Below, in pieces: positions 1-51,130 of a DNA stretch of 51,130 bases (positions are counted from its first letter, which is position 1; the number at the start of each line of letters is the position of its first letter). Location: positions 1-51,130 of the IMG/VR virus record IMGVR_UViG_3300047667_000920, one strand, 5' to 3'. The DNA is from a virus. The translations under genes and the position numbers were made by a program. The notes beneath the pieces are model-generated. The model saw only the letters and a list, made by a program, of their open reading frames with translations. It ran no database searches and was not told the DNA's origin.

Positions 1-159
1 CACTTTAGCTTCTTCATTTTTCTTGGTATCACAACCACACATCTTAACTTCTTCGTTTGTAATTTTATCAGTCTTTTCTTTCTTAAATACAATAACAGAC
101 TCATCCAAGTCAATGCTATTATAAAACTCCAGCTGTTCTTCTTCTGTTTTAAAATTCAT
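1..159 (-). CDS. Hypothetical protein, N-terminal part only
   Basis: The gene starts at ATG 159 and runs off the left edge, leaving 53 codons. The visible part is charged, rich in Glu and Lys, with a CGC motif near the edge. A GGAG ribosome site lies inside the end of the upstream gene, whose stop is one base away, so the two are probably co-translated. It is the last visible gene of the leftward head-protein group after gp4. No family is recognised. Confidence 0.6.
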   Translation of the reverse strand, partial: MNFKTEEEQLEFYNSIDLDESVIVFKKEKTDKITNEEVKMCGCDTKKNEEAKV

Positions 160-160
160 A

Positions 161-649
161 TTAGGTATCTCCGCGTAATGTAGCGTTCATTCTGCTAAGA
201 CGCTTTGATTGCGTTTTGCGCTTTGTAAACTTCGTCTTTCTAACACGTGACCCTTTTTTCATTCTAGCAGACTTCTTACCGATACGGACACGCTTGGGGT
301 CTTTACGTATGCCACACTTATCGGGCGTTACAACCATTCTACCAGATTTTGGCCCACTTGTACACCTGTACTGTCTAACAAACTTATCACCGTATCTGCG
401 GAACTGTCTGTCTACGGTCTCTGCGAGTTGCATCAACTCACCATTATGTATAAACTCAGCTATCTCATTTAATATTGAATTAATGATCTTAACATCATCA
501 TCCGATAGGTCATTTTCTCTAAGTATTTTACGTAGTTCTTGTATGTCTTCAATTGAGGTCTCTATTTCATCAACTACAAACACCGCCTGTTCAGCAATTA
601 TCTGATTTTCCGTAATAACTGTCTCATTTAAAATCGAATCAATCTTCAT
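161..649 (-). CDS. Hypothetical head-region protein with basic C-terminus
   Basis: This 162-residue protein has an acidic, helical N-terminal half and a strongly basic C-terminal half (about residues 95-162) rich in Arg and Lys. Two cysteines flank a GPKSGRMVVTPDK segment, which looks like a conserved small motif. The basic tail could bind DNA or acidic scaffold; that is inference. The N-terminus, MKIDSILNE, resembles T4 capsid-targeting sequences that end in (L/I)xE and are cut by the prohead protease. An AGGT ribosome site precedes ATG 649, and the upstream gene ends five bases away. By position it may be a core or internal head protein. The family is not recognised. Confidence 0.7.
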   Translation of the reverse strand: MKIDSILNETVITENQIIAEQAVFVVDEIETSIEDIQELRKILRENDLSDDDVKIINSILNEIAEFIHNGELMQLAETVDRQFRRYGDKFVRQYRCTSGPKSGRMVVTPDKCGIRKDPKRVRIGKKSARMKKGSRVRKTKFTKRKTQSKRLSRMNATLRGDT

Positions 650-654
650 ATTGG

Positions 655-1971
655 TTACCTATTCCCGTTTTGATTGCCATCGGCTTGGTCATTAGCTGCA
701 GCATCCGCTGCTTCCTGATCCTTTGATAGTTCATCATTCTTTTTATTCATCGTAGCATTATATCGTTCTTGACTACGAGCGGCATTCATTTTTATTCTAA
801 GTTCACGCCCTGCCGCATTCTGTTGCTCTCGCTTAAACTTTATAGTAGCCTGATCGTCGGTAGGTTCTGCCCTATATTTTGTTGCGACTATTGACATTTG
901 CCTACGTAATGATGCCGTGGTATCTGCGCTATCCAACTCCAAAAGGGTTGATTTAAACATTGGCGAAAACCCTTCACCTAACCCCCTTTTCTTTTTATAG
1001 TTGAACTTTGCTAGGTTTGCCATTTCCTTTGAGCGTTTTTCTTTATCTTTTTCTGCTTCCATTTCTGCCTGTGCTGAGACCATCTCTTCTTGTGATTTCA
1101 TTTCATTCTTGGATGAACGTAGGGCCATCTCAGCCTGCTTAGCCCTAGCCTTCTCAGCCTCAGCTTCAGCCTGTGCAGTTTCCTTTTCATTCTGTGACTT
1201 AAGCATTCCAAGTACAGCTGTTAATAGGCTTTCTTTATCATTAGCCTCATCGAAGTCTGATCCAACTTCTTCGTCGCCCATACCTTCGTCATCACCCATG
1301 TCGCCCATACCTTCGTCATCACCCATGCCATCTTCATCGCCCATACCCTCGTCATCACCCATACCCTCGTCATCACCCATGTCGCCCATACCCTCGTCAT
1401 CACCCATACCCTCTGCTTCAGGTAGGCTATTACTTATATCGTCAGCATTGTATACTGCATCGGATGGGATTGTTGGGAATTGAACATCTACTATAGTAAA
1501 TTGGTCTTTTAGCTCGTATAGCAATTCAGCCAAAGTCTTATTTTCACCTTTGCCAGTTTTTTTATACTCCAACACATCAGCAAGAACCATAGCAACAGAG
1601 CTTTCGAAGTCTTCGGCCTGTTGAAGTGGGATAGTTACCAACATCATGTTGCCGGTATCATCCTGCACACCATATGTTATTATATCTTTATCGTCATTTT
1701 CACCTTGCTGTTGTATATTTTTTAATCGCGAAGTTGCATCATCCAATTGGTATGGAAACCCAGCAGTCTCATTTATCTTTGATACTGACCCTGTAAGGTG
1801 CGGTGGTACTGGTTTAAATTGACCACGGTTAGCCACCTTCGCGTGGAACTTGACCATAAAGTCTTTAAGGGACAGTCGGCTCTGCATACCACCCAGCCTA
1901 TTACTGGGAACCGTAGCAATAGAACCGGCTCCTGTTGATCCACCAGCTGCTGTTTCATTGACGTTTTTCAT
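655..1971 (-). CDS. Hypothetical virion-region protein with acidic MGDDEG repeats
   Basis: This is a 438-residue protein. ATG 1971 is preferred over an in-frame TTG four codons upstream, because AGGA lies six bases before the ATG. Residues about 1-185 look globular. Residues about 190-235 are repeats of the type MGDDEG/MGDMGDDEG, very acidic. They are followed by an Ala/Glu/Lys/Gln-rich segment (about 245-320) that should form a long helix or coiled coil, and a basic, Gln/Asn-rich tail. The composition suits a scaffold or prohead-core role, but no homology to T4 gp22, gp67 or gp68 is evident. A late promoter lies just upstream, and the gene probably leads a unit with the next two genes. Confidence 0.7.
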   Translation of the reverse strand: MKNVNETAAGGSTGAGSIATVPSNRLGGMQSRLSLKDFMVKFHAKVANRGQFKPVPPHLTGSVSKINETAGFPYQLDDATSRLKNIQQQGENDDKDIITYGVQDDTGNMMLVTIPLQQAEDFESSVAMVLADVLEYKKTGKGENKTLAELLYELKDQFTIVDVQFPTIPSDAVYNADDISNSLPEAEGMGDDEGMGDMGDDEGMGDDEGMGDEDGMGDDEGMGDMGDDEGMGDEEVGSDFDEANDKESLLTAVLGMLKSQNEKETAQAEAEAEKARAKQAEMALRSSKNEMKSQEEMVSAQAEMEAEKDKEKRSKEMANLAKFNYKKKRGLGEGFSPMFKSTLLELDSADTTASLRRQMSIVATKYRAEPTDDQATIKFKREQQNAAGRELRIKMNAARSQERYNATMNKKNDELSKDQEAADAAANDQADGNQNGNR

Positions 1972-1994
1972 GTTTATCCTCAAATCTTTAGTTA

Positions 1995-2002
1995 TATTTA
2001 TA
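1995..2002 (-). promoter_or_regulatory. T4-type late promoter box
   Basis: Exact TATAAATA on the minus strand, 24 bases before ATG 1971. It matches the gp55-dependent late consensus. Confidence 0.7.
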
Positions 2003-2023
2003 AGTATGATACTATGTTAGTTA

Positions 2024-2467
2024 TTAATTAAACTGTTCTTTTTCAGTTAAAACCCGGAAGGTGATGCCATGCTGCATGCACCACCCTCTGGCCGCTTCCC
2101 ATTTTAGTTGATTTTTCATATATGCTTGGTTCTCAAACATCTTTGTTTTAGGATTCTTAGACCTAGATGGCTTAGCCTGTTTAGCTGGTTTTATTTCGAT
2201 CAATTCCCTGCATGTTTTCCCATCACTATATCTGATAAACTCCATGTATAAATCAGGGTAGTACTTTGCTGGCCTAACCCCACCGTTTGCGGTTGGCATG
2301 CTATAGAGTATGACTATTTCCTCAGACGACCATTTAATTACATTTGGGTTGCCATCACAGAATAGAAATGCTTCCAGTTCCCACGATGACCGATAGAATA
2401 CCTTGTTAACATCCCCATCATACTTTTCAGGATTCCTAACGGTATAGTAATTTTGTTGCCAGCCCAT
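2024..2467 (-). CDS. 4: Head completion protein gp4-like (TnsA-like nuclease fold)
   Basis: This 147-residue protein resembles T4 gp4 (also called gp50/gp4), which acts late in head assembly, after DNA packaging, to make heads able to join tails. The N-terminus aligns with T4 gp4 without gaps through NPEKYDGDVNKVFYRSSWEL. It is followed by NPNVIKWSSEE and a YYPDLY...IEIKP segment typical of TnsA/restriction-like nuclease folds (acidic residue, then ExK). ATG 2467 is chosen because it puts the conserved NPEKY at the same position as in T4; a TTG five codons upstream would overlap the preceding gene. It lies directly after the tube-fold gene, whose stop is seven bases away, so translation is probably coupled. 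Confidence 0.85.
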   Translation of the reverse strand: MGWQQNYYTVRNPEKYDGDVNKVFYRSSWELEAFLFCDGNPNVIKWSSEEIVILYSMPTANGGVRPAKYYPDLYMEFIRYSDGKTCRELIEIKPAKQAKPSRSKNPKTKMFENQAYMKNQLKWEAARGWCMQHGITFRVLTEKEQFN

Positions 2468-2474
2468 TAAACTA

Positions 2475-3566
2475 TCATCCAATGAATACGTCTAGTACAG
2501 GTGGGAGATCAACTTCCGGTTTAAAGTCTGTTATTTTAGGTAGGAACTCGTTGAGCAGTGATGTAGGTGTAAAGAACGCGCCCACTGTCTGTAGCACTGA
2601 AATGTCAGGTATAGTATCCAACCGTTTGTATTTGCGTATTAATCGTTCAGCATCTCGCCAGCGAGACAGTGCATCATTAAGAGTATAATCCTTTTGTATA
2701 TTTTCTGGATCAACGTATGTGACTTTATTTCCTGCTGACTTTGGTGAGCTAATATATACGGAATCATACACAAACGTCATCATGAGTGTGCTAGCATCTG
2801 ATTGTGACATGTCTAACTCATCTAATGTCATATTAACCATTTTGGGGTTTATGTACTGGTATTCAACATATTGTATATTTGCCGTGTCATATGCACTAGC
2901 TCCCCCCGCATCAGAACCAAGGTCTTGAGAAGCAACAGCATCCCCGTCTAACCTGTTAACCATTTGACTAAAAAACCAATGGCGTATAGTTATATCTGAA
3001 ATTATACCAGACTCCTGACCACCCAGTAATGGGCCAAGGGAACCAGTACCACCCCTGACATTTGCACCATTTGCATCGGTTTGACCAAACCCAGTATTAA
3101 GTGCGCCGTCACTTTCAAGCCTCTCCCGTGTAGCCATTGTTTTGCTGACATTCGCAATTGGGCTTATACTTTTAATATACGTTTCAAATATATCATGCGC
3201 ATGGTTAGCGACATCATCAAACATAGTCACATTCATTGTACCATAATCTACTTTTGTTGCTACTTTAGATCTATAGTTATAAAAATTCACATCTTGATAT
3301 ACGACTGTTGGGTTTGGCCTAGATGCCTGTTTTACAGCAAATGTCATCGGGGTGCTCATACGAACATCACCGTTTGATTTAAGGTAGTCGGCTGCGTTGT
3401 TCCTAAAATTAAAGGATACTGTATAATTAAATTTAAGCTTTGGGCGTTTAGCGGTTGCTAAGTCATCTTGAACGAACCCAGCCACGTCACCATCCACTCC
3501 ATTGGGGAGGACATCTGCCCTTCTAGACAGGATAATATTCTTACCTTTATTTGTTGGTGTGGCCAT
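2475..3566 (-). CDS. Tail-tube-fold protein, gp54-like candidate
   Basis: A 363-residue protein whose central part (about residues 45-150) reads like the tail tube fold shared by T4 gp19, gp48 and gp54: a hydrophobic strand, a Pro-containing loop, then KVDYGTMNVTMFDD followed by a helix. It is about twice the length of gp19 and close in length to gp54 (320) and gp48 (364), so a tube initiator, cap or end protein is more likely than a second tube subunit. A second tube-fold candidate (46419-47165) fits gp48 better, leaving gp54 for this one by elimination. GGGAG lies six bases before ATG 3566. It has its own late promoter and follows a terminator. Confidence 0.5.
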   Translation of the reverse strand: MATPTNKGKNIILSRRADVLPNGVDGDVAGFVQDDLATAKRPKLKFNYTVSFNFRNNAADYLKSNGDVRMSTPMTFAVKQASRPNPTVVYQDVNFYNYRSKVATKVDYGTMNVTMFDDVANHAHDIFETYIKSISPIANVSKTMATRERLESDGALNTGFGQTDANGANVRGGTGSLGPLLGGQESGIISDITIRHWFFSQMVNRLDGDAVASQDLGSDAGGASAYDTANIQYVEYQYINPKMVNMTLDELDMSQSDASTLMMTFVYDSVYISSPKSAGNKVTYVDPENIQKDYTLNDALSRWRDAERLIRKYKRLDTIPDISVLQTVGAFFTPTSLLNEFLPKITDFKPEVDLPPVLDVFIG

Positions 3567-3587
3567 ATTTATCTCCCCATATAATAG

Positions 3588-3595
3588 TATTTATA
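3588..3595 (-). promoter_or_regulatory. T4-type late promoter box
   Basis: Exact TATAAATA on the minus strand, just after the T-run of the terminator behind the tail tube gene and 22 bases before ATG 3566. Confidence 0.7.
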
Positions 3596-3628
3596 AAAAA
3601 GGAAGGCTCGAATTACGAGCCTTCCTTT
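3595..3628 (-). terminator. Intrinsic terminator after the tail tube gene
   Basis: A perfect 13-base-pair hairpin (arms 3598-3610 and 3616-3628, loop AATTA) is followed on the minus strand by six T. It sits 28 bases past the stop of the tail tube gene and isolates that highly expressed gene from the next one. Confidence 0.9.
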
Positions 3629-3656
3629 ATACTTATTTTATACACCATACTATAGG

Positions 3657-4250
3657 TTATAAAATGAAACCAGCACCAGTAGAACCGGCACCACCAGTAG
3701 CCTTACCAGTGATCTTGTCTGGGTTGATGTTCTGACGGGCATGGTCAAATCGTAAAGTAATAGTAACTTTAAGAGTTTCTGATGCAGTGTAGTCCAAATC
3801 ATTGTAATCAATGTTCTGTATATACGTGCCTTCTAATACCCAAGTTTCAACGATATTCGTTCCACCATCCAAAAGATCCATCTTAACAGCGAACTTGTAG
3901 TCCTGACCAGATGCAGCTGAAGTCAATCTTGGTGCTGCGTTCAAGCCTATGATGTTCTGTTGAAGTTCAAGTTGCTCCTGCAATGCTGAAGTTACGCCAC
4001 CATTAAGGTCATCTTCAAACTGAATATCAAGAGTTTCAAATTCATGCTTACCAGCAATGTATACCTTTGAGTTATAACGATCAAGCACGATATCGGCAAA
4101 CTGTAGTTTTGGTCTACCGGCAGTTATAGCGTTCAATCGCAATGGCTCGCTATCACCCGCCATGTTTTGGAAGGTTATTGCCCATTTGTGCTTTAGACGC
4201 GGTTGAGCGATCCCACCACCGTCAACACCTAAATCTGTAATTAATGCCAT
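3657..4250 (-). CDS. 19: Tail tube protein gp19-like
   Basis: This 197-residue protein is the likely major subunit of the inner tail tube through which DNA passes. It reads like the gp19 family: an N-terminal strand with LKHKWAITF, a GRPKLQFADIVLDRYNSKVYIAGKHEFETLDIQFEDD core, then a helix and C-terminal strands around YNDLDYTASETLKVTITLRFD. T4 gp19 has 163 residues. ATG 4250 is chosen: GGAG lies nine bases upstream, and the alternative in-frame TTG five codons earlier overlaps that ribosome site. It has its own late promoter and a strong terminator, so it forms a one-gene unit, as expected for an abundant virion protein. Confidence 0.85.
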   Translation of the reverse strand: MALITDLGVDGGGIAQPRLKHKWAITFQNMAGDSEPLRLNAITAGRPKLQFADIVLDRYNSKVYIAGKHEFETLDIQFEDDLNGGVTSALQEQLELQQNIIGLNAAPRLTSAASGQDYKFAVKMDLLDGGTNIVETWVLEGTYIQNIDYNDLDYTASETLKVTITLRFDHARQNINPDKITGKATGGAGSTGAGFIL

Positions 4251-4281
4251 GTTGTATTTCTCCAATAAGAGTTTGTTTAAT

Positions 4282-4289
4282 TATTTATC
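4282..4289 (-). promoter_or_regulatory. T4-type late promoter box for tail tube
   Basis: GATAAATA on the minus strand, one base off TATAAATA, 32 bases before ATG 4250. Confidence 0.55.
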
Positions 4290-4330
4290 AGATGTGCACT
4301 TATTTTTTACATGTTTTGGGATGTATTGCA

Positions 4331-4338
4331 TATAAATA
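4331..4338 (+). promoter_or_regulatory. T4-type late promoter box
   Basis: Exact TATAAATA on the plus strand, 26 bases before ATG 4364. It is divergent from the tail tube promoter. Confidence 0.7.
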
Positions 4339-4363
4339 CATATACAATAAGGAGTTTTTTAAT

Positions 4364-5107
4364 ATGGGTAGTCTAAAAAGGTATATCGCAGAGTCTATTC
4401 TCAGTGAAAAGAATAACGTTGAGGCAAATGCTGACCTAATATATCAAAAAGTATTAGATGTTCTGGATCATGCCCACATTGATTTTAGTGACACTAAGAT
4501 TGAATTCCACATAGGTAGGATCATTAAAAATAGCGATATCGACATTGATATGGTTATCCGTAGTGGTGAATCCGATAGTGTTAGGCTTGGTAAAAATAAA
4601 CAAAAGGGTGATTATACTATAGTTGTTGATGTTACGTCTGACCTACCTCTTAGAAGTGAAATAGATGCATTCTTAGCTAAGGATAGGACTCGGGCACTAG
4701 CCATTAAAAGTATAATATCTAAGTACTTAAGTGACAAGTATTTGGAGAATGGTATTAATACTGTTCGTACAAAATATGAAGAGGATGCCAGCTACAATAA
4801 GGCATTTGAACATAAGTATGAGGCTATAATTTCAAAATTAAAAGATCTTATGGAAGAAGTCCAAGGTACTATAAGTGAGCTTAAAAGTGAAATGGATACT
4901 GAGGATACCGGTAAGCGTGAAACGTGCAAGCGTGCCATGAAGTCTGTAATTAAAGATTCTTTCGGTGATAACTTTAATGAATTTAAAAAGGTCGTTAATG
5001 GTATGATGACAGATGCGGGTGATCTTAGTAAAGAAAATAAAGAGAAGTTGTACAATAGGTTAGAAAGTTTTTATGATCAACGAATAAAACCTTTATTAGA
5101 GAAATAA
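4364..5107 (+). CDS. Hypothetical late protein with capsid-targeting-like N-terminus
   Basis: A 247-residue protein on the opposite strand to its neighbours. ATG 4364 is preceded by AAGGAG; codons further upstream in this frame lack a ribosome site. The N-terminus MGSLKRYIAE resembles the capsid-targeting signal of T4 internal proteins (MKTYQEFIAE), with an IxE prohead-protease site. The rest is charged and largely helical, with a possible coiled coil (about residues 155-190) and no membrane segment. No family is recognised. A late promoter and a terminator make it a complete one-gene cassette between tail tube and sheath, which suits an added cargo gene. Packaging and injection are inference from the N-terminus only. 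Confidence 0.75.
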   Translation: MGSLKRYIAESILSEKNNVEANADLIYQKVLDVLDHAHIDFSDTKIEFHIGRIIKNSDIDIDMVIRSGESDSVRLGKNKQKGDYTIVVDVTSDLPLRSEIDAFLAKDRTRALAIKSIISKYLSDKYLENGINTVRTKYEEDASYNKAFEHKYEAIISKLKDLMEEVQGTISELKSEMDTEDTGKRETCKRAMKSVIKDSFGDNFNEFKKVVNGMMTDAGDLSKENKEKLYNRLESFYDQRIKPLLEK

Positions 5108-5132
5108 AAAAAGGGGCCTAAGCCCCTTTTTT
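5106..5132. terminator. Bidirectional intrinsic terminator
   Basis: GGGGC-CTAA-GCCCC hairpin flanked by seven A on the left and six T on the right. It can end both the rightward gene stopping at 5107 and the leftward sheath gene stopping at 5149. Confidence 0.9.
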
Positions 5133-5148
5133 GTTTCCGCTATTTATC

Positions 5149-7275
5149 TTAGTTGATAATAGCATCAGTCCTTACAAGTCGTAAATCAACAAGTATAAAC
5201 TCAACAGCCTTCACTGGCTTGATCGCTATATCAACAATCAATTCACTACGATCAAGAACATCAGGTGTGTTGTTTCCATCGTCAACCTGCGTTGCAAAGT
5301 CATACAATGCCCTTCGGCTAAGTAGTGATCCCAAGTAACTATCTGTTGCTGCCTTAACGTTCTGGCGAGTAAGGTCATCGTTTGGCTCAAACAAGAAGTC
5401 GAATAAGCTATGACGTAATTCGCGTCGAATATGTGCAGTCAGTCTAGAAACGTTAACACGGTCAAGTGCTGAGTTTGCAGATTGTGTAGTATTTTGTGAC
5501 ATTAAGACAATACTTCTATTTCTGACGCGTGCAAAGTAGTTGATGTCTACTGCGAACAACGTATCTTGTGTTCCTTTGTCAACGTTATTAACTACGAAAG
5601 TAGTAGCTGTTCCAAGGTTTCCATAAACATACCCAATATCATTCAAGTGTGATGCCGTACCACGGGTTGGACCAGCTGGGCCATACCACAGTTCAGTATC
5701 TCGGTCACTTATTGCATAAGTTCGCAATGCAGACGATGCAGCTGAAGTCATAATATTTACACCATCAGTGTTGCTAGATAAGCCATGTGGATAGTAATAT
5801 GCAACCATGTTACTGAACACCTTGTTATCTTCCTGCCATTCAACTAGGCCATTTGGTCCAGTTGGTGCACGATTAAACGGTGTGTCTGCGATAACAAATA
5901 CTTCATTATCTAGGTCATTAGTAAGCCTAACCAACTCATCTGTTGTTTCCCAATAACCAGCACATATTGCTAGATTGTAGTCATATCGATCAGACCTAAA
6001 TAGGCTGTTTGGGTTATTGATTGCACCTTGCAGTTGAGTAACAATAGCTGCACGTCGTGCTGCATCATTTCCACCTAACGATGTTAGGTTTTTGAACTCA
6101 AGTGTGTTATCAAAATCTGCAGCACCGGCTAGTAGAACACCTTCACCTTCACTTGCAGTAAACTCTGTTGCGGAAACACTACCAGCACTCCAACCGTCAA
6201 CTATAGATGTAAGCCCATCGTATGTGTCAACAATAGACGTGAAATCATCAGTATATATGTCAAGGGGTGATGGTCCTACTCCGTCAACCGGGGTTTCGAA
6301 TGTGCTGAACAGGTTGGTGTTTGCGAACAATGCCGCAGTACCAGAGAACCCATCAGAGAGCACCTCAATTGAAGATGTTGCACCAGCTAGACCAGAGGTA
6401 ATTCGGATACAACCAGAGATTATCTCAACAACTGTGCCCGCGTCTCCAGTTACACCTTGAATATCAGCTTCAATTTCAGATATAAGTTCAACAAAGGTTT
6501 GTGCATCTTGTCCAGCGATTGAAACGTTGAATGTGTTGCTACCACCGTTGTCAACTACAGCTACTTCAAATCCATAAAGAGTTGTGTCGTTATTAAGTCC
6601 AGTTACGTCTAGGCCAGTGATGTTACCACCTGTATCATCGTAACAGATGTCTTGGTATCCAGCAATATCAGTAGTATGATCTTGTAGGAAATCCAATTCA
6701 AATTGTGAAGAACTAAATGAATATGAGTCAAATACCTGAACCATAGCTTCGTCAACCAGTGTTTTTAGTTCAACGTTGGTTACCGTCTGCTTATAGCCGG
6801 GAGATGCAGGCACTAATCCATTTGCACTATTATATTCTTCAATATAATTTGTGATCAATGTGTTAAGCGTGTCGCCAGCTTCACTAACCTTTGCTGTCCA
6901 CAGTGCCTTAACATTAGTGTAGGTATCATCTAAGTTTACGTTAGCACGAACAACATATGCAACATTGCCGATTTCTAGGAACTTGTTTAGTGCGTCAAGG
7001 CCATACTCGTTACGAGCATCACCATGGTGTGGTTGTCCAGCACTATCTACTAGGAAGTTTGGTGTTCCATATAATGCCAGTGATTGTGATAGACTAGTCA
7101 CAGTCCTAATTACATTATTTTCATATGTACCTAGTGCTGGGGTTACTCCATCTGGTTGTGCTTTTTCATCAGCCGTAGCTATGAAAATTATTGGTACAGT
7201 TGATTGACGGCCCGGAACATAAAAGGACTCGTCTATTACTGATACTGCCACTCCGGGGCTTACTAATTTTGCCAT
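5149..7275 (-). CDS. 18: Contractile tail sheath protein gp18-like
   Basis: A 708-residue sheath protein (T4 gp18 has 659). It opens with the family start MAKLVSPGVAVSVIDES, followed by a domain with AYVVRAN. The conserved C-terminal part contains the NDIGYVYGNL, RVNVSRLTAHIRRELRH and FEPNDDLTRQNVKAATDSYL segments that form the sheath core. Residues about 215-325 (coordinates about 6300-6630) look like an added surface domain with AQTFVELISEIE and a Gly/Ser-rich strand; a related segment occurs in the giant protein at 18022-27168. A strong GAGGAG site precedes ATG 7275, with a late promoter further upstream. The gene ends at a bidirectional terminator. Confidence 0.95.
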   Translation of the reverse strand: MAKLVSPGVAVSVIDESFYVPGRQSTVPIIFIATADEKAQPDGVTPALGTYENNVIRTVTSLSQSLALYGTPNFLVDSAGQPHHGDARNEYGLDALNKFLEIGNVAYVVRANVNLDDTYTNVKALWTAKVSEAGDTLNTLITNYIEEYNSANGLVPASPGYKQTVTNVELKTLVDEAMVQVFDSYSFSSSQFELDFLQDHTTDIAGYQDICYDDTGGNITGLDVTGLNNDTTLYGFEVAVVDNGGSNTFNVSIAGQDAQTFVELISEIEADIQGVTGDAGTVVEIISGCIRITSGLAGATSSIEVLSDGFSGTAALFANTNLFSTFETPVDGVGPSPLDIYTDDFTSIVDTYDGLTSIVDGWSAGSVSATEFTASEGEGVLLAGAADFDNTLEFKNLTSLGGNDAARRAAIVTQLQGAINNPNSLFRSDRYDYNLAICAGYWETTDELVRLTNDLDNEVFVIADTPFNRAPTGPNGLVEWQEDNKVFSNMVAYYYPHGLSSNTDGVNIMTSAASSALRTYAISDRDTELWYGPAGPTRGTASHLNDIGYVYGNLGTATTFVVNNVDKGTQDTLFAVDINYFARVRNRSIVLMSQNTTQSANSALDRVNVSRLTAHIRRELRHSLFDFLFEPNDDLTRQNVKAATDSYLGSLLSRRALYDFATQVDDGNNTPDVLDRSELIVDIAIKPVKAVEFILVDLRLVRTDAIIN

Positions 7276-7307
7276 GCTGATATCTCCTCATAAGTTATCG
7301 TTATTAC

Positions 7308-7315
7308 TATTTATG
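7308..7315 (-). promoter_or_regulatory. T4-type late promoter box for sheath
   Basis: CATAAATA on the minus strand, 33 bases before the sheath ATG. Confidence 0.6.
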
Positions 7316-7349
7316 ACGAGTGTAACTGTTTCTTGTAAAATTGATTATA

Positions 7350-8099
7350 TTATTGGGGTTTATCCCAATCTTCAGCAGAAATTATGAATGGGTCAATGCC
7401 ACCATAGTTTATACTAGCAAAATCATTGGATGCCGCAACACGCAATTGTATCTCTTTGATTATTTCATTACGCAAATTAACAGGCGATGATAGGTACATC
7501 ACATAACTAAACTGTATAGTGGATGATACTATTCTACTGTCTGTACCTGCTGGGTAATTCTCATCTAATGCTATACCCCGTAAGAATACATCTATAACAC
7601 TTTGTTGGTTGCCGTATGCATCGGATACCTGTATCTGCAGTGAGGGGTTAAACAATAATAATATCTGTTCAAGTAACTGAAAATGGTGGTCAGTGTTAGA
7701 TGTGTTTAGTGCCACTTCCATTTGTATTTCGTATGGGACTGGCTTAATCATAGAGTGTTGCTGTAAGTCGTCTGGTATGGACCCACCACGCTTTAACTTT
7801 ATCTCTTTACGTTCTTGGCTTTGCCCAGCAAGCCTATCGGTGGCTAGGTCAATCCCCGTTATTTGGGCACTCATAATTGGAAGCCTCAATAACTTATTCT
7901 GTGTTTGTTCTGAAAAGATATGGGATACTACTCTATCCCTACTACCATACACGATAGGTACGGCTATAAGGTTACTTGCAGAGTTAAAATCATTTTTACC
8001 TGTGGAGACTTTTAGTCCAGTGAATATCGCCATGAACTGGATGATATGCTTTCTGAATTGCTCGTTGTAGTAATAGTTGCCTAATGTTGGTGTGTCCAC
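7350..8099 (-). CDS. 15: Tail sheath stabiliser / tail completion protein gp15-like
   Basis: A 249-residue protein resembling T4 gp15 (272 residues), which caps the tail at the head-proximal end and stabilises the sheath. The shared pattern is YYYNEQFRKHIIQFMAIF near the start, VPIVYGSRDR, a PIMSAQITGI segment, PVPYEIQMEV, then a long helix and LLLFNPSLQIQV, and near the end the IDPFIISAEDWD motif that T4 gp15 has as IDPEDWD. The start is GTG 8099, with AGGAT eight bases upstream. It lies before the sheath gene, as in T4 (gp15 then gp18). No clear late box was found upstream, so it may be read from the fibre genes' promoter. Confidence 0.8.
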   Translation of the reverse strand: MDTPTLGNYYYNEQFRKHIIQFMAIFTGLKVSTGKNDFNSASNLIAVPIVYGSRDRVVSHIFSEQTQNKLLRLPIMSAQITGIDLATDRLAGQSQERKEIKLKRGGSIPDDLQQHSMIKPVPYEIQMEVALNTSNTDHHFQLLEQILLLFNPSLQIQVSDAYGNQQSVIDVFLRGIALDENYPAGTDSRIVSSTIQFSYVMYLSSPVNLRNEIIKEIQLRVAASNDFASINYGGIDPFIISAEDWDKPQ

Positions 8100-8144
8100 G
8101 TTATGATCCTCATCCTTTATATATTGCGTTCGTGCCTTAGCCGG

Positions 8145-11100
8145 TTATAATATTGTAAATTCTAATTGGATTACTGGCCTATAATTCCAAGTATTAAACG
8201 CCCCGTCATTGACTACATATGCCCCCCCGTCATCAGTTTCATCCGAAAATGATAGCCCACCACTAACTGTTTCAATAGGCATCCTGCCAGTTGCATTCCA
8301 ATTTACAGGGCATTGCCCCCAAGCCCACGCTATTGATAGGTTATTCCCCGGAGTCAAAGTAAATGGGGTATCTAGTATGAATTCCTTGTATTCCCCAGCA
8401 GTAAAGCTTTCTGGTGATGGGGTCTTTACTACAGTAAACCCAGAGCCAGATGTATTAGTAGTAATTCCCGAAGTGGTAAGTTTCATACCAATTCCGTAAT
8501 CTGGGAGCGGTTGATAGAGTGGTTGTTCAGTTACTAGGAATCTCATTTTACTTATAACTAAATTGCTCGTGCCATTCGCCCCAAATGCCGCCCTCAATTC
8601 AGCCTCACTATACGTGGTTGTGATTATGGTTCTTCTATAATATATGTTTACTGGTGATGCGTCTTGGTTACCACTAACACCATCTGCCAACAGTATGTCA
8701 CCTGACCACGTGATGTACACTGGGGTTGGGGTTGGGGTTATTGTTGGGGTTACTGATGCATTTACTGTCAGTGTTGGGGTTGGGGTTGGGGTTGCTGTCT
8801 GGGTAACAGTTTGCGTCGGTGTAACTGTTGGCGCAGCAAATAAGTATGATGAGACATTACTAATCATGTTGTTAAGGGAAGATGTAAAGTAGCCGTATGC
8901 GACAATCATATACCCCGCGTCTGATATGGCAACATCTTTACCAAAATCGTAAACATTTTTTAAATTACCACTAACATCATCATTAATATTGGCATATTCA
9001 TGTAAAAATCGATAGTCTGCTTCCCCGGTTGATATGTTGATTAAATAACAGGCTCCCTTTATATCATTATCACCCTCCCTATTAGCGCCGACAATGATAT
9101 GCGTACTGTTCATGTCAAGGGCAGCGCCGAACCTATCACCTATTGGCCCATTGCCGTATGCATCTGGGTTTACTATAGATCGTATTAATGCACCCGTGGA
9201 TGGTTGGAAAAGGTGCACCTCACCTGAGAATGATTCCTTATCTTGAAGGGCAAATGGTATAGTGTTTGAATATGCTTGGCTTGCACCGATTGCCAAATAA
9301 TCCCCCACCATCGACATACTTGTACCAAAAAGACTATACCCAGCATACCTTCCGGTAATCACGGGTTTTGTTAGGGTGGTTAGCAGTGCACCCGTAGTAA
9401 CGTTGAATATGTAGCTTCTTGGTGTGAGGCGACCGATGGCTGGGGCACCACAGCATGCATAATTTCCTGATATTGCAACCGCGTACCCGAAGTGATCACT
9501 CGTAAATGTTGGGTTTAGTGTTTGTACTAATGCACCCGTAATTATATCAAAAATGTATGCCCTCCCAGTGTTGCTACTATATCCATATGAGCCGACTATC
9601 ACATGTGTGTCGGAAACGTCAAAGCTGTTAGTAACTCCTCCAAAATTATACAAAGTGCCTTCTGGGTTTGTAATGGTTGTCACTGGTACTGTAGGGGTTC
9701 CACTAACCATGTCATATACAAATATCATTCGGTTGTTTACTGCGCTACGCCCACTTACAACAACATAATTATTATGGGCAGCAACAACTTCTCCAAATTC
9801 GAAATTACCAAGGGGGTTTGTAATTGTGTGTAATAAATCGCCAGTTATAGCATCACGAACAAACACTGTGTTAGTTTCATACTCACCGATAACTTGATAG
9901 GCATCTGACATTGCCACCGAAGAAATTTCGTAATTTGTAGATTCGACATCGTTCTCGTACAGTATTATCTGCTGTGCTAGTGGCGTAACGGTTGGTGTTG
10001 GTGTTGGTGTTGGTGAAATCGCAGCAAACCTATCAGAAAGATCATACACATGGACATGCCCTGCTTCCGTTCCAGCTTCAGAATTTCGATTATCTGATAT
10101 TACAAATGTGTCGCCAATTGCAGCCATAGATTTTCCCAAGAAACCGTACCCAGTATCGTTCAGGTATGGTATTTGGGCAGCACCCGGCTGTGGTGTTTTG
10201 AATAAAAACGCACCAGTTGGCAAATCGTATACAAAAACCCACCCGCGTTGAGTTATTAGATCAATAAGTGGTAGTACTAATTTACCATTACTCATAACTC
10301 CTGTAGTGTTAATGGTATCATATCCTGTGGGTGGTACTATAGAATATAATAAGACATTACTCCCTATACCCACATCATATACACGGTCATTTATCAATAC
10401 ATAATTATTATATATTGTAAGATAGCGGCTAGCATACGGAACTGTGGTTAGTAGTGAAAGGTTAGTATCATATATTCTAGTTTCGGTATTATTGTAATTT
10501 ATTGCAATTAAATTGCCGTGTATTACGACCCTATGTTTCGCGAGTTGGGTGATTTGGGTTAAAGTATCGTTTAGAACTGAATATCTATATGCCGCCCCAT
10601 TTCTAGTTAGGCCCGAGTATTCAGACCGAACAATGAGGTTATCACCATAAAACGAAATGCTCCTGCCAAAGTAGATATTATTAGCAGATATGCCATCTGT
10701 TATAAACTTGAATGGTTCCGTCGGTGTGACACTATCCATATCATACAGATATACCCCACCTTTAAAGTTGTAATTACTAACAGTAAAAACCCTCATGTTT
10801 GGTGACCCGATAGCAATTATGTTATCACTAGATATTGCCACAGAAAAACCCCACAAGGCATCAGCATAAAGGGTTGACGACCCGGACACGTATATTACTC
10901 TGTCTTCTGGGTTTTCTAATGTGTGTACCAATTCTCTTGTTGTTGCATCAAATACATATACCATTCCCATTTTCTTAGATGGGAACTCTGCAGTCCCCTG
11001 CCCATATGCGCCAACAACTATATAGTTGGCATTAGCATCAATGGTTCTTACATCCTGTGCATCGTAGTTAGAACTATCCCCAAAACCATCACCACTAGAA

Positions 11101-12248
11101 TTGCCATAAGTGTTTGGGTTTGCAATACTATCAATGGGGGGCAGGTACACTGTTGTTGGTGTTGGTGTTGGTGAAAGAACTACACCAGTGGGCGTAACAG
11201 TTGGTGTTACTGTTTGTGTTACCGTCGCTGTTGGTGTTACTGTTTGTGTTACCGTCGCTGTTGGTGTTACTGTTTGTGTTGGTGTTACTGTTTGTGTTGG
11301 TGTGAGTGCTACTGATGTAAGTAATATTCTTTCTTCTATATTAAGAAATATTGTTGTACTATTAACTATCTGGCCTACTCGCTGCAGAGATATCCTAGGT
11401 GATAAGCTCACACTTACTTCACCGTCCTTACCCACAAACACTGGCGATCCCGGATCATTTGTGAAGTTCCACATAGGGTTGCTTACATATCCACCAGTAA
11501 CATAATTGCCAACGCCACCAGTAGGTATGCTATCTATGGCAATACCTATGCACGGTCCCGATGTTAGCACAACTGAAGATACCGCTCCAATATCATTATT
11601 TTCCCTAAACGATACTAATTGAAATTTATCTATGTACTGGACCGCACGTGCAATATGTTGTTCAACTTCTGATTTATATGAATTGTGTGGGCTGCTTGTT
11701 ATGTTAATAGGTGATTCTGTAGTTAGTAGTGTGCCATTCTTACGAGTTAGTGGCCCAGTGTTATCAAACAACAAGTAACCTATTATTACATCTTCGTGTA
11801 TTTCTACTTGGGTTCCAGTAGAGTATATTTCTAAACTAGTACCTGATGTTATTTTACCAGCAAATACTCGTATTTTCCTTACCCAATCATCGCCATCCCA
11901 AACAGACATATCAGTTGTTACTGTATCAAAGTAATGTTGGCCTATCCCAGCACTAGTTGGTTTTAGATTACCATATACCGGCTCTAGGGTTGTTGTGCCG
12001 AATGTTCTAATGCCAGTAGTGGTGGAGATATCCCAGTATAACCAATAGTCAGTCCCAACATCAAATGGTCCTGACCACGCACCACTAATGTTTTCATTTT
12101 CCACATGCAGGTAATTTGTGTCTTTATCTGCGAAGGTTAATTCTACTGGTAATAAATCGGTGAATAGGTCAACGAACCCACCTGAAAGCACAAGGTATGG
12201 TGGTGTTGTTTGATAGGATATTATCCCCTGCCTAAATGATATTAACAT
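8145..12248 (-). CDS. Giant tail fibre/adhesin with two seven-bladed propellers (copy A)
   Basis: A 1367-residue protein. Residues 1-313 form an N-terminal domain shared with the next two fibre genes (RQGI, WLYWDI, TLEPVYG, QHYFDT, KIRVFAG). A Thr-Pro linker follows (about 313-366). Then come seven repeats of about 55 residues, each with an FGxxV...hVVGAY strand pair and a VYVFD-type strand (366-743), a short Pro linker (743-756), seven more repeats (756-1138), a third Thr-Pro linker, and a C-terminal domain (1180-1367) shared with copy B. The repeats resemble FG-GAP/integrin-type propeller blades. A role in host binding is inferred from architecture and position. No clear Shine-Dalgarno or late box was seen upstream. 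Confidence 0.75.
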   Translation of the reverse strand: MLISFRQGIISYQTTPPYLVLSGGFVDLFTDLLPVELTFADKDTNYLHVENENISGAWSGPFDVGTDYWLYWDISTTTGIRTFGTTTLEPVYGNLKPTSAGIGQHYFDTVTTDMSVWDGDDWVRKIRVFAGKITSGTSLEIYSTGTQVEIHEDVIIGYLLFDNTGPLTRKNGTLLTTESPINITSSPHNSYKSEVEQHIARAVQYIDKFQLVSFRENNDIGAVSSVVLTSGPCIGIAIDSIPTGGVGNYVTGGYVSNPMWNFTNDPGSPVFVGKDGEVSVSLSPRISLQRVGQIVNSTTIFLNIEERILLTSVALTPTQTVTPTQTVTPTATVTQTVTPTATVTQTVTPTVTPTGVVLSPTPTPTTVYLPPIDSIANPNTYGNSSGDGFGDSSNYDAQDVRTIDANANYIVVGAYGQGTAEFPSKKMGMVYVFDATTRELVHTLENPEDRVIYVSGSSTLYADALWGFSVAISSDNIIAIGSPNMRVFTVSNYNFKGGVYLYDMDSVTPTEPFKFITDGISANNIYFGRSISFYGDNLIVRSEYSGLTRNGAAYRYSVLNDTLTQITQLAKHRVVIHGNLIAINYNNTETRIYDTNLSLLTTVPYASRYLTIYNNYVLINDRVYDVGIGSNVLLYSIVPPTGYDTINTTGVMSNGKLVLPLIDLITQRGWVFVYDLPTGAFLFKTPQPGAAQIPYLNDTGYGFLGKSMAAIGDTFVISDNRNSEAGTEAGHVHVYDLSDRFAAISPTPTPTPTVTPLAQQIILYENDVESTNYEISSVAMSDAYQVIGEYETNTVFVRDAITGDLLHTITNPLGNFEFGEVVAAHNNYVVVSGRSAVNNRMIFVYDMVSGTPTVPVTTITNPEGTLYNFGGVTNSFDVSDTHVIVGSYGYSSNTGRAYIFDIITGALVQTLNPTFTSDHFGYAVAISGNYACCGAPAIGRLTPRSYIFNVTTGALLTTLTKPVITGRYAGYSLFGTSMSMVGDYLAIGASQAYSNTIPFALQDKESFSGEVHLFQPSTGALIRSIVNPDAYGNGPIGDRFGAALDMNSTHIIVGANREGDNDIKGACYLINISTGEADYRFLHEYANINDDVSGNLKNVYDFGKDVAISDAGYMIVAYGYFTSSLNNMISNVSSYLFAAPTVTPTQTVTQTATPTPTPTLTVNASVTPTITPTPTPVYITWSGDILLADGVSGNQDASPVNIYYRRTIITTTYSEAELRAAFGANGTSNLVISKMRFLVTEQPLYQPLPDYGIGMKLTTSGITTNTSGSGFTVVKTPSPESFTAGEYKEFILDTPFTLTPGNNLSIAWAWGQCPVNWNATGRMPIETVSGGLSFSDETDDGGAYVVNDGAFNTWNYRPVIQLEFTIL
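8722..8802 (+). repeat. GGGGTT repeats in a Thr-Pro linker
   Basis: Two clusters of GGGG runs separated by TT (8722-8748 and 8776-8802) arise from ACC-CCA Thr-Pro codons of the minus-strand gene. The first, G4-TT-G4-TT-G4-N7-G4, fits a G-quadruplex pattern. Confidence 0.6.
11201..11298 (-). repeat. 30-base tandem repeat encoding Thr-Pro-Val linker
   Basis: A 30-base unit occurs twice exactly (11201-11230, 11231-11260), followed by a 20-base partial copy and an 18-base shorter unit. It encodes the TPTATVTQTV linker of fibre copy A. Confidence 0.85.
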
Positions 12249-12321
12249 AATATGTTTGCATTATTATAATACTGATCCTAATTGTTGGTGTATTCATTTT
12301 GTGTTCCCTATTAGGTATATA

Positions 12322-15300
12322 TTACACTGGTGACAGCTTCAACCTGAATACTGGTCGCCATGGCTCACTCCAATCAGCCGGGTCATCCACGGCAAATGTA
12401 CCCGCAGTATCCAGACCATTTATATACATTATCCCGGCACCCGATGGTGTGTATCCAGTATTAGTCCAAGCTGTGGTGTCACCCCAAGCCCACGATACTA
12501 CCAAATTGTTGCCTTCTGTCCACTGCAATGGGGTATCAAACGTGAACTCCTTAACAACTCCAGTAGTAAAGCTTTCAGGTGAGGGTGATTTTACTATTGT
12601 GAACGTGCCACCGTTTGTCCCTGAATTGTCAAGCGTTATATCATTTGTTGTTAGTTTCATACCAATCCCGTAATCAGGGAACGGTTGGTTATCTGGTTGT
12701 AGATCCACGTCAAACTCCATGCCCAGTATATTTACAGTAGTATTGCCACCAGTAATAGCCAACACTTCAGCAGAACTATATGTGGCTATTAATAGGTATC
12801 TATGATAAACATTACTATTGGGCATGGTATATATGTCACCTTGTGAAGCTGGCACAACAGTAGCTATTATATCCCCACTTAAGAACTCGTACACTGGTGT
12901 GGGTGTGGGTGTCACTGTCGGTGTTACGGATGCATTTACCGTTAACGTTGGTGTTGGTGTAAGCGTTGATGCTGGTGTTGGTGTTGGTGTTGCGATTACA
13001 TGTCGATACACATATACCCTCCCTGTGCCGTCATTAAATGATGCATAGTTTTCACCATATGCCGTATTATATGCACCCACAACTGCATAATTTTCAGATA
13101 TTGCTATACCGTGCCCAAAGTAATTAAATGCTGCGTACCCGTCAAAAGTAGTACCAACAACAACACCACCCGTAACAGGGTTGTCGTACTGGTATTTCAA
13201 ATCTCCCGTTACTATGTCATATATGTATGCCTTGCCCACAGTTGAACCCTCAAGAGATTTCTGGGCTTCTGCGCCAACCATTAAGTTACTGCCATAAATT
13301 TTTATCGACGCGCCAAATCTGGCATTATATCCTTCACCCGCCGGGTTATTTATTGTGCGTGTCAACCCCCCCGTTGATGCATCATATAGGTAGACACTGC
13401 CTGATATTGTTTGTCCTTCTCGACTTGCAAATGGTGCGCCCACCGCAATAACATTACCTTCGATAGCCACGGACGCCCCAAAATAATCATAATTAAAGTA
13501 TAATGCGGTGGAACTTGTTGGATTATCTAATGTGTATACCGGAATAGTCGGAGTCCCACTAGTGAGGTCATATATGTACGCTTTTCCATTCGTAATAGAA
13601 AAACCAGTTATAACAACATCTTCACTCTCTCGCATTGCACCAATAATTACACTATTCCCATCCATTGCAACACCTGAACCAAAATAATCATTAAGTGCTG
13701 TCCCATGAGCATTTGGGTTCTCGAACGTGTGTATTGGGGTGGTCGGTGTACCACCAGCCATGTCGTATATGTATGCCCTGCCCGTATTTGCGGCTGCACC
13801 ATCAAATAGTGTGTCACCAACTATTAAAAATGCTCCACTTAACCCAATCCCGCGAGATGGTTGACCATACACACTCAAGTTGCTGCCAGCAACATTAAAT
13901 GTAAATAGTAGTGCCCTTGTTGATGCGTTATATGCATACACATTAGTTTCTGACCTAATTATTAGGTAATTTGCGTTCATCTCCAAGCTCATACCAAATT
14001 CATCGGTTGATGCCAGTGGGTTGCTTATTGTTTCTAATAAAGTACCGGTCAATATGTCATATACATATACTTCCCCGTTGTTGTTATTGTACGCAGGTGC
14101 CCCCACACATAACAAGTCACCGTATAATGCGATAGCGTACCCGTAAAATAAGTCTGTAGGTGCGGCATATGGGTTATTCAAAGTATAGCTGTACGAATTA
14201 TATGAAGCAGTCGGTGTTGGTGTTACCGTATTTGTGGTTGCCGGTGTGTATGCTGGCACGTTTGAAACTGTTAATATGTTGTATATGTATGATGCCCCAC
14301 CATATTGAGAAAGTGTGTTGTTTGATTCATATGGTGCACCTACTATAACAGTTTCATTGGATATGCTTACACTAAACCCAAACCACGATTGGTTTGCATC
14401 CCCTGTTCCGGGGTAATCGAATGTGTACTCCAACAGCCCAGTTGTAACATTAATTAAATATGCCATGCCATATATGTTGCCCTCAGTTGCACCAACGACT
14501 GCGTAATTCCCACTAAGGCTAACACTCGACCCAAATTCACCACCTGTGGTGTTATTGTAACTTGGGATGGAGTATGTTAATGTTGGGGTTCCACTAGTGA
14601 GGTCATATATGTATATTGCACCCACCTTGGCGGCAAGTGCATTAACTTCATCCGGTGCACCAACAATAAGATAGTTTCCATCAATTGCAACCGCGTTTCC
14701 AAATCTATCACCAACTAATGTGCCATTAACAGTTGTACCATTAAGGTTTGGATTTAATATCGTGTGTGTTGGCGTTGCGGGTGTCGTTCCTAGCATATCA
14801 TACACATACACCACACCACCATTGTCCTCATATGGTGCCCCCACTATTGCATATCTACCACTTGCGGCAACAGCAAACCCAAAATTATCAAAGGCTGTAA
14901 GGCCGTATGGGTTTGGGTTCACTAGAGTGTGTAATAATGTTCCGGTGCTGGCGCTGTACACATATGCCTCACCATCGTTAAAGTCACCAACCCTATAAGC
15001 CCCTATAACACAATAATCGTCACTCAATGCTACTGCCGAACCAAAGGCTTCACTAGCTGTGTTCAAATTTGGATTCCTGAGTGTGAGTGTGACTTCACCA
15101 GTGCCAACGTCAAACATGTATACCACACCAGCACCTCTACTAGCCTCAGTCTCTTCATCTATTGCTGAGATTAATGCGCGATTCCCATGCATTGCAACTG
15201 CTGCGCCAAACTCGTCACCCTCCGAGAAACTGTAATCGTTTGGGTTGTATAGTGTCCGAATAACATCGCCACTATTTACATTTATAATATATGCTATTCC

Positions 15301-16563
15301 GTTGTCGCTGGCAAAGTCCTCTGTCCCAACGTAAGATTCCTTTGGAGCACCAACGATGGCATAGTTCCCCCATGTTGAAACAGTATACCCAAATGAATCA
15401 TTATTACTAAACCAATGTGGATTGGGGTCTATTATTGAATGCCGTAGTACTGGAAGTGATACGCCCGTGGGACTTGGAGTTAATGTTGTGGTTGGCGTAT
15501 ATGTTGGAGTTAATGTCGGTGTTAATGTTGGTGCAGCTGTTAGGGTTGGGGTTACCGTTCCAGTTGCAGTTGGGGTTGGTGTTACCGTTCCAGTTGCTGT
15601 TGGTGTTGGTGTTAGTGATATAACTGGTGCATTTATTTTTAACCTATCACGGATATCTAGGAATATTGTATTCGGTGTAACAACCTTTCCCACAATTTGA
15701 ATTGATGTGTTATCTGGAACATCTGTAGTTATCTCACCTGAAAGCCCAACAAACAATAATGTACCGGCTGGCTTAGAAAAATTCCAAGCACCATTGTAAA
15801 TGTGCCCACTTGTTGCAAATTTATTAATATCATCCTTCATTATATCGTTTACAGAAACACCCACACATTGACCATTCACAATATCAATATAAGATGCCAC
15901 ACCTAACTTGGATGGTCCTTTCCATGTTACCGCGTGAAATTTTGGAATATTTTCAATAGCCTTAGCCTTTATCTGGAACTGTTCAAGCTTAAATGAGTTT
16001 GAAGGATTTTCCGAAGAATGTACTATAGTTTCAGATGTTAGGAAAGAACCATACGACCTCATTACGGGTTCATCGTTAACATCAAATATTATCTCACCAG
16101 CCTTCCGTGTTTGGTTTAGTTTTATCTGAGAACCAACATCTAATATAGCTATCTTCCCTGCTAATATGTTGGATGTAAATACTCTTATTCTTTCTTTCCA
16201 GTATGAACCAGTCCACACTAACATCTTATTAATTGTTGTGTCAAAGAAGTGTTGATCTTTACTTGGCTTGGTTGGTTGTGTTCGTCCGAAGGTTGGTTCA
16301 AGTGTGGTCTTACCAAATGTTCGCACAGCAGTAGTAGTATCTATATCAACATATAACCAATAATTTGATGTTCTTGAAAAAGGCCCAACCCATGCATTCG
16401 CTACAGTCTCAAGTTCGGTATGTAAATAATCGGTTACACCGTGGGCCAGAGTAAATATGGTAGGCGAAGAATCCGCATTAAGGTTAACATTCCCATTGGA
16501 GAGTGCTATAAACCTAATGGACTCTTGCTTTGATACTATACCTTGTCGTATTGTTGTAAGCAT
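12322..16563 (-). CDS. Giant tail fibre/adhesin with two seven-bladed propellers (copy B)
   Basis: A 1413-residue paralogue of the gene to its left, with the same layout: N-terminal domain (1-317), Thr-Pro linker (about 318-371), seven blades (372-771), short linker (771-788), seven blades (788-1189), third Thr-Pro linker (1189-1225), C-terminal domain (1225-1413). Blade consensus is FGxAVAhxGNYhIVGAP followed by a VYVYDh strand. The blades here are more regular than in copy A. The C-terminal domains share FPDYGIGMKLTT, SPESFT and a Trp-rich AWAWG segment, so they may be a receptor-binding or trimerisation tip. It starts at ATG 16563 with a late promoter upstream but no strong ribosome site. 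Confidence 0.75.
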   Translation of the reverse strand: MLTTIRQGIVSKQESIRFIALSNGNVNLNADSSPTIFTLAHGVTDYLHTELETVANAWVGPFSRTSNYWLYVDIDTTTAVRTFGKTTLEPTFGRTQPTKPSKDQHFFDTTINKMLVWTGSYWKERIRVFTSNILAGKIAILDVGSQIKLNQTRKAGEIIFDVNDEPVMRSYGSFLTSETIVHSSENPSNSFKLEQFQIKAKAIENIPKFHAVTWKGPSKLGVASYIDIVNGQCVGVSVNDIMKDDINKFATSGHIYNGAWNFSKPAGTLLFVGLSGEITTDVPDNTSIQIVGKVVTPNTIFLDIRDRLKINAPVISLTPTPTATGTVTPTPTATGTVTPTLTAAPTLTPTLTPTYTPTTTLTPSPTGVSLPVLRHSIIDPNPHWFSNNDSFGYTVSTWGNYAIVGAPKESYVGTEDFASDNGIAYIINVNSGDVIRTLYNPNDYSFSEGDEFGAAVAMHGNRALISAIDEETEASRGAGVVYMFDVGTGEVTLTLRNPNLNTASEAFGSAVALSDDYCVIGAYRVGDFNDGEAYVYSASTGTLLHTLVNPNPYGLTAFDNFGFAVAASGRYAIVGAPYEDNGGVVYVYDMLGTTPATPTHTILNPNLNGTTVNGTLVGDRFGNAVAIDGNYLIVGAPDEVNALAAKVGAIYIYDLTSGTPTLTYSIPSYNNTTGGEFGSSVSLSGNYAVVGATEGNIYGMAYLINVTTGLLEYTFDYPGTGDANQSWFGFSVSISNETVIVGAPYESNNTLSQYGGASYIYNILTVSNVPAYTPATTNTVTPTPTASYNSYSYTLNNPYAAPTDLFYGYAIALYGDLLCVGAPAYNNNNGEVYVYDILTGTLLETISNPLASTDEFGMSLEMNANYLIIRSETNVYAYNASTRALLFTFNVAGSNLSVYGQPSRGIGLSGAFLIVGDTLFDGAAANTGRAYIYDMAGGTPTTPIHTFENPNAHGTALNDYFGSGVAMDGNSVIIGAMRESEDVVITGFSITNGKAYIYDLTSGTPTIPVYTLDNPTSSTALYFNYDYFGASVAIEGNVIAVGAPFASREGQTISGSVYLYDASTGGLTRTINNPAGEGYNARFGASIKIYGSNLMVGAEAQKSLEGSTVGKAYIYDIVTGDLKYQYDNPVTGGVVVGTTFDGYAAFNYFGHGIAISENYAVVGAYNTAYGENYASFNDGTGRVYVYRHVIATPTPTPASTLTPTPTLTVNASVTPTVTPTPTPVYEFLSGDIIATVVPASQGDIYTMPNSNVYHRYLLIATYSSAEVLAITGGNTTVNILGMEFDVDLQPDNQPFPDYGIGMKLTTNDITLDNSGTNGGTFTIVKSPSPESFTTGVVKEFTFDTPLQWTEGNNLVVSWAWGDTTAWTNTGYTPSGAGIMYINGLDTAGTFAVDDPADWSEPWRPVFRLKLSPV

Positions 16564-16597
16564 TACACTTTATACTCATAATTATTTAACATATGGG

Positions 16598-16605
16598 TAT
16601 TTATA
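16598..16605 (-). promoter_or_regulatory. T4-type late promoter box for fibre copy B
   Basis: Exact TATAAATA on the minus strand, 35 bases before ATG 16563. Confidence 0.7.
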
Positions 16606-16622
16606 GTCTATGGTTTTCTTTG

Positions 16623-16931
16623 CTAATCAACAACTCCACAACCATTACCACCAATGCCTTTATATACCAAGAAGTTTACCCTACCTGCCGTTGGAACCCC
16701 AAATTTAACAGTAAACGTATTGCCATCATTTATTACTACTCCATCGGGGTCTACTAAAATATCATTAACAAATACTTGCATAACGATTAACATGGTGTCA
16801 TTATTGTGAGTCACAACCCAATCGGTGAGTGATGTGAATATTTCAGAATATGGGCACATTGTCGATTCTTTGGGATCAAGTAATATACTCTCACCAGTGA
16901 TCACATTCTTGTATAATTGTTTAAGGTCCAT
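16623..16931 (-). CDS. Small hypothetical virion-region protein
   Basis: A 102-residue protein between two fibre genes. AGGA lies five bases before ATG 16931. The second half alternates hydrophobic and polar residues, with Gly-rich turns (VNDILVDPDG, KFGVPTAGRVNFLVYKG), and suggests a small beta-sandwich; the first half is more helical. It contains two Cys. No family is recognised. Its late promoter overlaps the end of the short fibre gene upstream, so it is probably a separate late unit. A fibre tip, chaperone or attachment protein would fit the position, but the sequence does not decide. Confidence 0.65.
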   Translation of the reverse strand: MDLKQLYKNVITGESILLDPKESTMCPYSEIFTSLTDWVVTHNNDTMLIVMQVFVNDILVDPDGVVINDGNTFTVKFGVPTAGRVNFLVYKGIGGNGCGVVD

Positions 16932-16952
16932 ATTAATCCTAATAGTATATTA

Positions 16953-16960
16953 TATTTATG
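16953..16960 (-). promoter_or_regulatory. T4-type late promoter box
   Basis: CATAAATA on the minus strand, 22 bases before ATG 16931. It overlaps the stop codon of the gene upstream. Confidence 0.5.
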
Positions 16961-18020
16961 CTGGGAACCCAGTTGGTGATGGTGTTGGGGTTACCACTAC
17001 ACCCGATGGTGTCGGGGTAATTGTCATTGCTGGAGTTACTGTTGGTGTTACGGTTGGTGTTACTGTTGCGTAGTTATCCAGTATGATAAGTTGTGGTTGA
17101 ATATCAATAAAAATTATATTAGGTGACACTACATGTCCTAACTTTTGAATAGATCCACCTGTTGGGATGGTAGTAGTAAGCTCACCATCTGCCCCGCAGT
17201 ATATATGGGCCAATGGTTTGTCAGTGAAATTAAATAAATCTCTATTCTCTATATATCCAAAAGTTATAAGAGGTGTTGTGTTTCCACCATTAACAAGGTT
17301 TTCAGTTATACCAACCACCTCAGATGTTATTATAAAGTTTGATGCTAATTTGATAGTATTTTGACCACTCATAATCACAGCACGGTACTTTGGTATGGTA
17401 GTGTCTGCAACCAGCCCATTGTCTAACCTATCAAACTTTACATTACTGATTTGGCCAACATCTTGAATCCCATCACCAGTTTCCGTAACAAATACGAAGT
17501 TGCCATCTGACAATTCTTTAACTACTGGCTTTCCGTCTCTAAAGAACCTTATCGGATGCGCATAGTAATTTCCTATGCTATCTATTTGTGAATTTGCACC
17601 TAACATTGCTATGTTAGTCCCAGATACTGACCCAGAAAAAACTCGTATCTTTTTAGTCCAGACGCCCCCATTCCACACCAACATTCGGTTTTCAACTTTA
17701 TTAAAAAAGTGTTGATCTATTTCTGGTGTCGTTGGTAATGTATTGCCGTATGTTGGCTCTAGGAGTGTAGTACCATATGATACTCTACCAGTAGCTTGAT
17801 CTATATCCCAGTACAAATACTGTGTACTACTACCAAACGGGCCTTTCCATGCAGACTCAACAGTTGCTGGCTCCTTCACATGATAGTTTACCGTACCATG
17901 TGATATTATCAACCCAATTGTATCCACTATAACCAAATCAATATTACCAGCACTGTTTAATGATAAGTATCTTTTAGATCTACTTGTCAGAAAAATACCC
18001 TGTAAAATACTAAACTTCAT
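16956..18020 (-). CDS. Short fibre paralogue ending in the Thr-Pro linker (copy C)
   Basis: A 354-residue protein homologous to the N-terminal domains of the two giant fibres: LQGIFLTSRSKRYLSL, YLYWDIDQATGRVSYGTTLLEPTYG, DQHFFN, KIRVFSGSVSGTNI. It ends just after a Thr-Pro stretch (PTVTPTVTPAMTITPTPSG), where the other copies begin their propellers. It is therefore either a truncated fibre or a short adaptor to which another module binds. ATG 18020 is chosen because the stop of the giant protein lies just one base upstream, with GGGAC before it, suggesting coupled translation; an upstream in-frame start would lie wholly inside the giant gene. Confidence 0.75.
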   Translation of the reverse strand: MKFSILQGIFLTSRSKRYLSLNSAGNIDLVIVDTIGLIISHGTVNYHVKEPATVESAWKGPFGSSTQYLYWDIDQATGRVSYGTTLLEPTYGNTLPTTPEIDQHFFNKVENRMLVWNGGVWTKKIRVFSGSVSGTNIAMLGANSQIDSIGNYYAHPIRFFRDGKPVVKELSDGNFVFVTETGDGIQDVGQISNVKFDRLDNGLVADTTIPKYRAVIMSGQNTIKLASNFIITSEVVGITENLVNGGNTTPLITFGYIENRDLFNFTDKPLAHIYCGADGELTTTIPTGGSIQKLGHVVSPNIIFIDIQPQLIILDNYATVTPTVTPTVTPAMTITPTPSGVVVTPTPSPTGFPA

Positions 18021-18021
18021 A

Positions 18022-21000
18022 CTATGTCCCAGAAGTTGGAGTAGGTGTGGGTTCTGGTGTTGAAGAAACCACTGGAGTATTTGCTGGTGTTGCCGACGGT
18101 AATGGTGTGGACGCACTTGAGCTTCCCGGAGTAGCGTTTGGTGTCAGGGTGGGCGTCGGTGTCACATTAGGTGTAAGTGTCGGTGTCGGTGTCACATCAA
18201 CGGCTGAGGTGGCACTGGGGCTAACATCTATAGTCGGGGTTGGTGTTAGTACTGGTGAAGACACATCCGGTACAACATCTACCAACGCACCACCATCATA
18301 CTCAAAACCCAATATAGACTCAACGACCGCATTCCATAGGGTTACGTCAATTTTATCAAATTGTCTTTCCCTGAACATTTTCCATTCGGTATGTACATTT
18401 TTTCGGTTTAGTTCAGATATATTAGGACTATCTAGCCTATCACGTAAACTGAAATCCTTAGTGAACCTCAGTGTATAAGTGTCCTCAGTGGGAACAGTGC
18501 CACCAATACCCTTGACAACTAACCTAGTATATGCATATGGGAATTCGTATGACAAGTTAAGAACATCTGATGAGATGGATGCACTTATGTCGGTTAGCTT
18601 ATCAGGTATCATGTACGGTGTTGGTATATTTCCCAAACCCTTATTGATTGTGAATAATGTGGTCTTGCTTGAAGTACCACCCAATACTGGAATGGTAGCT
18701 AACCGACCACTTACCCAAAAATAATAATTTGGAACATTATTGCCAGTTATAGGGTCAACCTTATTCACTGTAACGTAAGGTGAATCATACTTATATTCAA
18801 ATGCTGTTATTTGTGTAGGTGTGGGTTCCACTGCTAAATTAACTACATGTATTGTCTTTGCAGAAGTACCAGCAACAAAAACCGCAAATGCAGCAAATGT
18901 AGTATTATTAAAAGTGCCTGTACTATAAAAAACGGAGTCAACATACACACTCACATCTTTAGTGGTAGGCAACCCTGCCGCAGTAAATGATGATGTTGTG
19001 ACTAGTTCCGCAATAAATGGAACTATCTGGTCGCGAGTGTTTGTGGCTCCCGTAAGAATCTCCTCCCAAGTTTGTATTGGGTACGTTGAAGTATTAACAT
19101 ACAGTAATTTACGTGATGTTCCAGTTTTCCTGTCATCTATGGCTGTCGCCCCAGACTGCCCTTCTAGCTGAGCAAACCTATCGTACTCTGTAGGTATAAC
19201 GTCAGACTCTACCCATTGGTATGTTTGTATCTTACCATACGGTGACAGCTTGCCCCAATTGCTCATACGGGCGTTAACATCCGGTTGAATGAAGATGTCA
19301 TCGAAAGGTAGGTAATATTCGTATGTTATATCAAACCACACCTTATCATTAAACCTACTATCCCACAAATTTGTTGTGTAGTTTGCGGGGTCGGTGCTTG
19401 ACCTATAATCAACACCATATATTGCAGTAGAATAATATTGTTGGCGTGCTGGGTTCCATATCGGAACTTCACTCACTACATACTTAGCCTTTCTATTAAT
19501 TATTTTTGCAGGACTTTCAGCATCATAACTATAAGTTAATGTTGAAACATTAATTGATGTGAGTGTTGTTGGGTCAGTAATAAACTTAATCAATTTATTA
19601 GTAATAAATTGATAGCCAACCCCAGCCACCAGTTCCACACGAACAGTCGGTGGTCCTGCGGATACCTGATGTGTTATGATAGCACCATCTGCAGGTTCAG
19701 TTAGTTGAATATAATAGTTACCATTAATGAGGTCAGCTGATACACCCTCTAACCTTTCGGCTACCCTTGCGTTCAAGTAAAACCTGTTACGCGGGTGCAT
19801 CTTTTCCAATTGATCGGGCTGCTCAAACCACCTAGTGCTATCGGTCAAATCAATAGCAGCGGTTGCATTAAATAAGTCAGAGTTATCTGATGTTCCCAGA
19901 GGTTCAATGAAATCTAACCTGAGTTCCTTTCGTGAAACTTCACGTGAAAACAGCTTAAGTTCGGGGTATGTTTTTAATTTAGAATCACCATAGGTGCCAA
20001 GCTTGTACGCCCAAAACTCATCTATATCCAAGTTACTGTATTGCTTCTGGTTAGCGAAAGCATTCGCTGCGAAATTTGTGCCCTTTTTCTGTATAAGGCC
20101 ACGGTAGAATGTAAATTGACTTTTATCAGTTAACCCGATGTCATCACCATAATCATACGGCCCAGCGTACCCCAATGCTGCCCTAACACTCTTAGTAATA
20201 TCATCACCTTCCCTAGAACCATATGCACTATACGCATATCTCAACGATTCAATTGCAGACTCCATGTTCTGAACCTGAGACTCGCCCAATATAACATCAC
20301 CTCCAACGTTTGGTCGTAATGTAAAACCATCCTGTCTATCAAACTCTAAAGTGAAACGTAGTGTGTTTATTCCAAGGAAACTATCGTATATTAATATGCC
20401 ACCACTGCTCACATTTTCAAATTGCAACACATGCTCATACCCATCAACGAATACGTGCATACCTGCAATATTAACAATGGGTGCTGACCCCGTTATATTT
20501 TTAGTAACCCTATCCCCGGTTAAGTGTATCCTAGTTCTTAAGTCCCGACGGGATACGATTAAGTCACTGTTTGATATTGCTATGTTGTCAGAACCATACA
20601 CTCTTTGGTTGGTTATGACATCTAAGTTATTACCAGCTACCATATTAGATATTATTCCAGTATCTGTATCAACCATTACTGATTGCTTATGTGGGTTTAG
20701 TTCGATTGATGGCAATGCTTTATTACTCTTAGCCAGTGTTACGACAGTTACCCCCGTCCCGTTATCTGAGAACTTGATTGGTTTACCGTTACGTGCGTCT
20801 GTTTGTGATCCAGCCAATTGAAATGTGCCAATACCAACACCTTGGATGATATAATAAGGTACTGTGCTAACTATTGGGTTTTCAAGTTCAGCAGGTAATG
20901 TCCCACCAACACTTGACAGTGTTACCTTAGTTCCCGTGTTCCATGTTATAGCATATTCACTGGTAAATGCATTACTTGGGGCATTTGGTGTTACACTATA

Positions 21001-24000
21001 TTGTTCAGAGTTCTCTTCATTTATTGTTCTACTGTTGTATAAAAACTCAATTAGCTCTTCAGTTTCTAACTGCCAAGTATATGCCCTGCCAGTAGAAACA
21101 TCTCTATTAGTACCATCAGTATCATCATATACAAAGCCTATACTTTCCAAGTAGCTCCTATACCCATTTATAAAATCTATCATATTTTGTATGCCAGATA
21201 TTGTTGTTGGTGTTGGGTATGAATATACTACTCTATCATCTACATAGTGCTGTTTCCAATACGCTAATACTTTCCGTGCACCAAAAGCTGTGAATGTGTT
21301 TTGTATTCTGCCAATATAGTTTTGGTTTAGTGGTACTGTAGTTGGTGTTATTATGTCAGTACCAGCAACCGCACCCTCGCGAGTAGTTGATAATCTAAAT
21401 TCCCTACCATTATCTCGAATCAAATAGTATAGGCTTGTAGTGTTAAATGGTGCAGATATCATCCCGTTGGATGTCCAATTCAACCCGACACCAGTTGTCC
21501 ACTGCTCTGGTAAATCAACGGCAGCAGTTGGCTCAATTGACCCGTCTATTATAGTGTTACCTATGATTATACCACCATCTATCTCTATTCGTGTTAGCTT
21601 CGTTGATGCATTATACGCTGATGCACTAACAGTGTATGTGCCGTTCAAGTTAGTTGAATTAACAATATCAAACGTGCTCCCAGCTGAAAAATATTTAGAC
21701 AAATCATCACTCACATATAATACTTTATCAAATGTTGTTGGGTTAAATGAATTTCCCGTAGTCCCAAGGAAATTAGAGCTAGCTGTTGAAAATAAATCAA
21801 CGTCAACTATGGTTGAAAACGTTAACCCACCTATAGTATCACTAGCTATGGTCAAGTTACCACCAGATAGGTATGCTGTACCGTATACCCCAAGTTGAAT
21901 ATTGATAACTGCAAGTAACTCAGAGAAGGTCTGTGCAGCACTCCCAGTTACTGACAGGTTAACTACGTCCACACCATCGAAAGTTACTGTCGCAGTGTAT
22001 ACCGTTGCGTCATTTGCCAACTCGGTTGCTGTCGCACCAACCAATGATTCTGAATATTGCACCACATCAAAGCCAAAACTATCACTTATTTCTGCAGAGT
22101 CAATAGTAAAGCTAAATGTTCGGAGTATGTTACTTCCCGACTCTATACTAACTGGATAGTTTTGAACACCATGTGCCTCTATGGGTTTTCCAATTGGCGA
22201 TGTATTGCTAAATTCTACGGTCCAATCAAGCCCAGCTTCAAATTCAGTGGCATACCTAGATGGTGAAGATACTGACGTTGCAACTAGAGCATCAAGCCAC
22301 ATATCACGTATGCCAGATGCTTTTTTAAACAATACACCGTAATCTTTGGTGGTAACATCAAATAAATCTGATCCTATTTTAAAGTTTTGTGTATCTATAA
22401 ATGCACCAAATTGGTATGTTAGTGGCGCTTCCCAACCGGTCCACATTTGCCTAAACTCTGAAGATACACCATCAAAGCCACTATACCTATTGAAATGAAC
22501 ATACCATTGATTTATGCCATTAGATTTAAATGTCTGGTTCGTGTTATACACCTCACCATGGAATAAAATATTATCGTGGCTTGATACTTTATTTGTTGTA
22601 TCGTCCAATTGTAGTGCAGCAACATCAATTAAATCTTTGCCGAAGGATTGGTTCATAAATCGTAATGGTTGGATTTTGAACGCCACTATCATATCGTCAT
22701 ATATTTTGTTATTCGATACAGACCATTTCCACTCATCTGGGCCAAGCTGCCCGAAAGAAAAACCAGCATTGGGGGTTACGATAAACTCCTGCAACTTCGC
22801 GTCGTATGGTGTCCTGACTGCAACATTTGCTGAATTGTTACTATTCCAATAGGGTGGTAGTATCCCATCGGGAGTGTAACCATCTAGCGTATTCGTTGCT
22901 TCAATATTTACTGGTAAATATGTAAACAATTGTGTTATTTGACCAGCCACACCTGTACCAAACAAACCATTTGGTGCAGGGTTACCACTTGGAATTGTAC
23001 CGTCTAGGATGTTAGCCCACATTACAGCTAACCAAGTTCTTGTTAAACTTACATCAAGGTATTCAGCATCCCACCATGACGGTTTGCTAGTGTATCCCTG
23101 TAAAACCCAAGGCTCTAAGTGTGGGTATGGCGTCCCGTATAAGTTTTCATATAGTGCCTGCCATGACGCATATGTGTTTGTGGTTGGAGATCCAGTTATT
23201 GGGCCTGTTGATATACCCGTATAAGCATAGTTCCATGTGAATGTGTCATTTTGAACGTAAGTTGTATTCAAGTACGGTATTTGGATGTGGTTCTGTAAAA
23301 GATACACTGAAAACTGTTCTTGTATTTTAGCAGCATACTCTTCATCATTTTTTACAATATCAAAGTCAAACTTACTTACGAAGTTGTTTGGTAATAGACT
23401 ATCATCAAGCACGCTATATAATGCAGTCTCGATGTTTAATATCACTTCAGCGTACATATCGTACACATCTACCTCTTCCCATACCGCAATATTAGAATAC
23501 ATGTATAGTTTTCGTGTTTTTGTAGTAGTGTTTGATCTTACAACAAAATCACCCGTAGCCACAGCATTACCATTAATTGTAGTTGGAAATGCATCCCCTT
23601 CTGATGCCACTGTTTGTGTTTCGCTGTTAGTATCTGCACTGGCTAATATTCTACTAAATATTGCTGAAACTATCGCTGGGTTTGAAACTATTGTTTTCCT
23701 ATGTCCGTCGTGGTGGACTACTTGTCGAAGCCCACGTATGTTATCATTAATGATATATGGTTGTACTTTTGGAGCTAACCCAAAGAAAGGTGCAGTTGCT
23801 ATCCAGTTCTTCACGCCCTCATTTGTGTCTTCGTTATATGTTGTACTATCACCAAACCATTGGTCAAGCCTATCATTCTTCTCAAAGTTGTCTTTTACTT
23901 CTTCATTAATATATGAAACTAAGTCAATATAGTTTGTGGCACCACCCTGTGATAGATACGTTACTATATTTTCCTCTAGTATTTCAAACAAGTTTGCTTG

Positions 24001-27000
24001 CAAGCTTGCATACCTCTGACGGGCAAAGTATATTAAGTCTATCGGGTTTATGTTATTAACAAACATAGCGGACAGTAGTGTATCAAAGCCATCGTTATGC
24101 TCTTTAATTCTACCACCAAGCCCATAGTTTGGTATTCCAGTTAGCCTGTACATATTGCTAACACCACCACTAATACCCTGTGCATATTGGCTATTGGTGA
24201 TTGTTGTGAAGTGCCTGAATATTTCAGTTAATTTAATAGTTTCCCGGTTATCGTGTTTTGGATTGAAAAACAACTGGTTTGGTATTTCCCACAGACCATC
24301 TTCCAACCTAGGAACGTATTGCTCATTGTACAGTCCTTTCTTCCATATAGACTGATACTCTTCACCAAATTCCCCACGGTCATAGTAGAGATATAGTTCA
24401 CCAGTTTCACTACCTATCAAGTCCTGACTGAATGTATAATTTTGTGTAGCAGCATCGTAATCTACTCGTTGATCTATATTCGGAAGGTACTCACCCGTAA
24501 CAGAGTTTGTAAATTTAAATAAATTACTTGCTTTTCTTAGTGGCTCATTGTTAACATTATAGATGCTGAACCACGGGTATTGTGACCTATCGTCCTTGGT
24601 TTGCTCAATATAGCGTATATCAACTAGGTTGAATAGCTCTGGCCCGTTGGGTGTGTTTACGTACACTGCACGCTTACCGATCTCATCCAATGCATACTCC
24701 CCAAGTTCGGCACGAACAACATCATCACTTGTTATTGTGATGCTGTCGTCAAATATAATAGAACCCACAAAGTTGGTGGCTGCTGGTGCAGCAATGTCTA
24801 TGAAATTCCCATATTGGCGTACACCGTTTATGTAAACCCGTAAATCACCTTCCTGAAAATCCTCAAACAGGCACAGGTCATGTAGTGATTCGTCAAAGGT
24901 AATAACAACTCCACCAGTTTGACTACCAGTCAATAGTTTGAACTCTTGGAACATCAAGCCCAACTTAGTCTGAAACGTCCCATCGGTCCACGTATCTATT
25001 ACCCCATCTAACATTGGGTTTTTTGTTGGTGAGATGCTAGATGCTGATATGTCTTCTATTCCCTCAAACTGCCAATGTTCGGTTTCAAATGATATCCATT
25101 GGTCACCAACAGCAGTATACTTTGGCGCTACATGCCCACCAATCGGCACTATTGCTACACTATTAACATTACCTGCAAGGTATACTTTTGTGATGAACCT
25201 AGATGTTGGTGTCGGTTGCACATATTCTGATGACGCCACAGTATAATCTCCAGTGTTGATCCCGAAGTCAACCAATTGTATTTCATCGCCAGCAACCAAA
25301 GATGGTGTAAGGTTTCCAAACTTAGAATCAAATACTAATATATTCAGTGCTTCAAAACTCAATTCGCCCCCACCTGAAGTTATTCTAGTATCTATTAGCT
25401 CAAATAGGCTAGGCTCTACGGTGGTAGGTGTGTATGAAAATAAATCACTATCTCTATACTTCCAAGATTTATCTGCAAATGAATGTTTTGATAGCTCCAC
25501 GTATGGGAAGTATTCTATGATTGGGTTTTGTGCTCTGGATTTCCCAGTGAACGTGTTAATATCATTCCGGTGAACCCACTTATTTTGATCTACCCAATCG
25601 TTACGTTGAGTTAGGTCTACGAGGTGTGTGTTGTGTGTGTTGTCCGCAAGGTAACTGAAGTTCTGAACCTTCACGTCCCAAATAGCACCATCCCACTGCC
25701 TAAGTTGGTTATTTACAGTATCAAACCAATACTCACGTAGATCCTTCGCGGTGAAGCTAGTGTCAGATTCTATGTCAGACAACAGCCTTGGCCTAATTAA
25801 TGAATATGCGATTTGGTTTTGCGTAAAAAAATCTGAATCCAATTGAACAACATCCGACGTTACTAAGTTGGTTATCGAATAGTCTCCATCAAATCCAGTG
25901 CCAGTGATTCTAATTTTATCACTAAGTTTATAGTTACCATCTACATAATTTACAGAACCTGCAGTATCAGTAAATAACTTAGAACCCAATGAGGTTCCTT
26001 CAGCCGCACCCGTTGTGCCATTATAGAGTGCTATATTTTTAACCCATATAACTTCACCCATATGAGTCTCATTGAATATTAGAAACTTTGAACGGGTGTA
26101 GTTCGTGTCAGACATGACATTAGTTTCTGCCTGCACTGAACGTATAATAGGTTTAACTGTAACTCTGGTCCACTCAAATACGGCAAAGTCATCTGTTACA
26201 GTTATGCGTGTGTTATCTGTTCCTGTATTATACTCAGATGATTCAACTTTCCATAACGTTATTGGGCTAGGTGTAACCGTGTCATCTTCACTACTAAAAA
26301 TAAATTCATGGGAAAATATGGATGTTACGTCCCCGCGAACATCAATTGCTCTAGCGGTTGGATAAGCCGCCACTACTGTGAGTTCTGTGCTGGCTATAAT
26401 GCTATAAATATCACTAGTACCAAGCACTATGTTATATTCACTTACGTTAAATACTATGGTAGTTTCTTCGGTTATCGTACTATATGTTACACTTGTTGGA
26501 CTTACTAAAATAGGGTCAACTGAACTCCCAGATAATACGGTGGGTGCAGTTGCCCTAAAGTCACTAGTCACGTCACCCGCTAATGTTATAGAATTTGCAC
26601 CAGCATCATACACTAATATTTGATACGCGTTCAGCCCAGAGGTAACTGAGTTGAGTGTATTATTTAGTCGGCTCGTAGACCATGTTGATTGGTTCTTAAC
26701 TGTTATGTACTGTGGTGGGTCAGAGAAATCACCCGAATCCCAAAAGTAATCACCATAATTAATAAGCTTGTCAAGGTCTATCGGTGGAACCCAATTAAAC
26801 TGTAGGCTGTTTCCCCACTCATTAAACCTATCGGTGTTAACGCCAAGTCTACCTATTCTGTTTATGAAGTCCTGAAATGACATAAACCAATCAACATCAC
26901 CTACCTTATTGTGAACTATAGGTTGTAGTTGGTTACCTTGCCTATAGGGTGTTGGTTCCAGTATTTGGTTAAGTTTGCTTATGTTCTGTGGATCAGACCC

Positions 27001-27168
27001 AATGTATCCAATTATACGTTGGATTTCACTCTTTGTTAGAAACCTATTAAATAGGTTTTCATTTAATCCTTCCAATAACGATGCATCCTGCAAGTTATTT
27101 GCAGGAAGTAATTTGTTTAAATCAGTTCTTACTTTATGGTAATCTGATAGATTATTTTTATTGCTCAC
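18022..27168 (-). CDS. Giant 3048-residue baseplate-region structural protein (gp7-position)
   Basis: One of the largest proteins expected in such a phage. It follows gp6, the place of gp7 in T4, but is three times the length of T4 gp7 (1032), and no clear similarity to gp7 could be read. The N-terminal 110 residues are helical (EIQRIIGYIGSDPQNISKLNQIL); the rest is a long run of beta-rich, Tyr/Asn/Asp-rich segments typical of virion proteins. Residues about 1720-1800 contain a domain with AQTFSELLAVIN that resembles an insertion in the sheath. The last 80 residues are Thr/Ser-Pro-rich, like the linkers of the three fibre genes downstream. The start is GTG 27168 with GAGG upstream. A baseplate wedge or fibre-anchoring role is inferred from position. 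Confidence 0.7.
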   Translation of the reverse strand: MSNKNNLSDYHKVRTDLNKLLPANNLQDASLLEGLNENLFNRFLTKSEIQRIIGYIGSDPQNISKLNQILEPTPYRQGNQLQPIVHNKVGDVDWFMSFQDFINRIGRLGVNTDRFNEWGNSLQFNWVPPIDLDKLINYGDYFWDSGDFSDPPQYITVKNQSTWSTSRLNNTLNSVTSGLNAYQILVYDAGANSITLAGDVTSDFRATAPTVLSGSSVDPILVSPTSVTYSTITEETTIVFNVSEYNIVLGTSDIYSIIASTELTVVAAYPTARAIDVRGDVTSIFSHEFIFSSEDDTVTPSPITLWKVESSEYNTGTDNTRITVTDDFAVFEWTRVTVKPIIRSVQAETNVMSDTNYTRSKFLIFNETHMGEVIWVKNIALYNGTTGAAEGTSLGSKLFTDTAGSVNYVDGNYKLSDKIRITGTGFDGDYSITNLVTSDVVQLDSDFFTQNQIAYSLIRPRLLSDIESDTSFTAKDLREYWFDTVNNQLRQWDGAIWDVKVQNFSYLADNTHNTHLVDLTQRNDWVDQNKWVHRNDINTFTGKSRAQNPIIEYFPYVELSKHSFADKSWKYRDSDLFSYTPTTVEPSLFELIDTRITSGGGELSFEALNILVFDSKFGNLTPSLVAGDEIQLVDFGINTGDYTVASSEYVQPTPTSRFITKVYLAGNVNSVAIVPIGGHVAPKYTAVGDQWISFETEHWQFEGIEDISASSISPTKNPMLDGVIDTWTDGTFQTKLGLMFQEFKLLTGSQTGGVVITFDESLHDLCLFEDFQEGDLRVYINGVRQYGNFIDIAAPAATNFVGSIIFDDSITITSDDVVRAELGEYALDEIGKRAVYVNTPNGPELFNLVDIRYIEQTKDDRSQYPWFSIYNVNNEPLRKASNLFKFTNSVTGEYLPNIDQRVDYDAATQNYTFSQDLIGSETGELYLYYDRGEFGEEYQSIWKKGLYNEQYVPRLEDGLWEIPNQLFFNPKHDNRETIKLTEIFRHFTTITNSQYAQGISGGVSNMYRLTGIPNYGLGGRIKEHNDGFDTLLSAMFVNNINPIDLIYFARQRYASLQANLFEILEENIVTYLSQGGATNYIDLVSYINEEVKDNFEKNDRLDQWFGDSTTYNEDTNEGVKNWIATAPFFGLAPKVQPYIINDNIRGLRQVVHHDGHRKTIVSNPAIVSAIFSRILASADTNSETQTVASEGDAFPTTINGNAVATGDFVVRSNTTTKTRKLYMYSNIAVWEEVDVYDMYAEVILNIETALYSVLDDSLLPNNFVSKFDFDIVKNDEEYAAKIQEQFSVYLLQNHIQIPYLNTTYVQNDTFTWNYAYTGISTGPITGSPTTNTYASWQALYENLYGTPYPHLEPWVLQGYTSKPSWWDAEYLDVSLTRTWLAVMWANILDGTIPSGNPAPNGLFGTGVAGQITQLFTYLPVNIEATNTLDGYTPDGILPPYWNSNNSANVAVRTPYDAKLQEFIVTPNAGFSFGQLGPDEWKWSVSNNKIYDDMIVAFKIQPLRFMNQSFGKDLIDVAALQLDDTTNKVSSHDNILFHGEVYNTNQTFKSNGINQWYVHFNRYSGFDGVSSEFRQMWTGWEAPLTYQFGAFIDTQNFKIGSDLFDVTTKDYGVLFKKASGIRDMWLDALVATSVSSPSRYATEFEAGLDWTVEFSNTSPIGKPIEAHGVQNYPVSIESGSNILRTFSFTIDSAEISDSFGFDVVQYSESLVGATATELANDATVYTATVTFDGVDVVNLSVTGSAAQTFSELLAVINIQLGVYGTAYLSGGNLTIASDTIGGLTFSTIVDVDLFSTASSNFLGTTGNSFNPTTFDKVLYVSDDLSKYFSAGSTFDIVNSTNLNGTYTVSASAYNASTKLTRIEIDGGIIIGNTIIDGSIEPTAAVDLPEQWTTGVGLNWTSNGMISAPFNTTSLYYLIRDNGREFRLSTTREGAVAGTDIITPTTVPLNQNYIGRIQNTFTAFGARKVLAYWKQHYVDDRVVYSYPTPTTISGIQNMIDFINGYRSYLESIGFVYDDTDGTNRDVSTGRAYTWQLETEELIEFLYNSRTINEENSEQYSVTPNAPSNAFTSEYAITWNTGTKVTLSSVGGTLPAELENPIVSTVPYYIIQGVGIGTFQLAGSQTDARNGKPIKFSDNGTGVTVVTLAKSNKALPSIELNPHKQSVMVDTDTGIISNMVAGNNLDVITNQRVYGSDNIAISNSDLIVSRRDLRTRIHLTGDRVTKNITGSAPIVNIAGMHVFVDGYEHVLQFENVSSGGILIYDSFLGINTLRFTLEFDRQDGFTLRPNVGGDVILGESQVQNMESAIESLRYAYSAYGSREGDDITKSVRAALGYAGPYDYGDDIGLTDKSQFTFYRGLIQKKGTNFAANAFANQKQYSNLDIDEFWAYKLGTYGDSKLKTYPELKLFSREVSRKELRLDFIEPLGTSDNSDLFNATAAIDLTDSTRWFEQPDQLEKMHPRNRFYLNARVAERLEGVSADLINGNYYIQLTEPADGAIITHQVSAGPPTVRVELVAGVGYQFITNKLIKFITDPTTLTSINVSTLTYSYDAESPAKIINRKAKYVVSEVPIWNPARQQYYSTAIYGVDYRSSTDPANYTTNLWDSRFNDKVWFDITYEYYLPFDDIFIQPDVNARMSNWGKLSPYGKIQTYQWVESDVIPTEYDRFAQLEGQSGATAIDDRKTGTSRKLLYVNTSTYPIQTWEEILTGATNTRDQIVPFIAELVTTSSFTAAGLPTTKDVSVYVDSVFYSTGTFNNTTFAAFAVFVAGTSAKTIHVVNLAVEPTPTQITAFEYKYDSPYVTVNKVDPITGNNVPNYYFWVSGRLATIPVLGGTSSKTTLFTINKGLGNIPTPYMIPDKLTDISASISSDVLNLSYEFPYAYTRLVVKGIGGTVPTEDTYTLRFTKDFSLRDRLDSPNISELNRKNVHTEWKMFRERQFDKIDVTLWNAVVESILGFEYDGGALVDVVPDVSSPVLTPTPTIDVSPSATSAVDVTPTPTLTPNVTPTPTLTPNATPGSSSASTPLPSATPANTPVVSSTPEPTPTPTSGT

Positions 27169-27201
27169 AAAAACCTCATATACATTAATTATAGATAGTA
27201 T

Positions 27202-27209
27202 TATTTATC
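27202..27209 (-). promoter_or_regulatory. T4-type late promoter box for the giant protein
   Basis: GATAAATA on the minus strand, 34 bases before GTG 27168. Confidence 0.55.
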
Positions 27210-27240
27210 GCTAGTGTACGAGATAGAAAAGACTAGTTTT

Positions 27241-30153
27241 TTACTGCCTTAATGTCTTTGAATCTAATGAGTCTATTATCTCAATTTGCTCAACGGATAT
27301 ATCAACCTGTATAATCTCATCTTCTCTAGCGAATACCTGATACAGGTCACCAAATGTGTTGGTGTTAAGTACAGGAACCAACACTACAGAGTCGATTGCC
27401 ACTGGAAGTTGTGAGTGGATGTATGCTGAAAGTTCGGAAAAATAAAACGTCTCACCGAATTCCCAACGCGTTATATCAAAAAAGGCAGTCACTGCATCAA
27501 CAATAGATGACTTTATTTGATTGTTGCTTAAGCTCCTATCTGATGATTTTATAACCTTTATTGTTGCCTGCAACTCACTATCTGCCTTTGGCCCAAGTAT
27601 AGGCTTTATGTTTCCAGAATGCAATATCACAGTATCTGATATCATCTTATTTTCAAGAAGGTTTTGGTAATCTGATCGCAACTGGTATGATGATGGTGCT
27701 GTTGGTTTTTTAGATGCCTGACCACTTAACCACAATCTCACATCGCGTGCGTAACCACGGGTGACAACATATATGTCAATAATATTAGTAGCAGCTGGAT
27801 CAATTAGGTGATACCTCGGGGTTCTGTGGAACCATGCAAAGTTGACGCCCTCAACACCGGACAACCGTTTCCATAATTGATCGGCTTGTGCTGGGTTGTC
27901 TATCTGGTCTTGCGCATATAAATCAGATGCTAGTGGGTCGCTATTCTCTGTTTGGAATACCCAACCACTATCAACGTCTTCCCTATTGAAGTATACGTAA
28001 TCCGTCCCACCTATAATATACAATAGGTCTATATTATCAGGTGAACCATCACCATCCTCATCATCTGGGAGTATATACAATTCATGTATGCTTGGCAATC
28101 CAGAATCAGCACCATCTGATATTACTTTTTGACCTATAACATCAAAGTTATAGTTCTGGGTTAATACGCCACTGGTGCCAACATTTGCACGCAGTACTAC
28201 TATTGTGTCTAAGTTGGTGTTAAGTGTGTCATTAGTTATAACGGGGTCGTTGTTATTTACATTCCAAAACTTAGTTTCGGCACTGTTTAGTATTAATCTA
28301 TACGACTCGTAACATAGTTCCCAAGTACCACTACCCCCAAGTAAAACTACACTAAACCAATAATTGGTTGTGGTTAAATCTTCCACCCATGAAGTGCCAT
28401 TAAAATTAAAATATACGGTAGTTCCTTGACTTTCAGCTGCTTGTGCAATGGCAACCTTCAGGATTGATCTTTCAGCTGATGTGAACTCAGTCTCAATATC
28501 TGCAGGAATAATACCATCTAGTGTAAATCTTGTAAAGAATGCAGCAGACCCAAGTAGTGGTTGTATATGATTATCAATTAGTGCATCAGTAAGTAAATCG
28601 TGTGATGGTCCGTCTGGTGCAGGAAGAACCCCAGCTGTTATTGTTTCACATACCACTTCAACACCTTGTTTGTAGTCAAAGTATAAAACCCCATCATCCC
28701 CAAATATTTTTACGTTTTCATAACTTTCACGGGGGTCATGCCATTCAATGTATTTCGAGTCACCCGCAAATGTCCTATTGACTGCACGTAGTTTAAGAAT
28801 AGTGTTATCCTGTAGCAGGTATTCATTATAGTCCCTACCATTAACCATCCTGTCCTGTGTATAATACACCGCTGGGGCAGTTCTTCGTATGTGTTCTATG
28901 TCCTCGGATGGGGCCGCATTCTGTATTGGTGTAAGCAATGAGAACGTAAAGTTAAGAGTTTGTTGTTTATTCTGTGGGTCTTGGTAGGTGAATGAATTTG
29001 CAACATTTTGCATAGCCGTTGTTGGTATTGTTAGGTCTGTATTCGCAGATGTGCGAGACCATATCTCAAAACTACCAGATGGTATATTTGCAAAGTTACC
29101 ATCACCAAATATAATCCTAAATTCATCGTTATCTAGTGTTTCAATTTCATATTTATTTCGGTTTTCAACATTATTGAATACAATGTTTTGACCGATAACA
29201 GTATCAACCTTAACCCACTCACCCTGTCGTGCGTCGGTAGACAGGTCAGTTGTTTGTACAATTATTTCATTGGTATCTGGATCAATGTTGTTTATAAATA
29301 TATCAGTCTCGTTGGTGTCCTGAATGTTGATGTCTAATGTTTGGTTTGGGGTTACACCATCAAATACTGCCACTGTCCTTTGTAGCGATCCTTGCTTGGT
29401 ATATGCAAAGAACCCGGTATTCTCTGACGAGTCACCAAGCCCATCGTTAAGGTAAAGCATTCCAAGGTTTAGGTCTTTTTCTGGACGTGCTTCAAGTGGA
29501 CCGTACTCGTTCAGGTCTGCGCTTACTAACTCCATTGGGAAGGATTGGTTAGATACTGTTATGGTATATGGTAACGTATTAGATGATAGGGTGTTGTTTA
29601 TTACAGTATATCGCTCGAATAGTACGTCCTGTACTTGTACCCTATCGGTTGGAGCTACAGTTCCAAAATTTTGATCAAGAACTTTGTTCATCACTATAAT
29701 GAATTGTTCTTTCCAGTTTGAATTATTTGGGTCATTCCATCTAATTGTTACGTTAGATAAATCATTACCGTCAGAATCAAATGTTCTTTCAGTAGTACTA
29801 ACCGATACTAACTTAACTAGGCCACGTGCCGGTATGTTTCGGTTTGCAGTATATGATAATAGTTTGGCAAGGCGAAGTATTGATTCCTTTCGTTCTGCCG
29901 TAGATATGAAGTTCTCGTGTGCGTTTAGGTCAAACCTATATGCTGACAGTTCGGCCACATATGCGAACACCTCCAGTAGTGCTATAAATTCAGAGGACTC
30001 GATATAATCATTAAAGTCTTCTGGGTAGTATAGCTTCAAGTAGTCAAGTAGCGATTCCTTTACCGTATTGAAATCCCAAGCGGCAAAGTTTACTTGCTGG
30101 AATGCTTCATAAGCTTTTTCCCAATTTTCTGACTTGTTAACTATTCTTGACAT
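27241..30153 (-). CDS. 6: Baseplate wedge protein gp6-like
   Basis: A 970-residue protein with the gp6/J-like baseplate signature. The first 120 residues (FNTVKESLLDYLKLYYPEDFNDYIESSEFIALLEVFAYVAELSAYRFDLNAHE...AERKESILRLAKLLSY) match the start of T4 gp6. Further on are the DRVQVQDVLFERYTV, FGDGNFANIPSG and RTAPAVYYTQDRMVNGRDYN motifs typical of the family. gp6 dimers form the ring linking wedges around the hub. T4 gp6 has 660 residues; the extra length lies mainly in the middle (about residues 480-760), a beta-rich part with a DDEDGDGSPDN loop that could bind calcium. AAGG precedes ATG 30153. Confidence 0.9.
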   Translation of the reverse strand: MSRIVNKSENWEKAYEAFQQVNFAAWDFNTVKESLLDYLKLYYPEDFNDYIESSEFIALLEVFAYVAELSAYRFDLNAHENFISTAERKESILRLAKLLSYTANRNIPARGLVKLVSVSTTERTFDSDGNDLSNVTIRWNDPNNSNWKEQFIIVMNKVLDQNFGTVAPTDRVQVQDVLFERYTVINNTLSSNTLPYTITVSNQSFPMELVSADLNEYGPLEARPEKDLNLGMLYLNDGLGDSSENTGFFAYTKQGSLQRTVAVFDGVTPNQTLDINIQDTNETDIFINNIDPDTNEIIVQTTDLSTDARQGEWVKVDTVIGQNIVFNNVENRNKYEIETLDNDEFRIIFGDGNFANIPSGSFEIWSRTSANTDLTIPTTAMQNVANSFTYQDPQNKQQTLNFTFSLLTPIQNAAPSEDIEHIRRTAPAVYYTQDRMVNGRDYNEYLLQDNTILKLRAVNRTFAGDSKYIEWHDPRESYENVKIFGDDGVLYFDYKQGVEVVCETITAGVLPAPDGPSHDLLTDALIDNHIQPLLGSAAFFTRFTLDGIIPADIETEFTSAERSILKVAIAQAAESQGTTVYFNFNGTSWVEDLTTTNYWFSVVLLGGSGTWELCYESYRLILNSAETKFWNVNNNDPVITNDTLNTNLDTIVVLRANVGTSGVLTQNYNFDVIGQKVISDGADSGLPSIHELYILPDDEDGDGSPDNIDLLYIIGGTDYVYFNREDVDSGWVFQTENSDPLASDLYAQDQIDNPAQADQLWKRLSGVEGVNFAWFHRTPRYHLIDPAATNIIDIYVVTRGYARDVRLWLSGQASKKPTAPSSYQLRSDYQNLLENKMISDTVILHSGNIKPILGPKADSELQATIKVIKSSDRSLSNNQIKSSIVDAVTAFFDITRWEFGETFYFSELSAYIHSQLPVAIDSVVLVPVLNTNTFGDLYQVFAREDEIIQVDISVEQIEIIDSLDSKTLRQ

Positions 30154-30186
30154 AATTTAAACCTTATTTACCACTATGGTATATTC

Positions 30187-30194
30187 TATTTATT
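30187..30194 (-). promoter_or_regulatory. T4-type late promoter box for gp6
   Basis: AATAAATA on the minus strand, 34 bases before the gp6 start. Confidence 0.5.
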
Positions 30195-30220
30195 ATCCGT
30201 GGGGTATTATTAAATACCCG

Positions 30221-30601
30221 TTATAGACTAAACTGTATATTGAGATCTAGTACCTGCGAAAGGTCAAGTTCAACATAATATAACTTTGCTCTTATTATCA
30301 CCATACTACTATCAAAGTCAGGAAATATTTGGTAATCATCCTCATCTAATATTATAACTCGTGGGTCGTAATCGATAACATTCCGTATTTCTTCAGATAT
30401 AAGTGCTATGGTATGGCCATCAAATGGCTCAAATATCAAACTATCCACACCTGTGCCAAATCCACGCAGGCCCACCCTAGACCCCCTTGAAGTATGTATG
30501 TGGGTCAATATGTCACGCTTAACCAATTCAACATCAGTTAAAACAAATGTTTTATTGTTCTGCCAATTTTTAAATGAAAACCCTTTGTACATAACTGCCA
30601 T
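30221..30601 (-). CDS. 25: Baseplate wedge protein gp25-like
   Basis: A 126-residue protein of the gp25/lysozyme-like baseplate family, length as in T4 (132). Recognisable parts are LTDVELVKRDILTHIHTSRGSRV, GFGTGVDSLIFEP (the conserved FG...L.FEP) and EEIRNVIDYDPRV. gp25 contacts the sheath initiator and gp6 and is among the most conserved proteins of contractile systems, including type VI secretion (TssE). The family name reflects similarity only; no enzymatic role is indicated. AAGGG precedes ATG 30601, and a late box lies 19 bases further up. Confidence 0.9.
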   Translation of the reverse strand: MAVMYKGFSFKNWQNNKTFVLTDVELVKRDILTHIHTSRGSRVGLRGFGTGVDSLIFEPFDGHTIALISEEIRNVIDYDPRVIILDEDDYQIFPDFDSSMVIIRAKLYYVELDLSQVLDLNIQFSL

Positions 30602-30619
30602 GATATTAACCCTTTAGTA

Positions 30620-30627
30620 TATTTATT
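30620..30627 (-). promoter_or_regulatory. T4-type late promoter box for gp25
   Basis: AATAAATA on the minus strand, 19 bases before ATG 30601. It overlaps the junction with the gp5-like gene. Confidence 0.5.
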
Positions 30628-30631
30628 AGAG

Positions 30632-32305
30632 TTACCTTCTCCAAAATTTACCACGCTCAATAGTCTCATCACCTTCAGTCTTACCTATGGGTTTTCTTCC
30701 AGCTTCACCAACATTATCATACTGTTCAACCCAATCAACGTTGTCCGTGTGTCCATCATTTTCAGTATTTTGGGCATCACCAGTGTCTTGCATTGTCGTT
30801 CTAGGCCAAGGTTCATGTTGGGGAACCCTGTTGGTCCACGGTGCCAACCTTGTTTCATCTGGGACAACTGTGATTGTTAGGGGGTCTGGCATGTCAATAA
30901 CCTCTGACGGGTTCAGGTTTTCCCCAGCATTTACATGTGTATGTATGTTAAACTCATTCACTAAGCCATCTAGGAATGTTGTAAGTGTGTTTATTGTTGT
31001 GCCCTTACCAGCTGGGTCGAACGCTATATCAGCGCCAGCAAAGTTGATATTACCCTTTGATGTTATACCAAAGTTACCTTCCGTTCCAATATTAACCTCA
31101 CCTTTAAATTCAAGATTTGTAGTGCCGCCACCAACGTTAGAGCCTATAGTTGCTGCTAGGTTCGTGCCAACATTAAGCTGTAGGTCATTGCCAGACTTAA
31201 TGTGCATATCATTTGATGAGTGTATTCGTATTTCACCATCATTTAATTTTTCAGGTAGCCCTTCTTGACCAGATTCACTCCCGGCATACATAGAGATGAA
31301 CTTCCCAGCCTTAAACCGTATTGACTCACCTGCTGAGAAGTTTAAATCTTTCTCAGCATGTACAGACAACCTTCTTTCGGCAAATACATCTATATTACCA
31401 GCACTATCCAATTCCACCCAACTTTTACCTTCGCTCGTGCCGAAGTATATTCTTTCGTTTGTATCATCTAATATTATTTGATGGCCACCTGTTGTCCTAA
31501 ACCTAATACGAGAGTTGAATGGTCTATCATCCATTGTAACAGAGTGAAACCCCGGAGTAGTCCAAGAATACACCTTTGATGCTAAAAATGCACCTAAGTT
31601 ACGATATGATGTCCAATCGTATCCATGTTCACCAAGTATAGACTTTACCCACTCATCCTCTTCACTATTAGAGATGTCCTCATATGTGTCGTCCTCATAT
31701 GCACTTTTCTCTGGGGATGGCCTGTCAGTAACTGCGGTTATTTGATAATCTGCCCCACGGGTTTTCCATTCACTGGATTTTATGTCACCATTAAATGCTT
31801 CTTTTAGTTTTGTTGCTGTTGGTTCAATATGGTTGCCTGTTGAGGTTAATGGCCCATTGACCGCATTGCCTTCGTGTTTAAACCTACCATGCCCCATCGT
31901 GTGGGTCTCTTGGTGGTTTGGTATACAACCCAACCATATTCTACGCCTAGGGTCACCATTTATACAAGCAAGTATTACATGTGCCCCAATCTCGGGTATT
32001 GCCCAGAATCCATAGTGAACTGGTCCACTACTTGTATTGTTATCATCTACGTGACCCCTAGTATAGGCGTCTTGGTTTATTGATCCCGACACTGGTGACA
32101 CGTATGCACACCACGGTAAGTGTAGTAGCTTTTTAGGGTCGTCACTGTAAGATGGGCAAAATATTCTAAGTCTACCCTGTTGTAATGGGTCATCGTTGTC
32201 CACAACAAAGCCAATTGTAACCAACTCGGTTAAGTTTGCAGTGTTAGTTTCCGTGGAACTATTACGTATGAATTCATTTAACAGATTTTCTAAATCATTA
32301 CTCAT
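30632..32305 (-). CDS. 5: Baseplate hub/needle protein gp5-like without lysozyme domain
   Basis: A 557-residue spike protein. Residues 29-130 form an OB-fold (IGFVVDNDDPLQQGRLRIFCP ... WAIPEIGAHVILACINGDPRRRIWLGC). A linker with an acidic patch follows. Residues about 240-290 read like the VgrG/gp5 junction (RIRFRTTGGHQIILDDTNERIYF), then about 290-440 are short repeated strands (VHAEKDLNFSAGESIRFKAGKF, NDMHIKSGNDLQLNVG) of the triple-stranded beta-helix needle. The lysozyme domain of T4 gp5 (about residues 174-339 there) is not visible. The C-terminus is Pro/Asp/Gly-rich. The tape-measure gene ends two bases before this start. Confidence 0.85.
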   Translation of the reverse strand: MSNDLENLLNEFIRNSSTETNTANLTELVTIGFVVDNDDPLQQGRLRIFCPSYSDDPKKLLHLPWCAYVSPVSGSINQDAYTRGHVDDNNTSSGPVHYGFWAIPEIGAHVILACINGDPRRRIWLGCIPNHQETHTMGHGRFKHEGNAVNGPLTSTGNHIEPTATKLKEAFNGDIKSSEWKTRGADYQITAVTDRPSPEKSAYEDDTYEDISNSEEDEWVKSILGEHGYDWTSYRNLGAFLASKVYSWTTPGFHSVTMDDRPFNSRIRFRTTGGHQIILDDTNERIYFGTSEGKSWVELDSAGNIDVFAERRLSVHAEKDLNFSAGESIRFKAGKFISMYAGSESGQEGLPEKLNDGEIRIHSSNDMHIKSGNDLQLNVGTNLAATIGSNVGGGTTNLEFKGEVNIGTEGNFGITSKGNINFAGADIAFDPAGKGTTINTLTTFLDGLVNEFNIHTHVNAGENLNPSEVIDMPDPLTITVVPDETRLAPWTNRVPQHEPWPRTTMQDTGDAQNTENDGHTDNVDWVEQYDNVGEAGRKPIGKTEGDETIERGKFWRR

Positions 32306-32307
32306 AG

Positions 32308-34614
32308 TTACATCACCATATTGCTTAGTGTTGGAACTTCATTATCATTTGTGGGGAGAAGATTTCCCAACCCCTTGACAACTTGGGCTAGCATGTCGGC
32401 TAGAATATCAGTTTGTTTTTGGGTATCTTCGGCTGTTGCTGGTTTGTCTGCAACAACCCCTTGTGCATTAGCACCATCAACACCACTATCATTACCTGAT
32501 TTTGGTGCTTTGTATGGTTTTTCACCTACACTGTATGCATTAAGTGATTTCAGCCTAGCTTGCCATACCGCATCATTTGCGGGGTCTTTATCAGCTAATA
32601 CTCTTTTCAAACTAGCAGAATACTCCTTGTTTAATATATCTATGTCTTTTTGTGTCGCTTCTCTACCCAATCCCTTTAAAATGTCTGCAACAAAAAAATC
32701 TGCGTCGTCTTGTGTTTCTTTTTGTAAGTTTTGTGCTTTTTCTTCAGGAGTCTCTTCCGTGGCGAAATTCCATAGTGTGTCAGCAGCCCACGCCGCTAAA
32801 ACGACACCAATAGCTGCGGCTATTGTACCTCCAGCTATAGCAAGTGCACTACCCAACATTACAGGAATCCCAACAATTCCAAGTGCAGTTCCAAGTGCAC
32901 TACCCGTAGTTACTGCACCTATGGTTGCAATTACAAATGTAGCCAGTTGGAACATTGGGGATTTTGCCATACCACCCAATATGTTTGCTATATCGGCATT
33001 ACCTTTAGTTACGGCATGTGTTGTTTCTTTTGCAGCTGCTATTCTAGCTGCCTGTGCCTTAGCCACAGCCTCACCTGCACCAGATTTATCGGATGCCACT
33101 CTGCGTTGGTTTTCATCAAGATTTGCACCATTTATTAATACGAACAACCTTTGCAGGTCACTTGTTGAGCCTTCCGCACCAGCTTCAGTTCTTGCTGTAC
33201 CAGCAAGATTCTCAAGTGTAGCCGTGAGTCTCATAAATTCGTCCGTTTGCCCAGCAGCAGCTACCATTTCGGGGAATGCTGTCCCAAGTTCTAATAGTTG
33301 GGTTTCCTCATCAGTAAAACCCCCTAGAGTCTTTGCCAATTCACCAACAAATTTACCTTCAACAACACGGTCTGCTCCAGATTTTTTACGTTGGTCTGCC
33401 ATTTTTCGTTGGAATGCAATAAACTCTTCCATATTCATGAATACTGACGCCTGCAACCCTTTAAATGACTCGGTTAACATATTAATCATATCAGTTCCAC
33501 GTCCCATGCTAAGTGCCATTCCCTGAATGCCGGTTATCTTTGACAATTCGGACATCTCGCTAAAGATTTGGGACGCATCCATATCTGTGATTTTTGCCAA
33601 TTCTTCAAAGTTATCAACTAACGCTTGGTAATTTTTGATATTTGCAGGCATTCCAAGGTTGCTTAACGTTAATATACCATCGCTTACCATATTCAATGAA
33701 TCTTCACCAATTGCACCAAACGTATCTCGTGTAATATCAGTGAATTCCTTTGCTCGTTTTGCTGCACCCCCTGCGCTTATTAACGCCTTTTCACTTAATG
33801 TCCCCGCCGTATTATCAGTCGCCATCATTGCGGTTAGTGTATTTCTGTTCTTGGTGGCATACCGTGTAAATTCCTCTGGAGATACCCCTAGAAATGCTGT
33901 TTCCCAAACGGTGTCGGCAAACCCACCAACTCCACCCATCTCAAAACCACCTTGCTGTGTAGCCAACATAAGATTAGAAGTTCTTGCTATTGTTGCTACT
34001 GCAGCAGCACCCGCAACGGCAAATCTATCGGTGAGAGTTTTAGTACTTTTACTAAGCTCTTCCATTGACTCCCGCCTTGACTCTTTTTCGGCGTTAATAA
34101 TTGCGATATTATCCAAATATGCAACTTCTGACTTATTCGCTAACAGTTCCATATGGTTACTAAGCCCATCGACAGCTTTACCAATATCACCATCTGCAGC
34201 TTCCATTATTCTAGCGAGTGCGTCGGTCCTATTATTAAACACGCCTAATGCAGTAGATGTGTCCGAGAGCATTTCATGATGTTTTGCCCAATTCTTGTGG
34301 TAATTTTTAGTATCCTTTGCACCTGCCTCAAGTGAGTCTTTAAAAATAGAAAGAGTGTGTATAGCATTTTGTTGCTCTTCTATTTCATCTTTGTTACTTT
34401 TTGTTCTATCCTTAAGAGCACTATTAAGAGTTGTATAGCTTTTTGTTAATCTATCAATTTCAGTACCAAGGCTATCCTCACTGCTGCCACCACTACTAAA
34501 CATTGGTTTTTTAGCCCCAGCCCCGAAACCACCACGACCATTAGCTATAGCGTCAGCCATAAGTCCAGTGTTTTTTGCTATATCTCCTAAAAACCCTAAT
34601 TCTGTTTTTGCCAT
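32308..34614 (-). CDS. Tape-measure-like tail protein
   Basis: A 768-residue protein, mostly helical. Residues about 45-190 are rich in charged heptad-like stretches with GTEIDRLTKSYTTLNSALKDRTKS and later AEKESRRESMEELSKSTK. A long hydrophobic Gly/Ala-rich segment (about 550-617, with two or three membrane-length stretches) is typical of tape measures that enter the host membrane during DNA delivery. It lies next to gp5 and opposite the gp26-like/frameshift cassette, a possible chaperone for it. T4 gp29, the tape measure of that phage, has 590 residues; no direct similarity is claimed. ATG 34614 has GGAG ten bases upstream and a late box. Confidence 0.7.
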   Translation of the reverse strand: MAKTELGFLGDIAKNTGLMADAIANGRGGFGAGAKKPMFSSGGSSEDSLGTEIDRLTKSYTTLNSALKDRTKSNKDEIEEQQNAIHTLSIFKDSLEAGAKDTKNYHKNWAKHHEMLSDTSTALGVFNNRTDALARIMEAADGDIGKAVDGLSNHMELLANKSEVAYLDNIAIINAEKESRRESMEELSKSTKTLTDRFAVAGAAAVATIARTSNLMLATQQGGFEMGGVGGFADTVWETAFLGVSPEEFTRYATKNRNTLTAMMATDNTAGTLSEKALISAGGAAKRAKEFTDITRDTFGAIGEDSLNMVSDGILTLSNLGMPANIKNYQALVDNFEELAKITDMDASQIFSEMSELSKITGIQGMALSMGRGTDMINMLTESFKGLQASVFMNMEEFIAFQRKMADQRKKSGADRVVEGKFVGELAKTLGGFTDEETQLLELGTAFPEMVAAAGQTDEFMRLTATLENLAGTARTEAGAEGSTSDLQRLFVLINGANLDENQRRVASDKSGAGEAVAKAQAARIAAAKETTHAVTKGNADIANILGGMAKSPMFQLATFVIATIGAVTTGSALGTALGIVGIPVMLGSALAIAGGTIAAAIGVVLAAWAADTLWNFATEETPEEKAQNLQKETQDDADFFVADILKGLGREATQKDIDILNKEYSASLKRVLADKDPANDAVWQARLKSLNAYSVGEKPYKAPKSGNDSGVDGANAQGVVADKPATAEDTQKQTDILADMLAQVVKGLGNLLPTNDNEVPTLSNMVM

Positions 34615-34644
34615 TTCCGTGCTACTCCAATAACATCATATACT

Positions 34645-34652
34645 TATTTATT
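34645..34652 (-). promoter_or_regulatory. T4-type late promoter box for tape measure
   Basis: AATAAATA on the minus strand, 31 bases before ATG 34614. Confidence 0.5.
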
Positions 34653-34693
34653 AATTTAGTAAAGTATTGGGACGTTCACCATTATACACAATG

Positions 34694-34701
34694 CATAAAT
34701 A
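34694..34701 (+). promoter_or_regulatory. T4-type late promoter box for gp26-like gene
   Basis: CATAAATA on the plus strand, 25 bases before ATG 34726. It diverges from the tape-measure promoter, so both genes are late. Confidence 0.6.
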
Positions 34702-34725
34702 GCTATATCATACGAGGACAATAAT

Positions 34726-35676
34726 ATGAGTGACATAGTTAATCCCCTTTTACAAAAAATTAAAATGCCCGGTAAGAGATTTAGGTTGCCGTCTAGGGGG
34801 CAATTCTACGTAAATGGTGAATTGGATGAAAATGTAAAGGATGGTGAGATTGAAATATTTTCAATGACAGCCATTGATGAAATATCGCTAAGATCTCCTG
34901 AGTTTTTATTTACAGGTGCTGCAATAGAGCGAGTTTTTAAAAGATGTATCCCTGAAATAAAAAAACCACTACAGCTATTATCAAAAGATGTTGATTTTAT
35001 ATTAGCGGCATTGCGCGTTGTATCATATGGTGGTTCATATCAGATAACCGACAGATGTGATAAATGTGAAGCAAAGCAAGTAGAAAAAAATAATAAAACT
35101 TTTGATGACTTCTTGGATGAGGTCAGATTAAAAGCAGAAGCCCAACATGTTGATTTTGAGCTAGCTATGCAGGATGAACGTGTTCAAAAGAAAATAAAGG
35201 TTATAATGGGTAAGAAGTCACCAGAACATACTTATACCATTGACTTGGCTGGAATTCTACAGAATAACACAAACGAAATCTCACCAGAAATGTTTACCGC
35301 GTATGACCTATTACTATCAAATGGTCAGGTGCTTAGCTTATTACCATACAGGATGGATGTATCTGTCGCGGCCTTGCAGTTCCAAAACGATGCAAAATCT
35401 ATAAACCTTGATAACTTGGAGGAATTCGCATCCTTTTTATTAGCCGCGCAAATATCAAAGATAGATGATATTGTTGATCAAGAAATGATAAATGGTTGGG
35501 TTACGGTTCTACCTCGCGCATTCAAAGAAGAAATAGATGATAGGTTGGTCTCTATGGTTGACTGGGGTACGGATTTTACGTATACTGTGGTATGTAAAAA
35601 TAGTACATGTGGACATACAAATGATGTAACAACATTATTGAATCCCATAACTTTTTTTATGAAACCCTCAAAATAG
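34726..35676 (+). CDS. 26: gp26-like baseplate hub protein with zinc-ribbon cysteines
   Basis: A 316-residue protein reading like the T4 gp26 baseplate family of marine T4-like phages: PGKRFRLPSRGQFYVNGELDE, DGEIEIFSMTAIDEISLRSPE, IERVFKRCIPEIKKP, then KDVDFILAALRVVSYG. Two cysteine pairs, C111-x2-C114 and C290-x4-C295 (H297 nearby), could close a zinc ribbon. T4 gp26 is shorter (208). GAGG precedes ATG 34726. The last codons contain a run of seven T placed as an in-frame T_TTT_TTT slippery site before a 10-base-pair stem, so part of the ribosomes may continue into the next ORF, giving a fusion of about 389 residues. A chaperone role for the tape measure is inferred from this layout. Confidence 0.75.
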   Translation: MSDIVNPLLQKIKMPGKRFRLPSRGQFYVNGELDENVKDGEIEIFSMTAIDEISLRSPEFLFTGAAIERVFKRCIPEIKKPLQLLSKDVDFILAALRVVSYGGSYQITDRCDKCEAKQVEKNNKTFDDFLDEVRLKAEAQHVDFELAMQDERVQKKIKVIMGKKSPEHTYTIDLAGILQNNTNEISPEMFTAYDLLLSNGQVLSLLPYRMDVSVAALQFQNDAKSINLDNLEEFASFLLAAQISKIDDIVDQEMINGWVTVLPRAFKEEIDDRLVSMVDWGTDFTYTVVCKNSTCGHTNDVTTLLNPITFFMKPSK

Positions 35677-35720
35677 GTGGTGTTAAGCAGATGAGCATTT
35701 TGTTGGCGAGTTTTGAGGGT
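35652..35720 (+). promoter_or_regulatory. Candidate programmed -1 ribosomal frameshift signal
   Basis: T_TTT_TTT (35652-35658) is in frame with the gp26-like gene as X_XXY_YYZ. After a five-base spacer, a perfect 10-base-pair stem forms from 35664-35673 (ACCCTCAAAA) and 35711-35720, with a 37-base loop. In the -1 frame there is no stop between the slip site and ATG 35691 of the downstream ORF, while the zero frame ends at TAG 35674-35676. Confidence 0.75.
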
Positions 35721-35894
35721 CAGATTAGAAATATTGTGAGCGATTGTATAGCTATCTCACATTACTATAAGGGTATAGACTACCATGCTATATTCGAAAT
35801 ATCACCCTTTGAGAAACAGTTAATGGTTGATTTTATAGAGCAAGACCAAGAACGTGAAATGAAAATACGCAGTGCATCATTCGGTGGAAGATGA
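35691..35894 (+). CDS. Small frameshift-partner ORF (T-like half of a tape-measure chaperone pair)
   Basis: A 67-residue ORF in the -1 frame relative to the gp26-like gene, joined to it by the slippery site just upstream. The protein is helical with SHYYKGIDYHAIFEISPFEKQLMVDFIEQ, a pattern like the small C-terminal extensions (gpT-type) of tail assembly chaperones in other phages. It also has its own ATG with AGGTGG ten bases upstream, so independent translation is possible as well. Its stop overlaps the start of the next gene (ATGA). The T-like role is inference from layout. Confidence 0.65.
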   Translation: MSILLASFEGQIRNIVSDCIAISHYYKGIDYHAIFEISPFEKQLMVDFIEQDQEREMKIRSASFGGR

Positions 35895-36238
35895 GATTAA
35901 TAGTAGCAGGTTCTAGAACTTTTAGTAATAAGGAAAAGGTTTTTAAGAACTTAAATAAGATATATAAACATTACCCAGACCTAGAAATAGTATCGGGCCT
36001 TGCAAAGGGTCCAGACACTATGGGTAAAGATTGGGCTAAAATTAATAATGTTAAATGCCACGACTTCCCCGCAAACTGGGATAAGTACGGTAAGCGTGCT
36101 GGTTTTATTCGTAATGAGCAGATGGCTCACTTTGCTGATGCTGCCCTTGTTTACTGGGATGGTAAGTCCCCCGGTTCCAAATCAATGATTAAACTGGCTA
36201 ATGAAGCTGATCTCAATTTAGCAGTTGTTTATTATTAA
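35891..36238 (+). CDS. SLOG-superfamily protein (DUF2493/YspA-like)
   Basis: A 115-residue protein with the DUF2493 pattern: MRLIVAGSRTFSN at the start (nucleotide-binding loop), SGLAKGPDTMG, then FPANWDKYGKRAGFIRNEQM and ALVYWDGKSPGSKSMIKLA. SLOG proteins have a Rossmann-like fold that binds nucleotides or nucleotide-derived ligands; some are nucleoside hydrolase-like or sensors in defence systems. The substrate cannot be told here. The start overlaps the previous stop by four bases, so it is translationally coupled to the chaperone-like cassette, although its job is probably unrelated. Confidence 0.85.
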   Translation: MRLIVAGSRTFSNKEKVFKNLNKIYKHYPDLEIVSGLAKGPDTMGKDWAKINNVKCHDFPANWDKYGKRAGFIRNEQMAHFADAALVYWDGKSPGSKSMIKLANEADLNLAVVYY

Positions 36239-36275
36239 TTAAGATCATCTGATAATCTGATATGTAAATAGGTCT

Positions 36276-37031
36276 ATGAACATTGTAACCATAGACCCAT
36301 CCCTTGTAAGTACCGCAGTCACTATCAACAATAGACCATTCTCTATAGTTTCAGAAAATATCGCTTTGAATAAAAAGAACCAGTACACTAAATGGTTTAA
36401 GTTGTCTGAGCCATATTGTGATATAATAACTATCAACACCAACTACAAAGATGAGAAGGTGTACTCCAAGCTTGAAATCAATAAGCTTGAAACATTTCAA
36501 AAAACATCAAATATAATTCTAAATTTACTTGACACTCACTGTGATCCAGAATATACTACGCTGGTAGTTATAGAAGGGTATTCATATTCTTCTGCAGCTG
36601 GACCTTTAATTGATCTGGTAACATTCGGAACATTGGTTAGAAGTGTACTATCTACAAGAGAATACACTGATGTTGTTATATTAGCACCATCAACCATTAA
36701 GAAGTTATCAGCACAGTTAACCTATCCAGCAATACAAAAAGGTAAAAAGCTAGAGTACAGAAACTATCAAGGCATTGCCGGTGGTAGTTTCAAGAAGCAT
36801 GATATGCTTAATGTACTATTAGAAAATAAGGAAATTGAATCAAAATGGGTCAATTTCCTTAAAGATAATCAAGTGGAATTATTGGCTGCTAAATCTATAC
36901 CAAAGCCAATAGAAGATATAAACGATAGTATGATTATGTACTATATCGTTGTCAAAGTAGCCTTAGAAGTTGAAGATAGTGAAAGTGAAGAAGATGAAGA
37001 AGATATTATAAGTAAATTACTAAGTTATTAA
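36276..37031 (+). CDS. RuvC-like nuclease, candidate Holliday junction resolvase
   Basis: A 251-residue protein with a RuvC/RNase H-like layout: NIVTIDPSL (D7), a strand VVIEGYSY (E100) and a late acidic site EDINDSM (D214 and D217), with APSTIKK before it, as RuvC proteins have a Pro followed by basic residues. In RuvC the three to four acidic residues bind two metals that cut branched DNA. Such enzymes in phages can resolve junctions before packaging, taking the place of T4 gp49. The C-terminus is acidic (a Glu/Asp run). The ribosome site is weak (AGGT close to ATG 36276). Confidence 0.65.
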   Translation: MNIVTIDPSLVSTAVTINNRPFSIVSENIALNKKNQYTKWFKLSEPYCDIITINTNYKDEKVYSKLEINKLETFQKTSNIILNLLDTHCDPEYTTLVVIEGYSYSSAAGPLIDLVTFGTLVRSVLSTREYTDVVILAPSTIKKLSAQLTYPAIQKGKKLEYRNYQGIAGGSFKKHDMLNVLLENKEIESKWVNFLKDNQVELLAAKSIPKPIEDINDSMIMYYIVVKVALEVEDSESEEDEEDIISKLLSY

Positions 37032-37174
37032 GTAAACAAATATGTATACATTGGTGTAAAATTGTAAACCCATATGTATACTTATAAGCGAATGGTTTAG
37101 CTCAAGCGAAAGTTGTATCAGTTACGATGGTACATACAAGAAACAACAACATTAAGTAAATTAGTATAGCGAAA

Positions 37175-37232
37175 GATAGTGGACAGTTCAAGACTGTTTT
37201 GTTGCCACTATTCAAAAAAACAAAACTGTTCC
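37175..37232 (+). ncRNA. Switch-like hairpin region with competing stems
   Basis: One fold pairs 37176-37182 (ATAGTGG) with 37205-37211 and 37083... more exactly 37183-37187 (ACAGT) with 37193-37197, giving a nested hairpin with a seven-base bulge. Two competing stems use the same bases: 37196-37203 with 37219-37226 (8 pairs), and 37181-37188 with 37224-37232 (8 pairs, one bulge). The alternatives exclude one another, as in riboswitches or attenuators. No ligand class is recognised. Confidence 0.45.
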
Positions 37233-37237
37233 AGTGC

Positions 37238-37422
37238 AATTGTTTAAGGGGAGTTGAAGCATCGCAGTAACGATGGGTAAGGGCCGCTCCGGTTAAGTAC
37301 CAACAGGTGGTAGTTGTCTTGTTGGATAATACTTAAAAGATAAAGAGAGTTAATGAAGTAACTTGTTAAGAGTGTGGTGGCGCTCGTTAAATAACCCATA
37401 CTCTTATAAGTCTTAAACAATT
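37238..37422 (+). ncRNA. Candidate structured RNA, multibranched domain closed by an 11-bp helix
   Basis: 37238-37248 is perfectly complementary to 37412-37422 (11 pairs) across 163 bases. Inside lie four hairpins in a row: 37260-37264/37271-37275 (5 pairs); 37293-37299 plus 37300-37307 against 37318-37325 plus 37330-37336 (15 pairs with a four-base bulge); 37348-37352/37359-37363 (5 pairs); and 37368-37377/37396-37405 (10 pairs, one G-T). No coding frame covers the area. The strand is assumed from the flanking genes, which run rightward. No known RNA class was recognised by eye. Confidence 0.6.
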
Positions 37423-37463
37423 AATAAGTTATAAAATCTAACCCAATTTACATCAGGTTGTTA

Positions 37464-37566
37464 GTTACGTATAAGCTACAGGATAGTTACTGATAGGGTA
37501 CTATGTTTGGATAATAGGAATATAATAAACCCCTAATATCTTAATAGTAACCCCTTACTTCGTAAC
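37464..37566 (+). ncRNA. Candidate structured RNA, second domain
   Basis: Nested pairings suggest one long arm: 37464-37469 with 37561-37566 and 37472-37475 with 37554-37557; then 37497-37504 with 37544-37552 (8 pairs, one bulged A); then 37510-37518 with 37532-37540 (8 of 9). A small hairpin at 37438-37464 (CTAACCC/GG..GTTAG) lies between the two domains. It may be part of the same transcript as the domain to its left. Confidence 0.5.
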
Positions 37567-37637
37567 GGCCCTACTTATCTCAAAAGGAAAGTTATTTTAC
37601 AGTATAAACCACATTGTATCTTATAATCACCACAAAC

Positions 37638-37787
37638 ATTATTATACAAGCTTATTATACATCAATATTATTATACACTATTATTATACAACACTATTAT
37701 ACTAACTTATTATTATACAACACTATTATACAACACTATTATTATACAACACTATTATACAACACTATTATACAACATTATTCAAAT
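37638..37787 (+). repeat. Iterated ATTATACA repeats (about ten copies)
   Basis: About ten copies of ATTATACA are spaced by 13 or 16 bases, in units TATTATACAACAC and TATTATTATACAACAC. The stretch is extremely AT-rich and noncoding, and ends about 57 bases before the helicase gene. Iterons of a replication origin, a binding array for a regulator, or a promoter cluster are possible. The ORF that can be read through it is only low-complexity Ile/Tyr/Leu. Confidence 0.8.
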
Positions 37788-37843
37788 ACTCGTTGTGTAG
37801 AACACTATTACCTGATACACTACTTGTAAATATGGAGACTTAC

Positions 37844-39517
37844 ATGGAACTACCTACAGAGACACAAGGCGATATCATAGTTACTGATTCCAAGCGGGAT
37901 ATCTGGGACTACTGGGCTATGCCTGAATATCCACCAAGGCCATCACAGCGAACAGCCTTGGATATCATGGCTAATCTATCACCAGAAAAGAAGTATGTTA
38001 TGTGCCAGATTCCAGTCGGTGGTGGTAAATCCCCCATAGCGGTCTCCTACGCCGGTTTTCTTGGGCATGGTAAGTTAGGGTCATCCTACATTTTAACACC
38101 TCAACGCATCCTCCAGAAGCAGTATGAGGACAGTTTTGAAGATAACCTTTCATCCGTATATGGAAAAGCGAACTATATGTGCCATACAAAGTTTGGGTTG
38201 AACTGTGATATAGGAAATGACATTAAACCAAAATGTGATAATTGCCCAGCCAAGGCTGCATTTGAGAGCATCAGTACAACGCCACATACAGTACTAAATT
38301 ACAAATTAGCGATGTTATACTCTGAGCTATTCCCCGGCGAAAGTGAAATGTTCCCAATTAAAGACTTAATGGTATTCGATGAGTGCCATACTCTTGAAGG
38401 GCACCTTGTTGACCACAGGGCGGTATCCATTAGCAAATATAGATGTGAGTCGTTGCATGTAGTACCATACAAGCCGAAAACCATTAAAGATGCATACGAA
38501 TGGTTGAAATCCATGTATGAACCAGCAGTGGATAAAGAATACTTCATGCTCCATGAAATGAATAGAATCATAGATGAAAAGTATGAGTTTAGTTCTGGGT
38601 CACTACTGCCGTCAGAATTAAAGACTAAAAAAGACTATAAGGATATAGCTCGGCATCGTGTATTGGTCCGAAGCCTAACAATGAAAACCCTAGATGCTAT
38701 TCAGGACTACTATGTTATGGTTAAAGAAGAACATGGGTTCAAGTTAAAGGAAATTTATGGTGCTGATTTATTTAAACGAATATTAGAACCAAAGGGTGAC
38801 CGGTTTTTGTTTATGTCATCCACAATTCTTAACTTTGAGGCATATGCAAGTGACCTAGGTATCCCAGTAGAAGAGACCGAAATCATTTCATTAGATTCTG
38901 AATTTGATGTTGAAAATAGGCCAGTATATTTCATGCCAACTGCAAAGATGACATACGGTTGGAATGGTATTGAAAAGGCAAAGGTTGATGCCCGTGACAA
39001 AATGCTATCGAAGATTGTTGAGCTATGTGAAGTGCACGCAGATGATTCTGGTATTATACATACGGGTAGTTTCCAAATTGCAAACTGGCTAGAAAAAGAA
39101 CTAAAAGGTAAGGTGATGCATCAAATTATCACACACTCACAGGATGGTGATGTCACTAGGGATGAAGCCATCGTGATGATTAATGAAAACAACGGCAAAG
39201 TTCCAATGTTGTTAATATCACCATCAATGACTGAGGGGCTTGACCTTAAAGATGATAGGGCACGATTTGCTATCTTCGCTAAGGTGCCCTATCCCTTCTT
39301 GGGGGATGAATGGGTGAAGCGTAGGCTAGACATGTCAGATGAGTGGTATCAGCGTCAGGCGATGACAGCGATCATTCAGGGTGGTGGTCGGGTAGTACGT
39401 AGTGCTGAAGATTGGGGTAACGTTTACATTCTAGACGAATCCTTTAACTTTCTATGGTATAAGTTCAAAAAACTAACCCCTAATTGGTGGAAAGAGGCAT
39501 TTATAAAAGTTAAATAG
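37844..39517 (+). CDS. DinG/XPD-like superfamily 2 DNA helicase
   Basis: A 557-residue helicase. Walker A is QIPVGGGKS (about 55-63), with the Walker B box DECH at 179-182, and motif VI QGGGRVVRS at about 512-520. Between Walker A and DECH four cysteines (C113, C121, C131, C134; spacing x7, x9, x2) are placed as the iron-sulphur cluster of XPD/DinG helicases. These enzymes unwind DNA 5' to 3'; DinG acts on R-loops and forked structures. T4 has no such gene in its core set, so it may replace or add to Dda/UvsW. ATG 37844 is chosen for GGAG six bases upstream; the first ATG (37832) overlaps that site. The last eight bases overlap the convergent gene. Confidence 0.85.
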   Translation: MELPTETQGDIIVTDSKRDIWDYWAMPEYPPRPSQRTALDIMANLSPEKKYVMCQIPVGGGKSPIAVSYAGFLGHGKLGSSYILTPQRILQKQYEDSFEDNLSSVYGKANYMCHTKFGLNCDIGNDIKPKCDNCPAKAAFESISTTPHTVLNYKLAMLYSELFPGESEMFPIKDLMVFDECHTLEGHLVDHRAVSISKYRCESLHVVPYKPKTIKDAYEWLKSMYEPAVDKEYFMLHEMNRIIDEKYEFSSGSLLPSELKTKKDYKDIARHRVLVRSLTMKTLDAIQDYYVMVKEEHGFKLKEIYGADLFKRILEPKGDRFLFMSSTILNFEAYASDLGIPVEETEIISLDSEFDVENRPVYFMPTAKMTYGWNGIEKAKVDARDKMLSKIVELCEVHADDSGIIHTGSFQIANWLEKELKGKVMHQIITHSQDGDVTRDEAIVMINENNGKVPMLLISPSMTEGLDLKDDRARFAIFAKVPYPFLGDEWVKRRLDMSDEWYQRQAMTAIIQGGGRVVRSAEDWGNVYILDESFNFLWYKFKKLTPNWWKEAFIKVK

Positions 39518-40103
39518 GGTTCCAACCCCACTCGTGTATAGAGTCACCGTCAGTAGCAAGCTCATTAGCTTTAACTTTCTTTGAAACTATTTTATATTTA
39601 CCCCGCAATGTAGATTCACCGTGTGACTTGGCGTATCGCCTACTGGTGGTAACCCAGTCACCGGGGTTTATACTTAGAGTATCAGCACTACCCTCTTTGG
39701 CGTCAACCCTAGCTTCAAGTTCTGAACGTCTATCCCATGCATCATTATACCATTCAGACCCCGTTAGGTCATTGGTTTCAGACCTAGGGACGTTACCTCG
39801 ACGTTTGTATGCTTTCATATTTGTTTCGAGGTCATATAGTTGTTCAGATGGACTTTTTTCATAAGGAACAGCACGATATACTGTAACTGATTTATTAGGT
39901 TTACCTTTAGCCATATGAATAACATTTATTGATTCTTGATCGGCAGATGTCCGGTCACCATAAAAGCGCACACCTTCTGATGAATAGATATCGTCTGGGT
40001 AAATATCAGAGAGATCATCTAATGTATTATGTGCATCACTGGTAGGTGCCCTATGCTGACCCCGATAGTCGTCGTTCTCTAATAAAATATCAATTAATCG
40101 CAT
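39510..40103 (-). CDS. ADP-ribosyltransferase-like protein with capsid-targeting-like N-terminus
   Basis: A 197-residue protein. The N-terminus MRLIDILLEND resembles capsid-targeting signals of T4 packaged proteins (ending LLE, a prohead-protease type site), and T4 Alt begins in a similar way. The C-terminal part has the order of an R-S-E ADP-ribosyltransferase: VTVYRAVP (R77), GDWVTTSRRYAKSHGE (T152-S154), and SIHEWGWNP (E191). This family occurs widely in phages, often near head genes. If right, it could be injected and modify host proteins like T4 Alt. Catalysis is not proven: only single residues are matched by eye. A late-type box lies upstream, and the gene overlaps the helicase gene tail to tail by eight bases. 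Confidence 0.6.
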   Translation of the reverse strand: MRLIDILLENDDYRGQHRAPTSDAHNTLDDLSDIYPDDIYSSEGVRFYGDRTSADQESINVIHMAKGKPNKSVTVYRAVPYEKSPSEQLYDLETNMKAYKRRGNVPRSETNDLTGSEWYNDAWDRRSELEARVDAKEGSADTLSINPGDWVTTSRRYAKSHGESTLRGKYKIVSKKVKANELATDGDSIHEWGWNPI

Positions 40104-40127
40104 AAAACCAAACCCTCACATTATATG

Positions 40128-40135
40128 TATTTATT
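40128..40135 (-). promoter_or_regulatory. T4-type late promoter box
   Basis: AATAAATA on the minus strand, 25 bases before ATG 40103. Confidence 0.5.
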
Positions 40136-40187
40136 ATAAGTGAAAATAACTAATGTTTGAGGTGAAAAAAAGTATTCTAAAAAAGTG

Positions 40188-40217
40188 TTGACCAAATGGT
40201 GCAGTGCAATATATAAT
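40188..40217 (+). promoter_or_regulatory. Sigma70-type promoter
   Basis: TTGACC (40188-40193), 18-base spacer, TATAAT (40212-40217). It lies 29 bases before ATG 40246. Confidence 0.75.
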
Positions 40218-40245
40218 AGTATACTTACAATAAATTGGAGACCAC

Positions 40246-40788
40246 ATGAAAACCCTAATAGCCACCATATTGGCAATTCTATGCCTTACTACCCAAGCAT
40301 CCGAACATATTTACAAAGTCGAAACCCCTGTGATAGTTTTAGAAAAAATACACGATTCAGTCCTAAACAGATTCACATATACCACAGGAAACCCAAAAGA
40401 CGAGGTATTTACGTACTATGGATCTGGTGATGTCGTAAGTGGTGACTGTGATGATTTTGCGAGCGCAGTGTATTATGAACTATGGAAACTTGGTGCAGAT
40501 CCATCAATAATAGTATATGATAGACGTTCAACGCGTGGTTGGCCCGATGGATATAGGCATGTCATCGTATGTGCATTAAATTACTGTTTTGATAATAATA
40601 GAAAAGACATATACAATAAGGTAGAGTTTGATAGGAGGGTTAATGGTAATACGTTTAATGTAGTTCGGGCGGGATATCTTAACATTAGCAAGATGGAAGA
40701 AATGTTAATATTTGAGTTAGACACCCCAACACCACACATGTACCAATATGGCAATTCTATGCTAGCGAGTAATACAGTGGGGGATTAA
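40246..40788 (+). CDS. Secreted transglutaminase-like cysteine peptidase (BTLCP-like)
   Basis: A 180-residue protein with a signal peptide (about residues 1-19: Lys, hydrophobic core, then TQAS for signal peptidase I). Mature part: GDCDDFASAVYYEL (C68), GYRHVIVCA (H105) and FDNN (D116) match the Cys-His-Asp order of bacterial transglutaminase-like cysteine proteinases. The likely site of action is the periplasm of a Gram-negative host. Substrates are unknown; peptidoglycan or cell-surface proteins during infection, lysis or superinfection exclusion are options. A strong sigma70-type promoter indicates early expression from host polymerase. Its end overlaps the gp46 gene by four bases, tail to tail. 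Confidence 0.7.
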   Translation: MKTLIATILAILCLTTQASEHIYKVETPVIVLEKIHDSVLNRFTYTTGNPKDEVFTYYGSGDVVSGDCDDFASAVYYELWKLGADPSIIVYDRRSTRGWPDGYRHVIVCALNYCFDNNRKDIYNKVEFDRRVNGNTFNVVRAGYLNISKMEEMLIFELDTPTPHMYQYGNSMLASNTVGD

Positions 40789-42968
40789 CCCCCACCTTCT
40801 TTTGTAATATTAGAGAAACCATCCTTAAGCTCAACAACCATCTGAGTTTTGAACATGCCTGCAATTTCATCCCTATGTGAAATAACCAACATTGACATCT
40901 TCTCATCAGTAGCTATCTTCCTGATCATCTTAGCGGCTAGTTGAACACCAACATTACCCAAACCAGTATCCAAACACTCATCTAACATACAGAACGATAT
41001 CTTACCGTGCGTAGCCTGAAGGACATCCCTGAACGCAAATGCCAGTGCCAAGTTAACCCTAGCCCGTTGGCCTGATGATAGGCTGGTGAAGCTCAGTTCA
41101 GTTCCAAATTGAGATATATGTGCACTCATATCTGGCTGAAACTCTACTCTATGTGGTAGCCCAAGCTGCACAAGATATTCCATAAGTTGATTATTTAGGA
41201 ATGGTAGGCTACTATCCAATAGGTTCTTGCGTATAAAAGAATCTTTCTTTGTCAGTAACTTAAGTAAGAATTCTTGGTGGCGCAAAGTCTCTTCCAACTC
41301 ATTAAGTTTGTCAGACTTATCGTTGTCAAACACAACCAACTTAAGCTCATCTACTGTTTCTACATGTGGGTTAATTGTGGCTTCCATCTTATCTATGTTA
41401 ATTGATAATGATTCCATTTTTACAAATGCTCTCTCTAGTTCACTTACATTTGAAAATATCAAATCTTCTTCGAGTTTAACTTTATCACTAATAAGTGTAA
41501 CCAGCTGTAGTTTCCCATCAGCAATACTAAGTTGAAGTGCTTCAATTTTATCCTCAATGTCATGGTCTAAATCGTCCTCAACATAAGAATCTAGTTGGGT
41601 TTTAAGTGTATCATATTCTGACTTGGCTTGTTCAAAACCACTCATAACCCCATTAAACATTGATGATTTTTTCATAGCTGAGATACGGGCATTAACATCA
41701 GCCAATTCACCCTCAAGCTTATCTTCCAATGCATCAGCTAATTCTATAGTTTTGTTTAACTCAACAATAGTAACACTAATTTCGTCTAGTTTAACCTTGG
41801 CCCCAGCAAACGATTGCTCACAGTATGGGCAGGCATCGTCTTTAAGGTGTTCGGCTTGTTTTTTAAGCTTTGATAACTTACTATCATTTGACTGAGTTTC
41901 AGTGGTGATTTTATCAAGTTCACCATCCAAGCGCACCACATCTGTGGATGCCAATTCACGGTCTTGTATTAGTTTTAGTTCTTTGTCGAAATCAATAGTT
42001 TCTTCAATCTCTTCTATTTTCAAACGAACAGTTTCTATTTTTTTATTCTTAACATTAACAGCCTTAACTCTATAACTAAGACTATCTTCATCATCAACCA
42101 ATCGCGAAACTTCAGACTTTTTATCAGCCAGTGTTAACCTGATAGACTCTAGCTCTGATAATTTAACGCGCTCACCTTCAATATCAATTTTAGATAGGGT
42201 CTTTAAATTTGACTTAGCTTTTTTTATTTCTTCTAGATTTTCAGTATCCCATACCCTAGATCTGCGTGTAGCATTTTCTATTTGTGCATTATGTCTCTCC
42301 ACTTCTAGGTTAATCTGTTCTTGCAAGTCTTTAAGATGAGTAAACTCAGATTTAACACCCTTGATATTCTCTTTAAGAGCTTCCGCTTTCTCAGTCAATT
42401 CAGTATAGCCAAATAACTCTTCCATAATGCTTGTCTGACTAACCTTAGTTGCATGTCGGCTAGGAAGGTCAAGGAATGGCTCAAACGTTGCACTAAATAC
42501 GATGATACGAGCAAACACATCAAATGGTAGCCCAACAATCCTTTCTATCTCGGTGTTAGCATTGGCGATACTATCAGGTGTTTTATCTTTATACGTACCA
42601 TCAATCTGCTCAATAAGAAGTTGAACATCAGCTTTTGTTTTTGTTTTGCGCATACGTATTACTTTGTAATTAACACCACCCTTTTCAAATGTAACACTAA
42701 CTTCGAGGTTCTTTTTATTAACATTGTTAATGAGTTCAGACTTCTCTTTCTTGGATATGGTTTTATCGTATATTGCAAAAGCCAGAGCATCCAGTATGGC
42801 ACTCTTACCTGCACCATTACTGTCAAGCTGGCCTTCTACTTGAGCATCATGGTTCTTACCAATAATAAGCACAGGCTCATTGAAATCAAGATTGACGGTA
42901 TTTGTGTTATTACCATAGGACATGAAGTTGCGTATGGTAAGTTCTTTAAATTTAATTGGTGTTGACAT
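40785..42968 (-). CDS. 46: Recombination endonuclease subunit gp46-like (SbcC/Rad50 ATPase)
   Basis: A 727-residue SMC-like ATPase (T4 gp46 has 560). Walker A is SNGAGKS (about 50-57); long coiled coils flank a zinc hook CPYC (C380 and C383); the C-terminal ABC signature LSSGQRARVNLALAF (about 630) is followed by the Walker B MLDECLD and the H-loop SHRDE. With gp47 it resects double-strand ends for recombination and degrades host DNA, as in Mre11/Rad50. Its first base overlaps the gp47 stop (TAATG), so the two are co-translated. Confidence 0.95.
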   Translation of the reverse strand: MSTPIKFKELTIRNFMSYGNNTNTVNLDFNEPVLIIGKNHDAQVEGQLDSNGAGKSAILDALAFAIYDKTISKKEKSELINNVNKKNLEVSVTFEKGGVNYKVIRMRKTKTKADVQLLIEQIDGTYKDKTPDSIANANTEIERIVGLPFDVFARIIVFSATFEPFLDLPSRHATKVSQTSIMEELFGYTELTEKAEALKENIKGVKSEFTHLKDLQEQINLEVERHNAQIENATRRSRVWDTENLEEIKKAKSNLKTLSKIDIEGERVKLSELESIRLTLADKKSEVSRLVDDEDSLSYRVKAVNVKNKKIETVRLKIEEIEETIDFDKELKLIQDRELASTDVVRLDGELDKITTETQSNDSKLSKLKKQAEHLKDDACPYCEQSFAGAKVKLDEISVTIVELNKTIELADALEDKLEGELADVNARISAMKKSSMFNGVMSGFEQAKSEYDTLKTQLDSYVEDDLDHDIEDKIEALQLSIADGKLQLVTLISDKVKLEEDLIFSNVSELERAFVKMESLSINIDKMEATINPHVETVDELKLVVFDNDKSDKLNELEETLRHQEFLLKLLTKKDSFIRKNLLDSSLPFLNNQLMEYLVQLGLPHRVEFQPDMSAHISQFGTELSFTSLSSGQRARVNLALAFAFRDVLQATHGKISFCMLDECLDTGLGNVGVQLAAKMIRKIATDEKMSMLVISHRDEIAGMFKTQMVVELKDGFSNITKEGGG

Positions 42969-44005
42969 TATAGTTCCTCAAATATTGCTATTAGTTTGTC
43001 ATTGTCTATAGACTCTGCTTTAATATTACCAAGCATAGCCACTACTTGTTTGGTTGTAGTATCCAGCTTCGCCAATTCTTCCCTGTCCATCCCAGTATCG
43101 ACTAAAGCACGCATCTTGTCTGCACTTTCTTGTAGGGTTATCTCTCTTAGTTTATATTTCTTCGTAAGTTGTGCCTTTAACTTTAGACTCTGCTCATAGT
43201 TAATGTCCGTATCAACAACACAACTAACAACGGCATCCTCACGTAAAATAGATTTAGCATCAGCTATCAACGCGGATAACTCTGTTCTTATGTAGGTTGG
43301 ACATTCACCCCAATCCTTAAACGTTACATCATCTAATGTATAATCGTATACCATCATTCCACGCTTAGTATCGTTTGCATCACTGAAGTCTACAGGGAAC
43401 GTATTACCGATGTATGTAATATTACCTGTGGTTTGCCTTTTGTGGAAATGTCCAGAGAATATACGTCTAGGGTTTTTAAAGTTCTCGGGGTCTGGCCCAT
43501 GTTCCATTTTTTTAGTATCACCAGTTATAACGAAACCTTTGAATTCAAAGTGACCAAACCACACTGGTGTCTTTAAATATTGTGCAAGTAATGAATACTC
43601 ACTCTCAAATAGGAATGGACAAACTAATGCACCCTTTGGCCCCAAGTCTTCAATGATGGTGGGTGTGTTGATCATATTAAAACCTAATGAGTCAAACATG
43701 TTAGTCGAGTATACTTCGCGGGTTGTTCTGTAATATAGGTCATGATTACCAACAATGAAATATACTGGTAGTCCAAGTGCGTCAAGCATCTTAGCCCCAA
43801 TTAAAGCATAGTCTAATGTAAGGCCATTGATAGCTGAACGGTTTTCAAACCAATCACCCATGAACACGATGTGATCTATTGTTGGGTCTGCTTTAACGTT
43901 GTTGCAAAACCATTCCATGAATCTAATGCAATCTTGGTTGTGTAGTTCACTGTTGTTCTTTCTACCCCAATGAATATCTGTAAAACTTGCTGCTTTATTT
44001 TTCAT
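42968..44005 (-). CDS. 47: Recombination nuclease subunit gp47-like (SbcD/Mre11)
   Basis: A 345-residue metallophosphoesterase nuclease (T4 gp47 has 339). Metal-binding motifs appear in order: FTDIHWG (D10, H12), MGDWFENR, GNHDLYYR (about 86-93) and GHFHKR. It is the nuclease partner of gp46. ATG 44005 is chosen because AGGA lies seven bases upstream and it places TDIH as in the family; a further 27 codons in frame upstream lack a ribosome site and run through the promoter region. It heads the gp47-gp46 operon, with an operator-like inverted repeat over its promoter. Confidence 0.95.
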   Translation of the reverse strand: MKNKAASFTDIHWGRKNNSELHNQDCIRFMEWFCNNVKADPTIDHIVFMGDWFENRSAINGLTLDYALIGAKMLDALGLPVYFIVGNHDLYYRTTREVYSTNMFDSLGFNMINTPTIIEDLGPKGALVCPFLFESEYSLLAQYLKTPVWFGHFEFKGFVITGDTKKMEHGPDPENFKNPRRIFSGHFHKRQTTGNITYIGNTFPVDFSDANDTKRGMMVYDYTLDDVTFKDWGECPTYIRTELSALIADAKSILREDAVVSCVVDTDINYEQSLKLKAQLTKKYKLREITLQESADKMRALVDTGMDREELAKLDTTTKQVVAMLGNIKAESIDNDKLIAIFEEL

Positions 44006-44024
44006 ATAATATCCTATTAAATAT

Positions 44025-44049
44025 ACACCAATTATATCACAATTGGTGT
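44025..44049 (-). promoter_or_regulatory. Extended -10 promoter overlapped by a 9-bp inverted repeat
   Basis: On the minus strand TGATATAAT (44039-44031) is an extended -10 without a good -35. A perfect inverted repeat (44025-44033, ACACCAATT, and 44041-44049, loop of seven) covers it, as an operator or a hairpin in the gp47 leader would. Confidence 0.5.
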
Positions 44050-44079
44050 TAAAAAAGAAGCACGTTATGTAATACTTGC

Positions 44080-44108
44080 TTGACATTGTTAAACTAGTGG
44101 TGTATCCT
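44080..44108 (+). promoter_or_regulatory. Sigma70-type promoter
   Basis: TTGACA (44080-44085), 17-base spacer, TATCCT (44103-44108). The predicted start lies just before AAGGAG and ATG 44130. It diverges from the gp47 promoter. Confidence 0.7.
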
Positions 44109-44129
44109 GATGGAAACTAAGGAGTGGGC

Positions 44130-45119
44130 ATGTATAATAATGATTGGTTTTTAGAGTTATTTGGCTTTGCAGAGGGGCGGGATGCTCTTGAACGGCAAGA
44201 AAATGTACAAACCAATCTCACGTTTGATGATACTACCAACACAATGCATTCCCATGTGAACGGTAGAACTTTCACTGTTGGTAAATTAGAAACTCCTTCA
44301 GTATTAGAACTGCGTAATGCAGCCAACACATTAAAGAGATACCCCTTCAAAGGGACATGTGCTGTTATAAAGGCAGATGTTAGTGAATTGCACCGCAACA
44401 CGCAAAACTGTGGGGCCACATTCCAAGCAGCATCACAGTTTAATCTATTAGAAATGATGTCTCCCCATAATAAACCATCAGATGGCATCACTAATTATGC
44501 AAACGACCATACTCAAGGCCCAGTGTGTGCAATTGAATGCGCGGCAGGAACTGTCTACCGAAACTATAATGTGCAGGGTGACAGTAGTCAAATTGATTGT
44601 CTTAAAGATGTTGGTGAAAGATTGCACCATGATAACTTATGGAATATGTCTAACGGGTATTGTATGCTTACCGACTGGGGGGTTACGTATATGAATAGCA
44701 ATCAACGCATATTAAAAGATGCAATTATATTCGATAATTTGCAAGTTGGTATTCAGTATGATACTGAGGTTGTGTATAGCCAACCAAAACATAGAGTTAC
44801 ACAAGTGTACTGTTCAGCAATACCAGTAGCATATATGAAAAATGCACGCGGGTCACATGGTGTTAGGTTGTTTGCAAACGCAGTTCTGAAAAAATCATAT
44901 GAAGCAACAGTATATGCTGCCGTATTAAATGCTGAGACTACGGGGAACCGAGATTTGTTTTTAACTTTTGTTGGTGGTGGCGCATTCGGGAATAAAGATG
45001 ATGATATAATATCAGTAGTTATGACCACAGTAAGCCTTGCCAAGTCTTATGGTATAAACCCAATAGTTGTATGTTATGATAATTCCCGGTATAATCAAAT
45101 GACTGAGTTATTAAACTAA
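44130..45119 (+). CDS. Conserved phage protein, possibly macro-domain-like
   Basis: A 329-residue protein. AAGGAG lies five bases before ATG 44130; an in-frame GTG two codons earlier overlaps that site. The middle part has SPHNKPSDGITNY, TQGPVCAIECAAGTVYRNY and IDCLKDVGERL; the end has LFLTFVGGGAFGNKDDDIISVV with a helix and a VVCYDN strand. The Gly-rich loop after a hydrophobic strand and the flanking layout recall macro-type ADP-ribose-binding folds, but this is a weak resemblance. Related proteins, with GGGAFGN, are remembered from bacteria and eukaryotes without an assigned function. It forms an overlapping pair (TAATG) with the next gene, under a sigma70-type promoter, so early expression is likely. 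Confidence 0.55.
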   Translation: MYNNDWFLELFGFAEGRDALERQENVQTNLTFDDTTNTMHSHVNGRTFTVGKLETPSVLELRNAANTLKRYPFKGTCAVIKADVSELHRNTQNCGATFQAASQFNLLEMMSPHNKPSDGITNYANDHTQGPVCAIECAAGTVYRNYNVQGDSSQIDCLKDVGERLHHDNLWNMSNGYCMLTDWGVTYMNSNQRILKDAIIFDNLQVGIQYDTEVVYSQPKHRVTQVYCSAIPVAYMKNARGSHGVRLFANAVLKKSYEATVYAAVLNAETTGNRDLFLTFVGGGAFGNKDDDIISVVMTTVSLAKSYGINPIVVCYDNSRYNQMTELLN

Positions 45120-45697
45120 TGAACATATTCTACTTACACCAAGACGCAAATGAATGTGCAATTCAACACTGTGATAAACATGTAGTGAAGATGTGCACAG
45201 AATATGCCCAGTTACTTTCAACTGCCCACCGTGTTGTTGATGGTAATATGTATGTAACAAAATCTAAGAACGATAGAAACATTAAAAAGTATAGCCATCC
45301 TACATTAGATGATACTTTGTATCTTACATGTCACGTAAATCACCCATCAAACATATGGGTTAGGGAATCTGAGGCTAATTACAATTGGTTATATAACATG
45401 TGGTCTAACCTAGCAAACGAGTATAAGCACCGATACGGAAAAGATCACGCATCATATGTAAAGCTTTCATGTATTCTTGCAACACCACCAAAGAATATAT
45501 CAACCACAAAAACATTTACCCAACCAACACCAGCAATGAAAAAATATCCAGAGTGTGTTGTTTCTGGTGACTCATTAAAATCATACCGAAATTTTTATTG
45601 GGAAGATAAGCGTCGGTTTGCAGTATGGACTACTCGCACAGAACCCCAATGGTGGCAAGAAAAACTAAAACATGCTACCATTGGGATTAGTGTGTAG
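45119..45697 (+). CDS. Conserved phage protein of unknown function
   Basis: A 192-residue protein, start codon overlapping the previous stop. It has a Cys/His-rich beginning (NECAIQHCDKHVVKMCTEYAQLL followed by STAHR) and then HVNHPSNIWVRESEANYNWLYNMW and LATPPKNI. The C-terminus is Trp- and Arg-rich (SYRNFYWEDKRRFAVWT). Proteins with this string of motifs are common in T4-like and other marine phages but, as far as can be recalled, lack a firm function. The conserved His, Cys and Arg suggest an enzyme or nucleic acid-binding protein. It is co-translated with the macro-like gene and ends one base before the convergent gp55 gene. Confidence 0.65.
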   Translation: MNIFYLHQDANECAIQHCDKHVVKMCTEYAQLLSTAHRVVDGNMYVTKSKNDRNIKKYSHPTLDDTLYLTCHVNHPSNIWVRESEANYNWLYNMWSNLANEYKHRYGKDHASYVKLSCILATPPKNISTTKTFTQPTPAMKKYPECVVSGDSLKSYRNFYWEDKRRFAVWTTRTEPQWWQEKLKHATIGISV

Positions 45698-46261
45698 TTA
45701 TTTTACATCAGCTACAGGTTCAACGTAAACAAAGTCGTCTAGATTGAAATCAGGACTCCCAACACCATCTAGGTTAGATGTATCAGGTGCAGCCATTTCA
45801 TCATTGAGAAGTTCCATTTCTTTTTGGTAATCGTCCATGTATGCGTCAGATGGTAATTCACCTAAGCTTATTAGGATAGAGTCTCGATTAAGCCTATGTT
45901 TCTTTTCTTGTGAAACATATTGCCAAAAAGTATGTTTAATTGCTTGCGTGAAGTATGCAAATGGGTTATTATATAGTTCTAGATTGAAACCACGCCAAGC
46001 ACGGACGACATTGATAACTGCGACAGCTTTCATATCTTCGATATGTGAGTTATAGTCAGAGTATTCGTATCGACCACCGTAACGTTCTGCTAGTAGCATA
46101 ATCATCTTGGCAAATTCATCTGTCATCTTATCCTGTTCATGACATTTCCTAAGTTCAGCCATCATATCCTTATTATTCAGATAATTTTTCTTCTTCTTTG
46201 GCTTAACTACTACTTCTTGGATTTCTTCAACCTTTTTGGTTTCGTCTTTAGCTGTTGTCAT
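45698..46261 (-). CDS. 55: Late-transcription sigma factor gp55-like
   Basis: A 187-residue sigma factor (T4 gp55 has 185). The central part AELRKCHEQDKMTDEFAKMIMLLAERYGGRYEYSDY and NNPFAYFTQAIKHTFWQYVSQEKKHRLNRDSILI reads like the sigma region 2-like part of gp55, which binds core polymerase and melts the TATAAATA box. The N-terminus is Lys-rich; the C-terminus is acidic and hydrophobic (LDDFVYVEP), similar to the tail of gp55 that contacts the sliding clamp. The start has AGGT upstream and a sigma70-type promoter, so it is made before late genes. Confidence 0.9.
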   Translation of the reverse strand: MTTAKDETKKVEEIQEVVVKPKKKKNYLNNKDMMAELRKCHEQDKMTDEFAKMIMLLAERYGGRYEYSDYNSHIEDMKAVAVINVVRAWRGFNLELYNNPFAYFTQAIKHTFWQYVSQEKKHRLNRDSILISLGELPSDAYMDDYQKEMELLNDEMAAPDTSNLDGVGSPDFNLDDFVYVEPVADVK

Positions 46262-46319
46262 TTACTACCTTTTTATTGTTATTATTCCATTTATACCCTT
46301 ATGTTATAAGGACTACCAT

Positions 46320-46349
46320 ATTATACCATATAAGTATAAGAAAGTTCAA
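46320..46349 (-). promoter_or_regulatory. Sigma70-type promoter for gp55
   Basis: On the minus strand TTGAAC (46349-46344), 18-base spacer, extended -10 TGGTATAAT ending at 46320. The predicted transcript reaches ATG 46261. Confidence 0.7.
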
Positions 46350-46382
46350 CCTTATTCACAATTTATAACTATTGTTCCGAAT

Positions 46383-46390
46383 TATAAATA
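46383..46390 (+). promoter_or_regulatory. T4-type late promoter box
   Basis: Exact TATAAATA on the plus strand, 29 bases before ATG 46419. It would drive the gp48-gp53-hub genes. Confidence 0.7.
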
Positions 46391-46418
46391 TTATGGTATT
46401 CAATGAGGAATAGTAATA

Positions 46419-47165
46419 ATGGCCACAAACTCTATAGAACCAACACAGGTTCAGTTAAGGCGTGCAACTCGTATTTTTGACGTAGCTGGGGCTGAACGGG
46501 ATTTGGCAAAAATAAAAGACACACCGTATGATGTTCATAGGTTGGCATATCCTGATAGGTTAGCTGCTGCTCAAAACAATCTCACACGAAGAAGAAGTCA
46601 AGCTGGACAGGAGGCACTGGATAAGGCATCTTACAAAAATGATGTTGTTATATTTAAGCACACACCAGCCATTTCTGAATCTAGGGAAGCAGAATATGTA
46701 GACTCTGGGTTGCCGGGAGAAAGTGGTATTTTAATATACACTGTAACTAATAATAGAAGGTTTACTATTAATGCAAAATTCGTATCTAGGAGTGTAACTG
46801 AGGCCACGGCCAACTATCTGGCCGTTAATTTATTAAGATCTTGGTTGTTACCGATAAGGTCACAACATGAGACATTTGGATCACCACCATTACTCAAACT
46901 TAGTGGATACGGTACACAATTTTATGAGATACCCGTACAACTATCAAGTTTTAGTATAGCTTACCCGGACGACGTGGACTATATAAATTGTGGAGCATAT
47001 AGTGTGCCAATAATACAAAGTATCGATATATCATTGATTGAGTCTCACGACCTAAAATACACACTAAGTAAAGACGCCGATGGTAACGCCATATCACAAA
47101 ATGCTACCTCCGGTAATTCGTTTGACCTAGCAGCATTTAAGGTTGGAAATTTGAGAGGATGGTAA
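46419..47165 (+). CDS. 48: Baseplate tail-tube cap gp48-like
   Basis: A 248-residue protein resembling the gp48 family of marine T4-like phages in its second half: TEATANYLAVNLLRSWLLP, SPPLLKLSGYGTQFYEIPVQLSSFSIAYPDDVDYI and PIIQSIDISLIESHDLKYT. In T4, gp48 (364 residues) sits on the hub and, with gp54, starts tube growth. The first 90 residues are charged and probably flexible. GAGGA precedes ATG 46419. It is followed directly by gp53, and the three genes to 49398 are nearly contiguous, forming a baseplate operon opposite in direction to most other baseplate genes. Confidence 0.65.
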   Translation: MATNSIEPTQVQLRRATRIFDVAGAERDLAKIKDTPYDVHRLAYPDRLAAAQNNLTRRRSQAGQEALDKASYKNDVVIFKHTPAISESREAEYVDSGLPGESGILIYTVTNNRRFTINAKFVSRSVTEATANYLAVNLLRSWLLPIRSQHETFGSPPLLKLSGYGTQFYEIPVQLSSFSIAYPDDVDYINCGAYSVPIIQSIDISLIESHDLKYTLSKDADGNAISQNATSGNSFDLAAFKVGNLRGW

Positions 47166-47168
47166 ATT

Positions 47169-47528
47169 ATGACATTTAAACTTTACACAGATAAATCATC
47201 AATGTATAAGAAAAACTCACGGTATGTTCAGGGTGGGGAGAGTTCCGTTGGTGAAAAGTTTATACGTTGGTGGGAGAGAAAAACATACGATAAAGATAAT
47301 ACAAGTGATGTCACCTACAACATATCTACGGTATACGCAGGTAAGCCTGATTTGATTGCATTCGACTATTATGGCAAACATGACCTTGGTTGGTTGGTGT
47401 TGCAGTATAATAGTATTGTTGATATAAATGAAGAATTAGCCGAGGGGAAGATAATATTTTTACCGTCAAAGAGTAGGGTTTTTTATGAAATATTAGGAAA
47501 GTCCGCATCTAACAGGCCACGTAAATAA
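47169..47528 (+). CDS. 53: Baseplate wedge protein gp53-like
   Basis: A 119-residue protein. The part VTYNISTVYAGKPDLIAFDYYGKHDLGWLVLQYNSIVDINEELAEGKIIFLPSKSRVFYEI follows the gp53 pattern of a Pro-Asp-Leu-Ile-Ala helix, a WLVL strand, then a LysM-like G..I.LPS end. In T4, gp53 (196 residues) clamps the wedges together around the hub. The start lies four bases after the gp48-like stop. It is shorter than T4 gp53, lacking the N-terminal part. Confidence 0.75.
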   Translation: MTFKLYTDKSSMYKKNSRYVQGGESSVGEKFIRWWERKTYDKDNTSDVTYNISTVYAGKPDLIAFDYYGKHDLGWLVLQYNSIVDINEELAEGKIIFLPSKSRVFYEILGKSASNRPRK

Positions 47529-47529
47529 T

Positions 47530-49398
47530 ATGTCTATACCAAATAACCCATTAGATGTTGGTGGTACATCAACTCACAGACACATACTTTTAGCATTTGA
47601 ATACGCAGAGGATGCCGTGAAACTTGAAAGCTTTGATCCGGGTAAAGCGATAGTTGGGGAACCGCTTAAAAGTGATGCGTTTGTAGGCCAAACCATGGTG
47701 GTTGTGAATGAGACAAATGATAAACGGTTTAGTATATCGGAGGCTATGTGGGATTTTAATTATGCCCCGACAGTAGGAATAATAACATCAACAAGTGTGG
47801 GTAGAATAGTTATTTCCGATAGGCGAGTAGCGTATTCGTTTCTTGATTTTCTTCGTGTAAATCTTCTAGATACCCTCGGTAAGGGAACATCATTATCACA
47901 TGTAACATTTGTATTAAAGACAATATTTTCGGTTAACTCGGATGTGGATGGTGATGAGGACCACATTTACCCCCGGCCATTTTATTTTAATATAGACAGT
48001 ATAGAAACATTACCAACCAAAAAATCCGCTACACCAAAAAACCACATATTGAAAGCAATTGGTATATCAAACAGTCTTGGGTTATTGCCAGCATTATCTG
48101 AATTGAACCAGTTCACAATAACACATAAAGACGGTAACATCCACAATACGTTACCGTCATCTGGGTTTCAGGGAAGCGGCGGCGGGATTCCCACTAGATC
48201 AGACGATAACACATTTAATACATCTGAAAGAAAGAAACGGTTAGATTTATCGAAACCAATGGTAACCTTACAGGATGTATTTGAGGGGTTTGAGGCAGAT
48301 TTAAATCAACAAAGGTACGCACATAAGGGGCAATTGCAACTGTGGCTTCGTGAAATACGAAGTGGTGACACTGTGGATAAAATACTAATAGCCCCGGAAC
48401 AAAAAAAAGGACCAGATAAAAGCCTACCACTTACATTTAAGGTCGATTTGGATAAGGAATATAGAAATTACTTAGTAGATAACCGAAACATGCCATTCGA
48501 ACAACCAGATGTAGTGCAAGATAAAAAGGGGATAAATGTTTACTCGATAAGTGCAGGATCGACTATATGCGAGGCTGTAACTAAGATCATGTACCTATCC
48601 AAGGCAATCGGCCAAGATGCAAGTGTTAAATATAAAACAACCTTCAAAACTACGATAACACCCATAAGGACAAAAACTGAATATGTTATTAATATAAAAA
48701 TTCGAAAATATTTAATACCAAACAACCCTTCCGACAAAAAAACAAACACTGGTCCGGGGACTGGAATATATCCTTTACATTTTTATATAAATGATGGCCC
48801 AGAGCGCAGGCACACTGATATTGTTTCAATGAGGTCAAACATAAGATACCAGTCTGCTGATGTGGTATTGGAGCAGCAAAAAGAGAGTCCGGTTGGTGCA
48901 GGTGTCGTGTTTGCAGATAGGGAGCAATCAACAAGTGAAAGGTCACCGGAGTTGGGGTTTTATGAGACACTATATAGTGGTGTGCGAAGTTTGACAGCCC
49001 CACACGTGATAGATGGTTTAGAAAGTGCACAACAGGCTGGAAACATTTATACATTATTAGATGCAGATTCATATGACCAAACGACTAGATGTGACCTTAT
49101 AATACATGGAAACCCCAACCTCATGTCAGATATGAACAGGAATCCTGCAGAAGTGGTAAGTGATGTTGATGGTGAAGTTAACTACTACCCTAAACCAGAA
49201 ACTGAACCAATGTATGTAAAGCTGACAATTTTTGAAGCGCAAATTAATGTAGAGGGGATTGAGAACGATGATGTTCCCAATAGGTTTTACTTTGATGAAT
49301 TTTACCACATGACTAGGGTTGTTAATGTGTTTGGAGGGGGGAAGGGTAGATCTTTTTATCAATATCTATCTCTCCAAAGAACAGATGATTTAATATAA
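47530..49398 (+). CDS. Baseplate hub-like structural protein (gp27 candidate)
   Basis: A 622-residue protein between gp53 and the portal. It begins with HRHILLAFEYAEDAVKLES, has a long linker around residues 215-250 (Gly/Ser/Asp), a part with GSTICEAVTKIMYLSKAIG, typical of hub proteins that select a helix after a strand, and a C-terminal domain LTIFEAQINVEGIEND...FYHMTRVVNVFGGGKGRSFYQYLSLQRTD. Such endings occur in gp27/gpD-like hub proteins. T4 gp27 has 391 residues. The hub needs both gp5 and gp27, and no other gp27 candidate is seen in the window. The ribosome site is weak, and the start lies two bases after gp53, so translation is likely coupled. Confidence 0.5.
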   Translation: MSIPNNPLDVGGTSTHRHILLAFEYAEDAVKLESFDPGKAIVGEPLKSDAFVGQTMVVVNETNDKRFSISEAMWDFNYAPTVGIITSTSVGRIVISDRRVAYSFLDFLRVNLLDTLGKGTSLSHVTFVLKTIFSVNSDVDGDEDHIYPRPFYFNIDSIETLPTKKSATPKNHILKAIGISNSLGLLPALSELNQFTITHKDGNIHNTLPSSGFQGSGGGIPTRSDDNTFNTSERKKRLDLSKPMVTLQDVFEGFEADLNQQRYAHKGQLQLWLREIRSGDTVDKILIAPEQKKGPDKSLPLTFKVDLDKEYRNYLVDNRNMPFEQPDVVQDKKGINVYSISAGSTICEAVTKIMYLSKAIGQDASVKYKTTFKTTITPIRTKTEYVINIKIRKYLIPNNPSDKKTNTGPGTGIYPLHFYINDGPERRHTDIVSMRSNIRYQSADVVLEQQKESPVGAGVVFADREQSTSERSPELGFYETLYSGVRSLTAPHVIDGLESAQQAGNIYTLLDADSYDQTTRCDLIIHGNPNLMSDMNRNPAEVVSDVDGEVNYYPKPETEPMYVKLTIFEAQINVEGIENDDVPNRFYFDEFYHMTRVVNVFGGGKGRSFYQYLSLQRTDDLI

Positions 49399-49419
49399 GT
49401 GACAGATGTAGTTATGAAT

Positions 49420-49427
49420 TATAAATA
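49420..49427 (+). promoter_or_regulatory. T4-type late promoter box for portal
   Basis: Exact TATAAATA on the plus strand, 29 bases before GTG 49456. Confidence 0.7.
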
Positions 49428-49455
49428 TACCATATACAAGGAATAGGATTTTAAT

Positions 49456-51130
49456 GTGAGCAGCTTAACCACATATTTTAAAGTAGTTTCACCCCAGTCA
49501 CCAAATATGTCAGTATCTGATAATCAGAACTCTACTGGCACAAATGGGCTATATGGCAACTATGGTTGGTATCAGCGAATCATCCAAGGATCTACGACCC
49601 GACTAACCCGTTATCGAGAATATGATATTATGGATAATGATATCGATGTTTCCCGTGCATTGGATATTATGGCCGAAGAAATGACAGGTAATAACCCCAA
49701 GACCAGACTGCCTATGGATGTGATGATAGAGGCTGGATCAGAAGAAAACATCCCATCACACCATTTTTCAACATTACGGGCAGCACTCAAGACTTGGACT
49801 AAGGTGCATAATTGGCAGGGTGGGCGTCTATTCAGTGTAGCTAGGAATATGATTAAGTATGGTGATTGTTTCTTTGAACGTAATGATAAGAAAAACAAAC
49901 CTTTTAAATTTATACACCCCAAGAATGTTGTGGGTGCTATTGTTTCAGAGGATGACATAACTGACATACGTGGTTGGTATGTTAATGGTGACTATAATGA
50001 TCCAAATAATGGTGGTAGCACTGGTGCTTTCCAATCACAGGCGACTGGTGAGATGGGCGACAAGAATGTACGACCATTGGATAAGGATAAGATTGTCCGG
50101 TTCTGCATATCAGATGATATGTCGGAAGAGGCACCGTTTGGCATCTCAGTATTACGCCCAGCATATAAGGTATTCAAACAAAAAGAACTATTAGAAGATT
50201 CTATTTTAATTTATAGAATTTCTAGGGCACCAGAGAAACGAGTATTTTATATTGATGTTGGTAATCGCCCAGACAACCTAGTTCCGGGTGTATTGGAAAA
50301 ATTTCGCAATCAGATTAAGCAAAAGAAAGTGCCTAGTAGATACGGTGGTAAATCACAGGTTGAGTCGGTATATAACCCACAAAGTATAAACGAAGATTTC
50401 TATTTTGCAACTAGACCAAATGGTTCGGGTTCTAAGGTAGAAACACTGCCGGGTGGTCAGGGACTTGGTGAACTAACAGAACTGGATTATTTCTATAGAA
50501 AGATGTGGCGTGCACTACGCATACCATCATCATATATTGGGTCATCTACTGAGGATGGCCAAGCTATTGGTAATGAGGGTCGTGTGGGCATAGCATATCT
50601 ACAGGAAATCAAATTCTCACTCTATATACAAAGACTACAGCGATACCTAGAAGAAGTTCTTGATGCTGAATTTAAGCGTTGGTTGTATGAGGCTGAGATA
50701 AAGATAGATCCAACCATTTACAGAATAACATTACCAGAACCATCTGATTACTTCAAGTCCAGACAACAGGCCATGGACGCAGATATGCTTGCTAACCTTG
50801 GTAGTGTTGAAGGTATTGAGTATATGTCTAAGAGGTTCATACTTGAACGATATGCAGGGCTAACCAAAGATGAGATACGCATGAACGAAGACATGCTACG
50901 TAAAGAAAAGGGGTTACAGGGCACAGGTGACGATAGAGACTTACCATTGTTGTATCGCCCAGCAGATGCAGAGGCTGGTGGGTTTGAAGGTGGGATGGGC
51001 GGTGGATCACCATTTGGTGGATCAGGTGGCGAAGAAGGTGGTGGTGATATGGACGGCGGTGACGATATGGACGCTGATAACCCAGATGATCCTGCTGGAC
51101 CAGAAGGTGACGGTAACACCCCAACCGGTG
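49456..51130 (+). CDS. 20: Portal vertex protein gp20-like, cut by the window edge
   Basis: 558 codons are visible and the frame is open at the right edge. The portal forms the dodecameric ring at the head vertex. Matches to T4 gp20 include DNDIDVSRALDIMAEEMTG, KQKELLEDSILIYRISRAPEKRVFYIDVGN, INEDFYFATR, VETLPGG and WRALRIPSSYI. The segment YFKSRQQAMDADMLANL near the end is as in the family. The last 60 residues visible are Gly/Asp-rich and acidic, unlike T4 (total 524). The start is GTG 49456 with AGGA five to eight bases upstream; ATG 49454 is followed at once by a stop, and ATG 49507 has no ribosome site. Confidence 0.95.
   Translation, partial: MSSLTTYFKVVSPQSPNMSVSDNQNSTGTNGLYGNYGWYQRIIQGSTTRLTRYREYDIMDNDIDVSRALDIMAEEMTGNNPKTRLPMDVMIEAGSEENIPSHHFSTLRAALKTWTKVHNWQGGRLFSVARNMIKYGDCFFERNDKKNKPFKFIHPKNVVGAIVSEDDITDIRGWYVNGDYNDPNNGGSTGAFQSQATGEMGDKNVRPLDKDKIVRFCISDDMSEEAPFGISVLRPAYKVFKQKELLEDSILIYRISRAPEKRVFYIDVGNRPDNLVPGVLEKFRNQIKQKKVPSRYGGKSQVESVYNPQSINEDFYFATRPNGSGSKVETLPGGQGLGELTELDYFYRKMWRALRIPSSYIGSSTEDGQAIGNEGRVGIAYLQEIKFSLYIQRLQRYLEEVLDAEFKRWLYEAEIKIDPTIYRITLPEPSDYFKSRQQAMDADMLANLGSVEGIEYMSKRFILERYAGLTKDEIRMNEDMLRKEKGLQGTGDDRDLPLLYRPADAEAGGFEGGMGGGSPFGGSGGEEGGGDMDGGDDMDADNPDDPAGPEGDGNTPTG

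Follow-up and report, generated by a model that had tools for sequence, protein, structure and literature searches.

Does the gp26-like gene of this 51,130-nucleotide stretch of virus DNA (hereafter the window) give a single product, or do some ribosomes leave its frame just before the stop codon and read on into the small open reading frame that follows? The locus bears on a broader statement, namely that frameshifting of the G-T type is a conserved trait of long-tailed phages, "except T4" (PMC5009743). The initial annotation proposed that the gp26-like protein and the small open reading frame form a G/GT pair, and this proposal is supported by the conservation of the slip site, the coding character of the -1 frame and the recurrence of stems 3' of it. 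On these sequence-based grounds, we give a probability of roughly 0.93 to the reading that one gp26-like message would be translated into two tail assembly chaperones (TAC) by a -1 ribosomal slip.

The proposed slip cassette and its surroundings

Direct reading of the window confirmed each element described in the initial annotation, that is, the heptamer, the five-base spacer, the stem of 10 base pairs with its 37-base loop and the -1 frame extending to 35894 (Table 1). The heptamer lies in the X_XXY_YYZ zero-frame phase that serves as a criterion for programmed -1 frameshifting, and the 5-nt distance to the stem is inside the 5-9 nt criterion for stimulators of such events. The stem arms are ACCCTCAAAA (35664-35673) and TTTTGAGGGT (35711-35720), the gp26 stop codon opens the loop, and minimum free energy folding adds one G-U pair. 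While the zero-frame protein ends in ...NPITFFMKPSK, the -1 frame is open from the TAT at 35658 through an ATG at 35691 to the stop codon at 35892-35894, and the part starting at this ATG is a 67-residue open reading frame that annotators would list as a separate gene. Such a combination is rare in the window: among 19,031 codons of open reading frames of at least 100 residues, only 4 in-frame T_TTT_TTY sites were found, and the one in the gp26-like gene is the sole site close to a 3' end with a -1 frame running past the stop. Furthermore, a perfect 10-bp stem at such a spacing begins at 0.12% of window positions, and the 96-nt slip region folds with -25.1 kcal/mol (z = -3.1 against dinucleotide shuffles).

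Table 1. Features of the gp26-like locus in the window
Feature	Positions	Strand	Basis
Possible tape measure protein, 768 aa, divergent neighbour of the gp26-like gene	32308..34614	-	position
gp26-like gene (PF12322 / phrog_150), 316 aa; zero-frame product, putative TAC-N (G-like)	34726..35676	+	
Slippery heptamer T_TTT_TTT; gp26 codons Thr-Phe310-Phe311	35652..35658	+	sequence, homologues
5-nt spacer ATGAA	35659..35663	+	
3' stem-loop; arms 35664-35673 and 35711-35720, perfect 10 bp, 37-nt loop	35664..35720	+	
-1 frame extension, 78 codons, giving a putative TAC-NC (GT-like), 389 aa in total	35658..35894	+	open frame, dN/dS

The identity of the zero-frame protein is given by its matches to the Pfam family T4_baseplate (PF12322, gp26; E=3.8e-7, 30.5 bits versus a cut-off of 24.5) and to phrog_150, labelled "baseplate hub" (E=3.5e-9), and its family aligns with cyanophage gp26 in a profile-to-profile comparison (E=3.6e-42). 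Its relatives among public phages are giant phages, including XacN1, Atu_ph07, 121Q/PBECO4, RaK2, PA5oct and GAP32, and a 51-kb virus record (G000) holds a single gp26-type copy. The divergent neighbour found no family match in profile searches, Pfam and PHROG among them; its counterpart in RaK2 is annotated as similar to tape measure protein. On the other side, the next gene (35891-36238) encodes a YspA/SLOG-family protein (PF10686) and has a four-base overlap (ATGA) with the end of the -1 extension, so that ribosomes completing the frameshift product may feed this gene.

Two other regions of the window were recorded. A stretch of about 760 bases poor in open reading frames (37032-37792) lies between RuvC-like and helicase-like genes, folds better than shuffles at 37080-37600 (z -2.8), carries an AT-rich tandem repeat at 37635-37782 (TATTATACAACAC) and has no match in Rfam; a structured RNA or an origin-like region is possible there. 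Several short tandem repeats based on GTTGGTGTTAC, with periods of 6-30, are scattered over 8 kb (9991-18197) and adjoin a very long minus-strand open reading frame (18022-27168).

Conservation of the slip site, the -1 frame and the stem

To examine the locus in relatives, 120 gp26 genes (PF12322 / phrog_150) were gathered solely through gp26 homology; they comprise a first set of 18 that counts the window, 80 cyano-type loci, S-PM2, Syn9, P-SSM2, HTVC008M, KVP40 and phiM12 among others, and include near-copies, 113 being distinct over 121 nt. As the initial annotation anticipated, the T run is conserved: 119 of the 120 genes carry T_TTT_TTC (107) or T_TTT_TTT (12) in frame, 6-39 nt upstream of the stop. 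The -1 frame is likewise open in all 119, for 57-81 codons save in two loci (L101 and L133) in which the contig end is reached first, and thus in every slip-site gene with long enough sequence. Aeh1 and Cr30, examined outside this set, have the slip site as well. The lone exception is Bacillus phage SP-15, in whose gp26-like gene (L047, 2384-3330) the Phe-Phe codons follow an A (A_TTT_TTT). Its C-terminal domain can be read in the +1 frame, which is equivalent to -2, and the chaperone frameshift of this gene may be a variant of the -2 or +1 type; phage Mu is comparable to this type.

One could wonder whether the frame change is a homopolymer error of sequencing or assembly, gp26 and the extension being in truth a single open reading frame, since homopolymers are error-prone. 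However, independent isolates and metagenomes supply 119 homologues with the same -1 change, at a slip-to-stop distance of 6-39 nt; this conserved phase change refutes the explanation, the probability of which is negligible. Nor does the conservation merely reflect the amino acids encoded: these genes contain 81 further Phe-Phe pairs, none of which has the form T_TTT_TT, when codon usage predicts NNT_TTT in 37%. In the 77 distinct cyano-type loci, the entropy is zero at each of the seven heptamer positions, versus a mean of 1.43 bits at neighbouring zero-frame third positions; an alignment across all jumbo groups offered no stretch conserved enough for scanning. Judged by this codon choice, the conserved heptamer is more than a conserved Phe-Phe.

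The -1 extension itself evolves as protein, as indicated by its entropy at the three codon positions in cyano-type loci (0.69/0.38/1.24 bits) and by dN/dS values of 0.04-0.14 for unsaturated pairs (0.14 for the window versus its relative L005). A coding -1 frame could belong to a separate small gene started at ATG 35691, perhaps coupled to gp26 termination, the T run being incidental. Indeed, this ATG lies 15 nt past the gp26 stop, 73 of the 117 complete extensions have an ATG within their first 13 codons (codon 12 in the window), and the downstream frame is annotated as its own gene in several genomes, for instance as a short "gp51" in cyanophages (PMC3037559). Nevertheless, 44 of the 117 lack an ATG in these codons and 25 lack ATG, GTG and TTG altogether; the PA5oct extension has no start codon in all of its 73 codons, and in L005-L008, the nearest relatives of the window, none occurs before codon 27, so that a frameshift is needed in these phages. 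Moreover, the residues encoded upstream of ATG 35691 are kept in the -1 frame (YETLK in the window, YNTLR in L005 and YRTLR in RAS14) and the heptamer is invariant, which leaves a separate gene very improbable as the explanation. Along with the preferred -1 slip, internal initiation at ATG 35691 could add a short product in the window. The 67-residue frame used alone as query against viral contigs returned no match, because the domain is too short and too divergent for a single-sequence search.

Folding 3' of the slip site is stronger than elsewhere in the same genes, with a mean z of -1.83 (n=113) versus -0.47 in control windows (n=723); since the loci are related, the p value of 3e-19 is a nominal one. 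As to the stem pairs that the initial annotation suggested comparing among relatives, stems recur at the same place with different sequences and with some covariation. Those of L005 (CCCTCAGAATC/GATTTTGAGGG), XacN1 (CCATCAAGTCC/GGACTTGATGG) and S-PM2 (GTTCTATAATAAT/ATTATTATAGAAC) are unrelated in sequence to one another and to that of the window. A subgroup of 12 sequences shares a two-part stem with 92.3% of cells paired; 3 pairs have changed on both sides, and the covariation score of this stem was matched by 0 of 500 shuffles. A scan for 6-bp helices in 77 gapless cyano-type loci found no single common stem (72% paired at best), so the stems there are subgroup-specific. The stem is thus frequent and not universal, Syn9, HTVC008M and L080 being examples of loci without one.

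These observations also bear on slippage of RNA polymerase on the T run, which would join the two frames in the transcript and which the homopolymeric T7 of the window and the longer runs of a few relatives (L016, L027) might favour. However, 107 of the 120 genes have only six T followed by C (T_TTT_TTC), a short run for polymerase slippage. In addition, the T run invariably takes the X_XXY_YYZ phase, with more structure 3' of it than in control windows, as fits ribosomes; polymerase slippage is therefore very improbable. We infer the ribosomal nature of the slip, as well as its efficiency.

T4 gp51 and the two-gene state

In T4, two genes match PF12322, namely gp26 and, over its first 201 residues, gp51 (E=1.8e-53 for gp51), and the question arises of what corresponds to the remainder of gp51 in phages with a slip site. 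The S-PM2 extension matches phrog_634, the "baseplate hub assembly catalyst" (E=3.5e-28), as well as positions 239-281 of phrog_150, and both families are also matched, at this place, by the C-terminus of T4 gp51. By these profile matches, the cyanophage extension and the C-terminal domain of T4 gp51 are homologues. Since the window-type extension alone gave no significant match to PHROG families, its homology to gp51 is argued via the cyanophages and a profile comparison of the jumbo-type extension with the cyano/gp51 type, which gave a modest match (84%, E=7.5e-6, 33 columns).

Whole-record searches found a single gp26-type gene in eleven jumbo-phage records and in SP-15. Cyanophages, HTVC008M, phiM12, Aeh1 and Cr30 have a single gp26 gene with an out-of-frame C-domain, and KVP40 one gp26 gene with the C-domain in the -1 frame. 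The two-gene state occurs in T4, 44RR, EC-F2, an Acinetobacter phage and CP220, gp51 being composed of a gp26-like domain and the C-domain, and the slip site is absent from the 3' ends of the gp26 genes of these five. Apart from SP-15, the one-gene genomes carry the slip site and those with a separate gp51 are devoid of it. The initial annotation expected the layout to explain why T4-like phages seem to lack G/GT; this needs amending for T4 itself, in which, as in the other split phages, gp26 and a full gp51 are separate genes and the slip site is lost.

In a protein tree, four gp51s form one supported clade (100/99) beside the gp26s of the same phages, and the frameshift-type KVP40 and Aeh1 form the sister group of the phages with split gp26/gp51. 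The tree was midpoint-rooted for drawing only, and calling the split state derived relies on the breadth of the frameshift state, not on the root; so read, the two-gene split looks derived inside Straboviridae. The split gp26/gp51 of CP220 (L154, L158, L160) sit on very long branches and are unplaced in the tree; CP220 may represent a second, independent origin of the two-gene state. Taken together, these patterns allow a tentative scenario, to which we grant somewhat less than an even chance: the T_TTT_TTY -1 slip would be ancestral and general for gp26-family chaperones (jumbo phages, cyanophages, pelagiphages, rhizobial phages and the deep-branching Straboviridae KVP40 and Aeh1), T4 gp26/gp51 would be the later outcome of a gene duplication, an in-frame fusion and slip-site loss, and this history would be previously undescribed. 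The frameshift reading of the gp26 family would also account for the apparent T4 exception, frameshifting being the rule in this family and the two genes of T4 looking derived.

Proposed chaperone role and comparison with known systems

According to the proposed mechanism, most ribosomes would terminate at 35676 and release TAC-N (gp26, 316 aa). In a minority, with both tRNA-Phe on T_TTT_TTT and the ribosome paused by the stem-loop, a slip back by one base would lead into the -1 frame up to 35894, and the resulting TAC-NC would consist of 311 gp26 residues and a 78-residue domain. By its sequence, the locus encodes a short form and a long form with the same N-terminal part. By analogy with lambda G and GT, the TAC-N part would coat the tape measure protein, while recruitment of tail tube subunits would fall to the extra domain. 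Several elements are consistent with this role. In SP-15, the gp26-type gene lies between the tail tube and tape measure genes, which is the usual position of a TAC gene. An AlphaFold model of the window protein (pLDDT 88) has the HK97 tail assembly chaperone 2ob9 as its top VIA-align match (Z 5.8, 99/107 residues), a weak match, and a Foldseek search of the model against the PDB gave no significant match (2ob9 at E=2), so that likeness to the HK97 fold is suggestive only. Furthermore, PMC3004832 lists both T4 gp26 and gp51 among hub assembly chaperones, and the binding partners of lambda G and GT are the tape measure and tube proteins (PMC5009743). From the gene position in SP-15, the HK97 match, the T4 listing and lambda G/GT binding, we infer that gp26 and its extension act as a TAC-N/TAC-NC pair.

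This reading would have practical consequences. Stretches 3' of gp26 that are labelled "hypothetical protein" or left unannotated would become part of one annotated product, and the label of gp26 would move from "baseplate hub subunit" to tail chaperone. Phages with and without the slip site would also provide paired natural controls on the need for two products.

Tail chaperones of T4-like phages were reportedly identified by Vladimirov, Gautam and Davidson in 2022 (Virology), in a paper whose title is said to argue for a mechanism other than frameshifting; as reportedly paraphrased in the PRFect work, it describes, for some T4-like phages, a short gene and a long one. PMC12846349 credits this 2022 study with poly-T -1 signals in T4-like TAC-N genes. 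The initial annotation's remark that such a frameshift was undescribed for gp26 homologues is thus too broad with respect to the signals. The gp26 frameshift would add to known T4-like chaperone signals, and both its breadth and the direction in which T4 changed may be new elements.

The tail chaperone genes of Vandenendeviridae and Andersonviridae, with their conserved GTTTTT -1 signal (PMC12846349), resemble the gp26 system in having a poly-T slip near the 3' end of TAC-N and a downstream frame misannotated as a separate gene; they differ in phage family and slip motif, the likeness being one of layout. According to PMC3037559, cyanophage gp51 is a separate gene with one fifth of the usual length, and Aeh1 lacks gp51. 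By its phrog_634 match, the cyanophage gene corresponds to the -1 extension, and whereas it was annotated as a truncated gene, the present evidence points to the end of a frameshift product. In Aeh1 (L152 / L159), gp51 is present as a -1 extension after T_TTT_TTC at the end of gp26, and the -1 extension would explain both descriptions. With T4, the gp26 system shares a homologous N-domain, to which gp51 adds the C-domain; the difference resides in the two genes of T4, 44RR, EC-F2, the Acinetobacter phage and CP220, compared with one gene and a -1 slip in the window, cyanophages, KVP40, Aeh1 and jumbo phages. Finally, lambda G/GT (Levin 1993; Xu 2004, 2013; PMC5009743) likewise relies on one gene with a -1 slip near its 3' end, giving a short major and a long minor product that act as tape measure and tube chaperones, a function that gp26 would share. 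Unlike lambda, the gp26 genes place T_TTT_TTY as slip site at their very 3' end, many members have a stem-loop, and the N-domain belongs to the gp26 family, PF12322.
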